Below are positions 1 to 64,000 of a stretch of 64,000 bases of DNA, in pieces; position 1 is the stretch's first letter; each line of letters opens with the position of its first letter. Both the position numbers and the translations under genes were made by a program. The notes beneath the pieces were generated by a model. It searched no databases and was not told the origin of the DNA. It was given only the letters and a program-made list of their open reading frames with translations. The DNA comes from Sipunculus nudus (lineage: Eukaryota; Annelida; Sipuncula; Golfingiida; Sipunculidae): positions 9,549,464 through 9,613,463 of the forward strand of contig CM049320.1 in the NCBI GenBank assembly GCA_026874595.1. The letters are read 5' to 3'.

Positions 1-278
1 TCCAGTAGCAGGACCAAAAGGGTACACATGAATGCAGCATAGCACCACCTGGTGTCGATGAAGGAAACTAACCAAGCTCACTCATATCAGTGCATCGTTT
101 TCTGAATAATCTGTCAAAGTCATGGATGGAGACCATGCCAACACGTCTATTGACGAGATGAGAACTTTCCCATGATCCTCTAGGTAGGACTTGATGGCTT
201 GTATTCAACCTCCAAGGTCAAGGTCAAGGTGGCGGAGGGTTAATACGTCTGCGTAACGTGCTGGCATATTAGAACTTC
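1..278. other. Sequence upstream of LINE ORF1
   Basis: No reading frame or RNA gene is recognised. It contains three direct AGGTCA-type half-sites in tandem at 215-229. It could be the 5'UTR of the LINE that follows, but no element boundary is visible. Confidence 0.4.
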
Positions 279-1090
279 TTGGAATTAATACCGTGTGCAA
301 TAATGGGTGCTCTCGAGCAGTTCCTACCCGCCATACACCAGGCAGTTAAGGACGCTATACGTGATGAAATTGCTCCACGACTCGAAATGTTAGAGCAAAA
401 GGTGTCGGATATTGCAAACATGAAAACAATCGTCGACAGCCATGAGAAACGTTTGGATGAGCATAAACATTATTTATCCTTCCAAGGTAACCAAGTTAAA
501 GATATCCAAGAGAAATCTGTACCAGATTTTTGGAAAAAAAAAATATGTAACCTCACAGAGAGGATGTGTATCAGGATGCTTGGTATTGGTATGCATCGTA
601 GGTATTGGTCGTTGATTATTAAAGGACTGAGGGTGAAGCGGGTGAACATGAATCTGATACAAGGGCAAAGGTTAGGGCCCTTGCCAAGGATAAACTGCAA
701 TTGACAGGGGTGGATTCACATTCCATGGCCGCATGCCATCGCCCATCGCAAAAGAAAGATGCGAGCATCACCGTGCGTTTCGTTGAATTAAACAATCGCA
801 ATGAATGGTTAAGTAAAGCCAAAAATATGAAAACTTCTGACTTAAACGTATCCTTGTCTCCATATATACCACCTGTCTTGAGGCCACTAAAATCAGATAT
901 CCTCCGACAAAGAAAGGAACTCCCCCCGGTACTCAAAAAAAATTGCTGGTGAGATATCACCCTACCTGGCCATACGTTTCGCTCGCCGTGAAAGGCCAGG
1001 AGTTCCAGGCATTCAGCTATCGACAAAGGCACTATTATCTCAAAATATCTTGATCTCTGAAAGGGAAACATTGATCCAAACACCTGTACC
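279..1090 (+). pseudogene. LINE ORF1-like nucleic-acid-binding protein, broken
   Basis: The first frame (279-704, 141 codons) starts with a heptad-like stretch of about 60 residues (EMLEQKVSDIANMKTIV) that suggests a coiled coil. The next piece (701-952) reads ACHRPSQKKDASITVRFVE and then an arginine/lysine-rich region, which resembles the RRM-like part of L1/CR1-type ORF1 proteins. A further piece around 953-1,050 continues in another frame. In intact elements ORF1p binds element RNA as a multimer. At least two frame changes interrupt it here. The start at 279 is simply the first ATG in frame; other starts are possible. Confidence 0.55.
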
Positions 1091-1602
1091 AGTGTCGTAC
1101 CTAGCCGTTCGTTTCACTCTCCGTGATGACCTTATATTCAGACATCGACACAGATACCGGTACTATTATATAGAGTTCCCGAACTGTGATGACTAAAACG
1201 TCGGCTCACATATGCATTTGTCTCAATCGGTCATGGCTTGGAACGTGCCGATAGTTTGATTATTGTGCTTGTAGCTCATGTTATATTTCTTATGCTATTT
1301 TATTTAAACTTACCTTAAGCTGAAGGAATATTTAATTAAAAAAATTCTGGAAAACAATCTTTATAATGAAGCACACGTCATGCATCAGATTCGTATTATT
1401 TTTCTTGTACAATTAATTATATCGGACAAACAACTCACTTATTGTTATAGCTTCTTTCAATATTTCAGTTGCACATTTTGTATTAACGATTGCACATTTT
1501 TTTCTGAACAGTTCAATGTTTCACTTTGGTGAACATGACGTATAGAAGCAACCCAGTTATTTTCATCTTCATATATTTACTTGTTTTTTTTCCGCACAAC
1601 GT

Positions 1603-2450
1603 ATGGAACTGTCACTTAATGAATTTATGCCAAGGAATTGTGGAGGCTTGGTCAAAAATGGTTTCCTAAATCTCATCACTTTAGAGACGGATTCAGATGG
1701 TGTAAAAATTGAAAATATAGACCGCTCATCTTACTATACTCATAACCACTCAAATGATATTTTATGTAGTAGTCAGAATATTTCATTTTCGGTTCTATCA
1801 TTAAATTGCCAAAGTCTGAATTCTGAGTTCGATAAGCTTCATATTCTTGTCGAATCATGCAAACAATATGGCTATCAAATTGATGCAATATGACTTTGCT
1901 AGACGATAATTCGATATATGTTTGTTGCAACTAGTAAACTGCAACTCTATATCACAAGGCAAATCGGCTTCGCAGCATAGCGGTCTTATGAATTATTGCA
2001 TCAGAAACATTCGTTTAATATTTGTATTGTTTAAATGAATCTGAACTTTGGGAAGGGTTGATAATTAACGTTGAAAATAAAAGCAATAGCGAAAAACGTA
2101 TCTTGTTGGCCAACATCTATCGCCCTCCGAAAGAAAACAACAGCAATACAACCGTGCGTGCTTTTATAGATGAAATTGATCTGTTATTTCAGGAACTTAA
2201 TCGTAGCAAGTCTAATATTATTTCAACTGGCGATTTCAATATCGATCTTTTGAAAATTAGAGAAAAGGAGAGTTATGGTCAGTTTCTGGAAACTTTTCTC
2301 GCACACAATTTAAGGCCTACTGTCACATTTCCCACCTGCTTTAGCACTTTCGGTGCTACTCTGATTGACAGCACATTTGCCAGCATATCTGATAAGTCTT
2401 TGTACTCTGCTGGCATTCTTATCAATCTTATCATTCTCATTCAATATTAA
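1603..2450 (+). pseudogene. LINE ORF2 N-terminal part: AP-type endonuclease, broken
   Basis: The 1603-1893 frame ends with SVLSLNCQSLNSEFDKL, the usual first motif of LINE apurinic-like endonucleases. After a stop and frame change, 2022-2450 continues with LLANIYRPPKE, then STGDFNIDLLK (the GDFN motif) and TFGATLIDSTFA (the ID motif close to the catalytic end). This domain nicks target DNA to prime reverse transcription. About 130 bp between the two frames has lost coding continuity, and the C-terminal SDH box is not visible before the frame ends. The copy is inactive. Confidence 0.8.
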
Positions 2451-2454
2451 TCGA

Positions 2455-3860
2455 CAGCGTGTGACCAAGAAATATTCAATTACAAATCATTTTACCAAGT
2501 ATCTTGGGGAAATAGGTTGTAAGATGGCAGATAGTATACCTGAAACATTAAACGTACATTTTACAGATTATCTTGAACAACGTGGAACAATGGCTTTGTG
2601 TTAAAGGCTGTTACAAACAAGACAATTAAAGAAACAATACAGAGTCTTCCCACAAAATCAAGTTGTGGATATGACGGGTTGTCCACCAAGTTGTTGAAAA
2701 GACTTGAACCTCTCATAAATGATCCATTAAAATTATTATTACTCAGTCCTTACGCACTGGCATTATCCCTGACAATTTGAAAATTGCAAAAATTACCCCT
2801 CTACCTAAAAAAAATGATACACATTTACCAGAAAATTATCGTCCGATTTCAATCCTACCTTCAATGTCAAATGTACTTGAGAAAATCGTCTATGATCATT
2901 TATACATTTTTTTTGTTGAACATTACTTGCTGAATTCTAGTCAATATGGCTTTCGAAAAAAATTATTCTACAGAATATGCAGTACTTGAGGTCATAGATA
3001 TTATTACCAGCAGCATAGATCAGGTGTTTTTCACCTCTAGCCTTATTTCTCGATCTGTCAAACGATTTTGACACACTAGATCATAATATTTTAATTCGGA
3101 AACGTAAATATTATGGCTTACGTGACACTTCGTTGCCATTGTTCGAAAGTTATCTGAGTAAACGTAAACATTATGTTGAAATTGGCTCAATAAAATCAAA
3201 ATCACGCTCTCTATCAACAGGTGTGCCACAAGGATCAGTCTTAGGTCCCCTATTATTAATTATATACATTAATGATATCAACAAGTCATCTTCTTTCTTT
3301 CGATTCATTATTTATGCTGATGATACAAATCTTGTGATCCCCGCCACAATTTTAAATCGCAAGACACGCATAAAATTAATGAGGAATTAGAAAACATTTA
3401 TCAGTGGTTATGTGTAAATAAACTTGTAAATAAATCTTGGAATATCATTAAAACTAAGTAAATTATTTTTCACAGCAAAAGAAAAAAAGGTTTATGAAAA
3501 TGTAACAAAATTAGAATTTAACGCTTTGCTATTAGGAAGAGTGGACGAACTCAATTTCCTTTAACATTTAAGTTGGGATCAATATTTAAACAAAATCGCC
3601 TTAAAAATTTCTAAATGTATTGGTATTCTAACTAAGCTTAAACATTACTTACCCGTATATATACTCAGGACTTTATACAATAGTTTGATTTTACCTCACC
3701 AGAATTACGGTATATTTGCATGGGGGTTTAAAGGCAACAATAATTTTTAAGCTAAAAAAAGGGCAGTGCGTACGGTGACAAGCAGTAAATATAATGCTCA
3801 CCCAGAACCACTTTTTAGGCACTCGAAACTTTGCGAGTAGAAGATATATTTACTCTAAAT
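2455..3860 (+). pseudogene. LINE ORF2 reverse transcriptase and C-terminal region, broken
   Basis: Successive frames give the RT lead-in (SSCGYDGLSTKLLK near 2,660), KIAKITPLPKK and ENYRPISILPSMSNVLEKI (2,777-2,900), QYGFRK (2,941), a D-x-SxxFDT box near 3,060, GVPQGSVLGPLL (3,220-3,260) and the catalytic YADD at 3,313-3,324. Downstream, 3,560-3,850 encodes a C-terminal remnant with KHYLPVYILRTLYNSLILP. This enzyme copies element RNA at the nicked target. At least five frameshifts or stops disrupt it. Confidence 0.85.
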
Positions 3861-4637
3861 GTCTTAAAGTTTTATTTTAAATATGTAAATTAACAGTTAC
3901 CTTTATTTTTCCACAATTTTGAATCAATGCCAAGAAATGAAGTGCGCCCGTATTAAATACGTAGGAAATATATTTTGAGCACCGCCAAAACAAGGGCAAA
4001 ATTTGCAAAAAAATTGTCTAACTCCTAAAATCGTAAACGATACCAAAGCAATCATTGTTGAAAAGGTATACACTCATAGCCTCCAAGGTTTCTCATCGTA
4101 TATTAAACAACAATATATAAAAAACTATCAAACTGGATGTCACATACCTAACTGTTACGTGGGTACTCGCACTTGATTATATAATTTTCATATTATGCAT
4201 TATAATTTTTTATCACAGAATTTATTAAGTGCCATAGGCTTCTCAGTCTTCTACTCGATACTCCATAGTATGATAATGTGGAAGTATCACATTATGATAA
4301 TATTCTTATTCTTTCGTTTTATATAATATGTATTCTCTTTTTTTCTTAGTTTATGGTTCATTTTCACAAAGCTAAAGAATGTAAACATATCATTCGTTAT
4401 AATCAGCAGATGAGATCCATATGGCTTTGCATTTTTTTTATATGTGCATTAATATTAGCTGTTTTACACTGAAGTATGAACAGATTCTCCGCCATGATAT
4501 AGGTGGCCACTGCGCCAGCTTAAGTGATCCTTCCTTACTAGTGGTCTCCTGACGAACAATTTTTGGCACAGTAAATTTCGTTTGAATATTACATATGTAT
4601 ATCATACATTTGCGTTATGTAAATTTATTTCTCGTCA

Positions 4638-4665
4638 AATAAACAGTTCTGAGTTCTGAATTCCA
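4638..4665 (+). terminator. LINE 3' end: polyadenylation signal and terminal repeat
   Basis: AATAAA lies at 4,638-4,643. It is followed at once by AGTTCTGAGTTCTGAATTCC, two or three copies of a 7-8-bp unit, as seen at the 3' ends of CR1-like LINEs that end in a short direct repeat rather than poly(A). Confidence 0.55.
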
Positions 4666-4828
4666 GTTCCTATCTGCACAAAGAGAAGACCTAACTTTAC
4701 AGTTGAGCAGCGTTTAAGAGGTTAAAAGCATAATTACAGGAATACATAAACATATTTAATTTCTCACAAAATTTAAGTTTACTTGTACATCTACAGAGGT
4801 CCCGTCCGTAAACAATGGTACAGGTTTA

Positions 4829-5230
4829 CTCAGATCTACTGCTAATTGTCGAAGCAGGTGCGTCTCATGGGTCTCTGATTAGGTTATGGTCACACTTAAA
4901 TGATTTACAAAACATTTTTTTATGAATTTGTTTTTACAAAATTTGTACATTTCATATGTGAGACTATTTCTCAAACAGTTTTTTTAATGAAATCTAGTTC
5001 TTAGTATAGTAGCAGGTGATTAATACGGGTTTCAAGAGTTTTTTTTTTGTTTTGTCACACGTAATGATTTTTTTTATTTTTATGAATTTATTAATTCAAA
5101 TTCTTTACCTTTCTTATGTGACACTATTTCTCAAAGAGATTTACTGTGATCTATTGATAATTATACAAGCAGGTGCACCTTACAGGTCTCCAGAGCTGAT
5201 TAGATTTTGTTCAAACCTTTTTGGATTATT
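4829..5230 (+). repeat. Diverged local duplication, period about 310 bp
   Basis: The stretch 4,829-4,980 (AGCAGGTGCGTCTCATGGGT, then a GTGAGACTATTTCTCAAA block) is repeated with roughly a quarter of positions changed at about 5,063-5,230. No coding content is recognised; the region is AT-rich with several T runs. Confidence 0.5.
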
Positions 5231-5396
5231 TTTTTGCATTTTTAAATGAGTTTTAAAATCCTAAACTTTTTACGTTTACATGCTGAGAAAATTAAATCAA
5301 TGCTACTTAAAGGGGGAAAATATATTGAGAGTAAATATCTTGTTTACATGTAAGCATTATGCCTGTATGCCTTGATCTGGATCCCACACGGATTTT

Positions 5397-5948
5397 TTGA
5401 CGATTTTATTTGTTTGCCAGTGTATGCCAGTAAACTGTATGTCAGTGTCAGAATTGTGTCCTTTGCAGGTAAAGAAAAGGAACAATAAGGATAGTTTTTA
5501 AATAACTCTTTAATAAGAGATTCACCGCATATTAAGATTGTGGAATATATAAAATGTTTATATATTAAAAAAATAAAATATGTGTAACAAAGTTCTTATT
5601 TGAAACCGTATATTGAACGTCGGTACCCCAATTATGCTAGTCACCTTACGCAAATACCTGTTGACGATTTTATTTGTTTGCCAGTGTATGCCTTGTTAAC
5701 TGTATGCCAGTGTGAGAATTGTATTAACGACTGCTGTTTAAGATTTCCTTTGCAGGTAAATATCAGGAACAATAAGGATGGTGTTTAATTAACTCTTTAA
5801 TAAGAGATTCACCGCATATTAAGATTGTGGAATATATAAAATGTTTATATATTTAAAAAATAAAATATGTGTAACACAGTTCTTATTTGAAACCATATAT
5901 TGAACGTCGATACCCCAATTATGCTAGTCACCTTGCGCAAATACCTTT
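5397..5948 (+). repeat. Direct tandem duplication of a 264/288-bp unit
   Basis: Copy one runs 5,397-5,660 and copy two 5,661-5,948. They are directly abutted and nearly identical through the TTCACCGCATATTAAGATTG block. Copy two carries an extra segment of about 20 bp near 5,720. Both end in ACGCAAATACC-type sequence. No coding function is seen. Confidence 0.85.
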
Positions 5949-7059
5949 GACAGCCGGTATCTCATACGGAATGGCATCGCCAATATTAGTCTTTCATTGT
6001 GCTCGGTATATGAAACAAGCATTCCATATTAGGTGCTGACAAAAACAGAAATACAGACCTTTCGACAGTTTTAAGGGGTAGGGGTTGGGGTAAATATATG
6101 TATCTGCCATTGATGATAAACGCAAAAAACATTTGACACACCAAAAATGGCCTGGGTCACAGCTATATGTTTAGACCAAATTTGTGATGATATCGTTAAT
6201 ATACATGAAGTTATTAACTAAATAATGGCGATAATTCAATGCAGCTTTAGGTGTAAATTTTCATACAGTGACACAACGTTAAGCAGCGGATAACTATCAC
6301 TAAGCTACCACCCTGGATTAGTTATCATACAAATATATCATCTACAGACACACACCTTTGAAAAAATAACTACTTAAGTTTTGTCACCCTGGTTGGTACC
6401 AATATCCGATCAGGCCCATGTACTAATACTTATTTCATACCGAACAGCAAAAATACGTCTTACGCCTTGGCTGACTCAATTACAATCCAATTTAGTTTTA
6501 AATTACTCATTCTTTTATAAACTTCAAAGGTCGGCCCGCTAAACCGCAGCCCTGTAAAGACAATGGTGTTTTTGTAGACTGAGCATGCAAGTTTACTAGC
6601 CACAATTATTTATTTTAATTCAAAAGACCCGGGAAACAATACACAGAAAAAAATATTTCCAGGCCAAGCGCTCAGTCATCCCGGTTCCCTGAGTCTGAAT
6701 CCAAGTAAACTCCGTTGAAATACAGGTGATTTCTCCTACAACACAGGCGACTGGCAGTTCTGACGGCTCAACTTGAAGATATTAACAGGGACACCCATCG
6801 TGCTTGGGGTACCCTCGTCACACACCTACTAAAATAAAACACAAAGATAAATATATCCGACAAATATGTCCGACACTACCTTTTCTTTTCCTTTTTTATG
6901 CTTTATCAATATGTATTACTTTGAAGTAGCCGACCTCGGTGATCAAGACATTGATTCTTGTTTTTCATCTGTTGTACGATTGTCAAAAAATCAAAATGAA
7001 AAGACGTAATTTTATGTTAAGTGAAGGAGATATCAAGATAGAACTCCGTACATTTGCAT
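5949..7059. other. Unassigned stretch, possible 3' part of the gypsy element
   Basis: No intact gene. On the - strand, around 6,900-7,060, a weak match to the start of an RNase H domain (DHRGRLLQ) follows the reverse transcriptase remnant. It is too degraded to call. The rest shows no recognisable feature. Confidence 0.3.
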
Positions 7060-7770
7060 TGTCCTTTGTCAAAGGCTTACATAATTCCAGTTGAATGAAA
7101 CATGTTTCCGTGTACAGAATTATTAGTGGAGTGATAGTCTCCAAAACAGTTTCTACAAAACTTCTGATGGTATCCAGCCATTGCTAGATATCGCTTTTAG
7201 AACTCGTTAGCATATTATTGCTTGGAATTATGCATTCAGTGGTTTTACTTTTCCCTTGCCAACCATATATCCCAAATATTGAATAGTGAAAAGTCACTCT
7301 TTACTAAGTTGATAAGGCCAGCCCTTCATGAGAGTTCAAAGAAGGCAAATTCTTTTGGTCCTGTCTGTTAAGGAAATTGCCTGTAAACCTTTAAATGGTC
7401 ATACTTGATTACAAATTCGACACTTTCTACTTAATCAAATAACTCAGCCACTCGTGGAAGTGGTAAAGAATCTGATTTTGATTTAACATTATTGTCTGTA
7501 ATCTGTTGCAAACCGATAATAATTTTCATGTGTTGGAATTACTTAACATGGACTGCTCTAATCGCTTTTGTAGGGATAATAATCTTGTTTTTAACATGAC
7601 ACATTTCTTCATGAAATACGTGTAACTGGTTAGGGTCTACTCTGTTAGAATGTTGTTTGGGAGGTCTGTCCTCAACTACATATATATCTTGTTTAAAAGA
7701 ATTGGGTATTTCTTTTTGGTAGGGGTAACTGCCTCAATTTTTTAATGCTTTGCCTTACTAAGTATATGGA
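7060..7770 (-). pseudogene. Gypsy-type reverse transcriptase, broken
   Basis: From about 7,740 downward the - strand encodes VEDRPPKQHSNRVDP (the pre-RT segment), then YRFATDYRQ near 7,510, KSKSDSLPLPRVAELFD near 7,460, PLTDRTKEFAFF near 7,360, YLGYMVGKGK near 7,255 and YLAMAGYHQKFCRN near 7,180-7,150. These are successive gypsy RT and connection motifs. The FxDD catalytic box region falls in a damaged stretch and is not readable. Several frameshifts are present. Confidence 0.8.
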
Positions 7771-7774
7771 GTTC

Positions 7775-8089
7775 CATTCCGGTTTCGGATTACGTGACAG
7801 GGGCTTATTTCCAATTCTTCCTGGTGTCAACCAGGTTCGGCATACAACTCCTGCGGGTCCTTAGTATGTGTCATCCCCATAACTGAGTCATAACACCGAG
7901 GGACCCCCGAAACGCGCACTCATTTGTGAGTGAAACATGAATGACGGGCACAGTCTCCCCATTAAGCCTGCAGAGCTCTCACCCTGGGCTGGGGCCGACC
8001 GTGAAAAGTTTCACCGCTTCGGCTTAGATTTGAACTCACGATCTCCCGAGTTTGAGTCCTGCGCTCTACCCCTGATCCACAGAGAGCCC
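7775..8089 (-). repeat. tRNA-derived SINE
   Basis: On the - strand the element begins near 8,089 with a tRNA-like head: A box TGGATCAGGGG (8,069-8,079) and B box GAGTTCAAATC (8,027-8,037), with tRNA-like spacing. A non-tRNA body follows down to about 7,775. It lies between the integrase and RT parts of a gypsy remnant, so it probably inserted after that element. The 3' end and any target-site duplication are not resolved. Confidence 0.7.
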
Positions 8090-8379
8090 GTAGCATTGGG
8101 TCTTCCTGGTATATCACGAATTGATAACGGATATTGATTCAATATCTCTTTATCTAACAGTATTTTAAATCCGATAAATGGCATGTTTCCCAGAGATATC
8201 CCTGATTATTTCTGAATAAAATATTTTTGTATATACTTTCTTTTCAATATAAAACTAAATCATTTCCTGATGATTTACAACTACTTCACTTTCTTAAAAA
8301 TTAATATCCATAGTGGTCAAATTTACTTGCTTATCTTATTCCGGTTGTTCTTTTGATATTCCTTTCTCATAGTACTTCT

Positions 8380-9305
8380 TTAACATGTAAACAATTCCTT
8401 TACAGAATGTATAACCTCTGACAATATGCCAAAATACAAAGTCAACATGGGCAAATAGTATTGCCCTACATTACGAGAAGTATAGAAAACTAAAGAGAGT
8501 CTCTTATCCTAATATATTTATATCTCAAAACAATATGGTCTGGACATCATTTTTATGGCTTCATGCAAGAGTTCTCATGCCTCCTAACGTAAGGGATAAT
8601 AAGCTGAAGAAGTACAATGCTGAAATATGCAGTTGCTTCAATATCTGTTGGTACATTTTTGAAGTGAAAATACTTCCTTGGTATGTCTGTATTTTTTCTT
8701 AATCCGACAATGTTGAACATTTTTAAGGCTTTTACTAGAGTTAATGCCAAAATAATTCTGCGTGTTACAGCTTCTGGTAACCACGTGTTCATGCGCCTAG
8801 TTAATAAGTATTCTTTCCTTTATCGAGTCAGAATTCGGGAAAGACTTCTCCTAAAACAGGAATAGTGAAAGGGTGCTTCACTGATATTCTAGTTCCGCAT
8901 TAAATCTATTTTGCAAGTATGACACCAATGTAGAAGTACCTCCCTGTTCATACGTGGCCAAAGAACATTTTTCAGAATGCGTTGTTTTTGTTTTTCTAAT
9001 GCCTAAATGCCCCGACATTGGTTGATCATGAGCAAGGTTCAAAATATCCGAGCGATAAGTCATTGGCATGACTATTTGATGTACCGTTTTCCAAGGCTCA
9101 CTTTCAGCGAGATGATCGGTAGTCTAATTTCTGAATAGTAAACTGTATCTGTAATCTGTATAACAACATGTAGGACGTTCTTCAGATTGCTATACACAAC
9201 AGGACTGGAAAAATAGTTTTTTTTAATCTCTGAAACTGCATTTTGCATTTTCATCTTTTTTTCCAGACAGTCTATGTATGTAACTGAAACGTGTAGCATT
9301 TGCAT
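8380..9305 (-). pseudogene. Gypsy-type integrase, broken
   Basis: The frame ending at 8,878 contains YRSDILNLAHDQPMSGHLG, the hallmark of the H2C2 zinc-binding region upstream of gypsy integrase cores. Downstream (lower coordinates) another frame gives IPVLGEVFPEF near 8,870, then LPEAVTRRIILALTLVKALK near 8,740, TSKMYQQILKQL near 8,640, a GGMRTLA-type block where the catalytic glutamate of the DDE triad is expected, and FVFWHIVRG near 8,430. These line up in order with integrases of the GEPFSR.../FELVFGH.VRGPL type. Multiple frameshifts inactivate it. Integrase would join retroelement cDNA to host DNA. Confidence 0.8.
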
Positions 9306-10410
9306 TACTCGCTAATGAGTCACTAGAAATCTCACTAAGAGATACTATTAATTCAGACTGCTTGTTTGAAGACACGGAAACTTTCTCGTTTCGAGGAACA
9401 CTAATGTCAGAAAGCTGATATGATGGACCTACAATTATTAGCGTCTAAAACATGTGGACCTGACTTACATATCAGTAAGTGTCAAATGCACTGATGAGTT
9501 TAAACAAAACAAGAGTTACATGTAGAAATGATTTACCACCAACAGTTTTTTTTTGCTTCTTTTTGTTTTACTCTCAATGTAATTTGATTGTTGGTGTCTG
9601 AACACCAATGGTATCGAGAGTGATCACACAAAATAATTTAACCTATGCAAAGCTTTGAAGGTAAGAATTACTATGTAGTATTATATTTACATTATATATG
9701 ACTGGTAACCAGTGCAGCATATTAAGCACAGGCAAGATATCTAGCCTTTTTTATTTGCCCCTTGTTCATCTGCCAACTACACCCCAATGACAAAGTCCCG
9801 ATTTCCTCACCACTTATTTACCACGTTCATTTGCCAGCCACTTAAGTTCGCTTGAGCCCAGGCTTTGGATCAAGTACCCATTGCCTTTAATTAATTAATC
9901 AATGACTTAACACCCTTAAATTGTTTGGAGAAAGTTGTCACCAACTGAGTGACCGGTGTTGATTTCATAACTAGAGGTGTTTGAATAAGTGTTTAATTCG
10001 ATAAACCAGCTGAGTAGATACGAAATTGCATATCAAGTTTCCTGAAGAGTGTTTGACTTGTTTTAATTTACAATTCGGTTAATGAGTGTACAATGCATTG
10101 TAATAATCAAGTCCAGTCTTCGTTGTATCAACTCTATGTACTTCCTAATCTGCTTGATATTGATAGGACTGTGAGAGCACTGCTACATGTAGCATTAATT
10201 TGTTTGTTCATACACATGCTTACGTCCAGTAAAAAACCTCTTTATTAAGTGCCTTCACTGAAGATTTTATTATATCCTCTCCAATTGTGATACAATATAA
10301 ATTAAATTTTGCAAGATGCTGTATGGTGCCTATCACTGTGATATCTTTCCGTTGTGACGTACATCCCTAGGAGAAAAGATTTAATAGTTTTTAATTATTG
10401 GATTTTAGAA
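9306..10410. other. No recognised feature
   Basis: AT-rich sequence with no convincing coding, RNA or repeat structure. It may include upstream parts of the gypsy element (gag or leader), but nothing recognisable remains. Confidence 0.4.
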
Positions 10411-10505
10411 TGATATGGCCTAGTTGTAAAACCGTACGGGTTCCCGTTGAAGGGTCTAGGTTCGAACATGTTAAACCTACAATCCAGAAATTTTATCAGT
10501 CTAGT
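10411..10505 (+). repeat. tRNA-derived SINE head (remnant)
   Basis: An A box (TGGCCTAGTTG, 10,416-10,426) and a B box (GGTTCGAACAT, 10,459-10,469) lie 33 bp apart in the geometry of an internal pol III promoter. No full tRNA cloverleaf folds convincingly. This fits an old SINE head rather than a working tRNA gene. Confidence 0.55.
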
Positions 10506-11329
10506 TTAGGTGATTAGAGCCACACTTTTGTTATCATACCCATTAACAGGAACCTAAATATTCTCAACAATTTTTGTTACTCCTTTATATATACATAATT
10601 TGTTCAAATGATGTCGTACTTCATGCAACCAGTTTTGTTTTGCCCTTAGAGTAATCAAACGGTCCAGAACATAACTTTCTTTAGTCGTCTTTCTTCATCG
10701 GATGTGTTTGTGAGATCACTATAAAAGAACATCCCTGCAAGTCTGGTTAATCTATGTGGTATTAAATTCCCGGAAAAAATCTGAAGAGGTAGATCTCGAA
10801 GAGATATATAGAAAGTTAACATAACAAAGGAAAGTGCAGGTAAAATAAAAAAATGAAAAGTTTTGCGTTTATTTTAGAAAGCATGGCAAGGATGGGCTCC
10901 TCTCCCATTTGCTGTCTCTTTGAATGTCTGAAATATAAAAAAAAAATAAATTACATGTATTTATGAATTATGTTTTTCATATTGTGAACTCATCAATGCT
11001 TTATATCCTACCTAATTTTATTATGAGGTAATGACATTATTAACCCGATGATTTCCTCACTTATTACATTAAGGCAACCAGTAGTGTCATATTATCAAGT
11101 ATGTATTATAATACCTAACACCAGGTATATATTGTAACTTGTGGCTGATATGTTTGAGCAATTTATTTGTATTTGTTCGAAAAACAATAACACTTGAACA
11201 AATCAAATGTTTATATATTTAATGATAAGCAATGTTGTCCAGATGAATATATTAAATATACTGTCAGGCTGTATATATTAACAGTGCATGGAAACTTATG
11301 TTTTCAGGATCCTTGGTCATGTCAAGTTG
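10506..11329. other. No recognised feature
   Basis: AT-rich sequence without coding or repeat structure that I can support. Confidence 0.4.
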
Positions 11330-12625
11330 AATAAAATACAACCCAGAATATCTTGCTGACTCCTCAACATAATAAATATTTTATATTTATCCTATTTTAT
11401 TTATATCATATCTATACAGGATAATTAACCATGCAATATCATTACTCATTTCAATTAAACCCAGAAGGTCATGTTGACTCCTCACCAATACAATACAACC
11501 AAAAAAATCTGTATGTCACCTCACCATGAAAATACAACCTAGAAATTATGGCTGACTTCTCACCATTACAATACAACCGAAAAAGTCTGGTTCATTCCTT
11601 ACCCTTACACTGCAAACTAGAAGGTCAGGCTGACCCCTCACGGTGAAAATACAAGCCAGACGTCTGCTTGTCTCCACATCCTTACAATATAACCCGAACA
11701 GTCTGGCTGACTCATAAACATTACGATGCAGCCCAGAAAGCCTGGCTGACTCCACACCATGGAAATAAAACCCAGAGAGATTGACTGACTTCTCACCATT
11801 ACAATACAAGCCAAAAATCTGGCAGACTCCTCACCATTACGATGCAACGCAGAAAGTCTGGCTGACCCCTCACTATTACAGTATAACCCACAGCCTGTCT
11901 GACTCCTCACCTTAACAATACAACCCATAAAGTCTGGATGAAACCTCACCATTATAATACAACCCAGATAGTCTGAATAACACCTTACGATAACAATTAT
12001 TAGTTTATTTATTTTATTTACATAATATTCATAAAGGAAAATAAACCACTCGGCTAAAATTAAACTGGTCTACTTTAGTGCCAGATACCAATACGGTACT
12101 TTTGACTAAAACATCACCATTACAATACACCGAAGAAAGTCTGGCTGAATCCGCACGATTACAATACAACCCAGAAAGTCTGACTGACTCCTCACCATTA
12201 TAGTACAATCGAGGAAGTCTGGCTGACACCTCACCATGAAAATACAACCCAAAAGGACTGGCTAACTCTCCACCCTAACAATACAACCCAGAAAGTTTGG
12301 CCGACTCCTCAGCATTACAATACGGCCCGGAAAGTCTGGTTGACTCCTCAGGATTACAATACCAACTAGATGGTCTGCCTGAATCCTCACCATAAAAATC
12401 AAACCCAGATTTCTCTTTGACTTCTATCCCTTGCAATAAAACCCAGAAAGTCAGGCTGACTTCTCACCATTACAATACAAAGCGTTTGACTGATTCCTCC
12501 TGATTAAAATACAAGCCTCACAGAAGATCTGGGCTGACTCCTTACCATTACAATACAGCCCAGAGAGGATGGCTACCCTTACAATACAACCCAGAATGTC
12601 TGGCTGACTCTTTACCAATACAACT
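11330..12625 (-). repeat. 39-bp minisatellite, about 28 diverged copies
   Basis: The + strand unit reads roughly CCAGAAAGTCTGGCTGACTC followed by CTCACCATTACAATACAAC, repeated at a 39-bp period with about 10-25% divergence. Two AT-rich interruptions occur (about 11,365-11,455 and 11,980-12,115). Because 39 is a multiple of three, long frames stay open on the - strand and translate as a 13-residue repeat of the form YCNGEESARLSGL. No start context, splice site or other coding evidence supports a gene. Confidence 0.9.
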
Positions 12626-13851
12626 CCGGTCTTTGTATCACTGGCAAGAAATGCAGTTTTTTTACAGCTATTCCTAATGCTAATACCAAATCCCAAAAGC
12701 GTGCAATATTATTGTTTTTTTCTGGAACTCCTGCTATTGTGTGATGTGTTTACACAATTTTGCATGTGACAAACTAGGTTCATGGAACGCGGGAATATTT
12801 ACCTAAAGGACCCGCGTGACAATAAGGTGTTTAACCGAAGAGCATCCTTTGTTTCCAAGAGACAAAAGGTATAAGAAAAATTCCCATCATCTTGACGAAA
12901 AGGAGACCTTTGTACACCATTTTTTTTATCAGCAAAACATTTGAGAAATGTAATTTTAACCTTCATAGCATTATAGTTTAATATCAAATAATATGCATAT
13001 TTACCTGTACTTGTAACTGCTCAGGATTCATTTGGTTAAATCGGCAGTACTGATTAATCAAATTTGTTGTACTTTAAAACACTATAATATTCCTCACGTC
13101 CAACGAAACTGTAGATATATATTTATTAATTCATGTTTATGTTTTCATTCTATGGGACGTCCTTTGAAAAGAGACAAGAGCTTTGGCAATGCAGGACCTC
13201 GAGATTATACTAGTGTGTCCAACGAAATATCAGAATACATGCTGAATAAGCTATATTTCCTCAAATGTACCTTGTTTGTGAAAGTCTCATCCGGCAGTGG
13301 CAGAACGTAAAGGTTCATCTATTGTTCAATACTATATCCTCTACCTACGGAATATACAAACGTTATTCCTAATTAATTAAATTAATTAAAATTAATATGT
13401 GACTTCTTCTGGTCAATGAGTAATATCATAAATATATATTTATAATATTTGTTCTAATGTGAGACCGACCAGGAATGGTAAGTCAAACAGATTGAGTGAA
13501 TCTGAAAACTCATTATACTTAATAAAGTAGTTACATTTAAAATAGAAAAAACATACAAACGAGACAAAACCAATATTAACTCAATAAAGATGATGTTAGG
13601 CATTGCATATAACTCAGGATCAACTTTCTTGATATTGCAAACCTCCCGCATAAGCCATGGAAATGTTTCTTTTGGGTAGAATTAGTTAGGTTCAGTTAGC
13701 TACATAAAGACCATAAGTTTATAAAAGACAAAAAGAGGTTGTAATTTTGTGCCCTTATCATTTGATATAAAATCATCAAGTGTCGATGACTCACCTGATC
13801 TGCCGACCCTGCACCCCTTGTCGCGAGAGTTTTGCTACGGCCAAATAAATG
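12626..13851. other. No recognised feature
   Basis: AT-rich sequence with only short chance frames. A TTAATTAA-rich palindromic patch lies near 13,370-13,400. Confidence 0.4.
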
Positions 13852-13895
13852 GTTATATATATACATATGTGTATATATATATATGTATATATATC

Positions 13896-13979
<84 letters not shown>

Positions 13980-13982
13980 ATA
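13852..13982 (+). repeat. Compound microsatellite (TA)n-(TG)n
   Basis: Mostly (TA)n with occasional TATG/TATC interruptions, ending in about 11 TG units. It creates artefactual IYIYI frames on both strands. Confidence 0.95.
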
Positions 13983-15224
13983 GCATTGAATAGCTTAACA
14001 GAATAATAATATTGAAATTCACCGATAAGAGATCTCATCGATGACTATTGCTGCCTTCTAATGATCAACTGTACGATTGTCGGCCACTTCCTTGCTATGT
14101 GTCTTTATTGAGTAGTATCATAAAATGCGATACAATCGGTTAAATTGCGTAGGGACGCTTTAATATCAATGTTATGGACATTGTGATCTTTATTGCTCTG
14201 CATTATATAAATATCTTGACAAGATCTTCGCCACGACATATTGGTTAAAGGTAATATAGTGCTTTGTGCTCAGATAAATGCCATGGTTACACCAACATAT
14301 TAAAAAAGGAAAAAGCCTTTAACGTCAACGTAATAATTAAATCTTGAATAACAATTGAAAATATTTTTTTTTCCAAGTTTCACGATGACCAAGTCGCCAA
14401 GATTTCAGTGTCTTACCCGCCAACCCTGTATATACGCAAAATTTAATAATTAAAACTGAACCTTTTAGTACTTTTATTGTCAACAAAATACATTCTCTAT
14501 TTATACTGTTTTTAAGTCTATTTTTATTATTTCAACGAATTTTACGGATAAAAGGATATCGGTCAGGGTAGGTATGATAAAATGGACCGACAGATCGGTA
14601 TATTTCAAGATGTGCTGCTTGAATACATCAAAGGAGCAGGCAATAGAACCGGATGTACTAAGCTAAAATATATTTTTTTTCGGAATTAATTGGGAGCGTT
14701 TGGTTTTGCAGATAATATTAAGATTAGGTGGTTCAAGTCAGACCCTTCTTCAAATCATTTAGATTCCAGAGACCATAACAGCTATTAAAGTTAAATGCAA
14801 AACATTACCCGATCATTTGTGTATTAGCAATAAATTCTGTAAAGAACTATGTAAAACGTGGATGGCAAGGACGCATTGAAATGTGCCGTCAGGGCTTCGC
14901 TTCCGCTCCACAGGAAAATATTGAGGCCCATCATGCTCCTCATCCAAACTCACAAAAAGAATATCATCCTTACACCAACTCTCACAACCTCCATCACATT
15001 TTCTTCCCCCTTCTCAACGGTTTTGTGCGTTCTGTAATCCCCCGTTAATCATGATTCTCAGTTATATATAAGTGACATAAAATATGATAAGTGACTTCTA
15101 TTCACACGAAACATTCACAGAAAGATTCCATTTTAACACACAATAATAATACGAATGCCTAAAATAATGGGAGAGAGCAAAAACATGGACTCGAATGAAC
15201 ATGGCTGAATGCTGAAATAATAGG
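13983..15224. other. No recognised feature
   Basis: AT-rich sequence with no gene or repeat that I can identify. Confidence 0.4.
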
Positions 15225-15400
15225 GCCTGGGCAGTCGTGGGGAAAAACGCTTGGCTCTCTCCGCTGGCGACCCGGGTTCGATCCCCGGCGTGCTGAGAGT
15301 GGGTTGTATGAGTCCATGGCCAGCGATCTTCTCCGGGTTCCCTGGTTTCCTCCACCTATACAGGCTACCGAACGCAGAAATCTGAACCATGGAGAGTGCC
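15225..15400 (+). repeat. tRNA-derived SINE
   Basis: A tRNA-like head has an A-box-like GGGCAGTCGTGG (about 15,229-15,241) and a good B box GGTTCGATCC (15,276-15,285) flanked by CCGGG/CCCCGG arms. It is followed by a non-tRNA body with TTCTCCGGGTTCCCTGGTTT, a type of conserved central block recurrent in invertebrate SINEs. The end near 15,400 is approximate. Confidence 0.7.
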
Positions 15401-16254
15401 GTGATTAGTTAAAACAACTATTTGTACAATCCATGTAAAATAATTTATGTTAATATTTAAAATAGTTAAAGTAGAGGTTATCCTAATGTAATTATCTATT
15501 TCGGTTGAAAAGACCATCCTTGATTAAAATATTGAAACTTTTTGCAATATATATATATATATGGACCAGCACTTTATAATCTAGGCATTTAAGAATGCTA
15601 TTATTCGCGATAAAGTACCCTTGTTTACGTGCTTGTGGTACCTTCTAGTTACTCACTTGACACTTCTATCATACAAAAAACCAAAACCACATAATATTAG
15701 CCTGCTCATGATAACATTAAAAATTGCCACCCCGGGTGGTACCGGTGACCCCCTCTGCCTGATTGCCTTAATAGCAGTTATATAGGAAATAAGGCACATA
15801 TATGTGATTTTTTTTAAATTAACGAATAGACCTATTTAAAAAAAATTATTGGGCCTTCAGGCACCCGGAGACCAATCCATCCATTAATTGGTGCGGAACT
15901 TAAAAGATTCCTGAAATCAACATCAGATGAGTATTCCCTCTCCAGGCCCCAAAAGTTATATGCAGTCTAATGTTTAATACCAGATAGAGAAGGAAGCATG
16001 GGGCTTTTGAGCCCTATAAATGTGAGGCCTCAGGAAAAAAAGAGATGTGTGCATACTTGAGCTTCATATTCCAGCCCCTACACACAGCTATTTTTATAAT
16101 CTACAAACTTTACCATTAGACATCTACCCCTGCAGTCCTATTATTATCATTTTTATTATTTATAATATGACTTTTATTATTCCTATCTTATTATAACCAT
16201 GGGGGCTGAAGTCTCCAGTTTATCATAATTATCATGGTATCAGGACCTTCAGTG

Positions 16255-16263
16255 ATATTATTA

Positions 16264-16325
<62 letters not shown>

Positions 16326-16352
16326 ATTATTATTAATATAATAATAATTATT
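16255..16352 (+). repeat. (TTA)n microsatellite
   Basis: Near-pure ATT trinucleotide run of about 25 units with minor interruptions at its 3' end. Confidence 0.95.
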
Positions 16353-17530
16353 TTAAGTGTCCAGGCATAAAACAATGCTGCGAGGACTCGGATAGGCTAC
16401 ACTAGACAAAGTTGGCTGCCTAGACTTTTTACATTCTTGCAGCTTATACAATGCCATAAACTGGTACTACAAGCACTTGTATCGTCTAGTTATAAACACA
16501 GTTTTTTTTTATGGAAGGCGTATTGATTACACAAATCTTACTTCTTTCATCGTCTCTACTTGTTAATTTATATTTTGATACAACAATAACAAATATATTC
16601 ATCAAAACGGGTTAAATTCATCTGGAAATGTTGGCCTACATAATATAAATTACACGGCTATTTCAAGTTTAGCAAACATTATATCAAAGCAGTTATTAGG
16701 CTTTATTTACTAATACTGCATGAAAATTGATTATTGTTCAGTCATAATGCCTGATGTCCCCTCTATCAAGCTTTAGACCCTGTTAGTCTTCTATCAGTAT
16801 CACACGTCCTCAGGCCCCCAGCAAAACTAGCATTATCCATGGGCCTCAAATCCCTTAGATACTTATTTTACCATGAAGTTTCAAGGCCTACTAGCCCATT
16901 ATTATCCTAGAGCCTAAGGCCCCTCCGGTTCTATTATTGTTATTATGGGATCTTTTCAAGTTCCCTTCAGTCCTATTTTGCTAATCGTGGGACCTCAAGC
17001 CCCCTATATGCCTATAGTTATAATCATTGGGTCCCTCCAGTCCTATTATTATTATTAGTATTATTATTGTTATCAAAATGGGACCTGAACCCCCTACGGT
17101 CCTATAAATTATTATGAGGTCTCGATCATGCCCCACCAATCCAATTATTATTACATTATTATTTTTAAAATATGGGCCTCAGGACACCTAAAAAATTATT
17201 ATTATTATCATGGTTATCTAGCTCCCTACAGATTTTATTAGTCCTCTCATAATTCTCATGAGGACCAATGAGTCCATACCATTGGTTAGTCCACAGATCT
17301 AAAGAGGCCCTGGGCCCCGTCCCATATATGTCTCTACTCTTCAGACCCCTTGAGATATATCAGCCCAATATCCCAATATTTCTTACTAGATACAGGGATA
17401 TGTGCATAATCATGTTAAATATTACATGGAGCTCTAAAGATTTGGCGTCAGGCCTCAGACTTATTGTTACAAGCAAAGGGATTCAGTCCCACTACAAAAT
17501 TCATAGGAATTCAGACCCCCTCTCCCACAA

Positions 17531-17531
<1 letters not shown>

Positions 17532-17575
<44 letters not shown>

Positions 17576-17600
17576 TTTATTTTTATTATCATTATTTTCA
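17532..17600 (+). repeat. (TTA)n microsatellite
   Basis: About 14 pure ATT units followed by TTTTTA-type variants. It causes spurious poly-L/poly-Y/poly-I frames. Confidence 0.95.
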
Positions 17601-18700
17601 TTTTATTTATTACCGTATTTTGCGTAATAAGCGCCCCTTCACACATCCACACACACGGATTTTGGCGATCACTTTAAAAATAAACTAAGGGGAGAGCCAT
17701 TCTGATCCCATTTTTCTCCCAAGCAAATATAATGTAGCGCGATGTAACGCTTTCATTTCTCCCCGCCAACCTGAAAACTTACCGCCAGTTTTTGAACTCC
17801 GTCAGGTTTTATCACCTAATATATTTATAATATTAGTTGTCAGTGAGCCAGTCAGTGACCAAGTGTGTCATAGATAACAATGACCTGGTGACCATGCTCA
17901 TCAGGTGAGATGAATGAGCTGTAGTAAAGCTCGCACTACGTTGATATCAACTTGCTGAATTCAAGAACTATGGCTTTGTTTAGTTTTTATTTATTTTTTC
18001 ACAAAATTACACAACCATCTCTTAGGATCGTTGGTTTTTCTGAATTTTCCTTGAATTTCCTGTGAAAGTAAACACGTGTACACAAGCCGCAGTATAAGAG
18101 GATCATAACACACTTTTAAATTTGCCAGATGTGGGGTGGCGGGAGGGGCGCGGTTTCAAGGTATAAATTTTTTGAAAAAAAAATAATTTTGAGAGCGCCC
18201 GCGGGCATATTAGAATGGTGTCTCAGGTAAGTATAGATTTTAATTACTCCGTCAAAAGGTTGGGTTATTGTAGGGTCTCAGGCCACGTGGATGCATGCAT
18301 ATGAGTATATAGAGGACGCAAGTGCCTTCACGCCAAACAGACTTACTGTTTTTACCACTTGGCCTTCGACTCAATACAGACTTCATCATGAGACCTCGAC
18401 ATGACCTCGATATTATAATAATAATGATTATTATTATGGTGACTCAAGCCCCTATAGTCCGATTTTAATCACTACTATTATTATGGAACCTCAGCCAACC
18501 TCCAGTCCTATTATTATGTTCAGCCGCACATGGGTGCCAGAGAGATTCAAAAAAATATGTGTTCAATACTAGGTGAAGTAAACATGACGTAAATACGATC
18601 CCTCTCTCACTTACTATCAAGCCCTTTCAGACATGTTATAGATATGAAGCCTCTAGAGGCCCCAAGAGATATATGCATTTTAGTTTTTATTATATATATT

Positions 18701-19959
18701 ATAATCAGTATTATTATTATTAGATAATTAATTGATTAATATAGTGGTAGCACTCAACCATTATCACAAATCACCTCTGTGCAAGAAACAGGATAGCTGG
18801 TCTGAAATGACAAGGACAATGCAAAGTGTGTCCTAAAGGGTTATTTTTTTTAATGTTTCAATAAATCTTGAGAAATTAGACATAATCTGGTGAAAAGGTT
18901 TTCATAAAACCAGCTGCCAGTAAATAGGCATATGTATCTGCTCAGCCCATTGTAAACTTATCCAAAAACCTGGTAAAATGCAAGAATGCGTCGTATGTTA
19001 GATATTTTTTATATTATCGGGCCTGAGGCTCCAACAATTTTTTACACCAGTACCACCAACACATCTGTAATACTTGGGTGTTAGTGTTTAATGATAATTA
19101 ATGAATTGATTAAATAAGAAAAAAATCACCTCAAGTATAAGCATATCTCCATCCTAGTGGAGATCATGTGAACCGTATAATTAGAAGTAACTTCCCTATC
19201 ATGTTGCCTGGTATGAGGTACCTGGTTGGGACATTTGTTCCAATAAGCATTGCTGAATTGTGCTCAACCTGATGATCTGTGATATACTTTTTTTCTCTGC
19301 AGTACGTGTAAATTGTTACATATTAATATATAAACAACATATATATTTTTAGATTGATTTGTTAAACAGAAATTTGTTAAGCCATTACCCCCCCCCAAAA
19401 AAAAATGTTAATAGCGAGGTTTTATTAATAAAAGAATAGTCACATGTTCAAGATGATTTATTTAAGAAAGGTAAATGGGAAGGCATTACTATTGTAATTG
19501 TATTTGGCAGTTTTTTTTCTGAAAAAGGTTTTTGTTTTAAGAAAAGCAAAATAATCTGCATACTTTTGTTCTGTATACTTTTGCACAGTCTTAAACTCAC
19601 CGGTGGCTAGAAGACTGACACAAACTTTAGTTAAAGTGGCCTTACAATAACAGAGATTCACACCAATCATGGCCAAAATTACAATCCGTTTTATTTATTG
19701 CACGTTATATATTTTTTAGAATCCGAAAGTACACCTAAAAAAGGTTATTTACCACAGTGAACCATGTGTTTGTTTATATTTTGTGCTGGCATTGAAATTT
19801 GCTTTACTTAACTGTCAATTATTAGGAGTCTCATCTGGTACTCTTCCTAGAGTGAAACATAGCCACATCTCGTACTTAGTGTTTGCACTAGGGTCTAGTG
19901 CCCAGATTCAGAGTAACAAACTGCCTTCACAATTATGGCATAACAGTTCAGTTTTGTGC
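18701..19959. other. No recognised feature
   Basis: AT-rich sequence, including a C9A9 run near 19,390. No gene is supported. Confidence 0.4.
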
Positions 19960-20690
19960 CCTGTCTGACTGTCTGGGTGTTCAAAACCATGTCTATGTCA
20001 TGTTATGTGCCCATCTTACGTTCAAAGTGATAAAATCATGTTTTTCTTCTTAGCTCACAGAATATTGGTTACCATAACTTTGTTTCAGGTTTCAAAGAAG
20101 ATTTATCAAGAAATTCCTTGGAAGCTGGGTTAGAAGATTATTGGCGTACCACATACTATATGTGCCCATCTGACAATCACGGTGCTGAAATCATATTTGT
20201 TTGTCTTTTCCCAATAACCCGCAGAATATAGATGACGGTGACATAATTTCAGCTTTCCAAGGACATTTAGAATGTTACTTTAAAGACTCTAGGGCTAAGA
20301 TTTGGCCTGTCTGTCTGGAAGTTAAAATCATATTTTTATCCATACCTTTTAAAATATAGGTAGCATCACCTAATTTAAAGTTTCCAATGACAGGGTTTTT
20401 CACTTCCTAATGTCACATTAGAATAATCTAGGCCTAATGGATACATTTTTTACCCTGCCTGAAAAATCAGGTTTGATCTGTTAATAGCTCGCAAAATATG
20501 GGTTATTATGACCAAGGAGATTTGCCTTTGACCTCTCCGGATGTACTATTAGAAGCACTAGGTCCAACTGTTACAATTTGTCCCCTTGTAAAGTCGGCTG
20601 GGCAGACGGAAAATGGACAAAGGGTAATCACTATAGCTCAGATGAATAACTCAGTTAACCTAAAACTCAAACAAGGGTTATACTGACTAG
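19960..20690 (+). repeat. Degenerate tandem repeat, period about 150 bp
   Basis: Blocks of the form TGCCCATCTGA ... AAATCATATTT ... AGCTCRCAGAATAT recur starting near 20,008, 20,162, 20,308 and 20,452 (spacings 154, 146 and about 145 bp), each followed by a TTTCCAA-type segment. Divergence is high, perhaps 30-40%. The last unit continues into a sequence shared with 58,650-58,830. Confidence 0.5.
20500..20690 (+). repeat. Dispersed repeat, copy 1 (partner at 58,650)
   Basis: CCAAGGAGATTTGCC, a central GGATGTAC, then a GGTNACGATTTG-type block and a GGACGG-like segment ending in TAGCTCAGATGAA are shared in the same order and orientation with 58,650-58,830. Both copies are non-coding. Confidence 0.5.
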
Positions 20691-21781
20691 AAAATGGTTA
20701 TGAATGACATAGTCTTCATCACATAAACCAAACATTCCAGCTACATTTGTAGATACAATATCTTTTCTTATCAGCTAGATTTGCTTCTACCATTGTTAAA
20801 CAGATGGATAACAATGTTACAATGTTATCAACTGCAAAACTATAGGTTGGGAATTTAGGCTCCTGCTCAGACCACTAAATATTGTATTTCAACTGACTTA
20901 AGAATTATACTGTAAAGTAACAGAATAAAAGATTAAAAGGTTAATTAGATTTCTCGTTATCTTTAAATGGACCACACTACATTCCATGCTCATGCTTATC
21001 ACCGGTCCTTATAAAAATGTATTATTTATCTAATCACATAAAATGTTGGGGGGTTAAATTGGACATCACTGATAATCAGAAGTGAAATATTTCTGATGGT
21101 ATGACTGAAGATTCTTGATATTTCCAAGAGTGCCCAGCTTGCACATTAAATTTTGTTATTCCTAAATCTTGTAAATCCTGTATCTAATGAGGGTTTGGCA
21201 TCAACGGTAAACCGCTTAGTATAGGCAAGTAAGTTTGAAAAACTGGTGGTATAAAAACCAAAAGTGGGATCCCACATGCCCGACTGGACAAATTGTTACA
21301 ACAAAAACCTTTACACAAAGGCTTTACTGGATCTTGACTAATCTTAACTTAACCACTTTCTTTTTCAGGAGAAGTAAAGTCTATTATAATTCCTCTAGTT
21401 TAAATTACCTGCATGTTTTTATATGTGCAAATGCTAAAGAGAAAGATTATTCACAAACAAACATTTGAATATGTATATTGTTGCAAAATAATCATGTGAA
21501 TAATTTTATTTTGTTTTTGTAGTCATGATCACTGATTCTTTTTAGGACAAGTATAAATTCATGAAGGGCAAATAAAAGCAAGTAGTTACTTGCCCTGCTT
21601 GGCAAGTACTTTCAAAAGTAAACGTCAAGTCTTGCTGGTACTATTTTTTTGTTAATATTGGCAACACAGTTGTCACTGTTTAAAAGAAACCGTTAGTTTG
21701 ATGCCAAGACGTTAGGAATAAGCAGCTACTGCTTCTAGATTATCCAAATCTATTGAGGGAGGGGTCCTAGAATCCCCTTTA
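20691..21781. other. No recognised feature
   Basis: AT-rich sequence with no supported gene. Confidence 0.4.
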
Positions 21782-21911
21782 TCCATCTATCTATCTATTC
21801 AATATTGTCCAATCCCATCAATCCCCCAAATATCTATCTATCTCTCTATCGGTCTCTCTGTCATTCTGTCTGTCTGTCTGTCTATCTATTTATCTATCTA
21901 TCTATCTAAAA
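21782..21911 (+). repeat. (TATC)n/(TCTG)n microsatellite
   Basis: Interrupted tetranucleotide array directly abutting the 3' end of the - strand LINE; on that strand it reads as a (GATA)n-type tail. Confidence 0.9.
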
Positions 21912-21997
21912 GGTAGAGTTACCCTCCGGTGTAAATTGCTCTAAAGCTTTCAAACAAGGCCAGAGCGATATAACACTGAAGAAAAACAACAATGTAA

Positions 21998-22045
21998 ATT
22001 CACTACAGACCGTTTCACGGGATGCGACCCGATCATCAGGTGAAT
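21998..22045 (-). ncRNA. Hammerhead ribozyme motif in the LINE 3' end
   Basis: On the - strand the 48 nt read: stem I 5' strand ATTCAC, core CTGATGA, stem-loop II with CGGG/CCCG pairs around TCGCAT, core GAA, a mini stem III (ACG/TGT around a GTC loop), cleavage nucleotide A, then stem I 3' strand GTGAAT. All conserved core nucleotides of a type I hammerhead are present. The first position of stem II is a U-U mismatch. Short-stem-III hammerheads are known from Penelope-like retroelements; here the neighbour is LINE coding sequence. Activity is untested. Confidence 0.7.
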
Positions 22046-22793
22046 GTTGTTGGAATGAGGCTTACGGCGTGGTTTGAAAAAAAGCCGAGACTTTACGACT
22101 TTACGAGATTATGCTTTGTGCGTCGCAGGGAGAGTAAGAGAATGACTGACACTGATCCTATTGTCATCGGAGACAAAATAGAGAGCTTGTAAATGATATA
22201 TTTGTCTTTTAGGGTCCAGATGTGTTTAGACAGCTAAGTGTTTTAAGCATCGATCCGTCACGAAAGGAAAGGATTGTTTATGGTTATTGTATCTGGTCTT
22301 AAAATCACCTTCGGTACACCATATGTAGTATTTCTCCTCATTGTCTGTGCTAACTGTTGCCTTATAGACAATCCATCTCAGCTGACATTGACCATTCATA
22401 GGACATTCATCTTATTATGGCAGTTACATTGTTTTACAGGTACATTTACAGCTTTCTTGGTATTTAGGACCTTCATATTATGTTTGCAAATTATGTTAGT
22501 CATGTTGGGTAAACAGCTATAGCTAATTTTCATATTGTTCCTGTTGAATGGCTCATGGTACCTGTGATGTTTTGGGAAGTGTTTTTCAACTAGTTTCATT
22601 AATTGTCAGCCAATGTTGGTTTTTACGTGATGGCTGTAGGGGGGATTTTACCAATATCATTTTCTTTTTCCTGTTTCTTTTGCTTTACACTGCGGGTTCA
22701 ACATGTTTAAAGCTTTCTGAGGACCCGCTTTTCGCTAAAGCGTTGTCATACATGGGTTTGGTTTTCATGAATAGCTCTTCATTGCAACAGGTG

Positions 22794-24718
22794 TCAGATA
22801 CACGCTTGCTGATCATCATAGGTATCTGCCTGATAATTGCTGAAGGGTGAATGAATTGTGCGTGGATATATGGCGGATCCTTTTTTGGTTTCTGTAAGGG
22901 CAGAAAATGTCATTTTGGAGGTCAATGTTACGTCTAAGAAATCTGTGCAGGTCAGGTCAATTTTAATGGTTATTTTTAACCAAACATGGGAAAAGAGTTT
23001 GATCATTTTCTTAGGGGTGCTGTCCGCTTTAGGTCCAGACATGTTGGGGAAACATGTATGTTGGCGATACTTGTATTTATAACCTTTCTTTGCAATAACC
23101 CTTTCGATCATCTCATATTGATTAAACATCGCACAAAAACCATCCACGTGGCATAAATCTGCCTTGTTTCTGTATGAGAACACCATGTATTGATACAACA
23201 ATATAATATGATTGATCAGACTACTCCGCGGCCCAATATGTATAATCCCTGTGAGTATATTCAATTTTGTACAACTTGGCAGGTCGACCTTTAATGTTCC
23301 TAATTTATTTTTAATTGGTAGATATAATGAAAACGGTACTTTGCATTCACAAAAAAGGTGGGCAATACTTTCGTTGTATAGAAAACAATAACTACATCTA
23401 CTCGAGTCAAAGATTTTCTATCTTTTCAGTACGACATTAACAGGCAATTTATTGTGTAAAAACTATATTGAAAAGCCTGTAACCTCGTATCAATAGTTGT
23501 ACCGAAAACAGTTTTGTATACATTTTCCCAGTTAACGTCGGCGTTAACACACTTCTCTATATGACACCTCCCAGTTGGAATTTCCAAATATTTTCAATAT
23601 TATTCTACTACATATGCCTTTGGTGCTAATCTTATCTATAATCACCTTACTATCTTACTTACTACCTTACAAGTGGTATAAATGTATGTTCCGAAGCTGT
23701 AAGTATATCCGACGACTATCTAAGTATTTGTAGCCACGCTTTTCTAATTGTATGTTTAAATTTAAGCCAATTGAACACCTTTGACTTGGGTACTTTTAGA
23801 TCACTCAACACTTTAAATTTGCCCGGTTATATCAACTAAACCTTTTATATCGTTCAATCCTTTTTCTAAAAAAATCCTCAAAATATATCGATTCCCTGTT
23901 AATTTTTATATACCTGTTATTCCACAAGGATTTTTCTAGAACAATGACCTTATCGAACGGGTCACTCTCGTACAGATCACACCATTCAGATAAACAAAGT
24001 TTATAAAATAAAGGCACCGCTCATTTAATTCTTGCTTTATCCAGTTTGTACCTGGCACATTGAACCCATTTTTTTGTAGGATAGAAACGGGGTATCAACT
24101 TCCATAATTGTTCTTCCTTTTCAAAGTATTTTTTTTATCCAGAGTATCCGACGTGCCTTCACCATACTGGCCAAAGTCGATAACCCCAATCCCCCATTCT
24201 CTTTTTTTATTGAATAAGAACCTTGTATTTAATTTTTGGGACGCCGCCATCCCATATAAAATCGGCCACATTATCCTTCACTTTACTGATAAAATTCTTT
24301 GGTGGAATTAACACATTACACACGTGCATAGCTTTTGGTAATATGAGAGATTTCAAAATGGATGTCTTTCCGTATAATGTTAAGTTGCGAATCTTCCACA
24401 TTCTTAGGCTTGACCTGATAGTATCAATTATCTTATCAAAATTTCTTATATTACTTAGTTCTTTGTTTTAAGATATATCTTTTCCAAAAATCCTTATGTA
24501 TTCTACGTTGAGATCCTCACATTTATAAGCTAGATCTAGCTTCGGTTGATTCCTAGATTCTCCTATCCACGCTATCTCAGATTTCTAACGATTTAGTTTA
24601 AGCGAAGAATTCTTTCCAAATAGATATAATGCCTTCTCTAATTGTTTCTGAGACCATGGTTTTGACACAAATGTGTGGGATTTCATAAGTAGATCGTCTG
24701 TGATCGAGGGGTAAAAAA
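22794..24718 (-). pseudogene. LINE ORF2, RT end to C-terminal zinc-knuckle region
   Basis: Reading downward from 24,718, a TDDLLM box (a changed YADD) is followed by SSLKLNR and KSEIAWIGES near 24,580. Next comes MWKIRNLTLYGKTSILKSL (24,401), then NVADFIWDGGVPKIKYKVL (24,230). A Cys-rich knuckle (CSYCFLYNESIAHLFCEC) lies near 23,370, and SSLINHIILLYQYMVFSYRN near 23,220. This is the thumb and C-terminal layout of L1/Tx1-type ORF2. The last 156 codons (23,264-22,794) are an uninterrupted frame; upstream there are several frameshifts. It lacks most of the RT and all of the endonuclease. Confidence 0.75.
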
Positions 24719-24889
24719 TCAATGATATTAAACTTTATGAACTTTGATTTTTGTTTCAGCTATAATTTCTTGAACCAGGAAATAACTTGTGCTCGTATTT
24801 TGCCAATGGCTGAGATTGGTTTTCAGTCTCATTTGGCTATTTTTTTCTCAGTGCTTTTTGCTAATGATAGCAATATTGGATTTTACCAA

Positions 24890-25045
24890 AACAGTAGGAT
24901 TAGTGTCAGTCATTCACTTGCTCTCCGCGACACCCACAAAGCATAATCTCGTAATCTTGTAATGTCTCGGCCTGTTCAAATCACGCCGTTTGCTTCATTC
25001 TAACAATATTCCGGTCGCATCCCGTGAAACAGTCTGAGTGAACTT
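24890..25045 (+). repeat. Inverted copy of the LINE 3'-end segment with degraded hammerhead
   Basis: The reverse complement of this stretch matches 21,985-22,160 in order (CAGACTGTTTCACGGGATGC, AACGGCGTG, ACGAGATTATGCTTTGTG, GAATGACTGACACT), with about 15-20% differences. The ribozyme part has lost the CTGATGA core; only GGTCGCATCCCGTGAAACAG remains. Its outer end runs into a TATC array. The LINE is therefore bracketed by terminal inverted repeats of about 160 bp. Confidence 0.75.
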
Positions 25046-25052
25046 ACAGTGT

Positions 25053-25112
25053 TACGTATCTATCTATCTATCTATCCATCTATCTATTTATCTATCTATC
25101 TATCTGTCTAAT
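25053..25112 (+). repeat. (TATC)n microsatellite
   Basis: Tetranucleotide array with a few interruptions, flanking the inverted copy of the LINE 3' end. Confidence 0.9.
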
Positions 25113-27903
25113 ACTTATAAATGGACGTTGGTCCACTTTTGTCCCCAATGTTTTCTGAAACTGCGCTGTATATGATACTGTGCTATACTTCATTTTATAG
25201 GATATTGTTACCGCAATGACCTAGCCGATATAAGAAAAATATACTTTCTAATGTACACTTCATTTTGAGCGATTTTTACGGGGGTTAATAGGCCTACACA
25301 GAACACTCCTGACTTAGAAACCTCCAGCGGAAATAGGACTATTTTGCATATAATAACCCATGTCGTCAGTGACGGGTTTAAGCATGTTTTGCCTGGCATT
25401 TAACTCTATCACTGAAACATGGTTAGTTAATATGAATTACATGTGACTCTCAATCCCTTGCCACTGGATACAAAATTGTATACAAAATTGACAATAATAG
25501 GTAAACAGACAGACAATGACATATCCTCACAGCATCCAGATATGAGGCCACAACATGATATGGGGATTGAAGAAGAATATTTAACAGGATATTAGAAAAA
25601 TGTATGAAATTGAGTTTCTTGAGTTCCTTGACTTTTGACCAATTATGAAAAAAAACCCAGATAAGCATAGTTTTATATTAGTGATTTACCAACTTTAAAA
25701 GTTTCAAAGCGTTTGTAGGTAAGTGTTAGCTTCAGTCAGACACGGATTTTACACCAAAATATTTTACTTTAGAAAAGTTAACCTTTGCAATAATATATTA
25801 TGACCGGAACTCCACAGGAATAAACCCATTGGTTTTGGTATAGATGCAGCAATAAAATTCTAGTATTGTCTGTAGCTTTGAAGATATGACAAAATGGTGA
25901 TATCTTGAAGTGTTTAATTTGCGGATTCCCCGGTATAAATTTCCGAAAAGGGAAAATTGGTTTCGAGATATTTTGTAATATAAAATACTAGCTGATAAAC
26001 CCGGTTTTTGACTTTTTGTTTGGCTTGGCGGATGTATTTAATTACATCAAGAATTTTGGATCAAGGGGGTCCGGACCGCCACCGCCCTCTCCCCTCCCTG
26101 TCGTTTCAGCCGCCAAAATTTTATTTTAGGGTTTCAGACAAATTTATACGACCAGGACCCCCTACCTTTTTAACACCTTGGGACTTTTAATTAGGTTTTA
26201 GTCATTAATCCTCCTGGATTGGACCATTCCTTTTCCATAACAAGGAGTCACGTGTTTTCCACATTTATTGAACATGCAAGCGGCCCAGTGAATGGGTCAA
26301 ATGTCAGGTCAAACATGTTTAAATCCGAATCTAACCACAGGGGTTATTCATATGCACAACTGACCTTAATCCTGCGATTTTGTCACACGCCTGCTGGTGT
26401 TATGTTGATCAATAAGCGAGAGCGGAGGTAATCCGGGCTTATCCTCCACACAATTTTAAAACCACGCAAAATTCACTCAAAAGGATATGTACAATAAAAA
26501 ATATTTATCCTCATATCGGCGAGGTTAGTATTAAAACAGTAACAATTAAAATGGATAAAACAGTATCATACACTACACGGCTTCAGGGAAAAATGAGCTC
26601 AACAGAAGATCGAATTCTCTTTAAAATATTATATATATATATATATCAAGTTCAAAACTATTACTGCAAAATTGTGGAATCTACAGCCTTCAAAAGGGAA
26701 ATTTCCTAAAATCTCTTTTGACAGGAATAAGCATGAGATTTTGCAAGACATGAAATAAAATCATATGCAAAACCAATAAAATATTACCAAAACCTGTACT
26801 TCTCTGCCTTTACAAATGATGATGTCTCGAAAATAAGGATAACTATATTCAAATTTTAAAACTTGAAAAACATGTTTAACCATGGTAACCTCAGATTGAG
26901 TGGGTTTTGTGTCACAGCAAAAAAGGCTTTGGTATGGTAATGGTTGTGATAGAGTTTATGTAGATAAGGTAGTACTTAACCATGAAATGAGGGATATATT
27001 TTTTATTATAGTATTTTTGATGATCGTGACTATGACCTTTCACAGATATAAAAAAATAGCTTCCCATTATTTATGGCGTTGTACAAAATGAATAAATCTT
27101 TAAGCGTCTCCGATGATATTTTGTCTTCATAGACTGCTTAATGCAAAGAAATTAACGACACAATAGAAGTAATTGAAAACGAAAACTGAAGAGACGGACA
27201 TACTTACATATTGGCACAAGATCGTTGATCACCTAAACTCGATTTAAATTACGTGAAGGTGGCTTTGACCATATTTGAAAACTTCATGAGGAGCCAAGGT
27301 TTTCACGTTTTAGATATTCTTTGCTTTTGAACGATACTCTTAAACAAAAAAGCTCTCAGCCTCCCATATGACAAACTATCTGAATCAATTTCAAGGCAAT
27401 TGCAGCAAACTTGGGTTCTCTAGTGTGAAAAACGTCAGTCAAATCAATAAGGCATTAGTCGAAATTGATAACGACATTGAACAGACAGATATCATTGCAT
27501 AGTTGCGGACGGTCAGGAAACAATGATGATACCAAAATATGGAGAAAAAAGGTAAATATAATGGGATGTAGGTGAACGGGTACAGTCATAAATAATTCAC
27601 AAAGATATCAGGAAATATAAAATTGCAGGTTACTGATCACTTCTACATCTGACCGATTATTACCAAAAACAGAACATATCTGAAGGGGATGAACACAAAG
27701 ACTGTATACGTTTGAAGGCAATTACCTACGTAAATGTGGCCTGGTATGTACTACGTATGAGACCTAAGAACAACGCAGTAGACGAAATTACCGACGACAG
27801 TGAAGAGGCAGGCATAATGACACATTGGAGGAAGATCAAGTACCTTGGCTACATGATCCTATTGGGAAAAAGACAAATAATACGAGTTAACACTTTTGCT
27901 GCC
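25113..27903. other. No recognised gene
   Basis: A short (TA)n lies near 26,627-26,645. Reading frames such as 27,712-27,933 (73 codons) lack recognisable domains. I see no RNA gene or repeat structure beyond this. Confidence 0.4.
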
Positions 27904-27968
27904 TATGACGAGTATACTCGTCATATTTTCTGATTCCCCCAGTGCCTATGACGGGTATACTCGTCATG
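27904..27968 (+). repeat. Two 22-bp palindromes, period 43 bp
   Basis: TATGACGAGTATACTCGTCA plus TA at 27,904-27,925 is a perfect 22-bp palindrome. A second copy at 27,947-27,968 differs at two positions. Each is preceded by TGCC, and a TTAA lies at about 27,887-27,890. The pattern resembles subterminal palindromes of a DNA transposon, but no transposase was found nearby. Confidence 0.6.
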
Positions 27969-29009
27969 AATTTATCAGCAATTTTCAGTAAGAAATCTCT
28001 TAAATTTATCAATAAACTCTGCGCAGGTGAGTAATAGTTCATTTATAAATTGGTTTCTTGTCATGAAATAGTAAAATTTGTAATTCATCAGTGCGCTTGA
28101 TAACTCGAAAGCAAGAAAAGTTTTGGGAGCGTGAAAATATCCACGGCTCTCGTCCTTTACCGTGAAATAAGTTCATGACCCGTTGTAGTGTACAATTGAT
28201 ACCGTGTATGAGTATTCCTTAGAATCAAACGAAAGCGAGGACCGCATAAAAATCTTTCTAGTTTTATATTTGGGCGTATTTTAGCCACTTACTTTCGACA
28301 AACCCGCTGGTGAGACGGAGGTGTGACAGATCGCACCTTAGGTGTGAACTCAGATAGCGAGGCTTGAAGTCTTTCAGGTTTATTGCCCCGCGAGGACAGC
28401 CTATTGCGCAATCTACAACAATAGGTCGCGTGCCACATGCCTGACACACAGTTTGGCAGGGTAATCAGAACGCGGCTGCATATTATTGGTTTGGCATATT
28501 TGGATATCTCACGTATCCTATACATTTAGAGAAAGCAATATGCTTGTGTGAGTACCTTCGCAAACAAGTGCATGTAAATTGTAAAATTCTGAAAGAAAAC
28601 TCGGACGATCACTTGCGGAACATGTTGGCCCTTTTGTGCACCGACAATCCCAACCGCACTTTGGAATTCACCATATGCACCCCGACGTATGACTTTCAGA
28701 CAATTCATAATAAAGTGTTATATCATGAGCCCTAGAGTTGATCATATTAGGTTACACTTTGATCACACGCAAGTCTCGTATAATTCCCGGCTTCGTTTGA
28801 CGGTGACAATGACGAGGTCCATTGTATCCAGGTATCATGCTGTCGCCACGGCATGTAAATAACTCTATGACTGTGTGTAATCAAAGGTAAAACAATTTTT
28901 AGAATTATAATGATTGGTAGAATCAGTTTGATCGTAAAAAAAAGCAAAATAGTAATTTTTTTCAGTAAAAATAAAAGTTTGTAAAATGAAAGAAAAAGAA
29001 AAAAAAGAA
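27969..29009. other. No recognised feature
   Basis: No gene, RNA or repeat structure that I can support. Confidence 0.4.
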
Positions 29010-29092
29010 CGGGGATTCGTACTTGCGTGATTGTCCGTCTCGCGTCGCTTGACCTACTACATAACCCCTGAGCCATCTTTCCACAGGTGAAA
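29010..29092 (-). repeat. Possible tRNA-derived SINE head
   Basis: The - strand shows TGGCTCAGGGG (an A-box match, about 29,067-29,077) and GTACGAATCC (a weaker B-box match, 29,014-29,023), followed by T-rich sequence. Spacing is compatible with a tRNA with an extended variable arm. No complete cloverleaf was found. Confidence 0.4.
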
Positions 29093-29332
29093 GTATACTT
29101 GAAAGTTTATAGCAATCATAAACCAGAATAAGACACAAACCCTCGCGAGTTCTACCATATCGATGAGGTGATATTAGAACTTTCATGATCATACATGATG
29201 ATAACGGTTACGTTTTTAAATCTTCATCTATTATTTCAACTAATATATCGAAGGTCGATCCGAGTGTGTGCAGGAGCCGCTATTGCGTGAACCGCTGGAC
29301 TTTCCCGGTCCTGGTGTAAACATATGAAATCT

Positions 29333-29346
29333 CTCTCTCTCTCTCC

Positions 29347-29383
<37 letters not shown>

Positions 29384-29415
29384 ATATATATAAATTATAT
29401 ATATTATATATATAT
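29333..29415 (+). repeat. (CT)n-(AT)n compound microsatellite
   Basis: About 20 CT units with one CC interruption, then AT/ATATAA repeats. Confidence 0.9.
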
Positions 29416-29589
29416 TTGTTCATGTGAGGGCGTATCTCTGTTTGTGTGCGCTTGTTTCTTTTGAAGTCCTTTCTGGCTGTAGGCCTAATTAGCTAATTAG
29501 GCCGAACAGGGTTATGACATCCTTCTATGCATGACACCTCAGGCAAGTTTTATGGCCCTTGCACCAGGTGGACTTCACACCCCAGTCAA

Positions 29590-30330
29590 GAAAATGAACT
29601 CACAGTGGACTCACAGTGAGCTCACATATGATCTCACGGTGTGAGGTCACAGGGAGCTCAATCTGTAAATACCTTCAGACATCACAGTGATCTCACGGTG
29701 TGAGTTCTCAGTGAGGTCACAGTGTGAGGTCACAGTGATCTCACAGTGTGAGTTCTCAGTGAGGTCATGGTCTGAGGTCACAATGATCTCATAGTGTGAG
29801 TTCTCAGTGAGGTCATGGTCTGTGGTCACAGGGAGCTCACAGTGTGAGTTCTCAGTGAGGTCATGGTCTGTGGTCACAATGATCTCACAGTGTGAACTCA
29901 CAGATGTTCTCATGTTAAGAGATCACAATGAGCTCAGTTTGTAACCATCTTTAGACATCACAGTGATTTCATGGTATGAGTTCTCAGTTAGGTCACAGTG
30001 TGAGGCCACAGTGATATCACTGTGTTTTCATTAAGGTTATGATCTGTGGTCACAGTGATCTCACAATATGATTTCTCAGTGAGGTAATTTCTTGGGATCA
30101 CAGTGATCTCAATATGCGAGTTCTCAGTGATAGCATAATCAATCAAAGTCTCTTATCATAGAGGTCATGTTCTTGGATGACAGAAAGCGAACTTTGTGAG
30201 TGTCATAGAGGTCATCCTGTGGGGTCACATTTGTGTAGAAGAAGAGTCCAAAGTAATGTCACAGTGTGAGATCACAGGTAACTCACAGTATGGGAACACA
30301 GTGCAGTCAAAAGTGTGAGGTCACAGGTAT
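29590..30330 (-). repeat. 48-bp minisatellite, about 14 diverged copies
   Basis: The best copies (29,690-29,890) repeat at exactly 48 bp: GATCTCACAGTGTGAGTTCT, then CAGTGAGGTCATGGTCTGTG. Flanking copies are more diverged and vary in length. Each unit contains an internal dyad (CTCACAGTGTGAG). Because the period is a multiple of three, the - strand stays open for 88 codons with a 16-residue repeat (SHCEIIVTTDHDLTEN). No coding evidence beyond that. Confidence 0.9.
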
Positions 30331-31739
30331 CTATGTAATATTATTATTTATCTTTTAAAATTGTGTGTAGTTCACAGGGCTAAAATATTAAAAAATATGC
30401 CCACTTACAATGTGTTCTTAATTATTTCTAAACCCATGCATAGGATGCCAAATCTTACACTCTTGCATTCTGCTCTGCCTTATGCCCCCCCTCCTCCCTT
30501 TGCCTCTGCTGATTTTTCAATCCGCAAAGAGTTTTGCTCTAGCAATGGCTTCACCATGATGTCAGATGTGGATTCACAATAAACTTACATTGTATTGTGT
30601 AATTATTTGTTGAGAAAGGGGATGAGCATCCGTATGTCAGGCAGAAGTAATTAACACAAGTCATATGAAGAGCTGTTGATTCACTTTCTCCAGATGAGAA
30701 ATGCATGTATACTTTACAAACAAAGAAGACACATATCAGATTTCATAACACCGATGTATTTTATAATCCAGTAGAATACAGAAATGACAGAAAAACAAAT
30801 CACTTGTGTATAATTTGTATTGACTCTTTTGCAAGAATTTTCTCTTTTACTGAAAGAATACTTCTTTATATTTAAATTTATTTGTCACTAATGATTTCTC
30901 ATCATCAATCACAGTCAATTCGGATCATGTGAGAGACACTGCTTGTCAAACTCCTATCATAGAATCCCAATTGAACTTCATGCAACTTACAAGTAAGCCT
31001 CGTTTTCTAAGTTCATTGAGTATAATATTTACATAATGTATTATGATATAATGATATAATAAATAAAAAAAAAATATTTTATACCAGGCTGAATAAACTG
31101 TAATTTAAGCACCTCTAAATCCTAAATTACTAGATATATGTACATTCATCAAAATACTATTGTGCATTCATATTCAATTGAGTGGCCACTATTAGTAACT
31201 CAGTATCAACATATAATAATAATTTTATATGGTACACTGTGCAATGTAAAGAATATGTTTGTAAATATCAAAGTGCACAAATAGTAAACATTAATAGTAC
31301 TGCATTCCTAATTCCCCACTCCAAAAAAATGCTTAAATTGAATTAACATATTTGTGTGTATTCAAATCGAGTGGCCCCTATGAAGGAACCAAAATATCTG
31401 CCAGTATCCCTAGACATGCAAAGGGTGAATCTGCTACGTTTCAGAAACAAGTGATTCATGGGTAATGGTGCTCAGCTGAATTTGACAATGATAGTCATTT
31501 TGTAAAGTTTCAACAAATGGAAAAGGGCTTAGTTCTGAAGTTAAATAGTCTGCATGTTAGCATTTGAAAAAGCTCAGAGAAAACTTTGAAACTTTGTCCG
31601 CAGCCAAATACAAAATATAGATTGCTTAACTGAAATTGTGACATGACTCTCAAAACAATAATTAAACCAGCATAAAGAGAAGCAGATTTCTAATTCAACA
31701 CCTTGATGAGGGGTTACTGATGAGTTGAGTATAATCCAG
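30331..31739. other. No recognised feature
   Basis: AT-rich sequence without a supported gene or RNA. Confidence 0.4.
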
Positions 31740-32520
31740 TTTTATTTGAAGTTGTTACTGTGAGTGTGTAAAATATATCCAAAAAGTCTGCCAAAACGGC
31801 ACTTTTATGATAATCCACGTAATACAACGTCACTGATTTATTTTCCTGTAAGTTACAGGATTAAGTGATATCCAACGATGGTCTAGAACCTTTAATTTAG
31901 CTTTAAACTGCTACTCTGTAGCATTTTGATAAAGTTATCAGTCTAATAATCTTAGGGTACACTAATATTATATTATCTTCTGTACTTTTACGTTCACTTT
32001 TTTGTATTTTTAACTTATTTTTATCTTTATCCACAAAAGGCCCATTATGTTGGGAAACGAATTCATGCAGTCCTTTCAATACAAAAATGTATATTTAAGT
32101 TATTCGGATGCTTTTGTGTTAAATACTTGCAGTTTCCTGTCAAAAAAGCTCTGACTTTTATGTTCTGGAAAAGAGACACCTCATGCATTGATGTTTATTC
32201 AGATATATCTGAATATTTACAAAGCTACATAGAGGAATGAAGTATCTGTGTGACGATATGGCGAACGAATAGATGCATTGTTTTATACGGCAAAACAGAG
32301 GTGTTACTGACTCATCGCTATCATGAACATACCTAGACAGAAAAATGTTTTTTTTATATACCTACCTGTGAAGAAGAATACAGGTTTAGGCATTCAGAGA
32401 AGTTGCCTGGGTTCAGTGATGATTTTTTTTCATATATTATCCTCCATTAACACCAATTTTTCATGACTTGAGACGTTTTAATAAAGGCTGTCATAAATTA
32501 TTTTATGGCTACATATGTTT
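31740..32520 (+). repeat. Dispersed repeat, copy 1 (partner at 59,740-60,980)
   Basis: Collinear blocks are shared with 59,740-60,980 in the same orientation: ATTATCTTCTGTACTTTTACG, AACTTATTTTTATCTTTATC, TGTTTATTCAGATATATCTG, TGACGATATGG and AATAAAGGCTGTCATAAATT, each with about 10-15% differences. The partner copy is longer because of extra sequence between blocks. The repeat is non-coding and its class is unknown. Confidence 0.75.
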
Positions 32521-33165
32521 AAACTATCCAATTTTTCATCTTATACGAAACAGTATTTGCCCATTTCTCCGAAAGAAACATATTCCTTTTATATTTAAGT
32601 TTGAATTTATTTTCCACAATCAACTAACATCAATTAACATACCATAGAGAAGCCTGAGAAGGTGATTGAATAAAAAAGTTGAAACTCAACAATCACTTAA
32701 CTTTTCTTAATATAAGATGGATTATCGAGAGATCATTATGGAAAATATGAAGACACTATGAATTATCATAATGATAAATTATTTCGCCATAGACCGGTAT
32801 AAAATATCATGTGAGGATGAAGGTTACCTTGCTCACTGGCATCATAAAAAAAGTGAAGGTCACCTCCCCATCTAGTCCGTCTGAAAAAAAGGTCCATGTT
32901 TGATTCGACATCAAAATGCAGGAAAAACGCCCTCGACACAAGCAGTTTTCAAATATTTGTGGATATAATAACATGATTCACAAGTGGTGAACAAGGCTGA
33001 TACAAAACTTTTAAATTGGAACATGAAACGTTGAATTTGAAGAAATTTTAAAACCAAGATTGATTTGGTATTGTTATTTTGATATTTGATATTTGACTGG
33101 CACATTGGTTTTGTAAGTTTAAAAAAAATCAACATCCTGAATCAATTCCCTTTTTTTTTTACAGT
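32521..33165. other. No recognised feature
   Basis: AT-rich sequence. It ends in a strong pyrimidine tract (about 33,147-33,161) and CAG at 33,162-33,165. Confidence 0.4.
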
Positions 33166-33578
33166 CCCCGCTCTTGGTCACCGAGCGGCCAGAGCAGTAC
33201 TGCAGTTTGGAATTGGAAAAATGCCTTTCCTCATTACATTTCTTTCAGAATGTGTCTACGGCATTCTCTATTTCAAAACACATATTAGGCCTGCTGGGAA
33301 CGGAAATGACTACAACCATCAATACGTACAAAATGCAGGGTGTAATCCAAAGTCTACCACAGTCTGTATTGGCATCTGTTTCATTGGACCACTTCTTAAT
33401 GCTCTCAGGGAACACATGGCCCGAGCGGAAATATTTGTTTTTACCTTCTTTTTGCGCTGCAATTAAGCTTTTACATAGTTTACAATTTATGGCCAAATCC
33501 TTTCCACAACTAATAGTTACCGTCTATAAAATGAGGCATTTACTTATGTGGTTAAGAAGAAATGAGCTCATCTAAGGA
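33166..33578 (+). CDS. Possible terminal exon of an unrecognised host gene
   Basis: A run of ten T followed by ACAG at about 33,152-33,165 makes a strong 3' splice-site candidate. From there one + frame stays open for about 136 codons to a stop at 33,573-33,575. The product is not recognised; it contains leucine/phenylalanine-rich stretches such as SLPQSVLASVSLDHFLML and no clear domain. A - strand frame across the same bases (33,245-33,496) is also open, and a third + frame gives 126 codons, so frame openness alone is weak evidence. No polyadenylation signal stands out downstream. Confidence 0.25.
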
Positions 33579-34030
33579 ATATAATCCTACAAATGATGAA
33601 GTTGCCGCACTTGGGGAAACTTGCTTGGGCAAATAACGATGCCTGTAATGAAGCTTATATTGATGACGTCGCGTATTTGTAACAAGTGAATGAAGACACG
33701 GTGTTTACGTCACAAGGGATAAAGAGAGCAATTCATTTATAAAACTGGAACTTATACCCAACCAAATGTTTGCGTGGTTGGACCCACTTACACTCATTGA
33801 AATACAGCAATTAACCGTATCTCTTCACCCACCGAACGCATATAGAGATTATTAGCGTACACGATCCCCGCATCAACATAGACTGGTTTGCAGATGGTTG
33901 AGTCACACATATATATCAACCACACCGTATCATCAATTTACGATACGTAACTGTGAAACACAGAAAGCGGTATAGGCTGTGCAAGGTTCAAAAACGTGGA
34001 ACAAAAATCCATAGTTATAACACAAAGGTC
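33579..34030. other. No recognised feature
   Basis: No gene, RNA or repeat structure that I can support. Confidence 0.4.
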
Positions 34031-34167
<137 letters not shown>

Positions 34168-37068
34168 TCTACACATCCCCTAATGCATAAAGTTTCTCGC
34201 ATTATGAAAAAAATATATATTTACTAACAACAATTTGACTTGAAACGGCAGCAGCTTCTTAAAGATTCTTGATTCAGTAGGGGTCGAAATGAATTTCATA
34301 AAGCGGCCGCACTTATTCTGTTAATAAGTCTCTTAACATATCCGCATTGTTACCGAGTTTGACAAACGTTTAACTTGCAATACTTTGGCGTTGGATTCGC
34401 TTATAAGACCTCTAACGTTCACAGAAATGTGAAACGAAGTAAGATTTATCACTATACCTATGTCAAGTGGCGAGGTTATATATATTTTCCTTGAATGTTT
34501 ATCTGGTTCTTTTGTCCGTTAGTCTTTACTAAAAAGTTACGGACTAGTTTCCATGCCATTTTAGAGAACTAAAGGTGACTCACAATAACAATTTAATAAG
34601 TCTAAGAGGTAAGCTGCTTTACCATTACATCGAATTTATCTAATAATAGGTTCTTTATCATTTTGGGTTATTACTATCCCGCATTAGGGCCAATGCTATT
34701 TGCTTATGTGGCTTTGTTCTGTTTTTTTAACCATGCACCGCCAGCAAACCTTGATATACATTTTCTATATTCCGCACAGCCTAGGATCCTACATGTACAT
34801 CTACTATTTTTGACCACATGTTATACGTTTATATGTTTAGATTAGGTGATGCTAAGTTTTTAGCTGCCAGAATAAGTTCATAAATGTCATAACCTATAGG
34901 ACAAATTTTAAATGGGGAAATTGTATATGTATGTATGTATATATATATATATATATATCATTTTTCCCGGTTTTTCTAATTTTTAATACTTTTATGATTT
35001 CTTTTCTCAAGGCCGAATAGCATTTATACTTATTAAAATGAAATAAAAGACTTCATTTACTAATACCTTTCATCACCTGTTGGCCTAGGACCTAGAATTT
35101 TTTTATGCGGTTTCCGCATGTTTGATTGGGATGGTCCAACCCATCCAACCAAGCAGAATAACCTGACCCATGCCGGTGAGATGTTTGGATCATCGGGCTA
35201 CAGACAAAGAAAAACCCAGCCGAAACGACTCACATATTAGTTTGAATGTTAGAAATCAACCTGTGACTTAATGACCATGTAATCTGAGGTCAGTTTGTTC
35301 AAGGGGAATGTCATTCATGAGAGTATGTCATTCATTATTATACGTTAACAGAAGAATGGTATAATGCACGCCGGTATATCCCCCTATATATATAGATATA
35401 TATATATAAATATATATTAATATCACCAATCTCTTGTGTATCAAATTGCAATTCCAATAATATCGAAAATATTTTCACCCCTGATATATGGGCAAATACC
35501 AACAGAGAAAACAAACTTAAAACACAAAAATAAGGTTATACTTCTGACTGCCGGAATACAATGGTCTCCCTTTTTCCGTCTTGCCGTAAAATGACCTTCA
35601 TTTTTTATATTTTTAATATGTCCCCTTGGAAAGACTGTCTATTTGTCTCAGGCACACAGCCCCACTTAAACGCTCACCATTACCTCTTCTACGTTCTTCC
35701 TATTTATATTATTTTCTTATAGAAAATGAACACAAATGGCAATCAATTTGAATGTTTGGTAATTCTTTTTATACATATAAATTTTATTTACCGATGGAGG
35801 CTAATGCGGGAGTTTTGAACTCCATGAATTTGTTTTCTTGTTTGTATCAGTGTTTTTAATCCAACATTTAGGAAAGTCATTATACAAAAGTCTGAACAAA
35901 ATATGACTTATATCCTTCGAGCTATGTGGCGATATTACAGTTCAGAAGTGAAAACTCTTTATGTCTCAAAATACATATAAAGATTTCTCAGGAACAGCTG
36001 TAGCTGTCCTCACAAACAATTATTATATTGATATTGATACTTTTCGTGGCCCGACCTTTGTCAACCTTCTTCCACCAATCGAAACTTATTGCACACATGG
36101 CAGAAGAAATACATATTTATCCTAAATGCAATGATTATTTAAGGCCTTGAGGCCTTAGGGTATGTACTGTTTGTCTTTCAGGTTATATTTCTAACAGTAG
36201 TCAATAGCACACATTTCACTGATCCCTTTTAAAGCTATTGCTGTGGATTCCAGAGACTTGTCTCCAAAACAGACGTGTGCTGTAAAATTGCATACCCATC
36301 AAACATCCATCATGGCAACCATATATCAATCAGCGGTCTTAGCTTTAATATTTTCTGTTATACATGAAGATTGGTCTCTATTCTTTAAAGTTTGAGACCC
36401 ACTCGAGATCTAATATTACTGCCAGTCAGCTCTCTTTTATTTTTAAAGCGCGATTCCTCAAGAACAAAATTATATATTCGTATTTACATAACAGGTAATA
36501 TAGAATTAAAGATTTACTGTATCCCTACACAGCAGTGAGTAAAGTAATTATTAAGATGTCCTCCCGGAGGCTAATTGCAATATTTAGAAGTGAGTGAAAA
36601 GATTCAATACGTGTTACTTAAGTAAAGGTGAAGGTTAGGGTTTATAGTCTGACATCACTGGACAGGTCAGTCTCATCCGAGTGTACACTTTGCCTTCCTG
36701 GTCTTTTTGGCCTGTTTATTCTTGTAGCTTTTCTCGGCTCCCAGTACATTCTATAGAAATGAGGGATTGGCCTTCTTTAAACGAAAGAGTTAAATTTATA
36801 AACATCCCTGTCGGCCTATAATTTCAAAATAAATGGCAACAGTTGAGAACCTTGGCCGTAACTTTCCTGTTTGGTATTTTGTTACAAATTTGTGTCGTAA
36901 CTCATTGCATGTCAGATGATCATCATCTTCAGAAGATGTGGCATATAATAAAATACTTGTTTTCAAACTGGAGGAAGAAACTGCAGGAATCCCGCTGACT
37001 GTCCGCAGAGTCAGTTGTATACCAGGCGACACCCGCCGACGAAGATATCAAAACAAACCAGAAAAACG
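34168..37068. other. No firm gene; small microsatellites
   Basis: Short (TATG)n(TA)n at 34,926-34,960 and a TA-rich patch near 35,385-35,420. On the - strand 36,796-37,032 is an open 78-codon frame (TSSEDDDHLTCNELRHKF) of unknown meaning that abuts the duplication breakpoint. Nothing else is supported. Confidence 0.4.
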
Positions 37069-37964
37069 TTGGCTCAAATAGGACACCTTTAAAACTAGAT
37101 TCAACGACCATAAAATCTCATTTTTCAATGCAGCTAGTAAATAACTCAGTTAAAATACCTGGTGACTTAAAGAGAGCAACGTGCTCCATAATAAACGAAT
37201 TCAAACCTACTCCCCGGCAACAAATAGATGCAATGTTTGCCTCTGGGAAAAATGTTTATCTCATGCGAGCTTGAACTTGCAACTATTAACGAACGAATTG
37301 ACCTTGTGAAGTCATACAGGCGCACATAAATAAACAGACAAACTAACACCAAGCAAGCGAAAATAAACAGCTTAGCACAGGGGTGCTATAATAATTTCAA
37401 GTTAACTTATACGCAAGCCCCCACCCCTCACGACTTGGTTACAATACGTTCAGATAAACCAAATTTTACAGTTGAATGTAAACTCAGTGAACTTACAATA
37501 AACTGAGCCCCCCCCCCGCAACCTGAGCTTACAACAACGAACTAGACACTATTAGGATACATCTAGTGACTGCCAAACGCTCTGTGGTACGAAACTAGTA
37601 ATTAGTAATTTAATGTCTGAAAAAAAACTTATTTCAATCCATTCTGCATAACTATAGAAGTAGGTGCCAATCCAACCAATTGAGTCTTGTTATAAAACAA
37701 TTCCAAGTGAACCATTGGTCATGACGCTAAGCATACTAGTGTGACATTGCAGCGAACGATTCACAACTGTAAATCATATCTTTGATAACGGATTGTAATT
37801 TTGATTATAATTAGACGAGGACAGGGATATTTGTCTGCTTAATGCTTTAGTCTACAGAGGGCCCCAAAAGCGCCCATAGAATTAATTCATTTTGATATAT
37901 TCTAAGAAATCAAAGATATTGTGTATATATCCATATATAACTCTGAAGAAAAACAACACTGTTA

Positions 37965-38012
37965 ATTCACAACAGACTGTTTCACGGGATGCGACCCGAT
38001 CATCAGGTGAAT
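37965..38012 (-). ncRNA. Hammerhead ribozyme motif, left arm
   Basis: Mirror copy of the motif at 38,032-38,079. In a - strand transcript it reads ATTCAC, CTGATGA, stem-loop II, GAA, mini stem III ACA/TGT around GTC, then U and GTGAAT. Folding would compete with the perfect 86-bp hairpin formed with the other arm. Confidence 0.65.
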
Positions 38013-38031
38013 GTGGTTAGAATCTAACCAC

Positions 38032-38079
38032 ATTCACCTGATGATCGGGTCGCATCCCGTGAAACAGTCTGTTGTGAAT
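38032..38079 (+). ncRNA. Hammerhead ribozyme motif, right arm
   Basis: Stem I strands are 38,032-38,037 (ATTCAC) and 38,074-38,079 (GTGAAT). The core CTGATGA is at 38,038-38,044. Stem-loop II covers 38,045-38,060 with four G-C pairs. GAA is at 38,061-38,063. Mini stem III is 38,064-38,066 with 38,070-38,072 around loop GTC. The predicted cleavage nucleotide is T38073. This is a type I layout with a very short stem III. Confidence 0.7.
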
Positions 38080-38178
38080 TAACAGTGTTGTTTTTCTTCA
38101 GAGTTATACCGCTCTGGCCTAGCTTGTAGGCCATAGAGCACTTTACATCGGAGGGTAACACTACCTTCTATTCTATAT

Positions 38179-38180
<2 letters not shown>

Positions 38181-38242
<62 letters not shown>
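38181..38242 (+). repeat. (TA)n microsatellite, copy 1
   Basis: About 30 TA units directly after the palindromic insertion; the equivalent array in copy 2 is at 43,846-43,905. Confidence 0.95.
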
Positions 38243-38245
<3 letters not shown>

Positions 38246-38814
38246 CGAGTTCTGAAAAACCAGCTATAATTAACGGAAATTTCATGAAATTCACACTGGT
38301 GATTAAATAGGCTCAAAATCACGGACAGTTGCTGGTAAATAAATAACATGTCGACTTACTAGGGGACAGATAGCACATTTCTGTGTAAATGCAGATTCAA
38401 TCTGACTGGTAGTTACCAATGGAATAATACTGCACACAAGAATAGAGGACAAACTCATTCCGTATAACCTGAATAACACCAGAAAGAATATAAATAGACT
38501 GGTTAAAGCCAGGTCCTAGTTAACCTATCACGTGGGATGACCATAAATAACAAAACAATACATTTAAACATTGACTAGTAAAGAAAAACGTATCTGATCT
38601 GAATAAAAACACACCAATGATCGAAGGCAAATCCGATTAGTTTGCTTTTGCAGGTAAAAGGGTTCCATGTTTTATTTATGTTTTTTTTTTCTATTTCTCC
38701 AGATTCTTAAATATAAAAGGACAAAAAAATACCATATGAATTTGTAAATAAAATTTTCTTTCCATAGATAACTCTCCCATTATCTGGGTTAATAATGTCC
38801 ATCAACTACGGAAA

Positions 38815-39670
38815 ACAATATAATCATAAACATGGACATTTTCAAGATCAGTAGATTCAGGATTAATCTGTTCATATGTATAAAGTGATTGTGATAACTT
38901 TAAAATGAGGAGAAACTGTACATCATCAATTCTCATTTAGAATTGTCGGGTACAAAAAGTCAAACCGGTCATGAGCAGCACGATGAGGGGTGGTCAGTAT
39001 TTCACTGTAAGGGGAACAACAGAATATCACGTACGGTGCCATTAGAAACGACGAGCTATTTCCGATTGTATTCCCCAGTTGTATTCATCGGATGGACGTT
39101 CATGGTTTATGGCTGCTCTTCCGGTACTCCTTTGGCGGTGCCGCAAAGGATCATCTTACTGCTGGTGCGGTTAAATAAGAAACGTAAAATAAATAAAACC
39201 GATCCATCATTGGAACCCCACCTCGCATGTGGCGCCTCCTGGTGGCCGATGTTCTCAGTTTGGACTGTTTCGTGATACGTACGTGTCGCAGTTGCCATAC
39301 TGTCGGAAAGAGATTATAGTATAATTAGCAGAGTGGTTGCGTAAGAAAGCCCTTTCCTTTTGTGTGCACGATCACGTGACAATTTGCAACTGTTCTGTAC
39401 CTCAGGGAGTGGAGGGCGGGAAACGTGATGGGTCCAAGTACCTTATCTGAGCTAATCCATCCTCACCCTTCTCGAGAAATCAAACTAACATAAAGATATC
39501 TTATTGGGGAAAAAATTGCAATACAGAAAAATAGCTGTCCAGGAAGAGTGTGAACGATACAGTATGACGGTAATCTCACCAAGAATACCTCTGAAACTAT
39601 AGCCTTTATTGGATGGCTGCTCTGTGAGCTTGGAGGGTTCAAACTAACGCCAAATAGATGTGCTTTATTA
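38815..39670 (+). repeat. Module A of a threefold ~850-bp repeat (unit 1)
   Basis: Shares ordered blocks with modules B (39,704) and C (41,165): AATCATAAACATG, GAGGAGAAACTGTAC, GTGCCATTAGAAACGACGAG, GGATGGACGTTCATGG, a GTGGCGCCTCCTGGTGG motif, GTGACAATTTGCAACTGT, CTCGAGAAATCAAACTAA, and an end block GCCTTTATTGG...GGAGGGTTCAAA. Divergence between modules is about 20-25%. Copy 2 carries it at 44,478-45,333. Confidence 0.8.
39229..39245 (-). promoter_or_regulatory. CTCF-like motif, module A unit 1
   Basis: The - strand reads CCACCAGGAGGCGCCAC, one mismatch from the bilaterian CTCF core CCASYAGRKGGCR. Copy at 44,892-44,908. Confidence 0.4.
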
Positions 39671-39703
39671 CTAGGCTTTAAACCATAAACTAATGAAAAC
39701 CAT

Positions 39704-40562
39704 ATAATCATAAACATGACCATTTTTAAGACTAGCAGATTAAGAATTCAGCCATTCATAAGTATAAAGGAATTGTAGTTAATTCAAATGAGGAGAAACT
39801 ATACATTTTTAGTTCTCTGTCAGAATTGTCGAGTACAAAAAGACAAACCTGTCTAGAGTAGCCCCTGATGGGAAGGTGGCCAGTATATGTCATTATTAGG
39901 GGAAAAACAGAACGTACACGTACAATGCCATTAGAAACGACGAGCTACTTCCTGTTGTATTCCACGGATGGACGCTCATGGTTTATTGTTGCTTTTCCTG
40001 TATCCTATTGGCGTTGCGGCAAAGGATCACCCGACTGCAGGTGCGATTATATGTGACTGCAAGAGAAATAAAGCAATCCACCATCAAAATCCCACCTCCC
40101 ATGTGGCGCCTCCTGGTGGACGATGATCTCAGGATCGACTATTTCGTGATACGTAGCGCAGGTGCACGACTGTCGGAAGGAGATTATAATATAACAAGAA
40201 AGTGGTTGCGCAAGAAAACCCATTCCTTTTTGTGCTTGGTTACGTCACAATTTGCAACTGTTCTGTACCTCAGGGAATGTAGGGCGGTAAACTTTATGGT
40301 CCAAAGTACCTCAACTGAGCCAATCCATCCTCACTCTGCCCGAGAAATCATAACTAACAGAAAGATATCTGATTGGTAAAACATTGAAATACAGAAAAAT
40401 AGCTAACCAGAAACAGTGTAAAATGGTGATATGGTGTGACCTCAAGATTACCTCTGAAACAATAGCCTTTATTGGGAGGCTGCAAAGTGGTTTTGGAGGG
40501 TTCAAAGGAAAGTCCAATCTATGTGATTCATAGCTAAGTTTTCCATCATTAACTATAGCCTG
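39704..40562 (+). repeat. Module B of the threefold repeat (unit 1)
   Basis: Same block order as module A with similar divergence. Open frames here (for example 40,311-40,568, - strand) are by-products of the shared sequence. Copy 2 carries it at 45,367-46,225. Confidence 0.8.
40103..40119 (-). promoter_or_regulatory. CTCF-like motif, module B unit 1
   Basis: Identical 17-mer to that of module A although the modules around it differ by about 20%. Copy at 45,766-45,782. Confidence 0.4.
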
Positions 40563-41164
40563 TTCCACTACCCCTGTCCATCTGAATTATAGCGATTATC
40601 CCTACATAAGACAAACTTGCCAAACAAAATTTGGACCAATTGCATAAAGAGGCAAATGCGTAATATTTGGTACCTTATATTGTTTACTTTACAGCCCGGA
40701 AGACATGCCTCATATATTTCTGTGGTTCACGGCATCCCTGATAAGTGACCTTTGTTTACCCTCCTTGGATATGGATATAATGTAATGTGACGTAACAGTG
40801 AAGCGCGTGCACACGGGAAGTCTCACTGTAAACAGAAGTCGGCAGGTCTTGATAATTGGTCCCATGAATGTTGGTGCCTCTTTAGTACGTCATGTGTATT
40901 ATGACGTAATCATCATTCCCTAATATGCCCATTTCACCGATCAGTGGCAAGATGTCGCAAAAGAATAGACTAGTTACACATCCAATGGTTTTAAATTATC
41001 TACAGTGAAATGACATAATGTAGTTTATTATTTCCATAATTGTTAATTACGCATTTACCTCTTACCTGCCCCTAGGACAAACAGTTTTGCCTTCCATAAA
41101 CTAGTAAAATATATAATTGCGAATAAGCAGGTGGACAGGGTCGCTGGAACGGACTGAAATGGAA

Positions 41165-41985
41165 GCCATATAATCATACAAATGTAGATTTTCAAAATCA
41201 GTAATATTAAGCCATTCATAAGTATAATGGAATTGTAATAACTTTAAAATGAAGAAAAACTGTACTTCTTCAGTTCTCTTTCATAATTTTCGAGTACAAT
41301 AAGTCAAACCGGTCAAGAGAAGCCCCTGATGGGAAGGTAGTCTGTATGTCATTGTTAGGGGACCAACTAAACGTACACGTACGGTGCCATTAGAGACGAC
41401 CAGCTACTTCCAAATGGATTATCCAGATGGACATTTAGGGTTTATGGTTGCTCTTTCGGTATTCTCTTGGCGATGCGGCAAAGGATCATTGGACTGGCTG
41501 GTGCGATGAAATGCGAAAGTAAGATAAATAAATCCACCCGCCTTCGAAATCCCACCTCGCATGTGTTGCCTCCTAGTGGCCAATGATCTCAGCATCGACT
41601 TTTCCAGATATGTGACTTAGATGCCAGACTGTCGTAGAGGTATTATAATATAACCAGCAGAGTTGTTGCACAATAAACTCCATTCCTTTGTGTGTATAAT
41701 GACGTGACAATTTGCAACTGTAGGGTGGGAAACTTGATGGTTCCAAGTGCATCGTCTGAGCAAATCCATCCTCACTCTACTCGAGAAATCAAAACTAATA
41801 GAAAGATATTTTATTGGGAAAACATACAGAAAAATTAACTGATCAGGAACAGGGTGAAAAGGTGATACAGTGAGACAGCAATCCAACAAGAAATATCTAC
41901 GAAACAATAGCCTATATTAGGAAAGTGCATAGTGAGTTTGGAGAGTTTGAAAGAACTGTGATTCATAACTAAACAGCCCGTTCAG
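41165..41985 (+). repeat. Module C of the threefold repeat (unit 1)
   Basis: Third, more diverged module. It is separated from module B by about 600 bp of unrelated sequence. Copy 2 carries it at 46,828-47,648. Confidence 0.8.
41563..41579 (-). promoter_or_regulatory. CTCF-like motif, module C unit 1
   Basis: The - strand reads CCACTAGGAGGCAACAC, still matching the core with one mismatch. The unit 2 copy (47,226-47,242) has CTCGG in place of CTAGG, which should weaken it. Confidence 0.35.
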
Positions 41986-42161
41986 ATACACTAAAATATT
42001 CTTAAAAGCAAACATTTTTTTTTCTTTTTAACTGTTTATCGATATATTGGGCTATTGTATACTTTTATTATAATTCTTCCGCCACAAGCTTCCAATCATT
42101 AATCATGAATCAATATGGTATATAATTTCATATAAGTATATTAACAATTTTTGGTATATGG

Positions 42162-42178
42162 CCATCAGGGGGCGCTGC
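42162..42178 (+). promoter_or_regulatory. CTCF-like motif, opposite orientation, unit 1
   Basis: CCATCAGGGGGCGCTGC on the + strand matches the CTCF core with one mismatch. The copy in unit 2 lies at 47,825-47,841. It faces the opposite way to the three module motifs. Confidence 0.4.
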
Positions 42179-43843
42179 ACTTTAAACACTAAAATATTTC
42201 ATTATTGAGCCATACCTCCAAAGCTATAAATGATATTGTAATTTTTATTACTGCATCTAAACCTAAAAGCAATTGTGAAATTCCCATGAAGATTTGGTCA
42301 TGTTCTGATAAAATCAAGTTGACCTAATTAAGGTCAAAACTTGTTGGAGTATGAAATATTCAGATATTTCTATACCTGACACTGGCCATAGTTTCTTGCA
42401 ATCCCTTCGAAACATATCCTGTTGGCAAATATCTATTATTGCATCTGACCTATTTTACTTTGTCAAGATGGGTCGAAGGTCAAATGTCAAGGTGCCTCAG
42501 GACTATGCCTCAACTTTGTATGGATTTGGTCTAGGTGAATTTGAATTTGTTAGAGTCAATTTTCTACAACTTATTTAAAGAGGTAAATTTTTTTTACGCC
42601 CGTCTATGACGGAGATATTATGGTATGGGCAGCTGATACTATAGTTTTTTGTTATAATAAATATAACCAGTCTAAAAATGATCATGCATTATATCAGTAT
42701 AATAATATGACTACTCCCACCTGGGGGGCTATGGGCAACAGGGTCATTGGTGTATTGCTGGTATCTTGTTTCATTGTAATAATGTGCACCCAGGTGTCTT
42801 GTGTACTCCCTGAATTCTCCCTTCTATCGTTTTCACTGCCTGGGTTTGCATCAGTAACAAGAGCTATCTGCAAGTATAATCCTGCCATTAACAAAACATA
42901 CTCTGCTTGTAAGTACTGCATGACCCAGCCTGCTACTCCAAAGACTCTGGCAGAAGTCACTTCATTCGCCTTTGAATTTGTGTTCTTGGCTCAAATAGGA
43001 CACTAGATTCAACGACCATAAAATCTCATTTTTAAATGCAGCTAGTAAATAACTCAGTTAAAATACCTGGTGACTTAAAGAGAGCAACGTGCTCCATAAT
43101 AAACGAATTCAAACCTACTCCCCGGCAACAAATAGATGCAATGTTTGCCTCTGGGAAAAATGTTTATCTCATGCGAGCTTGAACTTGCAACTATTAACGA
43201 ACGAATTGACCTTGTGAAGTCATACAGGCGCACATAAATAAACAGACAAACTAACACCAAGCAAGCGAAAATAAACAGCTTAGCACAGGGGTGCTATAAT
43301 AATTTCAAGTTAACTTATACGCAAGCCCCCACCCCTCACGACTTGGTTACAATACGTTCAGATAAACCAAATTTTACAGTTGAATGTAAACTCAGTGAAC
43401 TTACAATAAACTGAGCCCCCCCCCCCCCCCCGCAACCTGAGCTTACAACAACGAACTAGACACTATTAGGATACATCTAGTGACTGCCAAACGCTCTGTG
43501 GTACGAAACTAGTAATTAGTAATTTAATGTCTGAAAAAAACTTATTTCAATCCATTCTGCATAACTATAGAAGTAGGTGCCAATCCAACCAATTGAGTCT
43601 TGTTATAAAACAATTCCAAGTGAACCATTGGTCATGACGCTAAGCATACTAGTGTGACATTGCAGCGAACGATTCACAACTGTAAATCATATCTTTGATA
43701 ACGGATTGTAATTTTGATTATAATTAGACGAGGACAGGGATATTTGTCTGCTTAATGCTTTAGTCTACAGTGGGCCCCAAAAGCGCCCATAGAATTAATT
43801 CATTTTGATATATTCTAAGAAATCAAAGATATTGTGTATATAT

Positions 43844-43845
<2 letters not shown>

Positions 43846-43905
<60 letters not shown>
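43846..43905 (+). repeat. (TA)n microsatellite, copy 2
   Basis: Equivalent of the 38,181 array; no palindromic insertion beside it. Confidence 0.95.
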
Positions 43906-43908
<3 letters not shown>

Positions 43909-44477
43909 CGAGTTCTGAAAAACCAGCTATAATTAACGGAAATTTCATGAAATTCACACTGGTGATTAAATAGGCTCAAAATCACGGACAGTTGCTGGTA
44001 AATAAATAACATGTCGACTTACTAGGGGACAGATAGCACATTTCTGTGTAAATGCAGATTCAATCTGACTGGTAGTTACCAATGGAATAAAACTGCACAC
44101 AAGAATAGAGGACAAACTCATTCCGTATAACCTGAATAACACCAGAAAGAATGTAAATAGACTGGTTAAAGCCAGGTCCTAGTTAACCTATCACGTGGGA
44201 TGACCATAAATAACAAAACAATACATTTAAACATTGACTAGTAAAGAAAAACGTATCTGATCTGAATAAAAACACACCAATGATCGAAGGCAAATCCGAT
44301 TAGTTTGCATTTGCAGCTAAAAGGGTTCCATGTTTTATTTATGTTTTTTTTTTCTATTTCTCCAGATTCTTAAATATAAAAGGACAAAAAAATACCATAT
44401 GAATTTGTAAATAAAATTTTCTTTCCATAGATAACTCTCCCATTATCTGGGTTAATAATGTCCATCAACTACGGAAA

Positions 44478-45333
44478 ACAATATAATCATAAACATGGAC
44501 ATTTTCAAGATCAGTAGATTCAGGATTAATCTGTTCATATGTATAAAGTGAATGTGATAACTTTAAAATGAGGAGAAACTGTACATCATCAATTCTCATT
44601 TAGAATTGTCGGGTACAAAAAGTCAAACCGGTCATGAGCAGCACGATGAGGGGTGGTCAGTATTTCACTGTAAGAGGAACAACAGAATATCACGTACGGT
44701 GCCATTAGAAACGACGAGCTATTTCCGATTGTATTCCCCAGTTGTATTCATCGGATGGATGTTCATGGTTTATGGCTGCTCTTCCGGTACTCCTTTGGCG
44801 GTGCCGCAAAGGATCATCTTACTGCTGGTGCGGTTAAATAAGAAACGTAAAATAAATAAAACCGATCCATCATTGGAACCCCACCTCGCATGTGGCGCCT
44901 CCTGGTGGCCGATGTTCTCAGTTTGGACTGTTTCGTGATACGTACGTGTCGCAGTTGCCATACTGTCGGAAAGAGATTATAGTATAATTAGCAGAGTGGT
45001 TGCGTAAGAAAGCCCTTTCCTTTTGTGTGCACGATCACGTGACAATTTGCAACTGTTCTGTACCTCAGGGAGTGGAGGGCGGGAAACGTGATGGGTCCAA
45101 GTACCTTATCTGATCTAATCCATCCTCACCCTTCTCGAGAAATCAAACTAACATAAAGATATCTTATTGGGGAAAAAATTGCAATACAGAAAAATAGCTG
45201 TCCAGGAAGAGTGTGAACGATACAGTATGACGGTAATCTCACCAAGAATACCTCTGAAACTATAGCCTTTATTGGATGGCTGCTCTGTGAGCTTGGAGGG
45301 TTCAAACTAACGCCAAATAGATGTGCTTTATTA
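44478..45333 (+). repeat. Module A (unit 2)
   Basis: Equivalent of 38,815-39,670, nearly identical. Confidence 0.8.
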
Positions 45334-45366
45334 CTAGGCTTTAAACCATAAACTAATGAAAACCAT

Positions 45367-46225
45367 ATAATCATAAACATGACCATTTTTAAGACTAGCA
45401 GATTAAGAATTCAGCCATTCATAAGTATAAAGGAATTGTAGTTAATTCAAATGAGGAGAAACTATACATTTTTAGTTCTCTGTCAGAATTGTCGAGTACA
45501 AAAAGACAAACCTGTCTAGAGTAGCCCCTGATGGGAAGGTGGCCAGTATATGTCATTATTAGGGGAAAAACAGAACGTACACGTACAATGCCATTAGAAA
45601 CGACGAGCTACTTCCTGTTGTATTCCACGGATGGACGCTCATGGTTTATTGTTGCTTTTCCTGTATCCTATTGGCGTTGCGGCAAAGGATCACCCGACTG
45701 CAGGTGCGATTATATGTGACTGCAAGAGAAATAAAGCAATCCACCATCAAAATCCCACCTCCCATGTGGCGCCTCCTGGTGGACGATGATCTCAGGATCG
45801 ACTATTTCGTGATACGTAGCGCAGGTGCACGACTGTCGGAAGGAGATTATAATATAACAAGAAAGTGGTTGCGCAAGAAAACCCATTCCTTTTTGTGCTT
45901 GGTTACGTCACAATTTGCAACTGTTCTGTACCTCAGGGAATGTAGGGCGGTAAACTTTATGGTCCAAAGTACCTCAACTGAGCCAATCCATCCTCACTCT
46001 GCCCGAGAAATCATAACTAACAGAAAGATATCTGATTGGTAAAACATTGAAATACAGAAAAATAGCTAACCAGAAACAGTGTAAAATGGTGATATGGTGT
46101 GACCTCAAGATTACCTCTGAAACAATAGCCTTTATTGGGAGGCTGCAAAGTGGGTTTGGAGGGTTCAAAGGAAAGTCCAATCTATGTGATTCATAGCTAA
46201 GTTTTCCATCATTAACTATAGCCTG
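45367..46225 (+). repeat. Module B (unit 2)
   Basis: Equivalent of 39,704-40,562, nearly identical. Confidence 0.8.
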
Positions 46226-46827
46226 TTCCACTACCCCTGTCCATCTGAATTATAGCGATTATCCCTACATAAGACAAACTTGCCAAACAAAATTTGGACC
46301 AATTGCATAAAGAGGCAAATGCGTAATATTTGGTACCTTATATTGTTTACTTTACAGCCCGGAAGACATGCCTCATATATTTCTGTGGTTCACGGCATCC
46401 CTGATAAGTGACCTTTGTTTACCCTCCTTGGATATGGATATAATGTAATGTGACGTAACAGTGAAGCGCGTGCACACGGGAAGTCTCACTGTAAACAGAA
46501 GTCGGCAGGTCTTGATAATTGGTCCCATGAATGTTGGTGCCTCTTTAGTACGTCATGTGTATTATGACGTAATCATCATTCCCTAATATGCCCATTTCAC
46601 CGATCAGTGGCAAGATGTCGCAAAAGAATAGACTAGTTACACATCCAATGGTTTTAAATTATCTACAGTGAAATGACATAATGTAGTCTATTATTTCCAT
46701 AATTGTTAATTACGCATTTACCTCTTACCTGCCCCTAGGACAAACAGTTTTGCCGTCCATAAACTAGCAAAATATATAATTGCGAATAAGCAGGTGGACA
46801 GGGTCGCTGGAACGGACTGAAATGGAA

Positions 46828-47648
46828 GCCATATAATCATACAAATGTAGATTTTCAAAATCAGTAATATTAAGCCATTCATAAGTATAATGGAATTGTA
46901 ATAACTTTAAAATGAAGAAAAACTGTACTTCTTCAGTTCTCTTTCATAATTTTCGAGTACAATAAGTCAAACCGGTCAAGAGAAGCCCCTGATGGGAAGG
47001 TAGTCTGTATGTCATTGTTAGGGGACCAACTAAACGTACACGTACGGTGCCATTAGAGACGACCAGCTACTTCCAAATGGATTATCCAGATGGACATTTA
47101 GGGTTTATGGTTGCTCTTTCGGTATTCTCTTGGCGATGCGGCAAAGGATCATTGGACTGGCTGGTGCGATGAAATGCGAAAGTAAGATAAATAAATCCAC
47201 CCGCCTTCGAAATCCCACCTCGCATGTGTTGCCTCCGAGTGGCCAATGATCTCAGCATCGACTTTTCCAGATATGTGACTTAGATGCCAGACTGTCGTAG
47301 AGGTATTATAATATAACCAGCAGAGTTGTTGCACAATAAACTCCATTCCTTTGTGTGTATAATGACGTGACAATTTGCAACTGTAGGGTGGGAAACTTGA
47401 TGGTTCCAAGTGCATCGTCTGAGCAAATCCATCCTCACTCTACTCGAGAAATCAAAACTAATAGAAAGATATTTTATTGGGAAAACATACAGAAAAAATA
47501 ACTGATCAGGAACAGGGTGAAAAGGTGATACAGTGAGACAGCAATCCCACAAGAAATATCTACGAAACAATAGCCTATATTAGGAAAGTGCATAGTGAGT
47601 TTGGAGAGTTTGAAAGAACTGTGATTCATAACTAAACAGCCCGTTCAG
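46828..47648 (+). repeat. Module C (unit 2)
   Basis: Equivalent of 41,165-41,985; carries a substitution inside its CTCF-like motif. Confidence 0.8.
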
Positions 47649-47824
47649 ATACACTAAAATATTCTTAAAAGCAAACATTTTTTTTTTCTTTTTAACTGTT
47701 TATCGATATATTGGGCTATTGTATACTTTTATTATAATTCTTCCGCCACAAGCTTCCAATCATTAATCATGAATCAATATGGTATATAATTTCATATAAG
47801 TATATTAACAATTTTTGTATATGG

Positions 47825-47841
47825 CCATCAGGGGGCGCTGC
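47825..47841 (+). promoter_or_regulatory. CTCF-like motif, opposite orientation, unit 2
   Basis: Identical to 42,162-42,178. Confidence 0.4.
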
Positions 47842-48282
47842 ACTTTAAACACTACAATATTTCATTATTGAGCCATACCTCCAAAGCTATAAATGATATT
47901 GTAATTTTTATTACTGCATCTAAACCTAAAAGCAATTGTGAAATTCCCATGAAGATTTGGTCATGTTCTGATAAAATCAAGTTGACCTAATTAAGGTCAA
48001 AACTTGTTGGAGTATGAAATATTCAGATATTTCTATACCTGACACTGGCCATAGTTTCTTGCAATCCCTTCGAAACATATCCTGTTGGCAAATATCTATT
48101 ATTGCATCTGACCTATTTGACTTTGTCAAGATGGGTCGAAGGTCAAATGTCAAGGTGCCTCAGGACTATGCCTCAACTTTGTATGGATTTGGTCTAGGTG
48201 AATGTGAATTTGTTAGAGTCAATTTTCTACAACTTATTTAAAGAGGTAAATTTTTTTTACGCCCGTCTATGACGGAGATATT

Positions 48283-48717
48283 ATGGTATGGGCAGCTGAT
48301 ACTATAGTTTTTTGTTATAATAAATATAACCAGTCTAAAAATGATCATGCATTATATCAGTATAATAATATGACTACTCCCTCCTGGGGGGCTATGGGCA
48401 ACAGGGTCATTGGTGTATTGCTGGTATCTTGTTTCATTGTAATAATGTGCACCCAGGTGTCTTGTGTACTCCCTGAATTCTCCCTTCTATCGTTTTCACT
48501 GCCTGGGTTTGCATCAGTAACAAGAGCTATCTGCAAGTATAATCCTGCCATTAACAAAACATACTCTGCTTGTAAGTACTGCATGACCCAGCCTGCTACT
48601 CCAAAGACTCTGGCAGAAGTCACTTCATTCGCCTTTGAATTTGTGTTCTCAGTATATCTCTGCTTTCTGTTCATATCACTGCCTTCAGTTCATTATGTTA
48701 TTCCTTCATCTACCTGA
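48283..48717 (+). CDS. Open frame, 144 codons, unrecognised
   Basis: The frame spans the right edge of the duplication (48,649); in copy 1 it is cut after 128 codons by the junction (42,620-43,006). The predicted product has a hydrophobic segment (VIGVLLVSCFIVIMC) and several cysteines (CKYNPAIN...CKYCMT). The - strand across the same bases is also open for 105 codons, so the coding strand, if any, is unclear. No family is recognised. Confidence 0.2.
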   Translation: MVWAADTIVFCYNKYNQSKNDHALYQYNNMTTPSWGAMGNRVIGVLLVSCFIVIMCTQVSCVLPEFSLLSFSLPGFASVTRAICKYNPAINKTYSACKYCMTQPATPKTLAEVTSFAFEFVFSVYLCFLFISLPSVHYVIPSST

Positions 48718-48850
48718 CATATGTCCTATTTATGCAATACATTACACATTTTGTTTTACCAAAAGTTTACACAAAGGGAGAACACAAAATCAAAGACGTT
48801 TCTTATACAATACTTTACACACAAGACTAAAGCAATGTATTATTTCAGAA

Positions 48851-49423
48851 ATGAATATGGAGGCAATCAAAGAAAGAATTGACAATATTAGGAAGGCTGG
48901 ACTATAGTTTACAGAACTAATAACCATAACAACATGTTCATCCAATATTAATACCAATAAGATGATGTCCACAATCAACACTGATATTGAAACCAATGCA
49001 GAGAGAATTTTATGTGAAGTTAAAAAACTTAACAGTAAAAAAGATGCACAGATTAGATCACTGAGACAGGAACTTGCATCTACCAAGGGACAACATTTTT
49101 TGGCAACTAATGAATTAAATAATTGTCAGCAAGAGGTCAAAAAAGTTAAACTAGATCTGGAACAATGCAGGCATGATCTCAGTTCCTCTACAGATGAATC
49201 CATGTTCGATACATGCGCACCTGTTAAATCATCCAGTAATAATGACCCACAGAAAGAAGGAAATGATGAACATGCTCAAAGTCAAGATGTTACTATTGAA
49301 GTAACAAACAATGAAAAACCAACCCTGAGCCTTAAAATTGAATCACAGTGCAGTCAAGAATCTCTGGATGAAACAGAGCCACCAAAAAAAACTAGAGGAA
49401 ATCTCCACAAGGACGTGAAATGA
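48851..49423 (+). CDS. Coiled-coil protein, possible terminal exon
   Basis: One frame runs from ATG at 48,851 to the stop at 49,421-49,423 (190 codons), with a single in-frame TAG at 48,905-48,907. It is uninterrupted from 48,908, and the next ATG is at 48,962. The protein begins with a long amphipathic region (ILCEVKKLNSKK, IRSLRQELAS, CQQEVKKVKLDLEQCRHDL) suggesting a coiled coil of about 70 residues. A polar acidic tail and a basic end (PPKKTRGN) follow. Splice acceptors are possible at TATTTCAG (48,848) or TTTACAG (48,914); the second would exclude the TAG. The family is not recognised. It could also be part of a transposon. Confidence 0.4.
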
Positions 49424-49749
49424 CCACCTGTCGCAACATTGAATTCACTATCCAACTGATAGATCTATTAAATAACCACCATACACATTTTATTTATTTA
49501 TGGATAAATATATGTGCATCTTTCATGTTGACACATATGTATGTAAGATTGTTTCCCTTACCTATTGTGCATGTACTTACAAAGATATGGATACATGTAC
49601 TTCCTTTTTAATGAGTGATGTCATCTGATTTAGCTATCCACATGCTCAGAGTGTAGAGTTTTTGAATATGATTTTTAAACTTGAGTTTGTATATTAAAAG
49701 AGTTACAGAAATAATAAATAATTTTTGGGGCTTTATAATTTGTTGTTTT

Positions 49750-49755
49750 AATAAA
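49750..49755 (+). terminator. Polyadenylation signal after the coiled-coil frame
   Basis: AATAAA lies 327 bp after the stop codon of the coiled-coil frame and is followed within 15 bp by a GT/CT-rich stretch. It fits a 3'UTR of about 340 bp. Confidence 0.35.
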
Positions 49756-49775
49756 GATGTTCTCCTGGCCCCCTC

Positions 49776-50229
49776 GCCCATGCCCTGCCACCAGCCCTTA
49801 ATTAGTGTGATGATGAGGGGGCGGGTGACAGTGAGTGGCAGGATGAGTGCGAGTGGAAGGGTGGGAGTGGAAGGGTGTGGGTGAGAGTGGAAATGCATCA
49901 TGTCAGAGAAAGAATATGTGCAAGATGGCGTACATACTTGTTTACAATTGCAAAGTTATCAAGTTTTGCTTGGATCATCGACTAGCTATGCAATTAGTAG
50001 AGATGTGTAGTGTTAAAAGCTTGAACAAAATGAGCAAAAGTGCAGAATCTTAGCCCATTATGAAAAAGATTTTGCTGCACTGCACATTATAATGGATGAG
50101 GCAGTTGTTAGTATAGGGGGAAAGAAATTTGTTTTTGTACTGATTTATATATGGTCATATATGGCCTGACGTATTATACTGTACCCAATGAGCATCCATC
50201 CGTTTAGTTTTGTGTTGATGCGATGACTT
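49776..50229. other. No recognised feature
   Basis: A GTGGGAG-rich patch at about 49,820-49,890 is followed by unremarkable sequence. It may contain the 5' end of the Helentron, which I could not locate. Confidence 0.35.
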
Positions 50230-50306
50230 TGCAGTGGTTTTGTTGTATTGTCATTTTTTTATGTACTCGCAGATGAGGATGCAGGCATTTTTGGAGCAAG
50301 CCGAGG

Positions 50307-51250
50307 ATGCGCAGCTCTTTAAAGAATGGAATGAGGAGAAGCTCATTAAAACATGGAGCGAGGAAAAGAACCTCTGTAAAAATGCACAGTATAAATTGCA
50401 GGATGGAAGAGGACGTCATTAATAAATGCAGCGGGCAAGAGCATCTCATAAAAGAGGGATGCTCATCAAGAAAATGGCAGAAGGGACTTGGAGAAGTATC
50501 GATGAAAACTATCAAATCAGTGTATACTGATGATTATCACTTGGAATTGTACATGGAGTGTAGAAAGATATTGCAGGAATACTGTAGTTACTTGGAATAT
50601 TGCCGAAATCTATGTATGTTCAGTGTCTTTGCTGGATTGTATATGATTATTATTGTTTTGAGAAGTGGTGACATTGAAGTTAATCCTGGACCTCGAACAA
50701 AAAAGCAAAGTGTTGAAATGAGAATTAAAAGAGAGCGTGAAAGAAAACGGAAGGAAAGAGAAAATGAAACGGAACATAAAAAGAAATGTAGGTTTGAAAC
50801 TGTTGCAATAAAAATGAAAGAAAAGAGAAAATCTGAAATGGCAGAGGAACGATCACGCAGGTTACAGTCTGATCGAAAAACAAAAAAGAAAAGCAGGCAA
50901 TGTGAGGCTTCAGAAAAAAAGGCAGAGAGATTAGAGACTAAAACACGAAAAATGTGAGAAAACAGAAAATGTGAAATACCAGAAAAGAGCCATGGAGATT
51001 AGAAATTGTAAAAGAAAATAGAAGCGAATAGAGCAGCTGAAACACCAGAAAAAAGATCAGAGAAGTTACAGACTGTTAAAATTAAAATGGAAGGGAATAG
51101 AGCAGCTGAAACACCAAAGAGAAGATCAGAGAGGTTACAGACTGTTAGAATTAAAATGGAAGCTAATAGAGCAGCTGAAACACCAGAGAAAAGATCACCG
51201 ATGTTACATTCTGATAGACAGAAGAGGAAAGAGAAAAGGGATATTTCAGA
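50307..51250 (+). pseudogene. Helentron N-terminal region with 2A-like motif and basic repeats
   Basis: A 216-codon frame (50,307-50,957) contains a hydrophobic stretch (FSVFAGLYMIIIVL) directly followed by RSGDIEVNPGP. DIEVNPGP (50,670-50,693) fits the ribosome-skipping consensus D(V/I)ExNPGP. The sequence then becomes lysine/arginine-rich. After a stop at 50,957 it continues in a shifted frame as three repeats of about 23 residues (NRAAETPEKRSEKLQT, NRAAETPKRRSERLQT, NRAAETPEKRSPMLHS), typical of Helitron/PIF1-type transposase N-termini. If active, the 2A would release the first ~128 residues as a separate peptide. Confidence 0.65.
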
Positions 51251-51970
51251 CATGGATAGTCAGTGTCGGTGTTTAAAAAATGTGCGATCTGGACCAATTT
51301 ATGTTTGCACGTGTTGCCATAGATTTATGTAGAGACAAACGTAATTTTATATAAAGAAAGTAGATACAGTAAATTTTCTGAAGCTGAGATTAATGAAACC
51401 TTGCTGGCGTTCATTTATAAAACAACTGATAATAATATATATATGTGTGTAACATGTGATAGATCCCTGAAAAGGGGAATGGTACCAGGGCAAGCAAAAG
51501 CAAATAATTTGCAACTGGATAAATTGTGCAGAGAGATGTCAGATTTGTGTAATATAAAAGTAAGGCTGCTGTCAAAGAGAATCCCATTCATGAAAATGGT
51601 TGCCTTGCCTAGAGGAAATCAAACAGCTATACATGGTCCAGCTGTGAATTGTCCGACGAAACTGAACACTATATGCCATATTTTGCCAAGATTACCAAAA
51701 GATGCACAGATCATTCCTATGAAACTCAAAAGAAGGCTGGTGTATAAAGGTAATTATATGTTTGACAGTGTGAGACCAGAAAGAATGTTAGCTTCTTTGT
51801 CCTGGCTGAAAGATAACAACATGTTGTACAGTGACATATCTATTAATTATGACTGGATACAAGGCTGGCAGCAGGAAGATCCTGAACTGTGGCATGCTAT
51901 GAGTGGCGTTTTAGTACCGTTAAAAGACGAAGGAAAAATAAAGGAAAATGAAGGGAACCAAATGCGTTGA
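51251..51970 (+). pseudogene. Helentron Cys-rich and DUF6570-like region
   Basis: CRCLKNVRSGPIYVCTCCHR (about 51,265-51,325) is a cysteine-rich start. After an in-frame TAG (51,330) and a shift, 51,401-51,970 continues with MCVTCDRSLKRGMVPGQAKA, KLCREMSDLCNIKVRLLSKR, PRLPKDAQIIPMKLKR and ASLSWLKDNNMLYSDISI. This block precedes the OTU or Rep region in many animal Helitron-like proteins. Its biochemical role is unknown. Confidence 0.7.
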
Positions 51971-52079
51971 ATGAAAATGTAAACATGATTAAGATGAATG
52001 ATGAAACTAGCAACATTAAACAGTTCTTGACAGGCTCGAAAAAAAAAAAAAGATTTATAAGGATGCAACCATTATGCAC

Positions 52080-52610
52080 ATACATTAGAGAATTTAGAAC
52101 AGCTTTGTCACAGTGAAGGTTTTGAAATTGGTGATGTCGAAGGTGATGGAAATTGTTTGTTAAGATCTGTAGAAATGCAATTACTAAATCGAGGTGTAAG
52201 AATAAGTAATGTGGAACTTCGACAGCAGCTGGTGGAATACCTGGGAAAAAAATCTAAATGGTCCGACAGGAGATATCCCCTACAAAAATTTTATTGCTAA
52301 CAGAATACCTGAACATGGTGATACTGAGGTGAAATGTGATTTAGATAAGTATGTTGAAGAGGTAGATAATTTAGAAGACAGACTTGAGCTACAGTGGCAA
52401 AGATATTTACAAGACCTGGAAAAAGGTTCCTGGGGTGACCATATTGCTGTACAAGGAATGACTGACATGCTACAGGTGTCTATGAGAATAGTAGGGACAG
52501 TGAACCCTGAAACTGTAATTGAACCAAGTGATAGGAATAACACAATGACTTTGAATTTAGGTTTGATTGGTCAGACGCATTATGTGTCTTTAAGAGTGAA
52601 GGCAGTGCCA
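52080..52610 (+). pseudogene. Helentron OTU-type cysteine protease domain
   Basis: EGDGNCLLRSVEMQLL (catalytic Cys codon 52,154-52,156) is the hallmark OTU motif. It reads in one frame to about 52,250. A run of seven A (about 52,244-52,256) then shifts the frame, and the domain continues as WGDHIAVQGMTDMLQVSMRI and NLGLIGQTHYVSLRV, where the His is the expected second catalytic residue. OTU domains are deubiquitinases and occur N-terminal to Rep in some Helitrons and Helentrons. Apart from the A-run frameshift, both catalytic residues survive. Confidence 0.8.
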
Positions 52611-52814
52611 GTAAACTATACTCTAGCAAGTCCTACAAAGATAACTGCAGAGATGGGGAGCAGGATGAAAAGTAACACAAATAGTTCTGTAGAAGTAAAC
52701 GTATCTGATGACGTGAATGTTAAAGCAGCTGAAGATGATCCTGAATTTGAACAAGAGAGTAAAGCTTTTGAACAGTCAGCAAAGTTGAGAGGTTTGCCAT
52801 TTGATATTGCCTTC

Positions 52815-54330
52815 AGCATGATATACCAGAAGCTAATTTACAACTGTCTGTTGCTCCAGCAGAAGGTCAGAAAACATTGAATATACTTTCAGATGAAAGG
52901 TTTGAAGAAATGGCTTTTCCACAATTGTTTCCATATGGCACAGGTGGTTTTTCGGAAAAACGGAATGATAAGCTGACTTTGAGAAAGTATTTTAATCAGA
53001 GGTTGTTAGACGTAGATGGTAGATTTGCACGATTGAGTACTTGCTGACTGCACAGTTTTTTTTTTCAGTCGAGGTTGAACAAATAAGCAAGTTAACTTTG
53101 GTGGTCATAGGGCGAGTAGCTGGAAAATAATATAGAGGCCCAATAATTACAGCGGGGCATTTGAAAGATCCCGAAAGATTGACTCAAATGATACAAAAGG
53201 ACAAGGCTTACAAGTTTATGACAGAAGTGAGAGGAAGCACGGCATATTGGCAAAAAGTGCATTATGATATTCTTGCAATGATCAGGCAGTTGGGCATACC
53301 GACATGGTTTCTTACTTTGTCAGCTGCTGAGATGAGATGGCCAGTAATTATCCAAATTTTTGCTAGACAGTACGGTGAAATATACTTTGATGATGATGTA
53401 GCCAATATGACGTGGGAACGGAAAACATGCTGGCTTAAAAGAAATCCCGTCACAGCCGCCAGACATTTCCAGTATAGAATTGACAAGTTCTGGAAGACAG
53501 TTGTCCCGGACAAGGCTGAACCTATTGGTCAAATAGCAGATTGTATGATTAGAATAGAATTTCAGGCAAGAGGTTCACCTCATGCTCATACAGTGCTATT
53601 GGTAAAAAATGCACCAAATTTGGAATAGATTCAAATGGAAAAGTTATCGAATTTATCGACAGATACAAAACATGTGCAAATGATGTTCATGGTGAAGATT
53701 TGCAAGCTGTCATTAATCTTCAAAAACACTCCCACTCTTCAAGTTTTTTTTAAATATGGAACATATTTTCATTTTCCTAAACCACCAAGCCAACAAACGT
53801 TAATTGCATCAGAACCTGCAGATCTAGACAGCAGAAAAGAACTTGTGCCTGAAGCAAGAATGTGCTTATGAAGGTGCAACGTACGATAAGCGATTTGGAA
53901 AGTCTTGAAGATGTTATGTTAGATAAAGTTCTTGATGTAAGTCAAATTTCAATAGAATCTTACATACAGGCCCTTGAGACATGCAAAAAGGGACATTCGG
54001 TCGTTTTGCGACGAGCCGTTTGTGAAATGAACATTGACAGATATAATCCTTCAATTCTTAAAGCATGGAATGCTAACATGGACATCCAGTATATTTTAGA
54101 TCCGTATGCCTGAGTTATGTTTGTGACATCATACTTGATGAGAAGTGAAAGAAATATGGGTGAGTTGTTGAAACAGGTTATCAAAGAGAAAAAAGCCGGA
54201 CCCAGTTGAGAAGACTTGGCACAACATTTTTAAATCAAAGAGAAGTTAGTGAAAGAAAGGAAGCGGTTATAAGGTTTCACAAATACAATGTTGAGTAAGA
54301 GAGTGAAAAATTCTATCGTGGCAAATTAAT
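52815..54330 (+). pseudogene. Helentron Rep (HUH endonuclease) region
   Basis: Motifs in order are FEEMAFPQLFPYGTGGFSEK (52,900), YFNQRLLDVDGRFAR (52,990), TWFLTLSAAEMRWPVII (53,305), NPVTAARHFQYRID (53,445) and EFQARGSPHAHTVLLVKNAP, with the His-Ala-His HUH box at 53,581-53,589. FPKPPSQQTLIA (53,776) and YNPSILKAWNANMDIQYIL (54,043) follow. The expected two-tyrosine motif reads F-V-T-S-Y with Phe at 54,120-54,122 and follows a TGA at 54,111, so the first catalytic Tyr is lost. Rep would nick and rejoin DNA during rolling-circle transposition. Several frameshifts are present. Confidence 0.85.
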
Positions 54331-54332
54331 GC

Positions 54333-55193
54333 TGTACATACCTTGGCGGAATGAAGAAAGAGATATTATTGGCGATAGCAGTACATATTATGAACAATAT
54401 AAAGTAAAACTTCCGGAGATTCTTAAACAAGAGCAACATTTTAGTCATAATGCACAGACTCTAGAAGCGGCACAACAAGAGTTGGACAGATATGGGCCAC
54501 CAGAGCACGTATGGGGTGATGTTGCAACAAATGTAGAACACGACAGAATGCAAGATGAGGAAGAAGGAAATGAAGATCAGACCTATATGGCTCAAGGTGA
54601 TATACATGAAAATTCTGAAGTTTTGAATGATGAGACACGTGGATTTTGTATTTTAGGATGCAAATGATGATTACATGAAATTATGTGAACCACTGTGGTA
54701 CCGATTTCAGTTCGCAGAGCTTGCAGTAATAATGAGACAACAAAATGACAAAATGTTTGCGGAGTTACTGTACGCACTGGTACACAGACTGAGGAAGACG
54801 AAGCATTGCTTGAAACAAGAAATATTACGGAGCAAAGTACATAATACCCAAATCACTGGCTTCATGTTATACAGCCTGGAAAGATGTACATACCTTGGCG
54901 GAATGAAGGAGGAGATATTATTGGCGATAGCAGTACATATTATGAACAATATAAAGTAAAACTTCCGGAGATTATTAAACAAAAGCAACATTTTATTCAT
55001 AATGCACAGACTCTAGAAGCGGCACAACAAGAGTTGGACAGATATGGGCCACCAGAGCACGCATGGGGAGAGGTTGCATCAAATGTAGAACACGACAGAA
55101 TGCAAGATGAGGAAGAAGGAAATGAAGATCAGACTTATATGGCTCAAGGTGATATACATGAAAATTCTGAAGTTTTAAATGATAAAACACGTG
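54333..55193 (+). repeat. Internal Helentron duplication A1-B1-A2
   Basis: Segment A (post-Rep linker; IPWRNE, STYYEQYKVKLPEI, EAAQQELDRYGPPEH) occurs at 54,333-54,641 and again at 54,885-55,193. Between them lies B1 (54,641-54,887), a copy of the later helicase segment at 55,808-56,054. The first A is thus joined to B with the 614 bp holding Walker A and B missing, and the second A continues into the full helicase. A and B copies differ from each other by about 3-5%, so this is not a simple assembly repeat. Confidence 0.85.
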
Positions 55194-56720
55194 CTAGCAG
55201 TGGCATTGGCTTACGGTATGACAGCCAGATAGACACAGAATTGCTTCCAATAACGAATATTGGCAAAAAATGTTAAGCTTGAATAATGAGCAAAGAAATA
55301 TTGTGAATTTACATAGAACATGGTGCAAATCTGTTATACATGCTATCATTCAGAAAACTGAAATACCTAAACCATACTATCTGTATATCTCAGGTGCTGA
55401 TGGAGTTGGGAAAAGTCATATAATCAGTCTGCTACGACATATAGCAGTGAAATTGTTCAGACAGTTGTGAAATGTTGAGCCAAGTGATATTCTATGTTTA
55501 CTTTGTGCACCTACTGGAACAGCAGCATTTAACATTGGTGGGATGACAATCCATTCTGCTCTTTTGATACCGATCACAATGAAAAATTATAGGAACCTGA
55601 GTGCAGAAACACTAAACACATTGAGAAACAGGTTAAGTCAACTAAAGGTTTTGATAATTGATGAGATTTCTATGGTAAGTTCAACTTTATTCTACCATGT
55701 TCACAGAAGACTGGAAGAAATTATGGGTGTAATGAACTCTGATTCCATTTTGGTGATGTCACTGTCTTCGCAGTGGGTGATTTATACCAACTGAAACCAG
55801 TAAAACAGGATTTTTTATTTTAGGATGCAAATGATGATTACATGAAATTATGTGAACCACTGTGGTACCGATTTCAGTTCGCAGAGCTTGCAGAAATTAT
55901 GAGACAACAAAATGACAAAATGTTTGCGGAGTTACTGTACGCACTGGTACACAGACTGAGGAAGAGGAAGCATTGCTTGAAACAGGAAATATTACGGAGC
56001 AAAGTACAGAATACCCAAATCACTGGCTTAATGTTATACAGCCTGGAAAGATGTTAATAAATACAATTCAGAGATGATGGCTAAGGTAAACAGTTGAGTT
56101 CTTAAGATAAAGTCAAGTGACAGGAAAAGAGACAAAAACTCTGGCGTAGCAATTGAATTCTGCCACAGAGCTTCAGATACTGGGGGCTTGCTTGAAGAGA
56201 TTGAAATTGCAGTTGGTTGTAAAGTCATGCTTACGCACAATATTTATTGATGGTTCAGTAAATGGAGCAACTGGGCAAGTAGAACATGTTATACTGATAG
56301 GTGATGTAGTTACCACGATTTTAGTCAAGTTTGACAACGGAAAGGTTGGTTAGAAGGCGATCCAGCAGAGCCAATACAGACGGATTACTCAATATCAGTG
56401 CCAATTTCAAGAGTGGAAGCACAATTTAATGTTGGAAGAAAAAGTCCTGTTTTGGCATCAAGAAGACAGTTTCCATTAATCTTGGCTTGGGCTACAACAA
56501 TTCACAAAATACAGGGAATGACTACAGATGAAATAGTCGTATCTTTTAATGGAAGATTCAGTGGATTGCAAGCCTATGTTGCGCTGAGCAGAGTGAGATC
56601 ATTGGGGGGCTTACATTTGCTGAATTTCAAACCTCGTAAAATTAAGGTAAATGAAGAAGTGAACACAGAAATGGAGCGATTGAGAGAAAATTGTATTGAG
56701 AGGCCATTTCGAGAAGAACC
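55194..56720 (+). pseudogene. Helentron PIF1-family DNA helicase
   Basis: SLNNEQRNIVNLHRTWC is followed by Walker A GADGVGKS (55,393-55,416) and [19 protein letters not shown] (55,508-55,560). Walker [12 protein letters not shown] is near 55,650-55,680, [11 protein letters not shown] near 55,775, and a segment FAELAEIMRQQNDKMFAEL follows (55,878). Then come GCKVMLTHNIY (56,218) and the C-terminal motifs LAWATTIHKIQGMT (56,484) and LQAYVALSRVRSLGGLHLL (56,568). These are PIF1/RecD-like superfamily 1B motifs; the helicase would unwind DNA during transposition. Stops at about 55,468 and 55,821 and further shifts break the frame. Confidence 0.9.
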
Positions 56721-57524
56721 AGATAGTTATGAGCTTTGTATTTCACATTTGAACGTGCGTGGTATCAAATCTAAGCTGTAACATTTAAAAGCTGATCCGA
56801 TTGTAAACGTATGTGACGTTTTGTGTTTGTGGGAAACGTTTGTTTATAGAACTGATGAATTTTCTGCAGATTCAGTTGTATAGATATGGAAGTGTTCGGA
56901 TGGACAGACGTGTGCTAAAGGGTAGTGGGCTGATTATAGCTGCAAGTAAATTACTACGCCCATCAGTCATTAGCAGAACAGTATCAAGAAACTTGGAACA
57001 AATGACAATTGAAATGAAATGAGAAGTGAATAATATGTGCATTACTTGTATATACCGACCTCCGTCAGGTAGTATCACAGAGTGTTTGAAGGACATAGCA
57101 GAACTAGTTGACGAGCTGAGGTAAGTGTACAGTACCTATTAGTCTGTAATCCTCAGAGATTTTAATGAAAATGCTTTACTGGAGCCGATGCATGCAGTAC
57201 ACATTTTACAATCAATAGGTTTCACACAGAACACAAAGCAGCCAACAAGGGATAGTGGAACTACACTGGATCATACTTACGTTATGTGAAGAAAGTTTTC
57301 GGTCTCATGCTGTGTAACAGATACTTATTATTCTGATCATGATTTTTTGACGGCATACTTTACATACTAAAGTGTATAATGCAAGCCCGTTGTTATATTG
57401 TGAAAAGAGTGACGAAAAAATGAATTATAATTTATAAGAGTATGGTTAATTGATATTAGAACAATTTTAAGTTTTTTCGGTGACCTTGACCTTTCACCAA
57501 GTTTGTTTAAAGACAATAACGACC
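55633..57524 (+). repeat. Helentron 3' segment, copy 1 of a 6,476-bp-offset duplication
   Basis: From TTAAGTCAACTAAAGG (55,633) to 57,524 the sequence matches 62,109-64,000 base for base, apart from about three substitutions in the first 420 bp. The match reaches the window end, so its true 3' limit is unknown. Confidence 0.95.
56735..57355 (+). pseudogene. Helentron C-terminal AP-type endonuclease domain
   Basis: CISHLNVRGIKSKL (56,739) begins an endonuclease/exonuclease/phosphatase fold like that of LINE endonucleases. It continues with LKGSGLIIAASKLLRP (56,915), CITCIYRPPSG (57,037), a changed GDFN box (LRDFNENALL, about 57,154) and TTLDHTYV and YYSDHDFLTAYFT (about 57,260-57,360), where SDH is the catalytic end motif. 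Helentrons carry this domain after the helicase. Several stops and shifts occur. Confidence 0.85.
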
Positions 57525-57729
57525 GAGTGGTTACGGATATATACCTTGCTTATAAGATTCCAAGCAATAACTGCAAAAGTGCGGCTAGTAAAGTGACGAC
57601 AAACAGACACAAACAAACAAGATGATGAGAGGGCACACGCTTGATGGAAAGGGAAATAAAATAGACAGACAAACAGACATAAGGACGAAAATGACAAAGT
57701 TAGAAAAAAATTCAAATTTCAAGACATTT

Positions 57730-58362
57730 TCCCCAAAATGCGTACCTATGGTTACAGCAGAAGGAGCCAATTTTGTAGCATCTAGAAAGGCAACAGAATG
57801 AGAAATAAAATGAGCTACAGTTTGAGTTGCTGCGATTATTATTGACGAATAGGTTTTTTGGTGATCCTGAACTTGACCTTTGACCGATCATGGCCAAAAA
57901 CATTAGCCTGGTGTTTATTTAAAAAAATGAAAAAAAAAAACTTCGAGATATTTAGAAATTACATAAAATATATCACTTTCAAAGCCATTCATAAAAAAAA
58001 TCCAACCTCCAGGTCATATTAAATGAAATCTCAAAAAATTTCGTTTGACGAGAAATGTCACGAGATTCTACGAGACTTTCTATTGTTTAATAAACACCTT
58101 ATAGAATACTATCTATGCAAGAAACCTGACGTCTCTAGCTTTAAAAATGACATTTCCCCCAAAATGCGTACCCATGGTTACAGCAAAATGAGGCAATTTT
58201 GTAACATCTAAAAAGGCATCAGAATGAGAAATAAAATGAGCTACAGTGTGAGTTGCTGCGATTATTATTGACGAAGATATGTAGAAATACCGTTTAAAGG
58301 TTTTTTGATGACCCTGAACTTGACCTTTGACGAATCATGGCCAAAAACAATAGGCTGGGAGG
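57730..58362 (+). repeat. Direct repeat pair, about 190 bp, spaced 425 bp
   Basis: 57,730-57,912 and 58,155-58,362 share CCCCAAAATGCGTACC, GAATGAGAAATAAAATGAGC, GTTGCTGCGATTATTATTGA and CTTGACCTTTGAC...ATCATGGCCAAAAACA. The second copy has a 24-bp extra segment. The repeat is non-coding. Confidence 0.85.
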
Positions 58363-58436
58363 AGAACCGATTTTACACTTTTTTTCTATAACTTTCTATA
58401 AGAGCGATTGCTTCATAATTGTGGCCTGTAGAGCAT

Positions 58437-58625
58437 TGACAAACAGACAAACAAACAAACAGACAAACAAACATACGCAACTGACCAACATGCTTGCAGA
58501 AATCGAAGAGTTCCGGCAAGCAACAAACATACGCGGGTGATCAACATACTTGCCGAATCTTTGACTCCGGCAAGCAACAAACATACTGAACTTATCAACA
58601 TGCTTGCCGAAATCTTTGATTCGTA
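58437..58625 (+). repeat. CAAA/CAGA microsatellite and a 54-56-bp minisatellite (three copies)
   Basis: (ACAAACAG)n at 58,437-58,475 is followed by three units starting at 58,488, 58,544 and 58,598 of the form CAACATGCTTGCCGAAATCT...CCGGCAAGCAACAAACATAC. Each has the inverted pair CTTGCCG/CGGCAAG. Confidence 0.8.
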
Positions 58626-58644
58626 GGTCACAAAATATAGATCA

Positions 58645-58830
58645 CGATGACGTTATTTTGTGTTTCCAAGGAGATTTGCCCAGTACCTTCCAGGATGTAC
58701 AGTTTCTATGTTTAACGGTTACGATTTGTGCCCTGTTAACGGACGGACGGCCGGACAACCGGACGGACGCCGGGCTAGGAGTGATCACTAGCTCAGATGA
58801 AATATAGTCAGCTAAGCTAAAAAAGTACAT
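58645..58830 (+). repeat. Dispersed repeat, copy 2 (partner at 20,500)
   Basis: TTCCAAGGAGATTTGCCC, GGATGTACAG, GGTTACGATTTGTGCCC, then GGACGGACGGCCGGACAACC and TAGCTCAGATGAA. The GGACGG-rich end is expanded relative to the 20.6-kb copy. Confidence 0.55.
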
Positions 58831-59739
58831 ATGGTTTAGTGAAACCGTTAAAAATCCAGTCTTTTAATGCTCATTTGAAATTTGGGAAATATTTATTTCA
58901 GGTAAACAAATAAACAAATACCTCGATGTAATAAAGAAATGATAATGAAACGACACAACAGCAGGTAACACAACCATGTATTCATGTATGTTTTATACGA
59001 ATATAAGCAGGTTTTATGTTCAATATTCCGCTGCATTTATTTACATTTGTACCTTGGCCACAGGATCCTTTTCTAGAATAATTTCCTTCTATTGTATGAA
59101 TTACTACTGGTGCCACAGGTAGCTCGGACAGGAAACGACCAAAAAAACAATTTTTCAATATATTTTTCTATTATTTGCTTTTATTCATAAATAATTAATA
59201 CAAAAGGTGTCCATTAGGATCAATGTTTTATTTGCAACATTTTGGATTTTGTTTCATTTTTTATGTGTAAAATCAACAGAGTTATTTTTATTTATTTAAT
59301 CACTTTTATGCCCATGTTTTCCCCTTAACTATCATGGAAACATGACAATAAATGTAGGACCATCTACTTTCAAGAGTTCAACCTTTCTTTGCTGTTAGTG
59401 GATGACTTAACAATACAAAAACAAATTAATTTGTACAACCTTGTTATGGGTTTCGGTTATACCCCATGAAACCCCTCTCTGTCGCGTCTATTGAACTTTT
59501 TTCGCAGCACCAATGTAGAAATGAGCATGATTCAGCCAGAACACTGAACGCCTATTGTCAAGGGAGACTTTTAAATATGTGTTTGTTTTCATATTTTACT
59601 TTCTACTGTGAAGACTTAGGCTGAGAATACGTATTTTCAAAACTCTCAATGATCTTCGGTGAATATTTTGAGTTGGTGCTGTGATAGACGTTAAAAACGG
59701 TAAACGATAGTTGAGTCATATTTAGTTTAATTTTTTGTG
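58831..59739. other. No recognised feature
   Basis: AT-rich sequence without coding or repeat structure that I can support. Confidence 0.4.
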
Positions 59740-60980
59740 GTTACTTTGACAGTGTAAAACATATCCCTAAAGTCTGCTAAGAGGGTACTTTTTACGATAA
59801 TCCACGTCATACCACGTGATTAATTTATTTTCTGTACGTTACAGATGCAAGTGGTATTCCTTGATGGTCTTGAACCTTTGATTAGGCTTCGTACTGCTAC
59901 TTTTTGCATTTTCACCGCTTTAAATAAGCTATCAGTATAATACATTTTAGCGTTGTTTATCAGTTAAGGGTACGTACAGACTTTACATTATCTTCTGCAC
60001 TTTAACGTTCATTTTTTTATATTTTAAACTTATTTTTATCTTTATCCAACAAAGGTTCCTCACGTGCTAGTGCCATTAAGTGGGATTAGAATTTAGTTAC
60101 CCTACCTTCAGAATGTCTTTACTTCAGTTTTTTATTTGCATGTAACTTTTACCCATTAAACTCAGTTGATGATTCTTCCGAAAGTAAATCGTCTTTACTA
60201 CAGATAAAGAAAGGCATGCACACACCGCCTGTTGTTCTTTTCGTTTATTTTATACAAATATTATATTATGTAGATATTCTACTTTATGATTGGAAAATGA
60301 ATTCAAAGCGTCCTCCCAATTAAAAAAAATAAGTTGTTTCGATACATTTGTGTTTAACAGACCCGGATTCCTGTCAATAAAGCTATGACTTTTGTCTACT
60401 GGAAAAAAAAGTCTCATGCTTTGTGTTTATTCAGATATATCTGAAAATTTTCAAAGCTACAGAGGAAATGAAGCATATATATGACGATATGGTTAACGAA
60501 TCGATGGATCGTTTTTATAGCGACAAAACAGATATGTTACTCATCGCTGTCATGACCATTTCAAGAAAAAAAATGTTTCTTTGATTTACTTGTCATAATC
60601 CTTCGACCTCCAGTCAAAGTAAACGGTATCTTGACCTTCAAGCAACCATCACACCGCCTTCCCCCGACAAAAAAAGAGCAAATTTCACGAAAAAATGTTC
60701 TTATGGTAAAAGCACCTAACATTACCATTTCCTATTGAGATTTACGCACATAGAGGAATCCTCATGTGTGTTAATGTTTTATAATATAATATAGTTTTTT
60801 TTACGAAATGCCCTTATTATTACCAATGGAAAAGAGTTCCGGGAAAGGTATTCGGAGAATTTGCCTAAACTCAGTGTTTTTTTTTTTTATCTTTCATCCT
60901 CCATTAACACCAAGTGTTCATGACTAGAAAACATTTTAATAAAGGCTGTCATAAATTATGTTATGGCTACAAATGTTGGC
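59740..60980 (+). repeat. Dispersed repeat, copy 2 (partner at 31,740)
   Basis: Collinear with 31,740-32,520 through at least five conserved blocks. It contains about 460 bp of additional sequence between blocks, including 60,060-60,340 and 60,590-60,840. Confidence 0.75.
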
Positions 60981-61259
60981 TGCCAATATGCCTGCCGAAA
61001 CCTTTCTTTCTGGCTGGCAACAAGCGAGACTACCAGAGGTCTTGCTCTTGCTGCAAGTAGGAGTAAGGCGGCCAAAGATACAAACATTGGGCTGATAGAC
61101 AAACAAAGGAACATCAGGAATTGTTCATAGAATAAACTATATTCTTTGTCAAGCAGAAACAATTGAATGTTTATGTAGTCATGCTGACTTTCAAAAGTTA
61201 TATTTCAAAGAGTATGGGAACCCTAATAAAATAAGGTACATATATCTATATTAAATCGA

Positions 61260-61640
61260 TCATTCACATGTTTCCTTTGCATTGTCACATCTTCTATCGC
61301 ATTAAGATCATCTGCATTGTCGTGGAGAATATTAAACAAATCCTTGTTTATTTCCCGAAATGTTTCTTCATCTCAGTAAATGAATATTTATTGTCCACAA
61401 CCTTAGTCTGCACAACACCACCTGGTCTAATTTTTCTAATCTCCGCGCACAGGTCTCGATCACTACTATTAGAAAGCTATTCTGCTATCCTTGGTTTTCG
61501 TAAAATATCCTCATTTTCTTTTTGCATCACGGCCCGATGACAGTGGGCTCGAGTTCTACGCCTTGTAGTGGCTAGATGTCGAACAGTTGGACGATCATTT
61601 TGGATCCAAAGCCATTGCCAGAAAAATGTTTGTTCTTTAA
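61260..61640 (-). pseudogene. LINE ORF2 fragment (endonuclease-RT linker)
   Basis: The - strand reads LWIQNDRPTVRHLATTRRRT near 61,600, RAHCHRAVMQKENEDILRKP near 61,540, RDLCAEIRKIRPGG near 61,450 and VVDNKYSFTEMKKHF near 61,400. This pattern (TRAxYHxA, then FWxEIRKI, then VVDxxYS) is the linker between endonuclease and RT of a LINE with long ORF2. It carries a few stops. It points away from the + strand RT fragment just downstream. Confidence 0.6.
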
Positions 61641-61719
61641 AGGGCTTAACATGCTCCGACCAGGTGTAATATTTGCTTATGTTTACATCTAGGTGTTTTT
61701 TTTAAGTTGTGAAATATAT

Positions 61720-62108
61720 CCTCATTACAGTTTGCATTTAAAAAGGGCCACTTAACTAACATGTGCACAGTACTCCTAAGGACACAGTAGGACATTATAT
61801 ATTGAATGGTTCACCAGCGTATTCTTTTTTTGTTGATGCATCTCGTGCATTTGACAAAGTCAAAATTCCTAAGTTGCTCGGAATGTTATTGGAACGAAAT
61901 AATCAGCCTTCTATCATGAGGGTCCTAATTGATATTTAAAAGACGCCTGTTATCAAAACTTAATGGGATGGAGTTGAATCAAAGGAGTTTGGAGCACGTA
62001 ATTGGGTGCGGCAAGAGGAGTCTTGTCTCATATTCTATTTACTATATATAAAGTGGAAATACTTAATCGGCTTAAAAATAAAGGTAGTGGATGTTATGCC
62101 GGTAGCCA
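61720..62108 (+). pseudogene. LINE reverse transcriptase fragment, cut by the duplication junction
   Basis: The + strand reads FAFKKGHLTNMCTVLL near 61,730, HYILNGSPAYSFFVDASRAF near 61,795 (with the FVDASxAFDKV catalytic motif), LLGMLLERNNQPSIMRVLID near 61,880 and a damaged GVRQ block near 62,005. It ends abruptly at 62,108, where Helentron sequence resumes. Confidence 0.75.
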
Positions 62109-64000
62109 TTAAGTCAACTAAAGGTTTTGATAATTGATGAGATTTCTATGGTAAGTTCAACTTTATTCTACCATGTTCACAGAAGACTGGAAGAAATTAT
62201 GGGTGTAATAAACTCTGATTCCATTTTGGTGATGTCACTGTCTTCGCAGTGGGTGATTTATACCAACTGAAACCAGTAAAACAGGATTTTTTATTTTAGG
62301 ATGCAAATGATGATTACACGAAATTATGTGAACCACTGTGGTACCGATTTCAGTTCGCAGAGCTTGCAGAAATTATGAGACAACAAAATGACAAAATGTT
62401 TGCGGAGTTACTGTACGCACTGGTACACAGACTGAGGAAGAGGAAGCATTGCTTGAAACAGGAAATATTACGGAGCAAAGTACAGAATACCCAAATCACT
62501 GGCTTAATGTTATACAGTCTGGAAAGATGTTAATAAATACAATTCAGAGATGATGGCTAAGGTAAACAGTTGAGTTCTTAAGATAAAGTCAAGTGACAGG
62601 AAAAGAGACAAAAACTCTGGCGTAGCAATTGAATTCTGCCACAGAGCTTCAGATACTGGGGGCTTGCTTGAAGAGATTGAAATTGCAGTTGGTTGTAAAG
62701 TCATGCTTACGCACAATATTTATTGATGGTTCAGTAAATGGAGCAACTGGGCAAGTAGAACATGTTATACTGATAGGTGATGTAGTTACCACGATTTTAG
62801 TCAAGTTTGACAACGGAAAGGTTGGTTAGAAGGCGATCCAGCAGAGCCAATACAGACGGATTACTCAATATCAGTGCCAATTTCAAGAGTGGAAGCACAA
62901 TTTAATGTTGGAAGAAAAAGTCCTGTTTTGGCATCAAGAAGACAGTTTCCATTAATCTTGGCTTGGGCTACAACAATTCACAAAATACAGGGAATGACTA
63001 CAGATGAAATAGTCGTATCTTTTAATGGAAGATTCAGTGGATTGCAAGCCTATGTTGCGCTGAGCAGAGTGAGATCATTGGGGGGCTTACATTTGCTGAA
63101 TTTCAAACCTCGTAAAATTAAGGTAAATGAAGAAGTGAACACAGAAATGGAGCGATTGAGAGAAAATTGTATTGAGAGGCCATTTCGAGAAGAACCAGAT
63201 AGTTATGAGCTTTGTATTTCACATTTGAACGTGCGTGGTATCAAATCTAAGCTGTAACATTTAAAAGCTGATCCGATTGTAAACGTATGTGACGTTTTGT
63301 GTTTGTGGGAAACGTTTGTTTATAGAACTGATGAATTTTCTGCAGATTCAGTTGTATAGATATGGAAGTGTTCGGATGGACAGACGTGTGCTAAAGGGTA
63401 GTGGGCTGATTATAGCTGCAAGTAAATTACTACGCCCATCAGTCATTAGCAGAACAGTATCAAGAAACTTGGAACAAATGACAATTGAAATGAAATGAGA
63501 AGTGAATAATATGTGCATTACTTGTATATACCGACCTCCGTCAGGTAGTATCACAGAGTGTTTGAAGGACATAGCAGAACTAGTTGACGAGCTGAGGTAA
63601 GTGTACAGTACCTATTAGTCTGTAATCCTCAGAGATTTTAATGAAAATGCTTTACTGGAGCCGATGCATGCAGTACACATTTTACAATCAATAGGTTTCA
63701 CACAGAACACAAAGCAGCCAACAAGGGATAGTGGAACTACACTGGATCATACTTACGTTATGTGAAGAAAGTTTTCGGTCTCATGCTGTGTAACAGATAC
63801 TTATTATTCTGATCATGATTTTTTGACGGCATACTTTACATACTAAAGTGTATAATGCAAGCCCGTTGTTATATTGTGAAAAGAGTGACGAAAAAATGAA
63901 TTATAATTTATAAGAGTATGGTTAATTGATATTAGAACAATTTTAAGTTTTTTCGGTGACCTTGACCTTTCACCAAGTTTGTTTAAAGACAATAACGACC
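62109..64000 (+). repeat. Helentron 3' segment, copy 2 (window edge)
   Basis: Near-perfect copy of 55,633-57,524 covering Walker B through the AP endonuclease. It begins mid-helicase at TTAAGTCAACT, directly after the truncated LINE RT. It carries the same stops and frameshifts as copy 1, so both were already dead when duplicated. Confidence 0.95.

Follow-up and report, generated by a model that had tools for sequence, protein, structure and literature searches.

A hammerhead ribozyme motif close to a LINE-like fragment raises the question of which mobile element it belongs to. The motif lies on the minus strand of a 64-kb window of the Sipunculus nudus genome (the whole stretch of DNA that we analysed), and the original prediction had placed it at the 3' end of the LINE. 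The motif as such was confirmed: 21998-22045 holds a minimal type I hammerhead core, reading ATTCAC-CTGATGA-T-CGGG-TCGCAT-CCCG-T-GAAA-CGGTCTG-TA|GTGAAT on the minus strand, with the predicted cut (the bar) between 22004 and 22003. The features of a minimal type I hammerhead are present, that is CTGANGA, GAAA, A15.1-U16.1, H17 and stems I and II, and the first pair of stem II (10.1/11.1) is a U-U mismatch. A type I descriptor (stem I of at least 6 bp, CTGATGA, stem II of at least 4 bp, GAAA and U-H) matched three times in the window, at this motif and in both arms of a second insertion at 38.0 kb, the three matches being relatives of one another and not independent; 300 first-order Markov resamplings of the window gave one match in total.

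The very short stem III and the presence of the hammerhead in several insertions were likewise borne out. It had further been claimed that the 38.0-kb copy keeps the core and differs at stem III and at the cleavage nucleotide, and this part stands: the cut is GTT and not GTA, and the stem III strand carries A and not G. The step from there to a maintained fold is weakly supported, with 2 of 48 positions differing between the 22-kb and 38-kb copies in the motif, compared with 16 of 99 flanking positions (p 0.057 in Fisher's test). A third copy, inverted and located at 25.0 kb, no longer has CTGATGA and U-H.

Judged from the sequences that surround it, the owner of the hammerhead is a Penelope-like element (PLE), which is decayed in the window and has the LINE-like piece nested inside it (Table 1). 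As reference we used one 2.92-kb tandem unit from the same genome (locus L011), the DNA identity of which to the window pieces is 85-86%. Positions 952-1170 of this unit correspond to 24869-24650 of the window (84.8% DNA identity), 1394-2265 to 23054-22181 (86% DNA identity; tblastn E 5.5e-60) and 2918-3172 to 22164-21912, and four window pieces share 74-85% protein identity with the L011 frame. The remnant at 22181-23054 comprises what we take to be the RT thumb, the CxC linker and a GIY-YIG-type endonuclease, and it also matches a second PLE-like sequence, the contig L001 described below (E 1.9e-26; the reversed-query control was empty in the window). Upstream of the LINE-like piece, three collinear RT matches lie in three frames with scores of 56, 53 and 49, compared with 300 shuffled queries for which the 95% level was 40 and the largest score 53.

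The 207-aa minus frame (about 22794-23417) that had been read as LINE ORF2 turned out to be a fusion, with PLE coding sequence from about 23051. The LINE-like piece itself gave a zf-RVT match at E 0.017, below the cut-off; presumably it is a LINE, an assignment that we take from the original prediction beside this sub-cut-off match. A 98% identical copy about 68 kb away (L030) has a gap of 1596 bases at the same place, compared by size only.

Table 1. Features of the window that bear on the hammerhead and on the 38.0-kb insertion.
Feature	Position	Strand	Details or basis
TATC repeat adjoining the PLE tail, probable target	21831-21908		sequence
Pseudo-LTR of the PLE with 3' tail	21911-22164	-	3' end formed by stem-loop GGTA-ACTC-TACC, followed closely by the GATA repeat
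Hammerhead motif	21998-22045	-	stem I 22045-22040/22003-21998; core CTGATGA 22039-22033; stem II; GAAA; short stem III
PLE reading frame remnant, frames broken	22181-23054	-	tblastn and DNA identity to the L011 unit; also L001
LINE-like fragment nested in the PLE	23055-24649	-	1595 bases; replaces L011 unit 1171-1393
PLE RT remnant including FYPSITDDLL	24650-24886	-	84.8% DNA identity over 24869-24650
Inverted truncated pseudo-LTR copy with decayed hammerhead	24891-25053	+	sequence comparison
TATC repeat adjoining the inverted pseudo-LTR, probable target	25057-25110		sequence
Target duplication, left copy, 14 bp	37926-37939		TATATCCATATATA
Head-to-head palindromic PLE insertion, 232 bp	37940-38171		left arm 37940-38021; right arm and tail 38023-38171
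Hammerhead motif, left arm	37965-38012	-	descriptor match
Hammerhead motif, right arm	38032-38079	+	descriptor match
Target duplication, right copy, 14 bp	38174-38187		TATATCCATATATA
Empty site, single TATATCCATATATA	43839-43852		tandem duplicate, 98.9-99.5% identical

The window contains further mobile elements. A different LINE lies at 2019-3390 (+; endonuclease PF14529 at E 3e-7 and RVT_1 at E 1.6e-12, in separate frames), and a Helitron-like element at 50277-56781 and 62811-63257 (+; Helitron_like_N at E 6e-28, DUF6570 at E 1e-15), part of which is repeated with 99.8% identity at 62109-64000. Decayed remnants of a PLE endonuclease were seen at 37085-37258 (+; tblastn E 2e-4 with the L011 frame) and 43005-43160 (+; E 0.028 with L001).

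To follow the family through the genome, the 1.43-Gb assembly was searched with the 260-bp pseudo-LTR; the best 40 of 2770 candidates were scored and 42 matches listed. At two of these loci, L010 and L011, units of about 2.92 kb are repeated directly in tandem, each pseudo-LTR with a hammerhead. L011 contains an open stop-to-stop frame of 713 codons with FDIVDFYPSI, YRDDG and IVYKATV..YIGCTEG..RYNNH, which we regard as PLE motifs. PLE coding sequence lies beside the pseudo-LTR at 12 of the 24 other distinct loci, the rest being short stretches or giving no match. Searches of Pfam and PDB with the PLE protein returned no meaningful relative, and its structure prediction was of poor quality and gave no usable model; the name PLE rests therefore on these motifs and on the published anatomy of such elements, which is found here in the form of tandem pseudo-LTR units, an optional tail, an AT-rich target with a short duplication and a hammerhead in the leader.

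In the L011 unit the hammerhead occupies positions 123-170 of the leader 5' of the frame, with the core at 129, the predicted cut after 164 and the ATG at 344. The stem-loop of the tail starts 85 nt past the predicted cut and the insertions end 94 nt past it; in tandem copies the sequence continues beyond this point. Two alternative ends are used, a short one at unit 3113-3115 (L022, L024, L028) and a long one mostly at 3174-3177. Of 20 dispersed copies with the long end, 17 run into TA-rich repeats, two into the GATA repeat (the window copy and its near-duplicate) and one into neither, and an inverted partial pseudo-LTR stands at the 5' side in the window, L022 and L024. Because a dispersed copy stops about 94 nt beyond the predicted cut, it has at its 3' end the leader of the next unit together with the hammerhead, and it is for this reason that the hammerhead looks like part of a "3' UTR" in the window. 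The core is well kept in the family: in 34 extracted copies, which include near-identical tandem ones, CTGATGA was found in 32, GAAA in all 34 and U-H in 33, and these three together with stem I in 30.

The assignment to a LINE 3' end was thus not borne out, and the whole-genome copies, in which the pseudo-LTR lies beside PLE coding sequence elsewhere, go further than the proviso of the original prediction that the segment might belong to a PLE merely adjacent to the LINE: the LINE-like piece sits inside the PLE. It is extremely improbable that the hammerhead is a functional part of a LINE 3' UTR, for which its strand and its distance of about 750 bp from the stop of the 22794-23417 frame could be quoted, since PLE sequence lies to either side of the LINE-like piece and begins directly after it, where a 3' UTR belonging to that piece would have no space, and since tandem PLE arrays carry the pseudo-LTR without that piece. 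What had been taken for a hammerhead in a LINE, which would be surprising, is corrected to a hammerhead in a PLE, where such motifs are already known.

Outside the S. nudus assembly, the hammerhead motif and the PLE protein had no match in viral contigs, tblastn of phage sequences gave none, and a first scan of genome contigs was also empty. A second scan yielded L001, a contig of 3787 bases filed under a bacterial MAG. It holds two head-to-head copies, 92% alike, of an RT-endonuclease-like frame and, 125 nt past the stop codon, a hammerhead-like stretch of a kind that was also matched in 18 of 200 shuffles of L001. The contig is probably eukaryotic contamination.

The insertion at 38.0 kb is a perfect 165-bp palindrome with a tail and carries one hammerhead per strand. 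Its left arm (88 nt) and its right arm with the tail (148 nt) match the L011 unit at 100%, and because of this identity to the PLE leader we rejected a Helentron or an inverted-repeat transposon as its source; we take the miRNA matches at 38.0 kb to reflect the palindrome. The insertion is flanked by a target duplication, and the corresponding empty site is preserved nearby: when 248 bp are removed, 273 bases compare with 271, and the alignment puts the difference in an AT repeat, as far as visible. The two sites belong to a tandem duplication of about 5.7 kb (37094-42986 and 43002-48649, 98.9-99.5% identical), the halves of which differ in the presence of the 232-bp palindrome. Within this duplication (38799-47610) a unit of about 840 bp recurs several times, the copies being 75-79% alike.

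The 38.0-kb copy is one of many. When it was used as query, the best 40 of 2030 candidates were scored and all 40 were full-length matches of 96-100% identity on many contigs, the set being chosen by similarity to this single copy. The outer ends are fixed, with ACTCTGAAGA at the left end and ACTACCTT in the tail in 30 of 30 copies, and variation is concentrated at the centre of the palindrome, apart from which 22 of the 30 are identical. Target duplications could be delimited in five of 30 copies, which have flanks other than pure (TA)n, and measured 10-11 bp there (L035, L045, L048, L053, L055). The centre was readable in 35 of the 40 and fell into 16 junction types, three of which account for 22 copies; in 11 a filler of 1-6 nt separates the arms. 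The template ends lie at unit 111-115, most commonly at A112, within TCATTCT, which is an initiator-like word. Read in RNA sense, the filler beside A112 is G in six of six left arms and in five of seven right arms stopping there, small numbers that were noticed after the fact.

Outer ends that are constant and a centre that varies agree with an origin from two cDNAs, which start at two priming sites and are joined where the template ends. In the mechanism that we propose, the hammerhead would cut tandem read-through transcripts between units, best as a dimer. Reverse transcription would be primed by both ends of a broken AT-rich target, at two set positions that lie 32 and 94 nt beyond the cut; the two cDNAs would extend toward the 5' end of the RNA and then be joined head to head. 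A template transcript starting near unit 112 would give short cDNAs and, with them, a 232-bp palindrome like that at 38.0 kb; longer head-to-head junctions elsewhere in the unit were seen in L017, L022 and L024. Taken together, a Penelope-like retrotransposon with a minimal type I hammerhead is very probably the best explanation, palindromes from two-site priming included. We lean, with less assurance, to the specific reading that the 232-bp palindromes are footprints of single insertions, each made by two fixed primings, with cDNAs running to a capped 5' end (TCATTCT, A112) and joined there, sometimes with filler; a filler G next to A112 is possibly a copy of the cap. If this is true, the palindromes collected in a genome show where the RNAs really used by PLEs have their 5' ends, and in the 232-bp class the RNAs used reached the transcript start, uncut by the hammerhead. 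The palindromes also bear on the choice between two-ended priming and self-priming in PLE integration.

It seems improbable to us that the 232-bp palindrome is instead a propagating non-autonomous element, similar to a retrozyme or a MITE and copied whole by the PLE machinery. Such an element would account for the fact that at least 40 full-length, nearly identical copies are spread over many contigs, for the copies that agree outside the centre (22 of 30) and for the predominance of three centre types among the readable copies. However, a palindrome that is copied whole would not be expected to vary mainly at its centre, and the central variation therefore counts against this explanation: the number of junction types and the filler of up to 6 nt look as if the arms had been joined anew each time. 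The complete identity of both arms to the L011 unit also speaks against it.

A second alternative accepts single insertions and has the head-to-head junction arise by self-priming of one cDNA (snap-back), not from two separately primed cDNAs. We find this doubtful. In its support, the arms match nearly perfectly, L055 carries a mirrored pair of changes (C20A/G146T), and the palindromes at inverted junctions in Adineta are explained by self-priming in the available text of PMC3846280. A variant template would explain L055 equally well, though, and snap-back leaves unexplained why the left and right arms have different, fixed end points in all 30 copies (a set picked for its similarity to a single such copy) and why filler lies between the arms in nearly a third of the readable ones (11/35).

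For two separately primed cDNAs, the position of the junction indicates how far the template reached, and whether this was cut or uncut RNA can be asked from sequence alone in the S. nudus genome, since it offers tandem open-frame PLEs together with 91 sites at one leader position. These 91 are pattern sites centred at the leader start, not each confirmed as PLE, and the reversed-pattern control gave 2. Centred on the predicted cut, three PLE palindromes were found (L071, L073, L074; a fourth site, L072, is unrelated), and five PLE palindromes at a control position 5-9 nt downstream of the cut. The comparison of 91, 3 and 5 is rough because length and gap were not the same in the three patterns, which makes these unequally strict, and the control position is not clean because in three of its five sites one arm extends to the cut nucleotide. 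Sites are in strong excess at the leader start; at the cut, with three copies against five at the control, no clear excess is seen, and for the same reason we do not claim that cut-centred palindromes prove cleavage in vivo. Given the arms that reach the cut nucleotide at control sites, a small share of the templates may have been cut. In the 232-bp palindromes both arms run through the hammerhead, so the RNA that served as their template was not cut there, which agrees with the in vitro use of mainly unprocessed RNA by the anole PLE (PMC11167929). Around L072, on another contig, there are repeats that by eye look similar to a 48-bp tandem repeat of TCACAGTGAGGTCA-like words at 29682-29903 of the window.

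These results lead to the catalytic status of the motif. The check with Rfam covariance models proposed for the original prediction gave no hammerhead match: no family reached its gathering score in the whole window, and hammerhead families were not listed even at E 10 for the whole window or for short stretches. Rfam may be insensitive to minimal hammerheads, because the motif of L001, which is truncated where the contig stops, scores 18 bits with RF00008 (E 0.17) against a gathering score of 48.5. In nearest-neighbour folding the minimum-energy structure differs from the hammerhead, with -16.6 versus -7.0 kcal/mol for the 22-kb copy and -11.3 versus -6.9 kcal/mol for the 38-kb copy. The stem III strand ACAGTCTGT is computed to pair with itself at 8 of 9 positions in a dimer, and the variant in the 22-kb copy has the same self-pairing, two G-U pairs included. 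Because this strand (ACAG-N-CTGT) is nearly self-complementary, we infer that the dimer would be the best cutting form. Small PLE hammerhead variants and their cleavage as dimers have reportedly been described by Lunse et al. in 2017 and by Cervera and De la Pena in 2014. Cleavage of PLE hammerheads as dimers is also stated in the available part of PMC7761336, a review that there calls the role of the PLE hammerhead unknown.

It is quite conceivable, if not the reading we favour, that the core is a non-catalytic relic, or is retained just as a DNA- or protein-binding sequence in the context of the priming site, and that self-cleavage has no part in the PLE. The U-U at 10.1/11.1, the weak stem III and the empty Rfam search fit this, as do the uncut templates of the 232-bp palindromes and the lack of a clear excess of palindromes centred on the cut. 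In the accessible text of PMC11167929, hammerhead mutants of the anole PLE insert normally in vitro and the main in vitro substrate of that element is unprocessed RNA; the same text, however, has the anole hammerhead cleaving once protein is added. Against a relic, 30 of 34 copies retain stem I as well as the core, GAAA and U-H, and the stem III strand is nearly self-complementary in both copies computed; dimer cleavage reported for PLE hammerhead variants, and the arm that stops at the cut nucleotide in three of five control sites, also count against it.

Hammerheads in PLE pseudo-LTRs are already known from the available portions of PMC6155905, PMC7229834 and PMC7761336, and inverted pseudo-LTRs with palindromic junctions from rotifer PLEs (PMC3846280, as far as its text was available). 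The hammerhead in a PLE is therefore a known association and the 232-bp palindromes are less expected: the accessible PLE and hammerhead literature yielded no description of uniform short palindromes or of a junction spectrum, which may exist in its other parts.

A close parallel is the anole Poseidon-type PLE (PAc), as described in the available sections of PMC11167929. It has the same tandem units, pseudo-LTR and leader hammerhead. Its cut lies 26 bp into the frame and reverse transcription starts 111-118 bp in, that is 85-92 nt past the cut, which compares with 85-94 nt in Sipunculus. Both elements have an AC-rich stem-loop (loop ACAC/ACTC in Sipunculus), and they are also alike in the two RT start sites that give rise to a "tail", in AT-rich targets and in the extension of both DNA strands. 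They differ in the start of the frame, which is 179 nt past the cut in Sipunculus and at stem II in PAc, and in the tail, which measures about 60 nt in Sipunculus and 30-40 in the anole; 232-bp palindromes are present in Sipunculus and are not mentioned for PAc in those sections.

The small PLE hammerhead variants, as far as the available descriptions go, share with our motif the minimal type I core, the near absence of stem III and the location in PLE pseudo-LTRs. Host and sequence are different. Metazoan non-LTR retrozymes (PMC7229834, in the available text) are similar in being short non-coding repeats with type I hammerheads and a proposed dependence on PLEs. However, they are tandem repeats that make circular RNA, whereas in the 232-bp copies the two arms stand head to head as a palindrome flanked by a target duplication, and the head-to-tail arrangement of retrozymes was not found among the short copies.

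The Penelope elements of Adineta vaga, in the accessible part of PMC3846280, resemble the Sipunculus PLE in the inverted 5' pseudo-LTR, the one-sided optional tail, the head-to-head palindromes and the capture of unrelated sequence between pseudo-LTRs. Their target duplications are 8-10 bp long, compared with 10-14 bp in Sipunculus, and that part of the paper mentions no hammerhead, unlike what we find here. The junction is attributed there to self-priming, whereas in Sipunculus the fixed priming sites and the filler favour two cDNAs.
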